43,494 nucleotides of DNA. Source: Poseidonibacter ostreae (GTDB taxonomy: Bacteria; Campylobacterota; Campylobacteria; Campylobacterales; Arcobacteraceae). A program made the position numbers and the translations under genes. The notes beneath the pieces were generated by a model. That model did no database searches. It was not told the DNA's origin and was given only the letters and a program-made list of their open reading frames with translations. Positions 1 through 43,494 of this stretch are shown here, one piece after another; the first letter of the stretch is position 1; every line of letters begins with the position of its first letter. Where the stretch lies: assembly GCF_009208075.1 (NCBI RefSeq), contig NZ_WFKJ01000024.1, positions 1-43,494 on the forward strand. The letters are read 5' to 3'.

Positions 1-94
1 AAGAAGCTTAAATTTTTAAAATTCTTGTCTTTTCGGAGTTTTACTATGTTTTTCTTGGGTTTTTGTTGTTTTTATTAAATTTATAGTTTTTATT

Positions 95-715
95 CTATTC
101 TTTATAGATATATCCAGTATTACTTTCTAATACAATAGTTCGTTCTTCACCTAAATGGTCTGATAGTTTTATTTTACACTTGTTCTTTATTTCATGTGAA
201 GTATTGTCATTTACATTATTACTTAATTTTGAGTATATTTTTCCATCTGCTCCAAAAGATAGTTGTCCCAAGGAACTTGTTTCATTACAAGAGATAACTA
301 CATCTTCAATATTAAAGTTTTGACTTATTAATACATATTTACTGTTATTAATATTCTCTTTACAATAATTTGTACTATAAATATTTTTTAAAGTTAGACT
401 ATCTTTTAAACTATCTTCAATACTAGGATGTCCAGATGAATTATTGTCACTATAAATTGAATAGTAAATACCTCCTACATCTTTTCTACATCTAAAGAAC
501 TTTAATGTCCATCTTTTTTTATGCCAATAGCTATCATCTTGATCATGTTTATCATTTATCAAAGCTTGATATCTTGTTTGTTTTAAATATAGAATCAATC
601 TATTTGTTAATTCATCAATTTTATTAATTTGTGATTTAGGAATAAAAGCAGTATATAGAATCCCTAATAATGAGATTATTAAAAGTATTTCTAAAAGGGA
701 AAAGGCTTTTTTCAT
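95..715 (-). CDS. Prepilin-type N-terminal methylation domain protein (pseudopilin)
   Basis: Minor pilin or type II secretion pseudopilin-like protein. The N-terminus MKKAFSLLEILLIISLLGIL is a class III signal: short basic leader, cleavage expected between Ala4 and Phe5, Glu at +5 of the mature protein (Glu9), then one hydrophobic helix. Ala replaces the usual Gly at -1, which prepilin peptidases tolerate. The rest (about residues 35-206) is a polar Asn/Lys/Ser-rich domain with several Cys and no recognisable family. It is last in a four-gene minus-strand operon, 5 nt after the glycosyltransferase stop, with no clear Shine-Dalgarno, so translation is probably coupled. No other pilus assembly gene is in view. 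Confidence 0.85.
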   Translation of the reverse strand: MKKAFSLLEILLIISLLGILYTAFIPKSQINKIDELTNRLILYLKQTRYQALINDKHDQDDSYWHKKRWTLKFFRCRKDVGGIYYSIYSDNNSSGHPSIEDSLKDSLTLKNIYSTNYCKENINNSKYVLISQNFNIEDVVISCNETSSLGQLSFGADGKIYSKLSNNVNDNTSHEIKNKCKIKLSDHLGEERTIVLESNTGYIYKE

Positions 716-720
716 AAGTT

Positions 721-1920
721 TTATTTTATATAAACTTTATAAAGATCTTTATTGTAATAACTAACTGTCATTTTCTTTTCATAGTTAGAGAATTTATTTA
801 AACTAATAAAATGTTTTTTCCCTTCAACTATGCCATAGAATCTCAATCGTAATAATAAACGTTTATCATCACTTGAGATAAAATTAATATTATGTTTTTT
901 CATTTCTCCAGCTAACTCTTTTATAAAATGGTATTTATAAACAAAGTGTTTTTTAGGATTTGGAAGTATTATATATAATGGTTTATTTATAAAAGTAAAC
1001 AATACATTTGTAAATAACATAAAAAGAACTAGCACTACAACAATATTATGTTTTTTTCTAAACTCTTTTAATCTAACACGATATGAATGGAAAAAAATCT
1101 TTAGCATAAAGGGTAAAGATATTACAACATATGGTGCAAAATCTTCAATATATACTCTTTGTCTAAATGAGAAAAGAAAAGATACTAATAAAGCAGTTGT
1201 AGAAATATACCAAGTTAAAGATTTTTCTTTTTCTTTAAACCCTACTCTATATATTGAATAAAAGAAATACACAAAAAGTAAGGGTGAAAATATTGTTGCA
1301 TAAATTGCAAATGTATCTAAAAAAAAGCCTTTTGGTTTTCCTTCAGTTGTGAAACCATAGATATACATAGATAATGCAAAAAGGAATAAAGAAACCCAAA
1401 GTAAGGTATTTTTCTTATTTTTTCTGTCTTTTAAAGAATAGAAGAATAATGCTAAGAATAATATAGCAAAAGAGTTATCAATAAATACAAATATAAATAA
1501 AAGGACATAAGAGTGTTTGTTTGTTACTTTATAATAATATAAATATAACAATGTAAAAAAAGTAACTAATATTGCACTATTTACTAATAAAGAGGCACTT
1601 AAAACACCCGGAAGAAGCATAAAAATACAAATTGATATTAACCTATCACTTTCATATTTAAAATATTTATCTGTAATTTTATACATTAATAAAACACTTA
1701 AAATATATAAAATTATAAAAGGTAATCTTAATGATATATCATTTTGGCCAAATATATAAAGTGAGGCTTTAGTAATATAAGTTAAAACAGAAGTATTTAC
1801 AAATACGTTTAAAGACTCTTTATATGAGATACTAAGAGTATTTGCAACAAACAATAATACAAAAACTAGTAATGTTAATAAAGCATAAAAATAGTAATTG
1901 TATTTATTTGTATTTGTCAT
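721..1920 (-). CDS. GT39/ArnT-like multi-pass membrane glycosyltransferase
   Basis: Polytopic inner-membrane protein of 399 residues with about ten hydrophobic segments. The N-terminal layout (TM1, a loop containing KESLNVFVNTS, then DISLRLPFIILY entering the next TM) resembles GT-C glycosyltransferases of the PMT/ArnT class, which move a sugar from a polyprenyl-phosphate donor to lipid or protein acceptors outside the membrane. The usual acidic D/E pair in the first loop is not obvious, so substrate and activity are open. The start overlaps the stop of the upstream amidotransferase by 4 nt. The neighbouring pseudopilin could be an acceptor, but that is speculation from position. Confidence 0.7.
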   Translation of the reverse strand: MTNTNKYNYYFYALLTLLVFVLLFVANTLSISYKESLNVFVNTSVLTYITKASLYIFGQNDISLRLPFIILYILSVLLMYKITDKYFKYESDRLISICIFMLLPGVLSASLLVNSAILVTFFTLLYLYYYKVTNKHSYVLLFIFVFIDNSFAILFLALFFYSLKDRKNKKNTLLWVSLFLFALSMYIYGFTTEGKPKGFFLDTFAIYATIFSPLLFVYFFYSIYRVGFKEKEKSLTWYISTTALLVSFLFSFRQRVYIEDFAPYVVISLPFMLKIFFHSYRVRLKEFRKKHNIVVVLVLFMLFTNVLFTFINKPLYIILPNPKKHFVYKYHFIKELAGEMKKHNINFISSDDKRLLLRLRFYGIVEGKKHFISLNKFSNYEKKMTVSYYNKDLYKVYIK

Positions 1921-2486
1921 AGTTTTAAGAAGTTATCTATCATTTCATATCCATGCTCACTCATAATTGATTCAGGATGAAATTGTACTCCATATATTTG
2001 TTTATCTTTAATCTCTAAAGACATAATCTCATCATCATCTAAACTAATTGATGTAGGAATTACAATAGAGGGTAAATTATTTTTATTTACACTTAATGAA
2101 TGATATCTAGTTTCTACAAATTCAGAAGGTAAACCTTTGAAAATAACTGTGTCTTTTAATACTTTTACTTTGGAAGTTTTTCCATGCATCATATTTTTAG
2201 CACGAATTACTTCAGCTCCAAATACTTGTGCAATGCTTTGATGTCCTAAACAAATTCCAAAGATTGGTATTTTATTTGAAAAATGTTTTATTACATCTAA
2301 ACAAACACCAGCTTCATTTGGAGTTGCAGGTCCTGGAGATATTATTATCTTTTCTGGATTTAGTTTTTCTATTTCTTCAACACTTAATTCATCATTTCTA
2401 ATAACTTTTAAATCTGCACCTAATTCTAAGCAATATTGAACAATATTATATGTAAAGGAATCATAATTATCTATCATTAAAATCAT
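1917..2486 (-). CDS. pabA: Aminodeoxychorismate/anthranilate synthase component II (glutamine amidotransferase)
   Basis: Class I glutamine amidotransferase, 189 residues, the normal length for PabA/TrpG. It releases ammonia from glutamine for a chorismate-using partner, giving aminodeoxychorismate (folate) or anthranilate (tryptophan). Visible signatures: MIDNYDSFTYN at the N-terminus, SPGPATPNEAG at 50-60, nucleophile Cys79 in GICLGHQ, and His170/Glu172 in QFHPES. The sequence alone cannot separate PabA from TrpG. No component I or other trp or pab gene is in the operon, which fits a shared or folate-type subunit. It overlaps both neighbouring genes by 4 nt. Confidence 0.92.
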   Translation of the reverse strand: MILMIDNYDSFTYNIVQYCLELGADLKVIRNDELSVEEIEKLNPEKIIISPGPATPNEAGVCLDVIKHFSNKIPIFGICLGHQSIAQVFGAEVIRAKNMMHGKTSKVKVLKDTVIFKGLPSEFVETRYHSLSVNKNNLPSIVIPTSISLDDDEIMSLEIKDKQIYGVQFHPESIMSEHGYEMIDNFLKL

Positions 2487-2743
2487 TTTTTTTCAATTTC
2501 CTCTTGATACTTAAGCATTGCTAATTTTATTTTATCAATTTCACTTTGTGGTACATTATCATCTGCAGACCATTTAACTTCATCTATTCTTCCACCATAA
2601 TCAGAACCTAACTCTTCAATCTTCTTAGAAAAATCTTCTAAATCATTACAAATTTCTATTCTTTGTGTTACTGTGTCTTTTAATTCTATATATGCAAATC
2701 CTAAGTCATTACATTTAATTACTGATTCAAAAATTACGCTCAT
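2483..2743 (-). CDS. Small conserved-looking protein of unknown function
   Basis: I do not recognise this 86-residue protein. It is soluble, acidic, without signal peptide or membrane segment. A beta-rich first half (FESVIKCNDLGFAYIELKD) is followed by a helical second half ending in a charged helix (IDKIKLAMLKYQEEIEKK). A Shine-Dalgarno AAGGGA lies about 8 nt upstream of the ATG, and the stop overlaps the pabA start by 4 nt, so it is the leader gene of the minus-strand operon and surely translated. Function cannot be inferred beyond co-expression with pabA. Confidence 0.75.
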   Translation of the reverse strand: MSVIFESVIKCNDLGFAYIELKDTVTQRIEICNDLEDFSKKIEELGSDYGGRIDEVKWSADDNVPQSEIDKIKLAMLKYQEEIEKK

Positions 2744-2820
2744 TATAGTTTCCCTTTATTATTTGAGGATATTATATCCATAAATAAATTTCAATAAGTT
2801 AAAATAAATAGAAATAGATT

Positions 2821-2888
2821 TGATAATCATTCTTAGTATTAAGAAACAATAAAGCTTTATTTTTTTATAATTCTAATAACAATTATCA
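2821..2888 (+). promoter_or_regulatory. fbpABC promoter with two Fur-box-like sites
   Basis: Two 7-1-7 sites resembling TGATAAT-N-ATTATCA lie at 2821-2835 (TGATAATCATTCTTA, 12 of 14 positions) and 2874-2888 (TAATAACAATTATCA, 12 of 14). A consensus -10, TATAAT, is at 2866-2871, so the second site would cover the transcription start and the first lies upstream of the -35 position. Ferric-uptake genes are classic Fur targets, so iron-dependent repression is the expected control. A perfect palindrome AATAAAGCTTTATT (2848-2861) sits between the sites. The Shine-Dalgarno AAGGA (2905-2909) precedes the ATG at 2915. Confidence 0.65.
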
Positions 2889-2914
2889 TTACAGGTAAAA
2901 TAAGAAGGAAAATT

Positions 2915-3922
2915 ATGATTAAAAAATTAGCATTAAGTGCTTTAGTATTAACAAGCTCATTATTCGCAAGTAGCGAAGTAAATGTATATTCTCATAGACA
3001 TTATGATACTGATAAAAAACTATTTAAAATGTTTGAAGAAAAAACTGGTATAAAAGTAAATGTTGTAAATGCAAAAGCAAGTGCTTTAATTAAAAGAATA
3101 GAGTCAGAAGGTGTTAAATCTCCAGCAGATGTATTAATTACTGTTGATGCAGGTAGATTATATCAAGCAAAGCAAAAAGATATTTTACAAGCTATTAATT
3201 CAGATTATTTAAATGAAAATATTCCAGCTAATTTGAGAGATATAGATAATAAATGGTATGCTCTAACAAAAAGATCAAGAGTTGCTTTATATAAAATAGG
3301 TTCTGGTATTGAAAGTAAATTAACGACATATGAAGATTTAGCGAAACCTGAATTTAAAGGTCAGATTATGGTTAGATCTTCAAATAATATTTATAATCAA
3401 TCACTAATGGCTGCAATGATTGCACATCATGGAGAAGAGTACTCATTAAATTGGGCAAAAGGTGTTGTTGCTAATATGGCAAAAGCTCCAAAAGGGAACG
3501 ATAGGTATCAAGTTAAAGCTGTTGCAAATGGAATTGGACAAATTGCTATTGCAAATACGTATTATATTGGTAAAATGGTTGACAATAAAGATGCATCACA
3601 AAGAGAAGCAGTTAAAAAAGTTAAAGTTTTATTTCCTAAATTTGAAAATGGTGGAACACATATAAATGTATCTGGTGCAGGAGTTGCTAAATATTCTCCA
3701 AATAAAGATAATGCAATTAAGTTTATAGAGTTTATGGCATCAAAAGAAGCACAGAAGTTATTTGCACAGGGTAATTACGAATATCCAGTATTAAAAGGTG
3801 TTAAAGCATCAGAATTAGTATCTTCATGGGGTACATTTGAAGATGATAATATTTCAATTAATACTTTAGGACAAAACAATAAAGCTGCAGTAAAAATCTT
3901 TGATAAAGCAGGATGGAAGTAA
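2915..3922 (+). CDS. fbpA: Fe(3+) ABC transporter periplasmic substrate-binding protein
   Basis: Periplasmic ferric-ion binding protein of the FbpA/FutA family, 335 residues, normal length. A Sec signal peptide (residues 1-18, cleavage near SLFA/SS) precedes EVNVYSHRHYDTD, the typical N-terminal strand. The Tyr pair Tyr216-Tyr217 in ANTYYIGKM matches the conserved iron-coordinating tyrosines, with Tyr25, His27 and Tyr30 as possible further ligands. It would deliver iron to the permease/ATPase encoded immediately downstream. Strong Shine-Dalgarno; promoter with two Fur-like boxes upstream. Confidence is high for the family; the metal specificity rests on homology and context. Confidence 0.93.
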   Translation: MIKKLALSALVLTSSLFASSEVNVYSHRHYDTDKKLFKMFEEKTGIKVNVVNAKASALIKRIESEGVKSPADVLITVDAGRLYQAKQKDILQAINSDYLNENIPANLRDIDNKWYALTKRSRVALYKIGSGIESKLTTYEDLAKPEFKGQIMVRSSNNIYNQSLMAAMIAHHGEEYSLNWAKGVVANMAKAPKGNDRYQVKAVANGIGQIAIANTYYIGKMVDNKDASQREAVKKVKVLFPKFENGGTHINVSGAGVAKYSPNKDNAIKFIEFMASKEAQKLFAQGNYEYPVLKGVKASELVSSWGTFEDDNISINTLGQNNKAAVKIFDKAGWK

Positions 3923-3928
3923 TAAATA

Positions 3929-5533
3929 TTGATAAACAACTTTTCAAAAATTAAAATAAGTAGTGTTTTTTTAACACTACTTATTAGTGCTCCGGCATTA
4001 ATTATATTTTTATATTTATTTATAGGTGATAGCCAAAACTGGCAACACTTAAAAGAGACTCTTTTATTTGAATATATATTTAACTCTCTATACATCATGA
4101 TAGGTGTAGCAATACTTACGTCCATAATAGGCTTTACAACTGCTTATTTAACTTCTTTATATACTTTCTCTTTCTCTAAATTTTTCCATTATGCACTTAT
4201 ACTTCCTTTTGCAATACCTACATATATAATGGCTTTTATTTATGGAGGAATGTTTGATATTACTGGAAGTGTGACTACTTTTATTTTAAATATTTTAGGT
4301 ATGAGTATTAATGAAGTTTATTTCTTTGATATTATGTCAATAGAAGGTGCTATTATAGTTATGTCATTAGTTTTATATCCTTATGTTTATTTAATTTGTA
4401 AGACTTATCTTTCTTTTGAATCAGCATCAATTATTGAAGCTTCTAAAACATTTAATTTATCAACTTGGAAAATATTAAGAAAAGTAATTTTACCAATATC
4501 TAGACCTGCTATTGTTGCTGGTGTTACTCTAGCTGTTATGGAAGCAGTTAGTGATTTTGGAGTTATGGATTATTTTGGAGTTAGTACATTTGTTACAGGA
4601 ATATTTAGAACTTGGCTTGGAATGGGAAGTATTGAAGATGCTTCAAAACTTGCAAGTATTCTAATGACTTTTTTATTTATTCTAATAGTTTTAGAAAAAA
4701 TTCAAAGAAGAAACAAACTTTATAAAAGTTCAGGTAAAGATTTTAGACCAATTGAAAAAATAAAATTAAAAGGTATTCAAAATATTTTAGCAAGTAGCGC
4801 TTGTTTTATTCCATTTTTCTTAGGATTTTTATTACCATTTATTCAATTATGTTTTTGGTTTATGCAATCTTATGAAGATATTATTGATGAAGACTTTATG
4901 ACTTTATTATATCAGACACTAAGCTTAGGTTTTGGAAGTGCTTTTTTAATCACTGCTCTTGCATTTTTATTTGTATATAATGTAAGAATAAACAAAGATA
5001 CTAGTTCTTCAGTATTGACTCAAATTGTTAAACTTGGATATTCAGTTCCAGGTGCTGTTGTAGCTGTTGGTATCTTATCTTTCTTTTCAATTATAGATAA
5101 ATATGTAATTGATTTTATATCTACAACATTTATAATATCAGGAAGTATTGTTGCTATTATCTTTGGTTATTGTGTTAGATTTTTAGCAATTTCAATTAAT
5201 ACTTTTGAGTCAGGTTTTTCAAGAATTCCTAACTCTTATGATGATGCAGCATTTATTTTTAAAATAGGTGATTTAAAAACATTTTTAAAAATCTATGTTC
5301 CTTTATTAAAGAACTCTGCTTTTGCAGCATTTATTGTTATCTTTATTGAGGTAATAAAAGAGCTTCCTCTTACTATGATTCTAAGACCCTTTAATTATGA
5401 CACACTTGCAGTTAGAGCTTTAGAATTAACACAACAAGGACAAATAGTAGAATCATCTGTTCCTTCTATGTTTATAATATTAATTGGAATGATTTCCGTA
5501 ATACTTTTAGCAAAAAATATGAATAAGGTTTAA
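3929..5533 (+). CDS. fbpB: Fe(3+) ABC transporter permease (fused two-domain)
   Basis: Inner-membrane permease of 534 residues with two BPD_transp_1 repeats, about residues 50-260 and 310-525, as in FbpB/SfuB. EAA-type loops that contact the ATPase are visible at 170-190 (EASKTFNLSTWKILRKVILP) and around 438-460 (DDAAFIFKIGDLKTFLKIYV). The start is TTG at 3929, 6 nt after fbpA. It is preferred because the first membrane helix begins near residue 13 and no ATG occurs before residue 57; GGAAG at 3915-3919 can serve as Shine-Dalgarno. Three nucleotides separate it from fbpC. Confidence 0.92.
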   Translation: MINNFSKIKISSVFLTLLISAPALIIFLYLFIGDSQNWQHLKETLLFEYIFNSLYIMIGVAILTSIIGFTTAYLTSLYTFSFSKFFHYALILPFAIPTYIMAFIYGGMFDITGSVTTFILNILGMSINEVYFFDIMSIEGAIIVMSLVLYPYVYLICKTYLSFESASIIEASKTFNLSTWKILRKVILPISRPAIVAGVTLAVMEAVSDFGVMDYFGVSTFVTGIFRTWLGMGSIEDASKLASILMTFLFILIVLEKIQRRNKLYKSSGKDFRPIEKIKLKGIQNILASSACFIPFFLGFLLPFIQLCFWFMQSYEDIIDEDFMTLLYQTLSLGFGSAFLITALAFLFVYNVRINKDTSSSVLTQIVKLGYSVPGAVVAVGILSFFSIIDKYVIDFISTTFIISGSIVAIIFGYCVRFLAISINTFESGFSRIPNSYDDAAFIFKIGDLKTFLKIYVPLLKNSAFAAFIVIFIEVIKELPLTMILRPFNYDTLAVRALELTQQGQIVESSVPSMFIILIGMISVILLAKNMNKV

Positions 5534-5536
5534 ATA

Positions 5537-6529
5537 ATGGTTAATGTAAATAATTTAAGTATTAAATTTAATGATACACAGATTTTAGAAGATATAAATT
5601 TTTCTGTACAAAATGGAGAGATAGTAACTCTTCTTGGTCAAAGTGGTTGTGGGAAAACAACAATTCTACGAACTATTGCAGGACTACAGCGAGAACATGA
5701 TGGAAATATATGTATTGGAGAAGTATGCGTTTCTTCAAAAGAGGTTTATAAGCAAGATAGAGAAGTTGGCTATATTTTTCAAGACTATGCACTTTTTCCT
5801 CATTTAGATGTAGAAGAGAATATATCATTTGCTTTAGATAAACTTTCACGTAAAGATAGAAATAAAAGAGTAGATGAATTATTAGAACAATTTGATATTA
5901 TTCCTCATAGAAAAAAACAGATTCATCAACTTTCAGGTGGGCAGCAACAAAGGGTTGCAATTGCAAGAGCAATGGCTAACAAACCAAAAATCTTACTTCT
6001 TGATGAACCTTTTGCAAACCTTGATTCACAACTTAGATATAAAACAAAAATGTGGCTTAAAAATCTTATAAAAAAATATAACCTATCTGCAATTTTAGTA
6101 ACACATGATAAGAAAGAAGCTTTAAGTATTTCAGATAAAATTGGAATAATACATGATAAAAAACTACTTCAATTTGATACTACTAAAGCTATTTATACTA
6201 AACCTATAAATTATTATGTTGCAAATTTTTTAGCTGAAATCAATATACTACCTATTGAAATTATAAAAGATTTTGATATTGCTTTATCTGAAGAACAAAT
6301 TGCAATAATAGAAATATCAAAATGTAAAATATCAAATGAAAGTAGTTTATTTGAAGTAGAAATAATAGATAAATCTTTTTGTGGAGAATATTATGAAGTA
6401 CTAATAAAAATAAAATCTGATAAAGAAAATAAATTAATAATGATTAAATCTTCATTAGAACAGATTAATTTAGAAAATAAATTTTATTTAAATATAAAAA
6501 AAGAAGATATACAAATCATATTAAAATAA
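5537..6529 (+). CDS. fbpC: Fe(3+) ABC transporter ATP-binding protein
   Basis: Cytoplasmic ATPase of the iron importer, 330 residues. All nucleotide-binding motifs are intact: Walker A GQSGCGKTT (34-42), Q-loop FQDYALFPH, signature LSGGQQQR (132-139), Walker B ILLLDEP (152-158) and switch His190. A C-terminal region from about 235 corresponds to the TOBE-type regulatory domain of FbpC, although it is divergent and Lys/Ile/Glu-rich. It closes the fbpABC operon. No hairpin terminator is seen before the next gene 27 nt downstream, so read-through is possible. Confidence 0.93.
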   Translation: MVNVNNLSIKFNDTQILEDINFSVQNGEIVTLLGQSGCGKTTILRTIAGLQREHDGNICIGEVCVSSKEVYKQDREVGYIFQDYALFPHLDVEENISFALDKLSRKDRNKRVDELLEQFDIIPHRKKQIHQLSGGQQQRVAIARAMANKPKILLLDEPFANLDSQLRYKTKMWLKNLIKKYNLSAILVTHDKKEALSISDKIGIIHDKKLLQFDTTKAIYTKPINYYVANFLAEINILPIEIIKDFDIALSEEQIAIIEISKCKISNESSLFEVEIIDKSFCGEYYEVLIKIKSDKENKLIMIKSSLEQINLENKFYLNIKKEDIQIILK

Positions 6530-6533
6530 ACAG

Positions 6534-6550
6534 TATAATTAGAGTATAAT
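6534..6550 (+). promoter_or_regulatory. Tandem -10 elements before the diguanylate cyclase gene
   Basis: Two exact TATAAT hexamers at 6534-6539 and 6545-6550 lie in the 27-nt gap before the ATG at 6557. From the second box, transcription would start about at the ATG itself, giving a leaderless or near-leaderless mRNA. This agrees with the absence of a Shine-Dalgarno sequence in the gap. In such AT-rich DNA, TATAAT occurs by chance, so this is moderate evidence only. Confidence 0.4.
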
Positions 6551-6556
6551 ATTTTT

Positions 6557-8833
6557 ATGAAGATTAAAAATATTGTTTTTATATTAATCATATCAATGTC
6601 AAGTCTTTTTTCGCAAGAAAATAATAAAATTACTTTACAACTAGACTGGCTAAATCAATTTCAATTTGCAGGTTATTATACTGCAAAAGAAAAAGGCTTT
6701 TACAAAAATAATAATTTAGATGTAACTATTAAAGAGTTTAGTAATAATGTAAGCCTTGTAGAAAATGTAATAAACAACTCAAATACATATGGTATTGGAA
6801 AATCTTCTTTAATAATAGATAAATTACATAATAAAAATATTGTACTTCTAGCTGCAATATATCAAAATTCCCCAATGACATTAATAACTTTAAAAAAATC
6901 CAAAATAAATACTTTACTTGATTTGAAAAATAAAAAGGTAATGCTAACTTCTGATGCAAAAGATACTGTTAGTATTCACTCTATGATAAAATCTCAAAAT
7001 CTACAACTAGAGAATATTGAGTTCATTCCACACTCTTTTAATCTTGAGGATTTAATAAATGGCAAGACTGATGCAATGGCTTGTTATTTATCTAACGAAC
7101 CATTTATTCTAAAAAATAGAAATATAGAGTTTAATATTTTTAATCCAAGTGATTATGGTTTTGATTTTTATGGAGGAATATTATTTACTTCAAACGATGA
7201 GCTTGAAAATAATCCTAAAAGGGTCAAAGATTTTCATACTGCTAGTATGCAAGGTTGGAATTACGCTTTTTCAAATATAGAAGAAACTGCTAAACTAATT
7301 TATGAGAAATATAATACTCAAAATAAAAGCTTAGAATCTTTAATTTATGAAGGTCAAATTTTAAAAAAATTAGCCCAAAGAGTAGATGATAAACCCTTAG
7401 GATTTATTGATCAAAAGAAAATCAATGAAATAAAAAGATTATACTCAGTTTTAGGCTTTACAGGTAAAACTAACGTTAGTTTTGATAATTTTATTTTTAA
7501 TAATCAAAAAGTAATTCTTAATAAATTAGAGAATGATTTTATTAAAGATAATAAATTTACTCTACTTACAAATATAAAAAATAGACCTTTTTCTTATATA
7601 GATGATAATGAGATTAAAGGAATTGAAACAGATTTATTTGGGCTTTTAAGTAAAAAAATGAATATAGCGGATAATGTGATTGAAAAACCTACAAATCCAT
7701 CAATATTTAATAATCTTAGAACCAATAGTATTCATTTAGGATTTAATTACTCAACTAATCAAGTTAATTTAGCCAAAACTTTATATAGCGAACCTATTTT
7801 AAAAATTCCAATGGCTATTGCAACTACTCATGATAAAAACTTAATTACAGACCTTTCAATTTTAAAAAAACAAAAACTTGTAGTCTTAAAAAACTCTAAT
7901 ATTTACAATGAATTAAAATCAAAATACAAAAATATAGATTTTATTCTAGCTGATACAAAAAAAGAAGCTTTTACTTTAATAAAAAAAGAAAAAGCTTTTG
8001 GTTTTATAGACAATATTTTATCTCTTTCACACGAAATAATTATAAGAAAACTATCTACTATAAAAATTTCGGGAAGCCTTCCTTATAATTTAGAAATGAG
8101 AGTATCAACAAATAAAGAGAATTTTGTACTAATTGATATTATTAATAAAATCATACCCTTAATTAGTAAAAAAGAGAAAGAGGAAATTGTAAAGAAATAC
8201 CAGTTAATTATATTTGAAAAAGTAAACGATTATTCATGGATATATAAATTTATTCTTCCTCTTTTATTTGCTATTATTATAATATTATTGGTTAATAATA
8301 AAATGAGAAAAGAGATAAGTAAAAGAAAAAAAGCAGAAGAGACTTTAAAAGATTATGCAAATAAAGATAGTTTAACAAAAATATTTAATAGAGCAAAAAT
8401 TGATTCTGTTCTTAAAGAGGAGATTAAAAAAGCCAAATTATTTGATGAAACATTCTCAGTTATATTTTTTGACATAGATGATTTTAAACTAATAAATGAT
8501 GATTTTGGTCATATAAAAGGAGATAATGTTCTTATTAAATTAGCATCTTTAGTTTCAAAGAACATACGAGATAGTGATATTATCGGAAGATGGGGAGGAG
8601 AAGAATTTATAATAATTCTTCCTAATACAACTTCAAATAAAGCATTTATCTTAGCAAATAATCTAAGAGAACTTGTTTTAAAAAATAATTTTGAGATAAA
8701 TAAGCAACTTACAATTAGTATAGGAATTACTCAGTATACACCAAATGATACAAAAAAAGATTTGATAAAAAGAGCAGATGAAGCTATGTATTATGTAAAA
8801 AACAAAGGGAAGAATGCAGTAAAAATATTATAA
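6557..8833 (+). CDS. Membrane diguanylate cyclase with NMT1/THI5-like and SBP_bac_3-like periplasmic sensor domains
   Basis: Predicted c-di-GMP synthase of 758 residues. Order: signal peptide (1-19); an NMT1/THI5/SsuA-like domain starting LQLDWLNQFQFAGYYTAKEKGFY (about 25-310); a second, SBP_bac_3-like domain (about 335-550, with RPFSYIDDNEIKGIETDLFG); one membrane helix (about 562-582); a short coiled segment; and a GGDEF domain. The active-site motif is GGEEF at 680-684. The inhibitory I-site RDSD is at 671-674, correctly five residues upstream. The substrate aspartate lies in FFDIDDFKLIND. It follows fbpABC directly, so an envelope ligand may set c-di-GMP output; the ligand is unknown. Alternative: a sensor only, but the intact motifs argue for activity. 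Confidence 0.88.
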   Translation: MKIKNIVFILIISMSSLFSQENNKITLQLDWLNQFQFAGYYTAKEKGFYKNNNLDVTIKEFSNNVSLVENVINNSNTYGIGKSSLIIDKLHNKNIVLLAAIYQNSPMTLITLKKSKINTLLDLKNKKVMLTSDAKDTVSIHSMIKSQNLQLENIEFIPHSFNLEDLINGKTDAMACYLSNEPFILKNRNIEFNIFNPSDYGFDFYGGILFTSNDELENNPKRVKDFHTASMQGWNYAFSNIEETAKLIYEKYNTQNKSLESLIYEGQILKKLAQRVDDKPLGFIDQKKINEIKRLYSVLGFTGKTNVSFDNFIFNNQKVILNKLENDFIKDNKFTLLTNIKNRPFSYIDDNEIKGIETDLFGLLSKKMNIADNVIEKPTNPSIFNNLRTNSIHLGFNYSTNQVNLAKTLYSEPILKIPMAIATTHDKNLITDLSILKKQKLVVLKNSNIYNELKSKYKNIDFILADTKKEAFTLIKKEKAFGFIDNILSLSHEIIIRKLSTIKISGSLPYNLEMRVSTNKENFVLIDIINKIIPLISKKEKEEIVKKYQLIIFEKVNDYSWIYKFILPLLFAIIIILLVNNKMRKEISKRKKAEETLKDYANKDSLTKIFNRAKIDSVLKEEIKKAKLFDETFSVIFFDIDDFKLINDDFGHIKGDNVLIKLASLVSKNIRDSDIIGRWGGEEFIIILPNTTSNKAFILANNLRELVLKNNFEINKQLTISIGITQYTPNDTKKDLIKRADEAMYYVKNKGKNAVKIL

Positions 8834-8838
8834 AGAAA

Positions 8839-8862
8839 CAGAGCTAAAATGCTCTGCTTTTA
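8839..8862. terminator. Bidirectional hairpin terminator between convergent genes
   Basis: Perfect 6-bp stem CAGAGC (8839-8844) and GCTCTG (8851-8856) with a TAAAAT loop. It is followed by CTTTTATTT on the plus strand and preceded by an A-rich tract giving T residues on the minus strand. It lies exactly between the convergent stops of the GGDEF gene (8833) and the decarboxylase gene (8864). Confidence 0.75.
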
Positions 8863-8863
8863 T

Positions 8864-10678
8864 TTATAATTGATACTCTTTTTTAAACTCATCACTTATG
8901 TCAATAACTCCACGTTCTTGAAGTGACTTAAGTACACTAGGCGTACAATCAACATCATCTGGCCATCTTCTTTTAAAGTTATCTAAGGCATTTTTATTTG
9001 TACTATCAATACAAATTGTATTGTTTTCAATATACACATCTCTATTTGAATCCATATTATTTACAACTCTCCAAACTAACATATAAGAGTTTTCTACATC
9101 ATTTTGATTTGAAGAATCAACAATTACTAAAATTTTTAAATTTCCGTATAGAGGTTTTAAATCTTCAAAAAGTTCTTTTTGATTTCTAGTTTTCTCTACA
9201 GTTATAACAGTTAGTGGATTTTTTGTATCTTTATAATATTGTTTTAAATCTTTTATTTCACTAGTTATTTCTTGCATTTTTTCAAGTAAATCTTTATCAC
9301 TTAAAACTTCAATACCAAGTTCATCAACTTCATCACCAGTACAATCAAGGCCAAGCTTTCCACCAACTGCAAACTTAGGACTTGAGTGATCCAATGCATC
9401 AACAACACCTCTTGTAATTAATATCTCTTCAATATCAACTCTATTTAATATATGTCTAATAATTCCATCATGGTCTGTTAATAAAGGTGCATCTTCACCT
9501 ACAAAAATAGCATGTTTTACAAAAGACATTTGCCCTACTCCCCAAAATGCATGCATCATTTGCTGCGCATGACCTGGATATAAAGTTTTAATTTTTGCTA
9601 AAATTAGATTATGAAATACTCCATTTTCTGGCATATAATAATCAATTAAATCTGGTGCAGTTGTTTTAAGTAATGGTAAAAAGATTCTTTCAGTTGCATG
9701 TCCCATATATTTATCTTCTAATGGCGGTTTTCCTACAACTGTTGCTAAATATGTTGGTTCTTTTTTGTGTGTAATTGCTGTTACTTCCATAAAAGGATAC
9801 TCTTCTTCAAGTGTATAATAACCTGTGTGATCTCCAAAAGGCCCTTCAATTCTTAGCTTACTTGGATCTACAAAACCTTCAATAATAAAGTCATTATCTT
9901 TTGGAACCCAAATATCATTTGTAATAGATTTTACAAGTTGAGCATTTTTCCCTTTTACAAAACCATATAACATTAACTCAAAAATACCTATAGGAAGAGG
10001 TGCTTGCCCACACCAAATATACATAGGATCTCCACCAATACCAACAGAAACTGGCATTTTTTTACCTGCTTTTTTGTATTCATGGAAAAAATGATTTGAG
10101 TCTTTATGAATTTGCCAATGAAGTCCTACAGTATTATCAGCATAAACTTGTAATCTATACATTCCTAAGTTCTTCATTTCTCCATTTAAAGATGTTGTAT
10201 AAACTTGTCCCATTGTAATAAAAGGACCTCCATCTTGTTCCCAAGTAGTCAAAACTGGTAAATCAGATAATTTAGCATCAGCTCCTAATTTAATTACTTC
10301 TTGACACTCACCCTTACCTTTATTCTTTTTAGGAATTGTATTTTTTAATGCAAATAGTTTTCCAAAAGTAGACAGTTTTTCACTAATAGTTGTTGGTGGC
10401 TTCATCTTTAATAAGCTTTCAATCTCATTACCTATTTTATCTCCATCACCAATAAACAGTTTTACTGCTTTTTCATTACAAAATACATTCATTAAAACAG
10501 GTATATCAAATTTTTTATTGTTTTCTTTATCAATAACATTAGTAAAAAGTAAGGCTTTTGAATCCTCTTTCTTTACTTCAATATATGCTATGTGTGGAAT
10601 TTCTAAATTAATATCTAGTTCATCATCTATAATTCTTAATAAATCATTCTTTTTTAATAGTTCAATTGCTTTTTTCAT
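8864..10678 (-). CDS. ubiD: UbiD-family menaquinone biosynthesis decarboxylase
   Basis: Prenyl-FMN-dependent decarboxylase of 604 residues, the size of the SCO4490/MqnL-type subgroup used in the futalosine menaquinone pathway of epsilonproteobacteria rather than the roughly 490-residue ubiquinone UbiD. Recognisable blocks: SDLPVLTTWEQDGGPFITMG (about 138-157), MYRLQ (173-177), and IEGPFGDHTGYY (277-288), which carries a conserved acidic residue of the active site, followed by EEEYPFMEVT. It is monocistronic on the minus strand and shares an 89-nt intergenic region with the divergent patB-like gene. Menaquinone is the electron carrier needed by the complex I and fumarate reductase encoded further along. 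Family is certain; the pathway step is inferred. Confidence 0.88.
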   Translation of the reverse strand: MKKAIELLKKNDLLRIIDDELDINLEIPHIAYIEVKKEDSKALLFTNVIDKENNKKFDIPVLMNVFCNEKAVKLFIGDGDKIGNEIESLLKMKPPTTISEKLSTFGKLFALKNTIPKKNKGKGECQEVIKLGADAKLSDLPVLTTWEQDGGPFITMGQVYTTSLNGEMKNLGMYRLQVYADNTVGLHWQIHKDSNHFFHEYKKAGKKMPVSVGIGGDPMYIWCGQAPLPIGIFELMLYGFVKGKNAQLVKSITNDIWVPKDNDFIIEGFVDPSKLRIEGPFGDHTGYYTLEEEYPFMEVTAITHKKEPTYLATVVGKPPLEDKYMGHATERIFLPLLKTTAPDLIDYYMPENGVFHNLILAKIKTLYPGHAQQMMHAFWGVGQMSFVKHAIFVGEDAPLLTDHDGIIRHILNRVDIEEILITRGVVDALDHSSPKFAVGGKLGLDCTGDEVDELGIEVLSDKDLLEKMQEITSEIKDLKQYYKDTKNPLTVITVEKTRNQKELFEDLKPLYGNLKILVIVDSSNQNDVENSYMLVWRVVNNMDSNRDVYIENNTICIDSTNKNALDNFKRRWPDDVDCTPSVLKSLQERGVIDISDEFKKEYQL

Positions 10679-10754
10679 ATTTTCCTCTGTGTAACCTAAT
10701 AAGGTAATTAGTATAAATCTTATATCATCTTATCAATAAAATATAGTTTATGGT

Positions 10755-10760
10755 AGAGGA
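10755..10760 (+). promoter_or_regulatory. Ribosome binding site deciding the patB-like start
   Basis: AGAGGA lies 7 nt upstream of the ATG at 10768. The in-frame ATG at 10750 lies before this site and has no Shine-Dalgarno of its own, so 10768 is the better start. Confidence 0.7.
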
Positions 10761-10767
10761 TTTATAT

Positions 10768-11940
10768 ATGCTTAATAAAATTAATTACAATTTTGATGAA
10801 AAAATAGATAGAAAAGGTACAAATTGTGCCAAATATGATGGATTAAAAAAATACTTTGGATATGAAGACTTAAATCCACTTTGGGTAGCTGATATGGATT
10901 TTAAAACTCCTACTTTTATAAATGATGAAATAATAAAAGCAGCCCAAAATTCAGTTTATGGCTATAGTATTGATGATGATCAAACTTATAATGCCATAAT
11001 ATCATGGCAAAAAAATAGACATAATTGGGAAATAGAGAAAAAAGACATTTATATGATAAATGGTGTAGTTCCAGCTTATTCTGCTTGTATTGAAGCTTAC
11101 AGTGATATTGATGATGAAGTTATTGTTCAAACTCCTGTTTACCCTCCATTATTTAAAAGTGTTAAAGCAAATAATAGAAAAGTTGTTATTAATGAATTAA
11201 AAGAAAAAGATGGCTATTACACAATGGATTTAGAAGATTTAAAATCTAAAATAACTAAAAAAACAAAAATACTTTGTTTATGTTCCCCACACAATCCTGT
11301 TGGAAGAGTTTGGAGTAAAGAAGAGCTTGAGGATTTAGCAAAAATATGTATTGAGAATAATATAGTAATTGTGTCAGATGAAATTCATTCAGATGTAACA
11401 TTTAAAAAATTCACACCACTTGCTTCTATTTCAGAAGAGATTTCAAATATAACGATTACTCTTAATTCAGCAGGAAAAACATTTAATATAGCAGGACTTA
11501 ATTGTGCTTATGCAATTAGTAAAAATAGTAAAATACTAAGTAGATTTAAAATAATAGCTCAAAAAAGAGAAATTAATTCTGTTAACTTTTTTGGTTATAT
11601 CTCAACAAAGGCTGCTTATGAAAATGGTGCTATTTATGTCGATGAATTAAAAGAATATTTACAAGAAAATATGGAGTTTACAAAAAACTTTCTTTTAGAG
11701 AATAGTCCAAAAATAAACTTTTTGTTACCAGAAGCAACATATCTTTTATGGTTAAATTTTAAAAATACTTCACATTCTCATAAAGAAATAAAAAATATAT
11801 TATTAACACAATCAAAAGTAGCATTAAATGATGGTGTTTCATTTGGTAGCAATGGTGATTCTTATTTTAGACTTAATGTAGCTTTACGTAAAGATGCTCT
11901 AAAAGTCGCTCTAATAGATATTAGTAAGAACTTTAAATAG
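10768..11940 (+). CDS. MalY/PatB-type cystathionine beta-lyase / aminotransferase
   Basis: Fold-type I PLP enzyme of 390 residues, the usual size of MalY/PatB C-S lyases, which split cystathionine or other cysteine S-conjugates into a thiol, pyruvate and ammonia. Family marks: NPLWVADMDFKTPTFI near the N-terminus, CSPHNPVGRVW, VSDEIHSD with the pyridine-nitrogen aspartate, and LNSAGKTFNIAGLN, whose Lys237 (numbered from 10768) should form the Schiff base. The start was moved from the in-frame ATG at 10750 to 10768 because of AGAGGA 7 nt upstream. It stands alone between a divergent decarboxylase and nuoA. Either a sulfur-metabolism lyase or a generic class I/II aminotransferase is possible; MalY/PatB is favoured. 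Confidence 0.85.
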   Translation: MLNKINYNFDEKIDRKGTNCAKYDGLKKYFGYEDLNPLWVADMDFKTPTFINDEIIKAAQNSVYGYSIDDDQTYNAIISWQKNRHNWEIEKKDIYMINGVVPAYSACIEAYSDIDDEVIVQTPVYPPLFKSVKANNRKVVINELKEKDGYYTMDLEDLKSKITKKTKILCLCSPHNPVGRVWSKEELEDLAKICIENNIVIVSDEIHSDVTFKKFTPLASISEEISNITITLNSAGKTFNIAGLNCAYAISKNSKILSRFKIIAQKREINSVNFFGYISTKAAYENGAIYVDELKEYLQENMEFTKNFLLENSPKINFLLPEATYLLWLNFKNTSHSHKEIKNILLTQSKVALNDGVSFGSNGDSYFRLNVALRKDALKVALIDISKNFK

Positions 11941-12030
11941 CAATAAAATAGCAAAGTATTACCTTTTTTCTCACTATTTTAATTATACTTTAGCAAAGCT
12001 CTTAAAAGCTTTCTAAGTATGTAAAATTAG

Positions 12031-12063
12031 TGTACAATCCTAAAACAATATTAATAAATAGGA
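12031..12063 (+). promoter_or_regulatory. Putative nuo operon promoter and nuoA RBS
   Basis: A -10-like TACAAT at 12033-12038, preceded by TG, lies 32 nt before nuoA, and AGGA (12060-12063) provides the Shine-Dalgarno 6 nt before the ATG. No good -35 is visible, which is normal for this bacterial group. A 6-bp hairpin AAAGCT/AGCTTT (11995-12000 with 12007-12012) upstream lacks a T-tract and may be a weak end signal for the preceding gene. Confidence 0.4.
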
Positions 12064-12069
12064 TATGAA

Positions 12070-12432
12070 ATGTCAACAGAATTAGTTCTTGCATCTGTTA
12101 TTTTTGTTACAATTGGTTTCATTCTAGTAGGTGTTTTTGTACTTACAAGGTATATAGGACCTAAAGATGAATTAGCTCAAATGAAAAATACAGTTTATGA
12201 AAGTGGTGTTTCAAACCCTGTAGGAAATACAAACATAAGATTTTCAATCAAGTTTTATCTTGTTGCAATTTTATTTGTTCTATTTGATGTGGAAATAATT
12301 TTTATGTTTCCTTGGGCTGTAAATATTAAAGAACTAGGCTATCTAGGACTTTTTGAAATGTTCATGTTTATGGGACTTTTATTTTCAGGGTTAATCTATA
12401 TTTATAAGAAAAAGGCATTATCATGGGATTAG
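12070..12432 (+). CDS. nuoA: NADH-quinone oxidoreductase subunit A
   Basis: Small membrane subunit of complex I, 120 residues, three membrane helices (about 6-28, 62-82, 90-112). The conserved loop PKDELAQMKNTVYESGVSNPVG (around 31-52) is the region that lines the quinone-site entrance, and LFDVEIIFMFPWA is the family hallmark of the second helix. First gene of the operon; its 3' end overlaps nuoB by 10 nt. Confidence 0.95.
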   Translation: MSTELVLASVIFVTIGFILVGVFVLTRYIGPKDELAQMKNTVYESGVSNPVGNTNIRFSIKFYLVAILFVLFDVEIIFMFPWAVNIKELGYLGLFEMFMFMGLLFSGLIYIYKKKALSWD

Positions 12433-12938
12433 GAGCTGAAGCTGCGTTAGGTGATTCAATAGTTACAACAAAACTTGATCACGCAATAAACTGGGGTAGA
12501 TCTTACTCTTTATGGCCTATGGTATTTGGAACTGCATGCTGTGGAATTGAATTCATGAGTGTTGCAGGAGCTAAATACGATTTATCTAGATTTGGAGCTG
12601 AAGTTGTAAGATTTTCTCCAAGACAAGCTGACTTATTAATTGTTGCAGGAACTATTTCATATAAACAAGCACCTATTTTAAAGAAAATTTATGAGCAAAT
12701 GTGTGAGCCTAAATGGGTAATCTCAATGGGAGCATGTGCATGTTCTGGTGGATTTTATGATAACTATACAACTTTACAAGGAATTGATCAAATTATTCCA
12801 GTAGATGAATATGTAGCAGGTTGCCCTCCAAGACCAGAAGCCGTGCTTGATGCAATTATGAGAATTCAAGAAAAAGCGAATGACGAATCAATTATAAAAG
12901 ATAGAGTAAAAGATTATAAAGGATTCTTAGATGCTTAA
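12423..12938 (+). CDS. nuoB: NADH-quinone oxidoreductase subunit B
   Basis: Peripheral-arm subunit holding cluster N2, the last iron-sulfur centre before quinone, 171 residues. Ligands are visible: adjacent Cys39-Cys40 in GTACCGIE, Cys105 in [10 protein letters not shown], and Cys134 in VAGCPPRPE. An additional Cys107 occupies a position that is not a ligand in characterised enzymes. The gene overlaps nuoA by 10 nt and the nuoCD fusion by 8 nt, indicating coupled translation. Confidence 0.96.
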
Positions 12939-14565
12939 ATGTGATATGTTAATTGAATCAAATGAGATCAAAGCAACTATATTAAAATTAAAAAATGAAG
13001 AAAACTATTCAATCCTTTTAGATATTACTGTAGTTGATTATTTAAAATATCCTGATGTAACTCCTTCAAGATTTGCAGTAGTTTATATATTAAGAGATGC
13101 AACATTTAAAAAACAAATAAGTATAAAATCATATGTTGATGACAATACGCTAACAGTAGATTCTTTAAGTGATATTTACAAATCTGCAAATTGGGCTGAA
13201 AGAGAAGCTTATGACCAATATGGTGTAAACTTTAATGGTCATCCAAATTTAAAAAGAGTTTTAAATCATCATCAATTTGTAGGTCATCCTTTAAGAAAAG
13301 ATTATGAAATCACAAAAGGTCAAATCTGTACAGAAACTGAAGATTTAATGGATGAAATGAATCCTTTACTTACTAGTAAAGGATATACACCTGAAGAAGT
13401 TAATGATTTAATGCTTCTAAATGTTGGACCATCACATCCAGCATCACATGGTACTATTAGAAACTTTGTAGCAATGGAAGGTGAAACAATAACAGCTTGT
13501 GTTACTGAAATTGGATACTTACACAGAGGTTTTGAAAAATCGTGTGAAAATCATACATACTCACAAGTAATTCCATACACAGATAGATTAAATTACTGTA
13601 GTGCAATTTTGAATAATATTGGTTATTCAAAAGCTGTTGAAGAGATGTTAAATATTGATATTACGCAACGTGCTAAATCAATTAGAGTTATAATTGGAGA
13701 GTTAAGTAGAATCATAGATCACCTTGTTTGTAATGCTGCAAATATGGTTGATTTAGGAGGTTTAACTAACTTCTGGTACTTATTTGCTCCTCGTGATACT
13801 GCTTATGATTTATTATCAAAATTAACAGGTGCTAGACTTACAAATACTTATACAAGAATTGGTGGCTTAGAGTTTGACTTATATGATGGTTTTGCAGATG
13901 ATTTAGAAAATGTATTAAAAGAAGTTGAAACTGCATGTTCTGATGCATTAAGTTTAATCGCACATAATAGAATATTCCATGATAGAACACAAGATGTTGG
14001 TGTTATTAAATCTGACTTTGCTTTAAATGCAGGAATTTCAGGTGTTAATTTAAGAGCAACAGGTGTTGCACATGACTTAAGAAAAGATAAGCCTTATTAT
14101 GGTTATGAAAACTATGACTTTGATGTTGTTGTAGGTTCTCATGGTGATGTTTATGACAGAATGATGTGTAGATTTGAAGAAATGGTTCAAAGTACAAAAA
14201 TTATTAGACAAGCTATGAAAGAATTACCAGATGGTCCTATAAATGTTGATGCACCTGGTATCTTATTACCATCTAAAAAAGATGTATATGGAAATATTGA
14301 AGGTTTAATGAATCAATTTAAACTTACATTTGAAGGTATAAAAGTACCAAAAGGTGAATATTATTCTTCAATTGAAGCTGGAAATGGAGAGCTTGGATTC
14401 TTTATAGTAAGTGATGGAGAAGGAAGACCTTATAAAGTAAAATGTAGACCACCTTGTTTTTACTCACTTGGTGCTTATTCTAATATAGTTGAAGGTGGAA
14501 TGCTTGCAGATGCTGTTGTTACAATGGCTAGTATGAACTTTATTGCTGGGGAGTTTGATAGATAA
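12931..14565 (+). CDS. nuoCD: Fused NADH-quinone oxidoreductase subunit C/D
   Basis: One 544-residue chain joins the NuoC domain (about 1-135, ending in the signature [24 protein letters not shown] and GHPLRKDY) to the NuoD domain (from about 160, [14 protein letters not shown], then [11 protein letters not shown], and the C-terminal [20 protein letters not shown]). NuoD frames the quinone-reduction site with NuoB. Fusion occurs in E. coli and some other lineages, whereas the textbook epsilonproteobacterial operons (Campylobacter, Helicobacter) keep C and D separate. The reading frame is continuous through the linker, so this is a real fusion. The stop shares one base with the nuoE start. Confidence 0.95.
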
Positions 14566-15041
14566 TGAAAACATTTGTATTTACAAAAGAAAATGAAGAA
14601 AAGTTCCAAGAACAACTAAAGAAATATCCTAATTCAGATGCTATGATGCTTCCTTGTTTATGGTTAGTACAAGAACAAGAAAACTGGATATCTCCAGAAG
14701 CTATGATATTTATAGCTAATAAACTTAAAAAAACTCCAATTCAAGTATATGAAGTTGCAACTTTTTATACTATGTTTAATTTAAAACCAATTGGTACTTA
14801 TCATATTGAAGTATGTAAAACATTATCTTGTATGTTAATGGGTGCTAATGATTTAATTAAATTTATGAAAGACACTGTTGGTATTGAACCTGGACAAACA
14901 AGTGAAGATGGAAAGTTTCATTTAAGTGCAGTTGAGTGTTTAGGTGCTTGTGGAGGTGCACCTATGTTTGCATTTAACGGTGTTTACAAAGAAAACCAAA
15001 GTGTTGAATCCTTAAAAAAACTTGTTGAAGGATGTAAATAA
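14565..15041 (+). CDS. nuoE: NADH-quinone oxidoreductase subunit E
   Basis: Thioredoxin-like [2Fe-2S] subunit of the NADH-oxidising module, 158 residues. Cluster N1a ligands are all present: Cys84 and Cys89 (CKTLSC) and Cys125 and Cys129 (CLGAC). The helical N-terminus with YEVATFYTMF is typical. Its presence matters because C. jejuni and H. pylori replace NuoE/NuoF with unrelated subunits and do not use NADH. The gene starts in the nuoCD stop codon and ends in the nuoF start (TAATG). Confidence 0.96.
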   Translation: MKTFVFTKENEEKFQEQLKKYPNSDAMMLPCLWLVQEQENWISPEAMIFIANKLKKTPIQVYEVATFYTMFNLKPIGTYHIEVCKTLSCMLMGANDLIKFMKDTVGIEPGQTSEDGKFHLSAVECLGACGGAPMFAFNGVYKENQSVESLKKLVEGCK

Positions 15042-16288
15042 TGGTAGTTAAAGTAGTAAGCAAAAAATTTGATATTCCAGACTATCATAAACTAGAAGTT
15101 GCACAAAAAAATGGTGCATATTCTTCAATAGAAAAACTTTTTACTATGAAACCAGATGAAGTAACTGAAGAAGTTTGCAAATCAGGGTTAAGAGGAAAAG
15201 GAGGCGGTGGAGCTGCTTGTGGTCCTAAGTGGAAACTTATGCCAAAAGATGATCCAAGACCTGCATATTTAATTGTAAATGGGGATGAAAGTGAACCTGG
15301 AACTTTTAAAGATAGACAAATTTTTCAATATGACCCACATCTTTTAATTGAAGGAATAATTTGTTCATCATACGCAATTAATGCTCATCATGCATACATT
15401 TACATAAGAGGTGAATATAAATTTTTCTCTGATAGAGTAGATGAAGCAATACAAGAAGCTTATGCAGCTGGTATTATTGGTGATAGTGTTATGGGACATG
15501 ATTATAAAATGGAAATAACAGTTCACCGTGGAGCTGGAGCTTATATTTGTGGGGAGAAGTCTGCACTTATTGAATCATTAGAGGGTAAAAGGGGACATCC
15601 AAGACTAAAACCACATGGTAAAGAGTGTGAATGGTTCTTTGATAATCCAGCAACTGTAAATAATGTTGAAACAATTGCAACCGTACCTTTTATTGTTGAA
15701 AATGGTTATGAAGCTTATACAGCCTATGGAACAGAAAAATCACCTGGAACAATGTTATTCGCAATGAGTGGGCCTGTTAAAAACCCAGGAGTTTACGAAT
15801 TAGCATTTGGAAACAAAATGATTGACTTCTTAAATGAAGTTGGTGGTGGTATGAGAGATGGTAAAAAATTAAAAGCAATTATTCCTGGAGGATCTTCGTG
15901 TCCTATTCTAACAGCAAAAGAAGTAGAATCCGCAGTATTAGATTATGAGTCTATGTGGGATGTTGGTTCAACTTTAGGAACTGGAGGAATGATTGTAATT
16001 GATGAAGATACTTGTATGGTTGAAGCTGCAAAAAACTTAATTGAGTTTTACCATCATGAATCATGTGGACAGTGTACTCCTTGTAGAGAGGGTTGTGGAT
16101 GGATAGATGATATCCTAGCAAAAATTCTTGCAGGTGAGGGATCAAAAAAAGATATAGATACTATACTTGATGTATGTGTATCGTTAAATGGTAAAACAAT
16201 TTGTGTATTTGCACCAGCTGTTAAAGATATCATTCAAAGCATGGTGCAAAAATTCCCGCAAGAATTTGAAGCATACTTTAAAAATTAA
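15041..16288 (+). CDS. nuoF: NADH-quinone oxidoreductase subunit F
   Basis: Flavoprotein that oxidises NADH, 415 residues. The NADH/FMN site begins GLRGKGGGGAACG at 49-61, followed by NGDESEPGTFKDR and RGAGAYICGEKSALIESLEG. The N3 [4Fe-4S] cluster ligands are Cys342, Cys345, Cys348 (SCGQCTPC) and Cys388. All catalytic elements are intact, so this complex I should accept electrons from NADH. The next gene, 21 nt downstream, is citrate synthase rather than nuoG. Confidence 0.96.
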   Translation: MVVKVVSKKFDIPDYHKLEVAQKNGAYSSIEKLFTMKPDEVTEEVCKSGLRGKGGGGAACGPKWKLMPKDDPRPAYLIVNGDESEPGTFKDRQIFQYDPHLLIEGIICSSYAINAHHAYIYIRGEYKFFSDRVDEAIQEAYAAGIIGDSVMGHDYKMEITVHRGAGAYICGEKSALIESLEGKRGHPRLKPHGKECEWFFDNPATVNNVETIATVPFIVENGYEAYTAYGTEKSPGTMLFAMSGPVKNPGVYELAFGNKMIDFLNEVGGGMRDGKKLKAIIPGGSSCPILTAKEVESAVLDYESMWDVGSTLGTGGMIVIDEDTCMVEAAKNLIEFYHHESCGQCTPCREGCGWIDDILAKILAGEGSKKDIDTILDVCVSLNGKTICVFAPAVKDIIQSMVQKFPQEFEAYFKN

Positions 16289-16309
16289 ATTTTATATTAG
16301 GAGAAATAA

Positions 16310-17596
16310 ATGGCAAAAAATACTTTTACACTAACAGATAATAGAAACGGTAATTCATACGAATATAACGTAATTGATGGAACAAGAGGACCAAGTGTTG
16401 TAGATATTTCTACATTCTATAAAGATTCAGGAATGTTTACTTATGACCCAGGTTATACATCAACTGCATCTTGTGATTCAAAAATCACATTTATTGATGG
16501 AGAAAATTCTGAATTAAGATATAGAGGTTATGATATTGCTGATTTAGCTGGTAAACACTCATTTTTAGATGTTTGTTACTTACTTATGAGAGGTTCTTTA
16601 CCAACTGAAGATGCTTCAAAAAACTTCGATTTAGAAATTAGACATAGATCTTTTTTAAATGAAGGTTTAATTAGAATTTTTGATGCATTACCAGATGGAG
16701 CACATCCAATGGCAACTATGGGTGCAGCAACAATGGCACTTGCAGCATTCTATAAAGATCATTTAAATTTAGAAGATGATAAACAATTTAAAATAATGAG
16801 AAGAAGAATTGTTGCTAAAATGCCTACAATTGCTGCAATGGCATATAGAAACTCTATTGGTACTCCATTAATTTACCCAGATGTAAACAGATACTTTACA
16901 GAAAACTTCTTATATATGTTAAGAGCATATCCAGGTGGTTCTATGAAAAGACTTCCAGATGGAACTAATGAAGAAATTAAACAAATTGAAGTTGATGCAC
17001 TTGATGCAATCTTTACATTACATGCTGATCATGAACAAAATGCATCTACAACTACTGTAAGAAATGTAGGTTCTACTGAAGCACATCCATATGTTGCAAT
17101 TTCTTCAGGTATTGCTGCATTATGGGGTTCTGCTCATGGTGGTGCAAATGAAAAAGTAATGGATCAATTAAAAATGATTGGTGATATTAAAAATGTACCT
17201 TCATTTATTGCTAAAGCAAAAGATAGAAATGATCCATTTAGACTTATGGGATTTGGACATAGAGTTTATAAAAATAGAGATCCAAGAGCTGAGTGTTTAA
17301 AAGGTTTACAAGATCAACTAAGAGTTGAGTTAAAACTTGATTCTAAATTATTAGATATTGCTGCTGCTGTTGAAGAAGCTGCATTAAGTGATGACTACTT
17401 TAAAGAAAGAGGTTTATACCCAAATATTGACTTCTATTCAGGTGTTATCTTAACTGCATTAAAAATTCCAGTTGAAATGTTTACACCAATTTTCGTAATC
17501 GGTAGAACTCCAGGTTGGATTTCACAATGGTCTGAATTAAAACAAGATCCTAAGCATAAAATTGCAAGACCTAGACAATTATATACAGGTAACTAA
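16310..17596 (+). CDS. gltA: Citrate synthase (type II) embedded in the nuo operon
   Basis: Condenses oxaloacetate with acetyl-CoA to citrate; 428 residues, the length of the hexameric type II enzymes that NADH can inhibit allosterically. The catalytic triad is His276 (GSAHGGANE), His317 (GFGHRVYKNRDPR) and Asp374 (IDFYSG). Each is exactly 12 higher than in E. coli GltA (264, 305, 362). Strong Shine-Dalgarno TAGGAGA at 16298-16304. It sits between nuoF and nuoG on the same strand, 21 nt and 34 nt from them, with no visible terminator, so it should be co-transcribed with complex I. The pairing of the main TCA entry enzyme with the main NADH oxidase makes metabolic sense, but co-regulation is inference. 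Confidence 0.97.
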   Translation: MAKNTFTLTDNRNGNSYEYNVIDGTRGPSVVDISTFYKDSGMFTYDPGYTSTASCDSKITFIDGENSELRYRGYDIADLAGKHSFLDVCYLLMRGSLPTEDASKNFDLEIRHRSFLNEGLIRIFDALPDGAHPMATMGAATMALAAFYKDHLNLEDDKQFKIMRRRIVAKMPTIAAMAYRNSIGTPLIYPDVNRYFTENFLYMLRAYPGGSMKRLPDGTNEEIKQIEVDALDAIFTLHADHEQNASTTTVRNVGSTEAHPYVAISSGIAALWGSAHGGANEKVMDQLKMIGDIKNVPSFIAKAKDRNDPFRLMGFGHRVYKNRDPRAECLKGLQDQLRVELKLDSKLLDIAAAVEEAALSDDYFKERGLYPNIDFYSGVILTALKIPVEMFTPIFVIGRTPGWISQWSELKQDPKHKIARPRQLYTGN

Positions 17597-17630
17597 GAAT
17601 TAAAATAAACAAGTGTAAGGGGTAAAATAA

Positions 17631-19067
17631 ATGAGTGAAATGGTAGAAATAACAGTCAATGGCGCACAAATGGAGGCTTCTAAAGGAAGTCTTCTAATTG
17701 ATAAATTATTAGATGAAAATATTCATATTCCTCATTTTTGTTACCATCAAGCACTTGGTAAAGATGGAAACTGTAGAATGTGTATGGTTGAAATCGAAGG
17801 TCAAAAAAGACCTCAAATTGCCTGTGATACACCAATCAAAGATGGTATGATTATAAGAACTAAGGGTGAAAATATTGAAAAAGTTAGAAGAGATATATTA
17901 GAACTTGAACTTATAAATCATCCAATCGATTGTCCTACATGTGATCAAGCTGGAGAGTGTAAATTACAAGATTACTATATGGAATCTGGTTTTTATGACT
18001 CAAGAGTAAATACAGATACAAAAGTGAAAGCTAGAAAAAGAGTTGATTTAGGCTCTAATGTAATGCTTGACCAAGAAAGATGTGTACTTTGTACAAGATG
18101 TGTAAGATTCTGTTCTGATATTACAAAGACTAATGAATTAGGTGTAATAAATAGAGCTAATCATTCTGTTATTGGAACTTTCCCAGGACAAGAGTTAAGT
18201 AATCCTTATGCAATGAATGTTATTGATATTTGCCCAGTTGGAGCTTTAACAAACAAAGATTTTAGATTTAAACAAAGAGTTTGGTTTTTAGAAACTTTTG
18301 ATGCTATTTGTAATGGTTGTTCAAAAGGCTGTAATATTTATGTTGATCATAGGAAAGAGAAATATAAAGATGACCAAATATTTAGATTTAGACCAAGAAG
18401 AAATGATACTGTAAATGGTTTCTTTATGTGTGATGAAGGAAGACTTTCATACGAAAATGAAGCTACTAATAGATTTACAACTCCTTTACTAGATAATGCT
18501 CAAACAGAAATAAGCAACACAATTACGAATATGTTCAAAGAGTTAACAACTCAAAAAAATATTCTTTTTGTATTAAGTCCAAATCTTTCTTATGAAGAAA
18601 TACAAAATGTAAATAATTTAGCAAATAAATTAGAAGCAAAAGTATCGGGATATTCGCCAGATACTTTTGATGAAGATTTTAAAGATGATTATTTAAAAAC
18701 AAATGATAAAACAGCTAATAGAGCTGCATTTAAAGAATTAGAAATAAATGAAGATGAGAAATATTTTAAAGATAGTTTAGATACTTCATCATTAGTAATT
18801 ATTGTAGATAATAAATATTTTGATGAAAATTTAGATTTATTAAAAAATAAAAAAGTAATTTCTCTTTTTAGCCATAATTGTAAAACTATAGAAAATTCTG
18901 ATATTGCTATTCCTATTTCATCATTTTATGAAAAATCAGGAACATATATAAATACAAATGGTACAAAACAAAAAGTGATTTCAAAGATTAATAAAGATAA
19001 TCCAATGGAATCTATTACTACTATTATTGAACATTTAAAATCAATGATTGAAAAAGGAACTCTATGA
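17631..19067 (+). CDS. nuoG: NADH-quinone oxidoreductase subunit G, short form
   Basis: Iron-sulfur subunit of 478 residues, well short of the usual 680-910. The N-terminal half is complete: [2Fe-2S] ligands Cys37, 48, 51, 65; N5 with His97, Cys101, 104, 110; the next cluster with Cys151, 154, 157, 201; and the optional N7 with Cys227, 230, 234, 267. After about 285 the molybdopterin-like domain is reduced to about 190 Asn/Lys/Asp-rich residues. The final block, DIAIPISSFYEKSGTYINTNG, still matches the end of that domain, so it looks internally shrunk rather than frameshifted. AAGGGG 8 nt upstream sets the start; the ATGA overlap with nuoH supports the stop. Confidence 0.92.
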   Translation: MSEMVEITVNGAQMEASKGSLLIDKLLDENIHIPHFCYHQALGKDGNCRMCMVEIEGQKRPQIACDTPIKDGMIIRTKGENIEKVRRDILELELINHPIDCPTCDQAGECKLQDYYMESGFYDSRVNTDTKVKARKRVDLGSNVMLDQERCVLCTRCVRFCSDITKTNELGVINRANHSVIGTFPGQELSNPYAMNVIDICPVGALTNKDFRFKQRVWFLETFDAICNGCSKGCNIYVDHRKEKYKDDQIFRFRPRRNDTVNGFFMCDEGRLSYENEATNRFTTPLLDNAQTEISNTITNMFKELTTQKNILFVLSPNLSYEEIQNVNNLANKLEAKVSGYSPDTFDEDFKDDYLKTNDKTANRAAFKELEINEDEKYFKDSLDTSSLVIIVDNKYFDENLDLLKNKKVISLFSHNCKTIENSDIAIPISSFYEKSGTYINTNGTKQKVISKINKDNPMESITTIIEHLKSMIEKGTL

Positions 19068-20344
19068 GTAGTGCAATTGTAATAGCTGTAAATATAGCTC
19101 TTGCTGCATTTTTAGCAGTTGGTCTTACACCAGTTTTTGTATGGTGGGAAAGAAGGGTATCTGGTTTTATGCAAGATAGAACGGGTCCAAATAGATGTGG
19201 TATTGGTCCAATTAGGTTAGGTGGATTAATCCAAAGTTTTGCAGATATGTTAAAGCTAGTATTTAAAGAAGATTTTACTCCTACACATATTAAGTACAAA
19301 TTCTTTTTTACAATAGCACCTGTAATTGTATTTTTCTGTTCTTTTTTAACATTTGCTACAATTCCTTTTGCTGATAATTTAGTTATTGATGGGCAATCTT
19401 TTATTATGTCTGCAATTCCAAATGAACTTGGAATCATGTGGTTCTTAGCATTTGCTGGACTTTCTATATATGGAATTATTTTAGGTGGTTATTCATCAAA
19501 TAGTAAATATGGATTATTAGGTTCAATTAGAGCAGCAGCGCAAGTAATTTCTTATGAAGCAGCAATGGCATTAGCAATTATTTCAATGCTTTTATCATAT
19601 GGTTCAATTCACTTAACAGATATTGTAAATGCACAAACAGGAACTTTCCTAGGTGTAATACCAATGTGGGGTATTTTTATACAGCCAATTGCTGCAATTA
19701 TATTTATTGTGTGTTGTTTTGCTGAAACAAATAGAGCACCTTTTGATATAGCTGAGGGTGAATCTGAAATTGTTGCAGGGTATCATACTGAGTATTCTGC
19801 GATGAGATTTGGACTATTTCAAGTAGGTGAATATGCTGCTATGAGTGCAAGTGCTGCTATTATTGTTACACTTGTATTTGGTGGTTATCAAATACCTTGG
19901 TTAGATACACCAACTGTTCAAAATAATATGAACTATATTATGATGGCATTAATTGTAATTTTACCGATAAAAGTTTTCTTCTTAACAAAATGGATGAAGA
20001 AAAATAATAGATCAAAAAATAGTGAAGATAAATCAAGAGATTTAGAAACAAAAATACTTACTATTGCATTTTGGGGTATTTCGTTAGTTGTAGTTGCATT
20101 ACTTGCAATTTTCTTAATTTTTGGTTTAGGTGAAAACGGTGTAAATATTGTAACTGCAGTTTTACAAATTGGAACATTCTTAGTTAAATTCTTTTTAATG
20201 GCATTTGTATTTATTTGGATTAGATGGACAGTATTAAGATTTAGATATGACCAATTACAAATGTTAGGATGGAAAGTATTATTACCACTAGCATTATTAA
20301 ATATTGTTGTAACTGCGACATTTATCGTAGTTCAAGGGAGTTAA
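19064..20344 (+). CDS. nuoH: NADH-quinone oxidoreductase subunit H, long form
   Basis: Membrane subunit bordering the quinone chamber, 426 residues against about 325-350 typically. Conserved parts are clear: WWERRVSGFMQDRTGPNR (about 27-44), QSFADMLKLVFKED (57-70), GSIRAAAQVISYEAAMALA, and ETNRAPFDIAEGESEIVAGYHTEYS. The extra length falls between the eighth-helix region and the last two helices (about 285-365). It contains a charged stretch (KWMKKNNRSKNSEDKSRDLETK) and an added hydrophobic pair, so it may hold one or two extra membrane helices. It overlaps nuoG by 4 nt. Confidence 0.95.
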   Translation: MSSAIVIAVNIALAAFLAVGLTPVFVWWERRVSGFMQDRTGPNRCGIGPIRLGGLIQSFADMLKLVFKEDFTPTHIKYKFFFTIAPVIVFFCSFLTFATIPFADNLVIDGQSFIMSAIPNELGIMWFLAFAGLSIYGIILGGYSSNSKYGLLGSIRAAAQVISYEAAMALAIISMLLSYGSIHLTDIVNAQTGTFLGVIPMWGIFIQPIAAIIFIVCCFAETNRAPFDIAEGESEIVAGYHTEYSAMRFGLFQVGEYAAMSASAAIIVTLVFGGYQIPWLDTPTVQNNMNYIMMALIVILPIKVFFLTKWMKKNNRSKNSEDKSRDLETKILTIAFWGISLVVVALLAIFLIFGLGENGVNIVTAVLQIGTFLVKFFLMAFVFIWIRWTVLRFRYDQLQMLGWKVLLPLALLNIVVTATFIVVQGS

Positions 20345-20345
20345 G

Positions 20346-20852
20346 ATGGGAGTTAAAGTAGTACCAAGACATGGTAAATCATTTAAAGACAAATTATATC
20401 TTCCTGGAATAATAGGTGGAATGAAAACTACACTTAGCCATTTTACTAAAAACTTAAAAGATGTAAATAAGCTAAAAACAATGCAGTATCCAGAAGTTCA
20501 ACCAACTGACTTAAATGAAAGATACAGAGGTGTTCATAGACTTACAAAATGGGAAGATGAAACTGAGAAATGTGTTGCATGTTATATGTGTGCAACTGCA
20601 TGTCCAGCAGATTGTATTTTTATTGAAGCAGAAGAGAGATTTGATGAACATGATGAAAAAAGACCAAAAGAGTTTAAAATAGATTTACTTGAATGTGTTT
20701 TTTGTGGTTATTGTGTTGAAGCTTGTCCTTGTGATGCAATTAGAATGGATACAGGAATTTTTTCTTTTACAGCAAGTTCTAGAGAAGAGTTTGTTCTAGA
20801 TAAAAAAGCACTAATGGCAAATGAAAGATCAAAGGATTTAGATAATGGTTGA
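20346..20852 (+). CDS. nuoI: NADH-quinone oxidoreductase subunit I
   Basis: Ferredoxin-type subunit carrying clusters N6a and N6b, 168 residues. Two CxxCxxCxxxCP motifs: Cys76, 79, 82, 86 and Cys117, 120, 123, 127. An additional Cys (CPCDAI, Cys129) follows the second motif. It hands electrons from NuoG to NuoB. One base separates it from nuoH and it overlaps nuoJ by 8 nt. Confidence 0.96.
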   Translation: MGVKVVPRHGKSFKDKLYLPGIIGGMKTTLSHFTKNLKDVNKLKTMQYPEVQPTDLNERYRGVHRLTKWEDETEKCVACYMCATACPADCIFIEAEERFDEHDEKRPKEFKIDLLECVFCGYCVEACPCDAIRMDTGIFSFTASSREEFVLDKKALMANERSKDLDNG

Positions 20853-21372
20853 TATAGTATTTATAGCACTTGCATTCTTAGCAATTTCAGGTGCAATTGC
20901 AATGATTGTATATGCAAATCCTATGTATAGTGCACTTGGCGTTTTAATCTCAATGCTAAGTGTTGCAGGAATGTTTGCGCTTTTAAATGCAACTTTTTTA
21001 TTCCTTGTACAAATTATTGTTTATGCAGGTGCAATTATGACACTTATTCTTTTTATCTTAATGTTCTTAAATATAAAAGAAGAAGATTTACCAAAGGAAC
21101 CAAAGAAATTTCAATTAATTGCTTTTGGTGCAGTTATAATGATTCCTTTAAATATTTTAATTTTAAAAGCTGTTGCAAAGCTACCTTCAAAAGATTTTTC
21201 TATTTCAAGTAGCGATTTTGGAGATATTAAACCAATTGGTATGCAACTATATAATAACTGGTTATTAGCTTTTGAGTTAATATCAATTTTACTTTTAGTT
21301 GCATTAATAGGTTCAGTAGTACTTGCAAAAAAAAGAAACTCAAAAATTAAAAATCCAGGAGAAGAATCATGA
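20845..21372 (+). CDS. nuoJ: NADH-quinone oxidoreductase subunit J
   Basis: Five-helix membrane subunit, 175 residues. The diagnostic third helix with its pi-bulge is present (FLVQIIVYAGAIMTLILFILMFLN, about 52-75), including the conserved Tyr and Gly. The C-terminus ends in a basic tail. It overlaps nuoI by 8 nt and nuoK by 4 nt. Confidence 0.93.
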   Translation: MVDIVFIALAFLAISGAIAMIVYANPMYSALGVLISMLSVAGMFALLNATFLFLVQIIVYAGAIMTLILFILMFLNIKEEDLPKEPKKFQLIAFGAVIMIPLNILILKAVAKLPSKDFSISSSDFGDIKPIGMQLYNNWLLAFELISILLLVALIGSVVLAKKRNSKIKNPGEES

Positions 21373-21683
21373 TTTCATTAACATCTTATGCATTTGTAGC
21401 AATGATGCTTTTTTCTATTGGAGTAATTGGTGTAATAGCAAGAAGAAATATCTTTGTTATTTACATGTCAATTGAAATGATGCTAAATGGAGTAAATTTA
21501 TTTTTAGTTACTTTTGCTAGATATCATTTCAACATGGATCCACAAGTAATTACAGTAATGGTTATAGCAATAGCAGCAGCTGAAGCTGCAATTTTCCTTT
21601 CAGTAATTATTCTATTATTTAGATCAAGAAAATCACTTGATACAGATATTTTTAATACTTTAAAACAAGGAGAAAAATCATGA
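21369..21683 (+). CDS. nuoK: NADH-quinone oxidoreductase subunit K
   Basis: Three-helix MrpC-like membrane subunit, 104 residues. The two buried membrane glutamates of the proton path are visible in YMSIEMMLNGVNL (second helix) and AIAAAEAAIFLSV (third helix). Coupled to nuoJ and nuoL by 4-nt overlaps. Confidence 0.94.
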   Translation: MISLTSYAFVAMMLFSIGVIGVIARRNIFVIYMSIEMMLNGVNLFLVTFARYHFNMDPQVITVMVIAIAAAEAAIFLSVIILLFRSRKSLDTDIFNTLKQGEKS

Positions 21684-23566
21684 ATACTTCCCTTTTAGTT
21701 TGGATTATTCTAGCTCCTTTAATTGGTGCAATATTAAATGCTGGATTTTACTTCTACCACATTAAAAAACAAAAAGTTTCTGAGTTAACATTTGCTTTAA
21801 TTGGAACACTAACTCCTTTAATATCTTTTTTAATTACACTTAGCTTGTTTTTAAGAATGAATGAAGAGAATATTACATTTAAGCAAGATTTATTTACTTG
21901 GTTAGATATTGATAAATTACATATTGGAATGTCTTTACTAGGAGATAATCTATCAATATTTATGTCTATGTTTGTTACATTTGTAGGTTGGTTAATTCAT
22001 ATTTATGCAATTGGATATATGAGAGGCGATAATGGCTTTGGTAAGTTTTTTGCTTACTTTAACTTATTCTTAGCTTCTATGTTAATTTTAGTACTTGCAG
22101 ATAACCCAATTATACTTTTCATTGGTTGGGAAGGTGTTGGAGTTTGTTCTTACTTACTAATTAAATTCTATTATGGAAAAGCAGAAAATGTAATAGCTGC
22201 AAATAAAGCATTTATTGTAAATAGAGTTGGAGACTTTGGTTTTATACTTGGAGTTGTAACTTTATTCTTTGCACTTGGTGAAGTTGACTTATCATTTTCT
22301 TCAATGGAAGCAAATATAGCAAATGCAAGTAGTGAATTATTAGTATTATCAGGTGTTTTACTTTTTATTGGGGCAATGGGTAAATCTGCACAAATTCCTT
22401 TATATGTTTGGCTTCCTGATGCAATGGCAGGTCCTACTCCAATTTCAGCTTTAATTCACGCAGCTACTATGGTAACTGCAGGTGTTTATATGGTTGCAAG
22501 ATTTCACTTCCTTTATTCTGGAATTGAAGAGATTGGTTTATTAATAGCTTATATTGGTGCATTTTCAGCTCTTTTAGCTGCTATTATTGCAACAAGACAA
22601 ACAGATATTAAAAAGATTCTTGCTTATTCAACTATGAGTCAATTAGGTTATATGTTTATAGCAGTTGGTCTTGGTTTTTATTCAACTGGACTTTTCCATG
22701 TATTTACTCATGCTTTCTTTAAAGCTATGTTATTTATGGGAGCTGGTGGAGTTATTCTTGCAGTTCATCATAGACAAAATATCTTTGATATTGCAAAACA
22801 TAGAGCAACAACACCAATTATTAAATTTACTTTTCTGATTGGAGTAATAGCAATTTCAGGAGTTCCTTTCTTCTCAGGTTTCTTCTCAAAAGATGCAATA
22901 CTAGCAGCTGCTTTCCAAGAAGGAGAATACTTAATTTGGGGAATTGCACTATTTACTGCATTTTTAACAGCATTTTATATGTTTAGATTATATTTTATTG
23001 TTTTCGTAGCTCCTACAAAACATGATGTAAAATATGAATATACATCAAGAACAATAACTATTCCACTACTATTATTAGCAGTAGGAGCAGTTGCTGCTGG
23101 ATATTTAAATCTTCCAGCTGTTTTAGGTGGAGAGCATTTAGTTGATACTTGGTTAGCACAATTAAATTCAACTCCTATACATATGAGTCACTTAACAGAA
23201 TGGATTTTAATGATTCTTTCTGTTGCAGTAGCTGGTTCTGGTATTTTTGTAGCATATAAGAAATATGCTAATTTTGATATTTACCATCCTGAAGAAGAGA
23301 CGGGACTAATTGGTAGAAGATTTTATATTGATGAATTGTATGACTATTTATTTGTACAATCTTCAAAAAAACTATCTACTTTTATTGATAAAGTAATAGA
23401 TGAAAAAATTATTGATGGTTTTATTATGCGCTCATCAAATAGTTTTGTAAACATTGGTAAAAAAGTTTCTTTATCTCAAAATGCGAATGTTAGATTTTAT
23501 GCAGCCTTTATGCTTGTTGGAATGACTTGCATATTTATTTATTTATATATTAAGTTAGGATTATAG
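21680..23566 (+). CDS. nuoL: NADH-quinone oxidoreductase subunit L (antiporter-like)
   Basis: Distal antiporter-like proton-pumping subunit, 628 residues, about 16 membrane helices including the long lateral-helix C-terminus. Visible hallmarks: GWEGVGVCSYLLIKFYY (helix 5 with the key Glu), MGKSAQIPLYVWLPDAMAGPTPISALIHAATMVTAGVY (helices 7-8 with the essential Lys and His), and KKILAYSTMSQLGYM. Full length. It overlaps nuoK by 4 nt; nuoM follows after one base. Confidence 0.96.
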   Translation: MNTSLLVWIILAPLIGAILNAGFYFYHIKKQKVSELTFALIGTLTPLISFLITLSLFLRMNEENITFKQDLFTWLDIDKLHIGMSLLGDNLSIFMSMFVTFVGWLIHIYAIGYMRGDNGFGKFFAYFNLFLASMLILVLADNPIILFIGWEGVGVCSYLLIKFYYGKAENVIAANKAFIVNRVGDFGFILGVVTLFFALGEVDLSFSSMEANIANASSELLVLSGVLLFIGAMGKSAQIPLYVWLPDAMAGPTPISALIHAATMVTAGVYMVARFHFLYSGIEEIGLLIAYIGAFSALLAAIIATRQTDIKKILAYSTMSQLGYMFIAVGLGFYSTGLFHVFTHAFFKAMLFMGAGGVILAVHHRQNIFDIAKHRATTPIIKFTFLIGVIAISGVPFFSGFFSKDAILAAAFQEGEYLIWGIALFTAFLTAFYMFRLYFIVFVAPTKHDVKYEYTSRTITIPLLLLAVGAVAAGYLNLPAVLGGEHLVDTWLAQLNSTPIHMSHLTEWILMILSVAVAGSGIFVAYKKYANFDIYHPEEETGLIGRRFYIDELYDYLFVQSSKKLSTFIDKVIDEKIIDGFIMRSSNSFVNIGKKVSLSQNANVRFYAAFMLVGMTCIFIYLYIKLGL

Positions 23567-23567
23567 T

Positions 23568-25055
23568 ATGAGCCCAGATATACTTTCATTTATAATATTT
23601 TTACCTGCTCTTGTTGCTTTTGCTTTAATGATTACAACTAAAGATGTAAACACAATTAGAAATATCGCTTTTTTAACAACTACAGTTATTTTAGCTCTAG
23701 TTTTAAAAATCTATATCGAGTTTATTCCAAGTGAAGGTATGCAGTTTGTTACGAATGTACCTTGGATTGAAACATATGGAATTAATTACTATGTTGGATT
23801 AGATGGTTTTTCTTTAACAATTTTAATGATGATTGCAATTTTAATTCCAACTGCTTACCTATTATTATGGGAAGGGAGAACTAAAGGATATTGGTTAAAT
23901 ATGCTTTTAGTACAAACAGGAGTTACAGGAACTTTACTATCTTTAGATATCGTACTATTTTACTTCTTCTGGGAAGTTATGCTTTTACCAGTATTTCTTA
24001 TGATTGGTTCATATGGATTTGGAAATAAGATTTTTACAACAATAAAAGTAACTGTTTATACAATGGTAGGTTCACTACTTATGTTTGTTGCAATTTTATA
24101 TCTTGGAGTTGCTTACTATAACGAGTTTGGAGTTTGGTCATTTGCATATAATGAACTAATGAAAATATCAACATTAGAGTATTCAACAAAAGTATGGTTA
24201 TTCTTAGGATTCCTAGCTGCCTTTGCTATTAAAATTCCTATTTTCCCATTACATACTTGGATTATGGAAACATATAAAAATGCACCAACTGGTGCTGTTT
24301 TTCTTTTATCTTCAATTATGGCAAAACTTGGTGTTTATGCGATTGTAAGATTTATGATTCCAATTTTTCCTGAAATTTATATTGAATTCTCAGCATATTT
24401 TGTAGCAATTGGTTTATTTGGTCTTATTTACTTTGGAATTGCTGCACTTATGCAAGATGATATTAAAAGAATGTTTGCATATTCATCAGCATCTCACTTA
24501 AGTTTTATAGCTGCTGGTATTTTCTCTTTAAATGAATATGGTATTAATGGAGCACTTTACTTAATTATTGCTCATGCAATTGCAACTGGTGCACTATTTT
24601 TACTAGTTGGATTGATTCATGAGGAGACTGGTTTTAAAAGTATAAAAGATTTAGGTGGAATTGCAAAGCAAGCACCTATTTTAACTTTTATATTTGCAAT
24701 AATGCTTTTTGCAAATGTTGGACTTCCAGGAACAAATGGATTTGTATCTGAACTATTAATTATTTTTGGTATTTATGAGTTTAATCATACACTTGGATAT
24801 ATTTCAGCAATTACTGTTGTTGTTGGTGCATCATATATGTTGTGGATGTTCCAAAGAGCAATACTACAAGATAGACCTGAGGGTGCTAGTGTTTTAAAAA
24901 TGAGAGATTTAAAAATCAAAGAGATTGTAGGACTAGCTCCTTGGGTATTCTTAGTGTTTTTAATGGGTATTTATCCAGAAATTTTTATAAACAAATTTGA
25001 ACCAACAGTTACTCATTACTTAAATGACATTTTACATATTGGAGCTTCAAAATGA
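23568..25055 (+). CDS. nuoM: NADH-quinone oxidoreductase subunit M (antiporter-like)
   Basis: Second antiporter-like subunit, 495 residues, 14 membrane helices. Signatures: [18 protein letters not shown] (helix 5 glutamate), [41 protein letters not shown] (helices 7-8), and [17 protein letters not shown]. Normal length. The stop overlaps nuoN by 4 nt. Confidence 0.96.
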
Positions 25056-26572
25056 GTCAATTTATATATTTAATTCCAGCAATTACTGTATTAGTTGGAG
25101 CTTTAACTCTTATGTTTATGAGTATGTATGAAAAATACAATGTTAAAAACTTTATTACAGTTTCATCTATTTTTCTTTTTATTGCTCTTGGTTTTTCAGC
25201 ATTATTCTTTACTGAATCATATTCAGTTCAACCATATAATGACTTATTAAACAATGTTTTAATATTTGATACGTTTTCAAACTTCTTTAATATTCTACTA
25301 ATACTTGGTACTATATTAACGCTATTAATAGGTGAACACTATTTCCAACATAGATCATATTTTAAAGGTGAATTTTTCTCAATTTTATTATTTGCACTAT
25401 TTGGAATGATGTTATTAGCGCATACAAATGAACTAATTACTGCATATATTGCGCTTGAAATTGCATCTTTTTCTGTTTATATTATGGTTGGAGTTAATAC
25501 AGAAGATTCAAAAAGAGTTGAGGCTATTTTTAAATACTTAGTATTAGGTTCATTTATTGGAGCATTTTATTTACTAGGAGTTGTATTAGTTTATGGAGCA
25601 ACTGCAACTACAAACTTAAGTGAAATTGGAGCATTTATCTCAACACACTCTGGTGATGATATGATTTTAGTTTATATAGGATTAACACTAATTCTATTTA
25701 CATTCCTATTTAAAATTGCAGCATTTCCATTCCAATCATGGGTACTTGATGTTTATAGAGGTGCGCCAATGGTTATTACAGCTTACATGGCATCAACTTT
25801 TAAAATTGCAATTTTCTCTTTTTTCATGAGAGCATTTTTACAAGACTTAGCACCAATTATTGATTTTTGGGATACGATTATATCAGTAATTATTGTATTA
25901 ACACTTGTATTTGGTACATACTTAGCAGTTAGTCAAAATATTGTAAAAAGAATGTTAGCAGCATCATCAATTGTACATACTGGATATTTATTATTAGCAT
26001 TTATTGCACTATCATATAAAGATGGAGAAATATTAAATATTGATTCTGCATATGCAACAATGTTCTATTTAATTGCATATTTATTATCAGCACTTGGAGC
26101 ATTTGGTTTAGCTTCTCATATTATTTCAGAAACAAATGTAAGAGTTACATATGATGATTTTAAAGGTTTAGCACATGAAAGACCTTTCTTAGCAGCTATG
26201 ATGACAATATTTTTATTCTCACTAGCAGGAATTCCTTCAACAATTGGATTTATTGGTAAGTTTTATGTATTCACTGAAGCTATAAATGCAGGATATATAG
26301 GACTTGCAGTTTTAGCAATTATTGCTACAATTGTTTCAGTTTACTACTACTTTAAATTAATTGCAATGATGTATTTTTACCCTGCGCCACTTACTTGTAG
26401 TATTGAAGGTTTTAATGATAAAAGAGTTTCAACTTATGCAATTGCATTTGTTGCAATTTTAACAATATTAGGTGGAGTTGGTTCAGCAATTGTCTTCTTT
26501 ATTCCTATTTTAAATATTGATGCTATTATTGCATTAAGTCAAACTGCAGTTCAATCTTTATTTATAAAATAG
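25052..26572 (+). CDS. nuoN: NADH-quinone oxidoreductase subunit N (antiporter-like)
   Basis: Third antiporter-like subunit and last gene of the operon, 506 residues. Signatures: [18 protein letters not shown] (helix 5 glutamate), [37 protein letters not shown] (helices 7-8), and [22 protein letters not shown]. Normal length. A 7-bp hairpin starts 3 nt after the stop and probably ends the operon. Confidence 0.96.
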
Positions 26573-26574
26573 AG

Positions 26575-26601
26575 TGTGTTAATAAGTAACACAACCTTTT
26601 A
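26575..26601 (+). terminator. Hairpin after nuoN
   Basis: Stem TGTGTTA (26575-26581) and TAACACA (26587-26593) with a 5-nt loop, followed by ACCTTTTAT. It lies 3 nt after the nuoN stop. The T-tract is short, so termination may be partial. Confidence 0.55.
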
Positions 26602-26642
26602 TAAATACTTCAAATACACAATCAAAAATTGTACATAGTAAA

Positions 26643-26659
26643 AGCCCATATAATGGGCT
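26643..26659. terminator. Second hairpin in the nuo-frd gap
   Basis: Perfect stem AGCCCA (26643-26648) and TGGGCT (26654-26659) around TATAA, the most GC-rich structure of the gap. On the plus strand the following bases are only moderately T-rich (CTTACTTCT). On the minus strand a TTTTAC run follows the stem. It may be a backup terminator for nuo. Confidence 0.5.
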
Positions 26660-26743
26660 CTTACTTCTAACTCTCGACTACTTCACTATTAAATTGTACA
26701 GTTCTAATACAAAGAGAAATAAACAAAAATGAAGTACCCTTTC

Positions 26744-26790
26744 GCTATTATAATGCTATTATAAAAAATTAATTTTATCACTGGAAAGGA
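26744..26790 (+). promoter_or_regulatory. frdCAB promoter with duplicated -10 and start-deciding RBS
   Basis: An 11-bp unit, GCTATTATAAT then GCTATTATAAA, is repeated in tandem at 26744-26754 and 26755-26765. Each copy carries a -10-like hexamer (TATAAT 26749-26754, TATAAA 26760-26765). AAGGA at 26786-26790 lies 6 nt before the ATG at 26797 and directly abuts the TTG at 26791, so ATG is the start. Confidence 0.6.
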
Positions 26791-26796
26791 TTGAAT

Positions 26797-27597
26797 ATGA
26801 GTAACCTTATAGAAGGCTATTTAGGTAAAACAGTTGAGGGGAAGAAAAGTAGACTACCTGCTAAACTTGACTATTTACAAAGTGTTACAGGTGGATTTCT
26901 AGCATTATTCATGTGGGCACACATGTTACTAGTATCTTCGATATTAATATCTGAAGAATTCATGTATACAATTACAAAACTATTGGAAGCGAGTTTTATA
27001 ATTGATGGAGGAAGCCCTCTTTTAGTTAGTATTACAGCTCTTGTAATATTTGTAATCTTTATTGCGCATGCAGGATTAGGTATGAGAAAATTACCTGGTA
27101 ACTTTAAACAGTACCAAGTAATGAAAGCACACTCTAAGAATATGGATCATGACGATACTAAACTTTGGTTTACACAAGCAGGAACAGGTTTTACTATGTT
27201 CTTCTTAGGTTCTGTTCACCTATATATCATTATGACAAATTCAGATGCAATTGGTCCTTATGCATCAGCTGATAGAATCTGGTCTGAGTGGATGTGGCCT
27301 TTATATATTCTTTTATTAATTGCTGTTGAGTTACATGGAACAATTGGTCTTTATAGATTATGTGTTAAATGGGGTTGGTTTGACGGAGAAAATCCAAAAG
27401 CTACAAGAATTGCACTTAAAAAAGTTAAATGGGCATTAACTATATTCTTCTTAACATTAGGTTTCTTATCATTAGCAGCTTATATGAAAATAGGTTACGA
27501 CCATGCAAAAGCTGGAAAAGTTGGTGAAAGATTTGTTCCTACTGCAAAAGTTATGGAATACAAAATAACAAATAAAACTATTGGAGGAATCGCATAA
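26797..27597 (+). CDS. frdC: Fumarate reductase dihaem cytochrome b subunit
   Basis: Membrane anchor of menaquinol:fumarate reductase, 266 residues from the ATG at 26797; an in-frame TTG 6 nt earlier touches the Shine-Dalgarno and is rejected. Five membrane helices. The four haem ligands His42, His91, His141 and His180 sit exactly two positions below Wolinella succinogenes FrdC (44, 93, 143, 182). Glu64 corresponds to its quinol-site Glu66, and Glu178 to the E-pathway Glu180. The enzyme should therefore bind two b haems and share the transmembrane proton path known for that enzyme. It could run as succinate dehydrogenase in vivo; direction cannot be read from sequence. Confidence 0.95.
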
Positions 27598-29582
27598 TGA
27601 AAATTAATTACTGTGATGCACTTGTAATTGGTGGAGGACTTGCAGGTTTAAGAGCTGCAGTTGCTGCACAAAAAAAAGGTTTAAATACAGTAGTACTATC
27701 ACTTGTACCTGTTAAAAGATCTCACTCTGCAGCTGCTCAAGGTGGTATGCAAGCATCTTTAGGAAACTCTAAGATGTCTGATGGAGATAATGAAGATTTA
27801 CACTTTGCTGATACTGTAAAAGGTTCAGATTGGGGATGTGATCAAGAAGTTGCAAGAATGTTTGTACATACAGCACCAAAAGCAATTAGAGAATTAGCTG
27901 GTTGGGGTGTTCCTTGGACTAGAGTTAGAGAAGGTTCAAGAGAAGCTGTTATTAATGCTAAGAAAACAACTGTAACAGAAGATGCTGATAGACATGGTTT
28001 AATTATGTCTAGAGACTTCGGTGGTACTAAAAAATGGAGAACATGTTACACTGCTGATGCAACTGGACATACTATGTTATTTGGTGTTGCTAATGAAGCA
28101 TTAAAACATGATGTTGATATTAGAGATAGAAAAGAAGCACTTTCTTTAATCCATGAAAATGAAAGATGTTATGGAGCAATTGTAAGAGATTTAATTACTG
28201 GTGAATTAGAAGCTTATGTTGCAAAAGGAACATGTATAGCAACTGGTGGATATGGAAGAGTATTTAAACAAACTACTAATGCTGTAATTTGTGAAGGTAT
28301 TGGTGCAGCTATTGCACTTGAAACTGGAATTGCAACTTTAGGAAATATGGAAGCTGTTCAATTTCACCCTACTCCAATTGTACCATCAGGTATTTTATTA
28401 ACTGAAGGTTGTAGAGGTGATGGTGGAATCTTAAGAGATGTTGATGGACATAGATTTATGCCAGATTACGAACCTGAGAAAAAAGAACTAGCTTCAAGAG
28501 ACGTTGTTTCTAGAAGAATGATTGAACATATTAGAAATGGTAAAGGTGTTCCATCACCATATGGAGATCATATTTGGTTAGATATTTCTATTCTTGGTCG
28601 TGAGCATATTGAAAAGAACTTAAGAGATGTTCAAGAAATCTGTCAAATCTTTAATGGTATTGATCCTGCTGATGAGGGTAAAAAAGGTTGGGCTCCTGTT
28701 CTTCCTATGCAACATTACTCTATGGGTGGAATTAGAACAAAACCAACTGGTGAGTCTCAAAAATTAGCTGGTCTATTTGTTTGTGGTGAAGCATCTTGTT
28801 GGGATATGCACGGATTTAATAGACTTGGTGGAAACTCAGTATCTGAAACAGTTGTTGCTGGTATGATTGTTGGGAACTATTTTGCTGATTATTGTATTTC
28901 TAATGATGTAGTAATTGGAACAAAAACTGTTCAAAGCTTTATGGATGCTCAAGATAAATATCTTGATGAGATTTTAGCTTATGAGGGAAGCGAAGATATT
29001 TTTAGAATTAAAAATAGAATGCAAAACTTAATGGACGAAAAAGTTGGAATTTTTAGAGATGGAATTAGACTAGCTGAAGCGGTTAATGAATTAGAAGAGC
29101 TATTAATTAAAACAAAACAAATTAATGTTAAGTCTAAAGAAAGAGTTGGAAACCCTGAGCTTGAAGAAGCATATAGAGTTCCAAGAATGCTAAAAGTTGC
29201 ACTATGTGTTGCTAAAGGTGCTAGAGAGAGAACTGAATCAAGAGGTGCTCACTATAGAGAAGATCACTTAAAAAGAGATGATGCAAATTGGTTAAATAGA
29301 ACATTAACTTCTTGGCCAAATCCAAGTGATACACTTCCTACAATCACATATGAAGAATTAGATATTATGACTATGGAAATGCCTCCAGCATTTAGAGGTT
29401 ATGGTGCTAAGGGTATGATTATTGAAAATGAATTATCAGAAAAGAGACAAGCTGTAGTTGATGAAACTGTAGAAAGAATGCAGGCTGAAGGTAAAGATAG
29501 ACATGAAATTCAACATGAATTAATGCCATTTGATTTACCAATGAACTATAGAGAGAAAAATGAAAGAGTAGGAGACTTATAA
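27597..29582 (+). CDS. frdA: Fumarate reductase flavoprotein subunit
   Basis: Catalytic subunit, 661 residues. FAD-binding [13 protein letters not shown] at 12-24. His43 in [10 protein letters not shown] is the expected site of covalent FAD attachment (His43 also in Wolinella). Active-site His257 (FHPTP) and Arg301 (SRDVVSRR) match the substrate and proton-shuttle residues, with a further active-site His373 in HYSMGG. It interconverts fumarate and succinate on the cytoplasmic face. No signal peptide, so it is not the periplasmic Mfr type. Shares one base with frdC and one with frdB. Confidence 0.97.
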
Positions 29583-30316
29583 TGAGTATTGAAAAAGGTA
29601 GAGAAATAACAATATCAGTTCTTAAATTTAATCCACGATCTAAGGTTTCTAAACCTCATTTCGTTGATTATAAATTAGAAGAAACTCCAGGAATGACTCT
29701 TTTTATTGCATTAATGAAAATTAGAGAAGAGTATGACCCAGATTTATCATTTGACTTTGTATGTCGAGCTGGAATTTGTGGTTCTTGTGGAATGGTAGTA
29801 AATGGTAAACCTGCACTTGCTTGTAGAACACTAATTGCAAACTATCCAACTGGAAACTTACAGTTAATGCCAATGCCAGCGTTTGAGCTTATCAAAGATT
29901 TATCAGTTAATACTGGTAAATGGATGGATGCAATGTCTAAAAGAGTTGAATCTTGGATTGTTGATAATGGTGAAGAAAATGATATTACAAAACTTGAAGA
30001 GAGAGTTGATCCAGATGTAGCTGATGCAACTTTTGAACTTGACAGATGTATTGAGTGTGGAATTTGTGTTGCTTCTTGTGGTACTAAACTTATGAGACCA
30101 GATTTTGTTGGACCTGTTGGACTTAACAGAGTTGCTAGATTTGAAGTAGATCCTCATGATAAAAGAACTGCAGAAGATTTCTATGAATTAATCGGTGATG
30201 ATGATGGAATCTTTGGTTGTATGTCTTTATTAGCATGTGAAGACCACTGTCCAAAACACTTACCATTACAAAATAAAATTGCTTACTTAAGAAGAAAATT
30301 AGTAGCATTAAGATAA
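29582..30316 (+). CDS. frdB: Fumarate reductase iron-sulfur subunit
   Basis: Electron-transfer subunit, 244 residues. [2Fe-2S] ligands Cys61, 66, 69, 81 (CRAGICGSC then AC). The [4Fe-4S] motif is Cys156, 159, 162 with Cys223. The [3Fe-4S] set is Cys166, 213, 219. These match the Wolinella and E. coli order. It links the haems of FrdC to the FAD of FrdA. The gene ends just before two consecutive hairpins. Confidence 0.97.
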
Positions 30317-30318
30317 TT

Positions 30319-30348
30319 ACGAAAGAGGTTTTTCCTCTTCGTATTTTC
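30319..30348 (+). terminator. Terminator after frdB
   Basis: Stem ACGA-A-AGAGG (30319-30328) with CCTCTTCGT (30334-30342), one bulged A and a TTTTT loop, followed by ATTTTC. It begins 3 nt after the frdB stop. Confidence 0.7.
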
Positions 30349-30362
30349 ATTAGTAATTGTAT

Positions 30363-30407
30363 AAAAAGTTAAGTATCAATCCTTTGATATTTAACTTTTT
30401 GTATTTT
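30363..30407. terminator. Long hairpin between frdB and the dynamin operon
   Basis: A 17-bp stem pairs 30363-30379 with 30384-30400 (outer AAAAAGTTAA with TTAACTTTTT, one G-U pair, 4-nt loop TCCT), followed by GTATTTTAG. It can act as a terminator in both directions. It ends 11 nt before the next start codon. Because a TATAAA hexamer lies at 30360-30365, it could instead be a 5' leader structure of the downstream transcript. Confidence 0.6.
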
Positions 30408-30418
30408 AGGGAGATATA

Positions 30419-32767
30419 ATGAGCTTAGCTAATGACTACTTTTTACTTTATCATGGGATAACATTTGAACAAAATTTAGATGTTGAACCTATTGATACAA
30501 ACATAACAAATGATATATTTTCAATTTATGCTTTAATATTAAGCACGACTAGAAAAAATTGTGATAAATTTTTACCATTAACATCATTTAAAACTTATTG
30601 TCAACAATTAAATGTAAAAACACCATCTAATATTAGTGAGTTAAATCACCTACAACATAATATTGTTGAAAATATTAAGGAAACTAAATCAAAAGAGTTT
30701 ATTGATACTTTGCATGAGTCTTTTGATTATCTTAAAAAAGCAGAAATTGTAAATAATGATGATTATCAAAAACTAGTTTCACTTTTTGACCATAAAGAGT
30801 TAGATATAAATAGTGAAGATATTATTTTAGAAGATAGTAATGAAAAAAAATCGAAATCATCTTTTAAAGAATTAAAACCTATCTTAGAAAATATTATAGA
30901 TGAAATAAAATCTTTAACAAAAAATGAAACTACTTTAAGCGAATTAATTCAAACAAAAGATTATCTAAATAACCAAAAGTTCTCTATAGGAATCACAGGT
31001 GTTATGAATGCTGGTAAATCTACTATGTTAAATGCTTTAATGGGTAGAGAAATCTTAGGTAGTGCCGTTGTACCTGAAACTGCAAACTTAACAGTTGTAA
31101 AACATAATACTCGTGAAAAAGCAAAAGTATTTTATTGGAATACTCAAGAATGGGGAAAAATTGAAACAGCTGCTTTAGAACTTGAATCAATGAGAGAATA
31201 TGTAAATGAAACAATTGAAACATTTGGAGATGAATTAAGTACATATATAAAAAAAGAGTCAAGATATGATGAAGTTGAAATAAATGACCTTTCTTTATAT
31301 ACATCAGCAGAAGCTAGTAATAAAAAATGTAACCTAGTAAAATATGTAGAATTAGGTTCAAATTTAGATTTTCTATCAGATGGTATTGAAATAGTGGATA
31401 CTCCAGGATTAGATGATCCTGTTATTCAAAGAGAAGAGATTACAAAAGAGTATATATCTCAGTGTGACATGATGCTTCATCTTATGAACGTATCTCAAAG
31501 TGCGACACTAAAAGATGTTGAATTTATAATTGATGCCCTACTTTATCAAAATATTTCAAAATTATTAGTAGTAATTACAAGAGCTGATACTGTTTCAAAA
31601 GAGCAATTAGATGAAGTAATCTCTTATACAAAATCTTCAATAGAAAAACAATTAAAAGCTCAAAATAAAGATTCACAACTTGACTATATTTTAAAAACAA
31701 TTAAGTTTATTCCAATCTCAGGAAAAATGGCTTTATTACATAGAACAGGAAGAGAACAAGAAGCCTTAGATGCAGGATTTACATTAGAAGATACTGGTAT
31801 TTTAGAGATTGAAAACTATTTAAATGAAACACTTTTTGGTTCTAGTTCACAAAAGGGTGAAATTATCATCCAATCTGCTAAAACACAGCTTTTAAAAACA
31901 TTAGATAAAAAAAATCTATCTTTAAACTATGAATTAAAACTTTTATCAAAATCAAAAGAAGAGTTGGAAGTTGAGTTAAAAGAGTTTGAAAAGAAGAAAA
32001 TAGTAAATAAAAGAATATTTGATGCAATGAATGAAGATATTATTTATTATAAAAATGATGCTAAGAATTATATAGAATCACTTGAAACTTTTTTAGAAAG
32101 TGAATTAGTTGATCTTCAAACTGTTATAAAACAAAGAGTAATTTCAGATGTTAGATATAGTTTTGAAAAAACAAAAAAAAGACCTGAAAACTCTAGAATT
32201 AAAGTTATTGTTGAAACAGCAATTAAAGATGGAATTATTGATGTTATTAGAGATTACAGATATAAATTTATTGTAAAATCACAAAGTATTGGTGAACAAT
32301 GTGAGCAAAAATATCAAGATTTTGGTTTTGTAATGGGTCATAAAAATGATAACTTTGATGCAAGAGGATTTTTTCAAGATGACTTTAAATCAGGGTTTTT
32401 AACTTCTAATAATGAGATTCTAATTTCTCAAATAACAGGAGCTGTTTCTAAGTCAAAAGCTACTAAATTAAATGAGCTTGATAGAGAAATAGAGAACTTT
32501 ATCAAAGGTCAATTTGAGGGTATTGAACAAAATATAAAAACTAAGGCAAATAAAGTTTCAAACCATTTAGTTGAAACATTTTTTGAAACATTAAACGCAC
32601 CATTAAATAGAGTTAAACAAAAACTTCAAGATGAAGAGAACATTTTACAAAAACAAATTGAATCTTTCGAAGATAATGATAAAAATAGAGCAAATTTATC
32701 TATTGATATTCATAAAAAAATAAAAAATCTAGATCAAATTTCTACTAATATTAAAGGACTAAAATAA
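30419..32767 (+). CDS. Dynamin-like GTPase, first of a pair (DLP1-like)
   Basis: Large bacterial dynamin-like protein, 782 residues. A helical N-terminal region (1-185) precedes the GTPase domain: P-loop GVMNAGKST with Gly194, Lys200, Ser201; switch I threonine in the VVPETANLTVV segment; G3 DTPG at 327-330; G4 TRAD at 387-390. A long helical, partly coiled-coil part (about 490-782) would form neck and trunk. It sits in the same place, after frdCAB, as the C. jejuni pair Cj0411/Cj0412, whose products form a membrane-tethering hetero-oligomer. By analogy this protein acts on the membrane with its neighbour. AGGGAGA lies 4 nt before the ATG. The exact membrane process is unknown. Confidence 0.87.
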   Translation: MSLANDYFLLYHGITFEQNLDVEPIDTNITNDIFSIYALILSTTRKNCDKFLPLTSFKTYCQQLNVKTPSNISELNHLQHNIVENIKETKSKEFIDTLHESFDYLKKAEIVNNDDYQKLVSLFDHKELDINSEDIILEDSNEKKSKSSFKELKPILENIIDEIKSLTKNETTLSELIQTKDYLNNQKFSIGITGVMNAGKSTMLNALMGREILGSAVVPETANLTVVKHNTREKAKVFYWNTQEWGKIETAALELESMREYVNETIETFGDELSTYIKKESRYDEVEINDLSLYTSAEASNKKCNLVKYVELGSNLDFLSDGIEIVDTPGLDDPVIQREEITKEYISQCDMMLHLMNVSQSATLKDVEFIIDALLYQNISKLLVVITRADTVSKEQLDEVISYTKSSIEKQLKAQNKDSQLDYILKTIKFIPISGKMALLHRTGREQEALDAGFTLEDTGILEIENYLNETLFGSSSQKGEIIIQSAKTQLLKTLDKKNLSLNYELKLLSKSKEELEVELKEFEKKKIVNKRIFDAMNEDIIYYKNDAKNYIESLETFLESELVDLQTVIKQRVISDVRYSFEKTKKRPENSRIKVIVETAIKDGIIDVIRDYRYKFIVKSQSIGEQCEQKYQDFGFVMGHKNDNFDARGFFQDDFKSGFLTSNNEILISQITGAVSKSKATKLNELDREIENFIKGQFEGIEQNIKTKANKVSNHLVETFFETLNAPLNRVKQKLQDEENILQKQIESFEDNDKNRANLSIDIHKKIKNLDQISTNIKGLK

Positions 32768-34800
32768 TGAGTGCAAATTTAAAAATATTAGATAGTTTTA
32801 TTAATGAGTTTAAAAATACATACAAAGAAGTTGAAGTTGTGTATGATGAGGGATTATTAGGGGATATTAAAAAAATCCAAGATCGACTTCTTGATCAAAA
32901 GTTTTTTCCTTCAAAACAATTAGAGAGCATTTTACAAAAGCAAATTAGACGTGCGAGATTTCCAATGGAAGTTGCAATAACGGGACAATTCTCTGCTGGT
33001 AAATCAACATTTTTAAATGCCCTACTTTCAAAAAATATTCTTCCAACTGGAATTACTCCAGTTACTTCAAAAGTAAATTTTATTAGTTATGGAGAAGAGT
33101 ATAAACTAAAAATCACTTATTATTCAGGAGCTCAAGAATATGCTCCAATAGAAGCAATAGCAGATTTTACAGACCAAAGGTCTGAGGATATGAAAGATAT
33201 TAAATATCTTACTTTATATGCACCTATGGATATATTAAAAGAGATATCTTTTGTAGATACTCCTGGACTTAACTCACAATCTCAAAGTGATACAGATACA
33301 ACAAGAAGTGTACTAAGAGATGTTGGTGGAATTATTTGGCTAACACTTATTGATAATGCAGGAAAGCAATCAGAAGCAAAAGTTCTAGAAGAGTATATGC
33401 AACTTTTTAAAGATAAATCTTTATGTGTTTTAAATCAAAAAGATAAATTTTCACAAGAGCAAATAGAAACTACTACAAAATATGTATCAGAAAAATTTGG
33501 TAAATATTTTGCACAAGTAACTCCCATCTCAGCTAAAATGGCATTAGATGCAAGAGCCTTACAAAAAACTGTACTTATTGAAGATTCGGTTGATGCAATT
33601 TTAAAAGATTTTAAAAAAGATTTAAATGAAAATTTAAATGCCAATACTTTAGATTTCTTTGAAGAAAAATATGATGTTTTTCAAAATAAATTAAAAGAGA
33701 TTAAATACTCAGATATATCATCAAATTTAAAACTATTAGAAGAATCAAATATTCAAGAAGTATTAGATTTTATAGAACATGAAATGAGACCAAAAGCAGC
33801 AGAAGCAAAAGAGTATGCAATTAAAAAAGATTTAAAAGGTGTCTGTGATATTTTAATCAAAGAGTACCAAACTATTATTGGAGTATATGATGCTTTATGT
33901 AATGTTTTAAAATCTTGTGAAGAAAAAGTACTTAAACAATTTGATGAGATTCATAGTAAGCACTCAAAAGAGTTATTTACAATTTATAACTCACTTGAAA
34001 GTATTATGGAAAAAGTTGCAAGTGAAACTTATAAAAATATTCAAAGAAAGCCTGCTTTTAGATTTGAAGAATCTTCAGGAGGATTTTTAAAGTCTGAAAA
34101 AATTGAAAAAATTCAGTTTGAAACTTACTGGATAAATGCCGATAATATTTATAAAAACCTATTTTATGATGACCAAACTATTGATAAAATGTTTAAAAGG
34201 TCAATTAAGCTTCTTAAAAATGTTGAGCTAAATACGGATGAGGCATTCAGAGAAGTTTACAGACATATCAAAACAGAAGTAAGAAAATGGCAAGAACCAT
34301 ATGAGCTTATTAAAAAACACAGAGAAATTGCATCTGATAGTGAGTTTTCAAATACAAGACACTTTGCTGCAAAAGTATATGAAAATGTACTAAGATCATA
34401 TCATAGAGCTATTTTAGAAAATATTTCTGCTTTAAGAAAAAAGTTTGCTTACTTTAATGGAGCATTATCGTATTCATATATTCAAACTACACAAGCAACT
34501 ATTGCACACTTTGAAGAACAAATTCATGAATCAGAAGAGTTATACAAAAAAGAACCAACTAGGTTTGCAATACAACATCCAAGGGAAGATGAAATTTTAG
34601 CAAAACTAAAAGCAAATTTTGGTTTTGATAAAATCGAAGATTTCTTAACTTCAAGAAGAAACTATTTATTTAAAATTGCGAAATATTCAAAAGAACAATA
34701 TTTAGATATAAATGAAGATAGAATAAACTTTGTAAAATCAAAAGAAGCAGAATATGTTCAAAAAATTAAAGATTTAGAAAAAATAAAAGAGGAAGTTTAA
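32767..34800 (+). CDS. Dynamin-like GTPase, second of a pair (DLP2-like)
   Basis: Second dynamin-like protein, 677 residues, starting within the stop codon of the first (TAATG), so the two are made in a fixed ratio. GTPase motifs: P-loop GQFSAGKST with Gly73, Lys79, Ser80; switch I threonine in LPTGITPVTSK; G3 DTPG at 164-167; G4 NQKD at 223-226. The remainder (about 300-677) is helical with a charged coiled-coil end. Its shorter N-terminus makes it the DLP2 type of the Campylobacter pair. The two proteins are clearly different in sequence, as expected for hetero-oligomer partners. Confidence 0.87.
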   Translation: MSANLKILDSFINEFKNTYKEVEVVYDEGLLGDIKKIQDRLLDQKFFPSKQLESILQKQIRRARFPMEVAITGQFSAGKSTFLNALLSKNILPTGITPVTSKVNFISYGEEYKLKITYYSGAQEYAPIEAIADFTDQRSEDMKDIKYLTLYAPMDILKEISFVDTPGLNSQSQSDTDTTRSVLRDVGGIIWLTLIDNAGKQSEAKVLEEYMQLFKDKSLCVLNQKDKFSQEQIETTTKYVSEKFGKYFAQVTPISAKMALDARALQKTVLIEDSVDAILKDFKKDLNENLNANTLDFFEEKYDVFQNKLKEIKYSDISSNLKLLEESNIQEVLDFIEHEMRPKAAEAKEYAIKKDLKGVCDILIKEYQTIIGVYDALCNVLKSCEEKVLKQFDEIHSKHSKELFTIYNSLESIMEKVASETYKNIQRKPAFRFEESSGGFLKSEKIEKIQFETYWINADNIYKNLFYDDQTIDKMFKRSIKLLKNVELNTDEAFREVYRHIKTEVRKWQEPYELIKKHREIASDSEFSNTRHFAAKVYENVLRSYHRAILENISALRKKFAYFNGALSYSYIQTTQATIAHFEEQIHESEELYKKEPTRFAIQHPREDEILAKLKANFGFDKIEDFLTSRRNYLFKIAKYSKEQYLDINEDRINFVKSKEAEYVQKIKDLEKIKEEV

Positions 34801-34802
34801 AA

Positions 34803-35975
34803 TTGAGACTTCTTGCTTTATTATGTGTTTTTTTAACTCTAAATTTAAATGCCCAAGACTCTAATCTTGATATTAAATTTTTTGGAACATTAGGTGGAGT
34901 TTATAATGACAATAATAAATATCTATATACAAAAGGTCCTCATAGTAAAGATGGTTCATCAAAAAAAATAAATACTTATGTAGATAGTATAGTAGGAACT
35001 CAAGCAACATACAAATTTAATGATAACTTCTCTTTAATATCTCAAGGAATAATCAAAAAAGATGATTTTGGAGATACAGATCCTGCAATTGATTGGGGTT
35101 ATTTAAAATATGATTCAAATGAAAACTTTATTTTTAAATTAGGTCGAATTAAACTACCTTATTATAAAAACTCTAATAACAATAATATTGGTTATTCTAA
35201 ATTAATGATTAGAGAGCCTATTGAAGTATATGGACAAATGCCTTTTGATATATACAATGGGGTAGAGTTTATTTACTCAAATATTATCAACAAATACTTC
35301 TATACAATTCAAGGAAGTTATGGACAAGAAAAGTTTGATATTCCAATTCAAACACTAAATGAAGTTTTTGAAAATGAAATAAAAGATTTAAAAGCAATAA
35401 ATTTCACTTTTGGAAATGACAATATTGAAGCTAGAGCTTCATATTTACATGGAAAGATATCTAGTTCTAGCTCAAGTATAGATACACTATTTTCAAGTTT
35501 AAGACAATATAACTTAAATGATTTAGCTAGTGAATATGAAATGAAAGATAAAAATGCCGAGTATTTTGGTTTAGGTTTATTTATTGATTATGAAAATTAT
35601 ATATTTTCAAGTGAATATGGAAAAAGAAAAGTTGATTCTTTTTACTTAGGTACCTCTGGTTTTTATACAACATTAGGATATAGATTTGGCTCTTTAATTC
35701 CATATTTTACCTATGCAAAAGTAAAAATGATTAAAGATACAAACATAGATAGTATTTCAAATGATTTAAACTATTTAGTAGGAATTCAAAATGTTGCTCA
35801 AGATACAAAAACACTAGGTTTTAAATATCATATAAACCAAAATATTGATTTTAAATTTGAGTATCAAAGAATTAGACCTAGAGGTCTTAATGGTGGGTTT
35901 AATCTAAATCCTACAGGTGATTATGAAAATTCAAACTCTAATATCTATTCTTTTGTAATAGATTTTGTTTTTTAA
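34803..35975 (+). CDS. Outer-membrane beta-barrel (porin-like) protein
   Basis: Predicted outer-membrane barrel of 390 residues. Signal peptide MRLLALLCVFLTLNLNA (cleavage near residue 17), many alternating amphipathic strands (for example FSLISQGIIKKDD, NFIFKLGRIKLPYY), and a terminal phenylalanine (VIDFVF), the usual assembly signal. KLGRIKLPYY followed by a short acidic/Tyr segment resembles barrels annotated as phosphate- or anion-selective porins, but I cannot assign a substrate. The start is TTG at 34803, 2 nt after the dynamin stop, with AGAGGA about 9 nt upstream; the signal peptide begins exactly there. Confidence 0.75.
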   Translation: MRLLALLCVFLTLNLNAQDSNLDIKFFGTLGGVYNDNNKYLYTKGPHSKDGSSKKINTYVDSIVGTQATYKFNDNFSLISQGIIKKDDFGDTDPAIDWGYLKYDSNENFIFKLGRIKLPYYKNSNNNNIGYSKLMIREPIEVYGQMPFDIYNGVEFIYSNIINKYFYTIQGSYGQEKFDIPIQTLNEVFENEIKDLKAINFTFGNDNIEARASYLHGKISSSSSSIDTLFSSLRQYNLNDLASEYEMKDKNAEYFGLGLFIDYENYIFSSEYGKRKVDSFYLGTSGFYTTLGYRFGSLIPYFTYAKVKMIKDTNIDSISNDLNYLVGIQNVAQDTKTLGFKYHINQNIDFKFEYQRIRPRGLNGGFNLNPTGDYENSNSNIYSFVIDFVF

Positions 35976-35984
35976 GAATTTGCT

Positions 35985-36383
35985 ATGAAATTTAATATAT
36001 TAATCTTATTATTCATAATAACAACATTTCTTCAAGCAGAAATTGTAATTGTAACAAACAAAAATTCTGATATAAATAGTTTATCTAAAGAATCAATCAA
36101 ATACTTATATTTAGCAAAAGTAAATACAATCAACGATATTAGAATCAAAGCCTTATTATCTAGAAATAAAACTTTACATGAAAGATTTATTAATAATATT
36201 ATAAATAAAGATATTCAACAATATAGTAGTTATTGGGCAAGATTAGTTTTTACGGGTAGAAAACCAATTCCTAGAAGATTAAGTAGAGAACAAATTAAAG
36301 AAAAACTTGCTGAGAAAAATACAATAATTTATATTGATAAAAAAGATATCAATAAAGACTGGAAAATAGTATATGAAAGATAA
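35985..36383 (+). CDS. Single-lobe PstS-like periplasmic protein
   Basis: Exported protein of 132 residues with signal peptide (1-18, FLQA/E). The mature part follows the PBP-like pattern of short phosphate-binding-protein relatives: SLSKESIKYLYLAK, a polar variable segment, then SYWARLVFTGRKPIPRRL at 82-99, and a final strand TIIYIDKK. Only about one lobe of a PstS fold is present, so it is probably a sensor or adaptor rather than a transport protein. Relatives of this size often sit beside membrane kinases or cyclases. Here it overlaps the kinase gene by 11 nt, suggesting a signalling partner. The ligand is unknown. Confidence 0.72.
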   Translation: MKFNILILLFIITTFLQAEIVIVTNKNSDINSLSKESIKYLYLAKVNTINDIRIKALLSRNKTLHERFINNIINKDIQQYSSYWARLVFTGRKPIPRRLSREQIKEKLAEKNTIIYIDKKDINKDWKIVYER

Positions 36384-37872
36384 ATCTATAGATTTTATAA
36401 AAGATTTTGTAAAATACTATAACTCATTATCTATACTTAAAAAGTTTTTAATTCCTTCAATTGCAGGGTTTATGTTTTTTCTACTTTTTTATATATATAT
36501 TCTATCAAGTACAACTTATATGAAAAAAACAATTCATCAAATAAATAAAGAGTCTATTCCTATTTATGAAACAATTTTTGATAATGAATTTTTATTACAA
36601 AAAATTTCTTTTGAACTTAATAATGCAGTTGTTGCAAAAGAGTTAGATTTAGTAAAAGAAACAAATGCTTATGCAAGTAAAATTCAAAAAAATCTTGAAA
36701 ATCTTGAAAACACTACTTTTAAAGAAGAGATAATTAATATAAAAAATTCTTTTAATGAATACTATTTTGAAGCTAGTAATTTATCTGAAGACTTAATAGA
36801 AGATGATAATAGTTACGATTATATTCATATAAAAACACTCTTAGTTGTAAGTAAATACAATAAAATTTTAAAGTTATATCAAAATCTTAGAGAAACTATT
36901 AAAAAAGATATCAAAGATGATGTAAGTTCAATATATATAGCTTCAAGTAGAGTTTTATTTAATAGTAGTTATGCTTTTGTTTTATGGATAATTCTTTCAT
37001 CTATGGGACTTTTTTATATTTATAAAGATATGAGTTCTAGAATAAAACAGATTGTTGAAGAGTCAGAAAGTATTTCACAAGGTAAAGCAAACTTTCACAA
37101 AAGACTCTCTTCTATTTCTTCTGATGAATTAGGACTTATTGTAAATTCAATTAATACTTTTATTTCAAAATTAGAACAAAACCATGAAGATTTAGAAAAT
37201 GCAAAAGATGATATAAAACGTTTTATTGCAGATACAGTACATCAAATTAGAACTCCTTTATCTAGTATTCTTATGAATGCTGAGATGATAAAAGATTTGC
37301 AAGAAGATGACTCTTTAGCACCTTTTATTGATTCAATAGATGCTTCAATAAATATGCTATCAAACTCCTATGAAGATTTATCTTATGTTACCTCTTATGA
37401 CTCAATAAAATATAATCCAAACTTAATCTCATTAAGTCAAATGATAGAAAAAAGAATAGTATTTTTTCAAACTATTTGTAGAATGAATTTAAAAGAAATA
37501 GATTCTGATATTGATATAAATGCCTATACTTATATAAATATTGTAGAACTAGAAAGATTAATTGATAATAATATTTCAAATGCAATTAAATATGCTCAAA
37601 TAGAAAAGCCTATTTATATAAGATTAATAAAATCAAAAGAATCTAATAGAATTATTTTAGAGTTTAGAAGTTATGCAAAAGAGATAAAAAATAAAAAGAA
37701 AATATTTGAAAAAAATTATAGAGAAGAAGAATCAAAAAGAGGTTTAGGTTTAGGATTAAATATTGTAAAAAACATCTGCGATAAATATAATATTTCATAT
37801 GAAGCAAGCTATAAAGATAATCAAAATATTTTTACTTATACTTTTGATGAAATTAAAAAAATAGGGATTTAA
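36373..37872 (+). CDS. Sensor histidine kinase with degenerate G1 box
   Basis: Membrane kinase of 499 residues: TM1 (about 24-45), periplasmic helical domain (46-195), TM2 (about 198-217), HAMP (218-270), HisKA with phospho-acceptor His290 (DTVHQIRTPLSS), and HATPase. The N-box NNISNAIKYA (399-408) and G2 box GLGLGLNIVK (457-466) are good. The G1 segment, normally DxGxGI, reads LEFRSYAKEI (429-438) and lacks the ATP-contacting aspartate. Either a divergent active kinase or a weakly active one. No response regulator lies in the window. It overlaps the PstS-like gene by 11 nt, which makes that protein its likely input. Confidence 0.85.
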   Translation: MKDKSIDFIKDFVKYYNSLSILKKFLIPSIAGFMFFLLFYIYILSSTTYMKKTIHQINKESIPIYETIFDNEFLLQKISFELNNAVVAKELDLVKETNAYASKIQKNLENLENTTFKEEIINIKNSFNEYYFEASNLSEDLIEDDNSYDYIHIKTLLVVSKYNKILKLYQNLRETIKKDIKDDVSSIYIASSRVLFNSSYAFVLWIILSSMGLFYIYKDMSSRIKQIVEESESISQGKANFHKRLSSISSDELGLIVNSINTFISKLEQNHEDLENAKDDIKRFIADTVHQIRTPLSSILMNAEMIKDLQEDDSLAPFIDSIDASINMLSNSYEDLSYVTSYDSIKYNPNLISLSQMIEKRIVFFQTICRMNLKEIDSDIDINAYTYINIVELERLIDNNISNAIKYAQIEKPIYIRLIKSKESNRIILEFRSYAKEIKNKKKIFEKNYREEESKRGLGLGLNIVKNICDKYNISYEASYKDNQNIFTYTFDEIKKIGI

Positions 37873-37878
37873 TTTAAA

Positions 37879-38370
37879 TTGAAATATATACAGCATTATC
37901 CACAAGAGATACAAAATCAAATACAAGAGTTAATAAACAAAGATAAATTAGGTGACTACTTAAGAAATAAATATCCAAAAAAACATGAAATTAAAACTGA
38001 TAAAGCTTTATATGCTTATGTTATGGATTTTAAGAATGAATATTTCAAAAAATCTCAAATATCAAAAGTAATGTATGATGGAAAGATAAATGTAATAAGT
38101 AATGCTCTTGGAATGCACACAATTATCTCAAGAGTTCAAGGAAGTAAACTAAAATCTAAAAATGAAATACGAGTTGCAAGCATGTTTAAAAATGCTCCAG
38201 AAAAGTTTTTAGAAATGATTGTAGTTCATGAATTATCTCATTTTAAAGAGAAGGAGCATAATAAAGCTTTTTATAATTTGTGTACATTTATACAAGAAGA
38301 TTATCATCAAATAGAGTTTGATTTAAGAGTTTATTTACTTCATTTAGACTTATATGGAAAGTTATATTAA
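37879..38370 (+). CDS. YgjP-like zinc metallopeptidase domain protein
   Basis: Soluble protein of 163 residues of the YgjP/DUF45 gluzincin-like group. The zinc motif is HELSH with His117, Glu118, His121 and a third ligand His127 in the typical EHNKAFY. The last third (LCTFIQEDYHQIEFDLRVYLLH) is a family-typical helix. No signal peptide, so cytoplasmic. The start is TTG at 37879, 6 nt after the kinase stop; AGGGAT about 11 nt upstream is a poor Shine-Dalgarno, and coupling is likely. Substrate unknown. It is the last gene of the dynamin cluster; a terminator hairpin overlaps its stop codon. Confidence 0.8.
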   Translation: MKYIQHYPQEIQNQIQELINKDKLGDYLRNKYPKKHEIKTDKALYAYVMDFKNEYFKKSQISKVMYDGKINVISNALGMHTIISRVQGSKLKSKNEIRVASMFKNAPEKFLEMIVVHELSHFKEKEHNKAFYNLCTFIQEDYHQIEFDLRVYLLHLDLYGKLY

Positions 38371-38398
38371 CTCTCCATATCTATTTTAACTTTTTTCT
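38352..38398 (+). terminator. Terminator at the end of the dynamin-kinase cluster
   Basis: Stem ATATGGA (38352-38358) and AGTTA (38360-38364) pair with TAACT (38368-38372) and TCCATAT (38374-38380), with one A/C mismatch and a 3-nt loop. T-rich CTATTTTAACTTTTTTC follows. The hairpin includes the stop codon of the peptidase gene. Confidence 0.7.
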
Positions 38399-38399
38399 T

Positions 38400-39974
38400 T
38401 TATTTTTCTAATTCTACAGTATTTAAATACTCTCTAAATGAGTTTTGACCTAAGTTATCATTTTCATAAGAAGCAATTAAATTACCTACAAAATCAACAA
38501 GTTTAGAAGCTTCAACTTTTACACCTGTTTTATGTGCAATTCTACTTCCCTTCTCACCTTGAAGTTGACCACCTAATAATACATCATAACCTTCAACTCT
38601 TTTGCCCTCTTCATCTCTTACTTTAGTTCCAACAAAACCAATGTCAGAAATTTGTGGATGTGAACATCCATTACCACAACCTGAAATTGCTATCATTACA
38701 GTTTCAGTAAAGTTAGGGTTTTTCTCTTCTAATTCAAGTACAACTTTTTTAGCATACTCTTTTGTTTCAGTTATACCAAATTTACAAAATTCTCTACCTG
38801 TACATGATTGTAATCTTGCTCTAAATGGTGTTGGAGCATACGGGTAACCTAATGCATCAATCTCATCTGCAAGTGCTTGTGCATCTTGATCTTTTACACC
38901 ATAAATTATAAAGTTTTGTGTAGAAGTTAAAGCCATTCCACCTGCATTGTATTTATTACAAATATCACTAATTAATTTAAAGTCTTCACCATCAACTCTT
39001 CCTGAGTTTGTAGCAAATCCAATAAATGATTCACCCTCTTGTTTGGCTTTATGAATACCAAAATGGTTTCTATTTTCTAGAGGAGTAATTGCTGGTTCTT
39101 CTAAACCATCTTCTAATTTATATCCAATAACTTTTTCAATCTCGGCTACAAATTTTTCTAATCCCCACTCATTTACTAAGTGTCTAACTCTTGCTTTATT
39201 TCTATTTGCTCTATTTCCATAATCTCTAAAAATCTCAGCACATGCAACTGCAACATCTTTTACTTGCTCAGGTTTAACGTACTTTTTTGCTCTTAATGCA
39301 ATTTGTTTTGATTTTGAAAGTCCACCAGCTAGTGTTAAATCAAATAATACATCTCCAGATTCATTCTTAAAAGCTGTAAATGCTACATCTTGAATTTCAT
39401 GAGCAGCTGAATGTCTTGAACACCCAGAAATACCAATTTTATATTTTCTAGGGAAGTTGCAGAATCTATCTTCATTTTCATCAAAATATGTATCAACTTC
39501 ACGTGCAAGAATACTTGCATCAATAATTTCTTCAGCATCAATTCCGCCAACTGGAGAAGTCATAATAGGTCTTGGACCATCTCCTGATGCCATTCTTGAT
39601 GTTAAACCTACTGAATCTAAAAGTTTAAAAATTGCAGGTATATCTTTTATTTGAATATAGTGAAATTGTATATTTTGTCTATCTGTAATATCAACTAAAC
39701 CTTGAGCATACTCAAGTCCAATCTTTGCCATAACTGCTAACTGTTCTTGATTCATTTTTGTATCAGTTAATTTAATTCTTTTCATAAAATATTTTTTATC
39801 TTCTGTTTCATCTGCATTAATATGTGGATACATACCATACCATTTTAATAATCCAATATATTCATCACTTAAAGGTATTCCCTCTTGTGCTTCTTTAAAC
39901 ATATCTTCAATAACATGTAAAGGATTTCTTGAAGCTTTAAGCTGTTCAACTGCTGATAATTCTTTTTCTGCCAT
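38400..39974 (-). CDS. Ferredoxin-type nitrite/sulfite reductase (sirohaem, [4Fe-4S])
   Basis: Six-electron reductase of 524 residues with the two-repeat NiR/SiR fold. The sirohaem/[4Fe-4S] ligands are Cys391 and Cys397 (SCTGREFC) and Cys433 and Cys437 (SGCGNGC), the canonical Cx5C...Cx3C. The first half carries TDRQNIQFHYIQ, a parachute-domain segment, and SPVGG. It reduces nitrite to ammonia or sulfite to sulfide. The pattern and length suit a NirA-type assimilatory enzyme, but sulfite cannot be excluded and no nitrate or sulfate assimilation gene is adjacent. Monocistronic; AGGAG 6 nt upstream of the ATG; TATAAT on the minus strand at 40019-40024 is a likely -10. Confidence 0.9.
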   Translation of the reverse strand: MAEKELSAVEQLKASRNPLHVIEDMFKEAQEGIPLSDEYIGLLKWYGMYPHINADETEDKKYFMKRIKLTDTKMNQEQLAVMAKIGLEYAQGLVDITDRQNIQFHYIQIKDIPAIFKLLDSVGLTSRMASGDGPRPIMTSPVGGIDAEEIIDASILAREVDTYFDENEDRFCNFPRKYKIGISGCSRHSAAHEIQDVAFTAFKNESGDVLFDLTLAGGLSKSKQIALRAKKYVKPEQVKDVAVACAEIFRDYGNRANRNKARVRHLVNEWGLEKFVAEIEKVIGYKLEDGLEEPAITPLENRNHFGIHKAKQEGESFIGFATNSGRVDGEDFKLISDICNKYNAGGMALTSTQNFIIYGVKDQDAQALADEIDALGYPYAPTPFRARLQSCTGREFCKFGITETKEYAKKVVLELEEKNPNFTETVMIAISGCGNGCSHPQISDIGFVGTKVRDEEGKRVEGYDVLLGGQLQGEKGSRIAHKTGVKVEASKLVDFVGNLIASYENDNLGQNSFREYLNTVELEK

Positions 39975-40018
39975 AAAGGACTCCTAATATTTATATCAAT
40001 TTTAATTAATTTTTCAAA

Positions 40019-40024
40019 ATTATA
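40019..40024 (-). promoter_or_regulatory. -10 element of the nitrite/sulfite reductase gene
   Basis: TATAAT on the minus strand, 45 nt upstream of the ATG. The leader would carry the strong AGGAG at 39981-39985. In this AT-rich gap, other hexamers could serve. Confidence 0.4.
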
Positions 40025-40137
40025 ACATATAATTTTGAATATACAATTAATTTAATGTTGATTATTTAAATATAGTATAAATAAACACTATATATAGTAC
40101 CTAATTAAATATATAACTATTTTACTTGGGTATTAAT

Positions 40138-40293
40138 TTAAAATAAAAAAAGCAAAAAGAGTAACTTCCTTTTACTTATTAAATCTTTATCTAAAAGTTC
40201 TTTTGCTCCGCCAGCTTGAGTTGTAAGAGTAATACCTTCTAGTAATACTGATTTATCTTTTTCTTTATTTGGTAAATGATTATAGATAATCAA
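40138..40293 (-). pseudogene. Probable 3' remnant of a protein-coding gene
   Basis: The 372-bp gap 39975-40346 holds a minus-strand open frame whose inner part looks like real protein: NHLPNKEKDKSVLLEGITL, then TTQAGGAKELLDKDLI, before a low-complexity LLFLLFLF tail. Codons such as GCT-GGC-GGA stand out from the AT-rich surroundings. The frame opens after a TGA at 40309-40311, and its only candidate start is a TTG at 40291-40293 without Shine-Dalgarno. I do not recognise the family. A decayed C-terminus of a lost gene is the simplest reading; a genuine 51-residue peptide is possible. A hairpin AGTAA/TTACT with a following T-rich run (near 40141-40177, minus strand) resembles its terminator. 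Confidence 0.4.
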
Positions 40294-40318
40294 AGAAAAA
40301 TAGATTTTTCACTATAAT
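40277..40318 (+). promoter_or_regulatory. Promoter of the dioxygenase-tex pair with inverted repeat
   Basis: TATAAT at 40313-40318 lies 28 nt before the ATG at 40347. Just upstream is an inverted repeat TGATTAT-AG-ATAATCA (40277-40292), placed where an activator or repressor could bind. The cognate regulator is unknown. Confidence 0.5.
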
Positions 40319-40346
40319 ACGACAAACTTATACACTAAGAGAAAAT

Positions 40347-41081
40347 ATGAAACTATCAAATGAACAACTAGAAGAATTTAACTCAAACGGTTTTCTAATC
40401 TTAAAAAATTTTGCAAATGAAGAACTATGCAATAATATCTTGCAAAAAGCAAAAGAACACTTGAAAAGAAAAGAAGCTCCAATAGAGAGTGAACAAGAAT
40501 ATATGAATATAGATGAAGAGAAAATCACAGTTCGAAGATTAAGACAAGTGTATGATAGAGAAGAGATATTCAAAGATTGGATGACAAACGAAGAGATTAG
40601 ACCAGTTTTAAAACAAGTTCTAAATGATACACCAGTACTTACTTTAGCTCACCATAATTCGATTATGACTAAGTTACCACATGAAAGTACAAGAACATTT
40701 TGGCATCAAGATAGAAGATATTGGCATTTTAAAAATGATGATTTAGTTTCTGTTTGGCTAAGTCTTGGTGATGAATTTTTAGAAAATGGTCTTTTAGAGT
40801 TTATTCCTACTTCACATAAAATTCAATTTGATAAAAATAGGTTTGATGAAAATTCAAATTTCTTAGATGAAAATATACAGAATCAAGAATTAATAAAAAC
40901 AAAAACATCTCAAAATCTAAAAAAAGGAGATGTAGTATTATTTCACTGTAAAACTCTTCATCATGCAAGCAAAAATCAAAGTGATGATGCAAAAATCTCA
41001 TTTGTTTATACTGTTCGAGCAAAATCAAACACACCTATAAAAGATACAAGAAGTGATGATAAGGAAATAATTCTTGACTAG
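40347..41081 (+). CDS. Phytanoyl-CoA dioxygenase (PhyH) family protein
   Basis: Fe(II)/2-oxoglutarate-dependent oxygenase of 244 residues. N-terminal FNSNGFLILKNF is the family start. Metal ligands are His120 and Asp122 (WHQDRRYW) and His205 (LHHASKN), with Asn210 at the usual spacing. Arg224 in KISFVYTVR would hold 2-oxoglutarate. VSVWLSLGDEFLENGLLEFIPTSHK is the typical core. PhyH-like enzymes in bacteria hydroxylate varied small molecules, so the substrate cannot be named. Only a weak AAGAGA precedes the ATG. Its 3' end overlaps the tex start by 8 nt. Confidence 0.85.
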   Translation: MKLSNEQLEEFNSNGFLILKNFANEELCNNILQKAKEHLKRKEAPIESEQEYMNIDEEKITVRRLRQVYDREEIFKDWMTNEEIRPVLKQVLNDTPVLTLAHHNSIMTKLPHESTRTFWHQDRRYWHFKNDDLVSVWLSLGDEFLENGLLEFIPTSHKIQFDKNRFDENSNFLDENIQNQELIKTKTSQNLKKGDVVLFHCKTLHHASKNQSDDAKISFVYTVRAKSNTPIKDTRSDDKEIILD

Positions 41082-43197
41082 TGATTTACAAAAAGATTTA
41101 ATCAATCTTTTAAAAGAGAAAACAAAATTATCGAATAAATCAATTGAAAATATAATAAGCCTGTTAGAAGAGGGATGTACTATTCCTTTTATTGCAAGAT
41201 ATAGAAAAGACCAAACAGGAAATGCTACAGATGAAGATTTAAGAGCATTTGAAGAAGTTTTTAATTATTCGCAAAAACTTTTAAAAAGAAAAGATGAGAT
41301 TATAAATATACTTGAAGAAAAAAACTTTTTAAATGAAAAAGTTAAACAAAGTATTCAAGAAGTAAAAACATTACAAGCCCTTGAAGATATTTATACTCCA
41401 TTTAAAGATAAAAAATCATCAAGAACTTCATCTGCAATAGAAAATGGTCTTGAACCTTTAGCAAATATTATCCAATCTTTAAAATATACAAATGAAGAAA
41501 TAAATCAAAAAGCAAAGCAGTTTACTTCAAAAAATATAAAATCAAGTGAGGATGCAATCACAAGTGCAAAAGACATAATTGCCCAAAGATATGCAGATGA
41601 TTTTAAATCAAAAGAGATTATTAGAAACCTGATTGCTTCTTGGGGTGAACTAGTTATAAAAGAAGGCAAAAACTTTAATAAAAATGGTATTTACGTTAAT
41701 TTTGTAGAAAAAAACGAAAAAATAAAATATATTAAATCACATAGAGTTCTGGCAATTTTAAGAGCTGTAAATGAAAAAGAATTATCAATCAAAATAGACA
41801 TTGATGAAAAGCATATTTTAGAAAATATAAAAAAATATAAAATACCTTCTTGGGCAAATAGTTCAAAAGATATAGTTTTTGATGCATACAAAGATGGATT
41901 AAAAAGGCTTTTACTTCCTAGTTTAAAAAGAGAAGCTATTAATACTTTAAAGGAAAACGCAAGCGCACAAGCCATTGAGCTTTTTGGTAAAAACTTAAAA
42001 GAACTACTTCAAACAGCACCTTTAGTAAATCAGGTGATTTTAGGAATGGATCCAGGTTTTATCTCTGGATGTAAATTAGCTGTTATTGATGAAAATGGAA
42101 TTTATTTAGACTCAAATGTTATTTATCCTACGAAACCAAAAGAAGATATAAAAACTTCAAGTAAAGTAGTACTTGAACTTATAAAAAAATATAAAGTAAA
42201 TTCAATTGCAATTGGAAATGGAACAGCATCAAGACAAACAGCAGAATTTGTCTCAAAGCTTATAGATGAAAATAGTTTAGATATAAATTACGCAATTGTA
42301 AGTGAAATTGGAGCTAGTGTTTATTCAGCTTCTAAAATAGCAGCACTTGAGTATCCAAATCTAGATGTAACAATTAGAGGTGCCATCTCGATTGCAGGAC
42401 GATTAAGGGACCCAATGGCAACCTTAGTGAAAATTGACCCAAAATCACTAGGAATTGGACAATATCAACATGATGTAAATCAAAAAGAGTTAGCTTTAAA
42501 ACTAGAAAATACAACTGTGGATTTAGTAAATAAAGTAGGAGTTGATTTAAATTCTGCATCATATAAGCTTTTATCATTTATCTCAGGAATCTCAGAAAAA
42601 CTTGCAATAAATATAATAGAACACAGAGATAATATAAAAAAATTTAATAGTAAGAATGAATTACTAAAAGTAAAAGGCTTAGGTGCAAAAGCATATGAAC
42701 AAGCTGTAGGGTTTTTAAGAATTAAAGATGGAAAATCTATTTTAGATAATACTGCAATTCATCCTGAAGATTATACTCTAACAAAAGCCTTACAAAAAAA
42801 CTTCAAGATAGAAGAAATAAAAGACAATCAAATTGAACAAATTGCAAATAATTTAAACACAAGTTTAGTAAAACTTCAAGATATTATAAATGAACTAAAA
42901 AAACCAGGATATGATGTAAGAAATGAGTTTAATCAAGTGAAATTTTCATCAGATGTTACAAAAATTGAAGAGCTAAAAGAGGGATTTATCCTAAGTGGAA
43001 TAGTAAGAAACATCACGGACTTTGGCGCATTTGTAGATATTGGTTTAAAAAATGACGCCTTACTTCATATCTCACAAATATCAGCAAAAAGAATTTCACA
43101 TCCAAGTGAAGTTTTGAGTATCAATCAGAATCTTGAAAATGTTAAGGTTGTTAGTGTTGACTTAGAAAAACAAAGAGTAGGACTTAGTTTAAAGTAA
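41074..43197 (+). CDS. tex: Tex-family RNA-binding transcription accessory protein
   Basis: Cytoplasmic nucleic-acid-binding protein of 707 residues, close to the usual Tex length. Order: helical N-terminal Tex domain (EEGCTIPFIARYRKDQTGNATDEDLR), YqgF-like RNase H fold beginning GMDPGFISGCKLAVID (324-339), helix-hairpin-helix modules (about 505-580, with LLKVKGLGAKAYEQAVGFLRI), and a C-terminal S1 domain (about 634-707, SGIVRNITDFGAFVDIGLKNDALLHISQ). The start is TTG at 41074, inside the upstream gene, with AAGGA 8 nt before it. Complete and well conserved; the role in transcription or ribosome quality is from the family. Confidence 0.93.
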   Translation: MTSDLQKDLINLLKEKTKLSNKSIENIISLLEEGCTIPFIARYRKDQTGNATDEDLRAFEEVFNYSQKLLKRKDEIINILEEKNFLNEKVKQSIQEVKTLQALEDIYTPFKDKKSSRTSSAIENGLEPLANIIQSLKYTNEEINQKAKQFTSKNIKSSEDAITSAKDIIAQRYADDFKSKEIIRNLIASWGELVIKEGKNFNKNGIYVNFVEKNEKIKYIKSHRVLAILRAVNEKELSIKIDIDEKHILENIKKYKIPSWANSSKDIVFDAYKDGLKRLLLPSLKREAINTLKENASAQAIELFGKNLKELLQTAPLVNQVILGMDPGFISGCKLAVIDENGIYLDSNVIYPTKPKEDIKTSSKVVLELIKKYKVNSIAIGNGTASRQTAEFVSKLIDENSLDINYAIVSEIGASVYSASKIAALEYPNLDVTIRGAISIAGRLRDPMATLVKIDPKSLGIGQYQHDVNQKELALKLENTTVDLVNKVGVDLNSASYKLLSFISGISEKLAINIIEHRDNIKKFNSKNELLKVKGLGAKAYEQAVGFLRIKDGKSILDNTAIHPEDYTLTKALQKNFKIEEIKDNQIEQIANNLNTSLVKLQDIINELKKPGYDVRNEFNQVKFSSDVTKIEELKEGFILSGIVRNITDFGAFVDIGLKNDALLHISQISAKRISHPSEVLSINQNLENVKVVSVDLEKQRVGLSLK

Positions 43198-43327
43198 AAG
43201 TCAATTAGTAATTGCTATTGTTATTCTTGCAAAAGGGATATTTGTAGTTTAAATTTTAAAAATAACAATTGTGTATAAAATCATTATTTGTCTTTAATTA
43301 AATAAGTATACTTGTAAATAATATATT

Positions 43328-43360
43328 AAAAGGCTTTTAAAAGTAATCAAAAGCCCTTTA
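43328..43360 (+). terminator. Hairpin downstream of tex
   Basis: Stem GGCTTTT (43332-43338) with AAAAGCC (43349-43355), flanked by AAAA and TTTA that can extend it past one bulged C. It lies 130 nt after the tex stop, so it may instead end an unseen short transcript in the gap 43198-43449. No other gene is visible there. Confidence 0.5.
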
Positions 43361-43395
43361 TATGAGCTTTATCTAATTAGATTTTAAATTTTTTT

Positions 43396-43445
43396 TGTTA
43401 TAATGATTAATTATAACTATTACCGTTATATATAAAACAAGGAGA
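43396..43445 (+). promoter_or_regulatory. Promoter and RBS of the gene at the right edge
   Basis: Extended -10 TGTTATAAT (43396-43404), then an inverted repeat TATAAC-N7-GTTATA (43412-43430) just downstream of the expected transcription start, then AAGGAGA (43439-43445) before the ATG at 43450. The repeat position suits a repressor operator. Confidence 0.5.
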
Positions 43446-43449
43446 AATA

Positions 43450-43494
43450 ATGAGAAAGTTAAGTTTAATTGCATCTGCGTTTGCAATTTTATTG
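43450..43494 (+). CDS. N-terminus of an exported protein, cut by the window edge
   Basis: Only 15 codons are visible: MRKLSLIASAFAILL, a basic start followed by a hydrophobic run typical of a Sec signal peptide. The Shine-Dalgarno AAGGAGA 4 nt upstream and the extended -10 support a real gene. The mature protein lies outside the window, so no function can be given. Confidence 0.7.
   Translation, partial: MRKLSLIASAFAILL

Follow-up and report, generated by a model that had tools for sequence, protein, structure and literature searches.

The six-gene dynamin-kinase cluster of Poseidonibacter ostreae is probably a composite of a known dynamin pair, a putative three-gene sensory cassette and a peptidase gene

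Six plus-strand genes, separated by gaps of −1, 2, 9, −11 and 6 nt in order, form a cluster within the window, by which we mean the whole 43,494-nucleotide stretch of Poseidonibacter ostreae DNA that was analysed and which is one entire contig (NZ_WFKJ01000024.1) of a 2.96 Mb genome. We conclude that this cluster is probably a composite of three units with separate histories, namely a pair of dynamin-like proteins (DLPs; unit A), a sensory cassette (unit B) and a peptidase (unit C), and we place the probability of this reading at 0.78, or about 0.8 when the relay mechanism proposed below for unit B is left aside. Units A and C are taken to be independent of unit B, save perhaps for a common transcript. 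Within unit B, the genes for a porin, a secreted single-lobe PstS-like protein (half-PstS) and a sensor kinase recur as a cassette in unrelated genomes, which supports their assignment as one three-gene sensing unit. The first-pass annotation had taken all six genes for a single system. Its gene coordinates and gaps are exact, its terminal hairpin is real, and its gene identities (dynamin pair, barrel, PstS-like protein, kinase and peptidase) are borne out by profiles, structure matches and models; the idea of one system holds for the barrel, the PstS-like protein and the kinase, but not for a functional unit that includes the dynamins.

The first gene of the cassette (34803-35975, plus strand, TTG start) encodes a predicted outer-membrane porin of 390 aa with a signal peptide and a C-terminal Phe, and its AlphaFold model (pLDDT 87.8) is a barrel of 16 long strands. 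The 16-strand barrel, signal peptide and C-terminal aromatic residue of general porins are thus all present, whereas Pfam returns no match for the protein itself and a family assignment comes only through its BLAST relative L176, a Porin_4 member (E 8.7e-14). In structure comparison, OprO and OprP give Z 26 and OmpF-type porins Z 22-23.5, and since these matches are nearly equal the specificity of the porin is not readable from its fold.

The second cassette gene (35985-36383, plus strand) encodes a secreted protein of 132 aa with a signal peptide at about residues 1-18, assigned to PstS by profile (E 1.4e-5) and by fold. Its model (pLDDT 90.9) superposes on the second lobe of PstS with Z 12.2 over 104 residues at 2.2 Å. 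PstS encloses its ligand between two lobes, and the cassette protein is the second lobe alone. The SGT phosphate loop is found in none of 48 distinct half-PstS members, and the protein should therefore not be named a phosphate-binding protein; instead, the family carries a YW-FTG-PP signature, in which the W, G, P and Y positions are strongly conserved. A second, divergent porin/half-PstS pair lies at a contig end of the same genome (L021, G000:C121, 460-1951), its half-PstS 29% identical, and is probably a second cassette split by assembly.

The third cassette gene (36373-37872, plus strand) encodes a sensor kinase of 499 aa with Pfam HAMP, HisKA and HATPase domains. Hydrophobic segments at about residues 24-44 and 198-216 flank a helical periplasmic domain, and the catalytic half has His290 in HisKA, an N box at 399 and a G2 box at 457. 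A canonical G1 box (DxGxG) was not found in the kinase; an FRSYAKEI-type sequence occurs instead (37657-37700, residues 429-443) and is kept throughout the genus. The solved kinase HprS departs from the G1 consensus in a comparable way, so that the atypical G1 box is no proof of kinase inactivity. A motif scan of the window recognised no response regulator.

These components could be read as an outer-membrane extension of phosphate signalling, consisting of an OprO/P-like porin, a PstS lobe acting as phosphate sensor and a PhoR-like kinase. Indeed, the half-PstS is of PstS ancestry, OprO and OprP lead the structural matches of the porin, and the moderate NCBIfam matches of the kinase include kinases of the phosphate regulon. 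We nevertheless consider a phosphate role unlikely: the phosphate loop is missing from every half-PstS member, a single lobe does not on its own make a closed cleft for a ligand, the cassettes read showed no recognisable pst, phoU or phoB gene, and OprO outscores general porins by no more than about 3 Z units, with identities of 11-15%.

The two genes that open the cluster encode a dynamin pair of the already known Cj-DLP1/2 type. The first (30419-32767, plus strand, 782 aa, Cj-DLP1-type) matches Dynamin_N (E 3.7e-27) and 5owv_A (E 1.8e-65), with its residues 39-776 aligned to residues 35-722 of that chain, and the second (32767-34800, plus strand, 677 aa, Cj-DLP2-type) matches Dynamin_N (E 4.7e-28) and 5owv_C (E 5.5e-79). 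The genes are adjacent with a 1-nt overlap, and each is homologous to its Campylobacter jejuni partner; pairs of this type are characterised by a 2:2 tetramer that tethers membranes. The C. jejuni genes, cj0411 and cj0412, are described as sharing an operon with an HcpA-like gene (PMC6104087). The likeness to Cj-DLP1/Cj-DLP2 (PDB 5owv, 5oxf) comprises the pairing and order of the genes, full-length homology to both chains and an operon-like run of genes that the pair opens. Behind the pair lies the HcpA-like beta-lactamase gene cj0413 in C. jejuni but an unrelated sensory cassette here, and the downstream neighbour of the pair is therefore not conserved. A reading of the cluster as an anti-phage defence locus was rejected, as PADLOC gave no complete system for it; one dynamin is a partial LeoBC match (E 4e-12), and single-gene matches to mads_8 and Cmr1 are weak (E about 0.002-0.003).

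Upstream, the neighbourhood is more constant. In the window, frdA and frdB precede the six-gene run and the dynamin pair follows frdCAB; in the Arcobacteraceae loci read that have the pair, wherever the contig reaches that far, frdC-frdA-frdB is likewise followed by DLPa-DLPb in one orientation. Further upstream of frdCAB, at 12070-26572, lies a run of open reading frames that resembles a complex I (nuo) operon in the sizes and order of its frames. In genome G011, the second dynamin gene (L097, G011:C1, 2667605-2669634) has stop codons near its 3′ end and is possibly a decaying copy.

Two strong hairpins before the first dynamin gene, which like the frdCAB context had gone unmentioned in the first-pass annotation, were recognised by RNA folding on the plus strand. 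The first, 3′ of frdB (30318-30343), is present in nearly all family members, with a sequence that differs between genera. The second (30359-30404, z −7.35) lies directly before the first dynamin gene and has a core at 30363-30400, AAAAAGTTAA...TTAACTTTTT, whose outer arms AAAAAGTTAA/TTAACTTTTT are invariant in most genera. Its inner stem has 7 pairs with compensatory changes, and its covariation (0.231 against 0.107 when shuffled) collapses in slid controls. The genome of the window holds one copy. In DLP-bearing relatives the hairpin stands at the frdB-DLP junction, with one copy in nearly every matching genome and one additional copy elsewhere in two genomes, and it is absent from family members of the same sample that do not carry the dynamin pair. 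Because the first dynamin gene has its start codon only 18 nt from the core, the second hairpin is a candidate for either a terminator of frd or an attenuator or leader of the DLP operon. An Rfam search of 29500-38600 at E up to 0.5 gave no match. The dynamins are accompanied by frdCAB on their upstream side and by this conserved hairpin.

At the other end of the cluster, the sixth gene (37879-38370, plus strand) encodes a YgjP-like metallopeptidase of 163 aa with an HELSHF motif (E 3.5e-11). A terminator-like hairpin at about 38352-38380 on the plus strand (fold −10.4 kcal/mol, z −3.41), which a simple terminator scan missed because it is AT-rich, separates it from a convergent sulfite/nitrite-reductase-type gene. 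Judging from gene order in relatives, the peptidase is an ancestral neighbour of the DLPs that lies outside the cassette and would predate its insertion. Indeed, DLPb and the peptidase gene are only 6 and 9 nt apart in genomes G026 and G024, with no gene between them, and a GNAT acetyltransferase gene separates them in G008, G009 and G011.

All six genes stand in one row in 7 of 10 Poseidonibacter genomes, and the PstS-like gene is present in 8 of the 10, that of the window included. Only in Poseidonibacter does the cassette occupy the dynamin slot: among one sample of 60 relatives, the PstS-like gene occurs in 0 of the 17 genomes from other Arcobacteraceae genera that carry the DLP, and a dynamin occurs in 0 of 5 cassette-bearing genomes outside Poseidonibacter, which belong to other families. 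Since DLPb and the peptidase gene adjoin elsewhere and the cassette is absent from the slots of other genera, the parsimonious reading of these arrangements is that the dynamin-peptidase neighbourhood is the older one and that the cassette came into it by insertion. According to the first-pass annotation, a position of the last four genes far from dynamins in nearly all relatives would speak against a single system; this is the case for genes 3-5 but not for gene 6, which is a DLP neighbour in several other genera. In genome G005, an intact kinase gene stands between the dynamin gene, 2 nt upstream of it, and the peptidase gene, 3 nt downstream (L105, G005:C116, 863-3861). This DLPb-kinase-peptidase arrangement has neither porin nor half-PstS, and the kinase there may not need them or may be decaying.

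One reservation concerns the independence of the units, as the very short gaps and the retention of the cassette behind the dynamins in most Poseidonibacter genomes would also be expected of a useful association. A kinase cassette recruited in this genus to control, or to respond to, dynamin-driven membrane remodelling would account for both observations, and bacterial DLPs are thought to function in envelope stress (PMC6104087). However, such an alliance leaves no trace of association outside the genus; in the close relatives G008 and G009 no cassette accompanies the DLP pair at that place, G009 carrying a different cassette with an HD-GYP output about 265 kb away, and the sister cassettes of Sulfurimonas operate without a DLP pair. 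We therefore regard it as decidedly improbable. The functional tie between dynamins and cassette that had been proposed is likewise unsupported, as genes 3-5 never stand beside a dynamin pair in the loci read outside the genus. A link at the level of the promoter, with the cassette co-transcribed from the DLP genes, is possible because the gaps are short; a sigma-70 promoter scan performed at chance level (65 found, 63.4 expected) and is therefore uninformative on internal promoters. Nothing in the analysis points to regulation of the dynamins by the cassette, and to infer a dynamin-sensor connection from the operon is tempting but false.

The composite reading is carried further by the recurrence of the cassette away from dynamins. 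Among 31 scorable loci, which exclude orthologues of the cassette in the window, a porin-like gene lies beside the PstS-like gene in 29, a recognisable sensor lies within three genes of it in 26, and both are found in 24; these porin and sensor calls are based on motifs and length, with a sample confirmed by Pfam. As background, 267 genes from dynamin loci gave 1 barrel, 0 sensors and 0 cases of both. The cassette was found in Campylobacterota and Proteobacteria, and in the phylum sample the PstS-like gene occurs in 29 of 298 genomes. At least six outputs are confirmed by Pfam, namely HisKA/HATPase, GGDEF, HD_5 (HD-GYP), MCPsignal, Guanylate_cyc (class III cyclase) and GGDEF-EAL. On annotated proteobacterial plasmids, the genes are labelled 'porin', 'phosphate ABC transporter substrate-binding protein' and 'methyl-accepting chemotaxis protein' or 'EAL domain-containing protein'.

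The nearest relatives of the cassette in the window are seven Sulfurimonas loci with no adjoining dynamin pair, in which the sensor half is joined to GGDEF and not to a kinase; the sensor half of the Poseidonibacter kinase is 33-40% identical to these GGDEF proteins. The porin tree joins the Poseidonibacter clade and the GGDEF cassettes of Sulfurimonas as sisters with support of 100/99; some of its output labels were assigned automatically and are approximate (L162 and L169, for example), and the number of output switches is indicative only. The genome scan for conserved patterns used an alignment of the sensor half. Sensor halves of distant cassettes differ, being either unclassified helical or dCache domains, which makes a single docking mode for all cassettes uncertain. 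On an Alteromonas mediterranea plasmid (MRG65-300; L167, 3944-8342), type IV CRISPR csf genes adjoin a half-PstS/porin pair that has no obvious sensor.

That the porin and half-PstS are hitchhikers, an ordinary nutrient porin and a decayed binding protein with an incidental sensor neighbour, would suit G005, which retains the kinase alone, and the plasmid copies L167 and L173, which have no sensor neighbour, but is very improbable given that porin, half-PstS and sensor are found together in two phyla, with their outputs swapped and far more often than in the background, and that the half-PstS signature residues are so well kept. The cassette may represent a previously undescribed class of modular envelope sensors with three components across Campylobacterota and Proteobacteria, with a porin as receptor, a half-PstS as relay and interchangeable outputs, a tentative proposal that we think somewhat more apt to fail than to hold. 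The earlier claim of an undescribed system accordingly narrows to the cassette, the dynamin pair being known already; the literature searched, from which subscription papers were missing, held no description of a porin, a PstS-like protein and a sensor as a set, which is weak evidence of novelty.

How the cassette might work can be outlined as a relay. The porin would admit, or respond to, a solute or the state of the envelope, and the half-PstS would dock with the porin, with the helical periplasmic domain of the sensor, or with both. Docking would shift the HAMP coil and thereby set autophosphorylation at His290, from which the phosphoryl group would pass to a response regulator encoded elsewhere. 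In other cassettes, the same input would presumably feed c-di-GMP, cyclic nucleotide or chemotaxis outputs. Taken alone, this relay has not quite an even chance of being correct. If the cassette does work in this manner, a porin, beyond being a passive pore, would serve as the receptor at which signalling into the cytoplasm starts, one input device would be wired to at least six outputs, and many short proteins annotated as 'phosphate ABC transporter substrate-binding protein' would be parts of sensors, not of transporters.

The cassette resembles known tripartite and binding-protein-dependent sensing systems, as a variant for which the literature searched gave no description. TorT-TorS, LuxP-LuxQ and NspS-MbaA are sensors that depend on periplasmic binding proteins. 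The cassette shares with them a partner of binding-protein fold encoded beside a membrane sensor; their binding proteins are complete two-lobe proteins and no porin is involved, whereas the cassette has the second lobe of PstS singly. With PstS/PhoR phosphate sensing it shares the descent of its periplasmic protein from PstS, but differs in the single lobe, the lost phosphate loop and the lack of recognised pst/pho genes nearby. The closest functional parallel is YfiBNR (TpbB) of Pseudomonas aeruginosa, where the diguanylate cyclase of the inner membrane is under the control of two partners, a lipoprotein in the outer membrane and a small protein in the periplasm (PMC2837407). By analogy, the most likely role of the porin and half-PstS would be to report the state of the outer membrane or of a ligand to the inner-membrane sensor, as YfiB and YfiR control YfiN. 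Both have a three-gene layout spanning outer membrane, periplasm and inner membrane with a small periplasmic regulator, and YfiBNR has a HAMP sensor with GGDEF output, like the Sulfurimonas sister cassettes. The likeness is functional only, with no homology beyond the HAMP and output domains, and Pfam found no YfiR or YfiB homologue in the cassette of the window. In the outer membrane, YfiBNR has an OmpA/Pal-like lipoprotein where the cassette has a porin, and the periplasmic part is a PstS lobe in the cassette, which YfiR is not. Furthermore, the GGDEF output is fixed in YfiBNR, whereas among the cassettes it is the output that is swapped.
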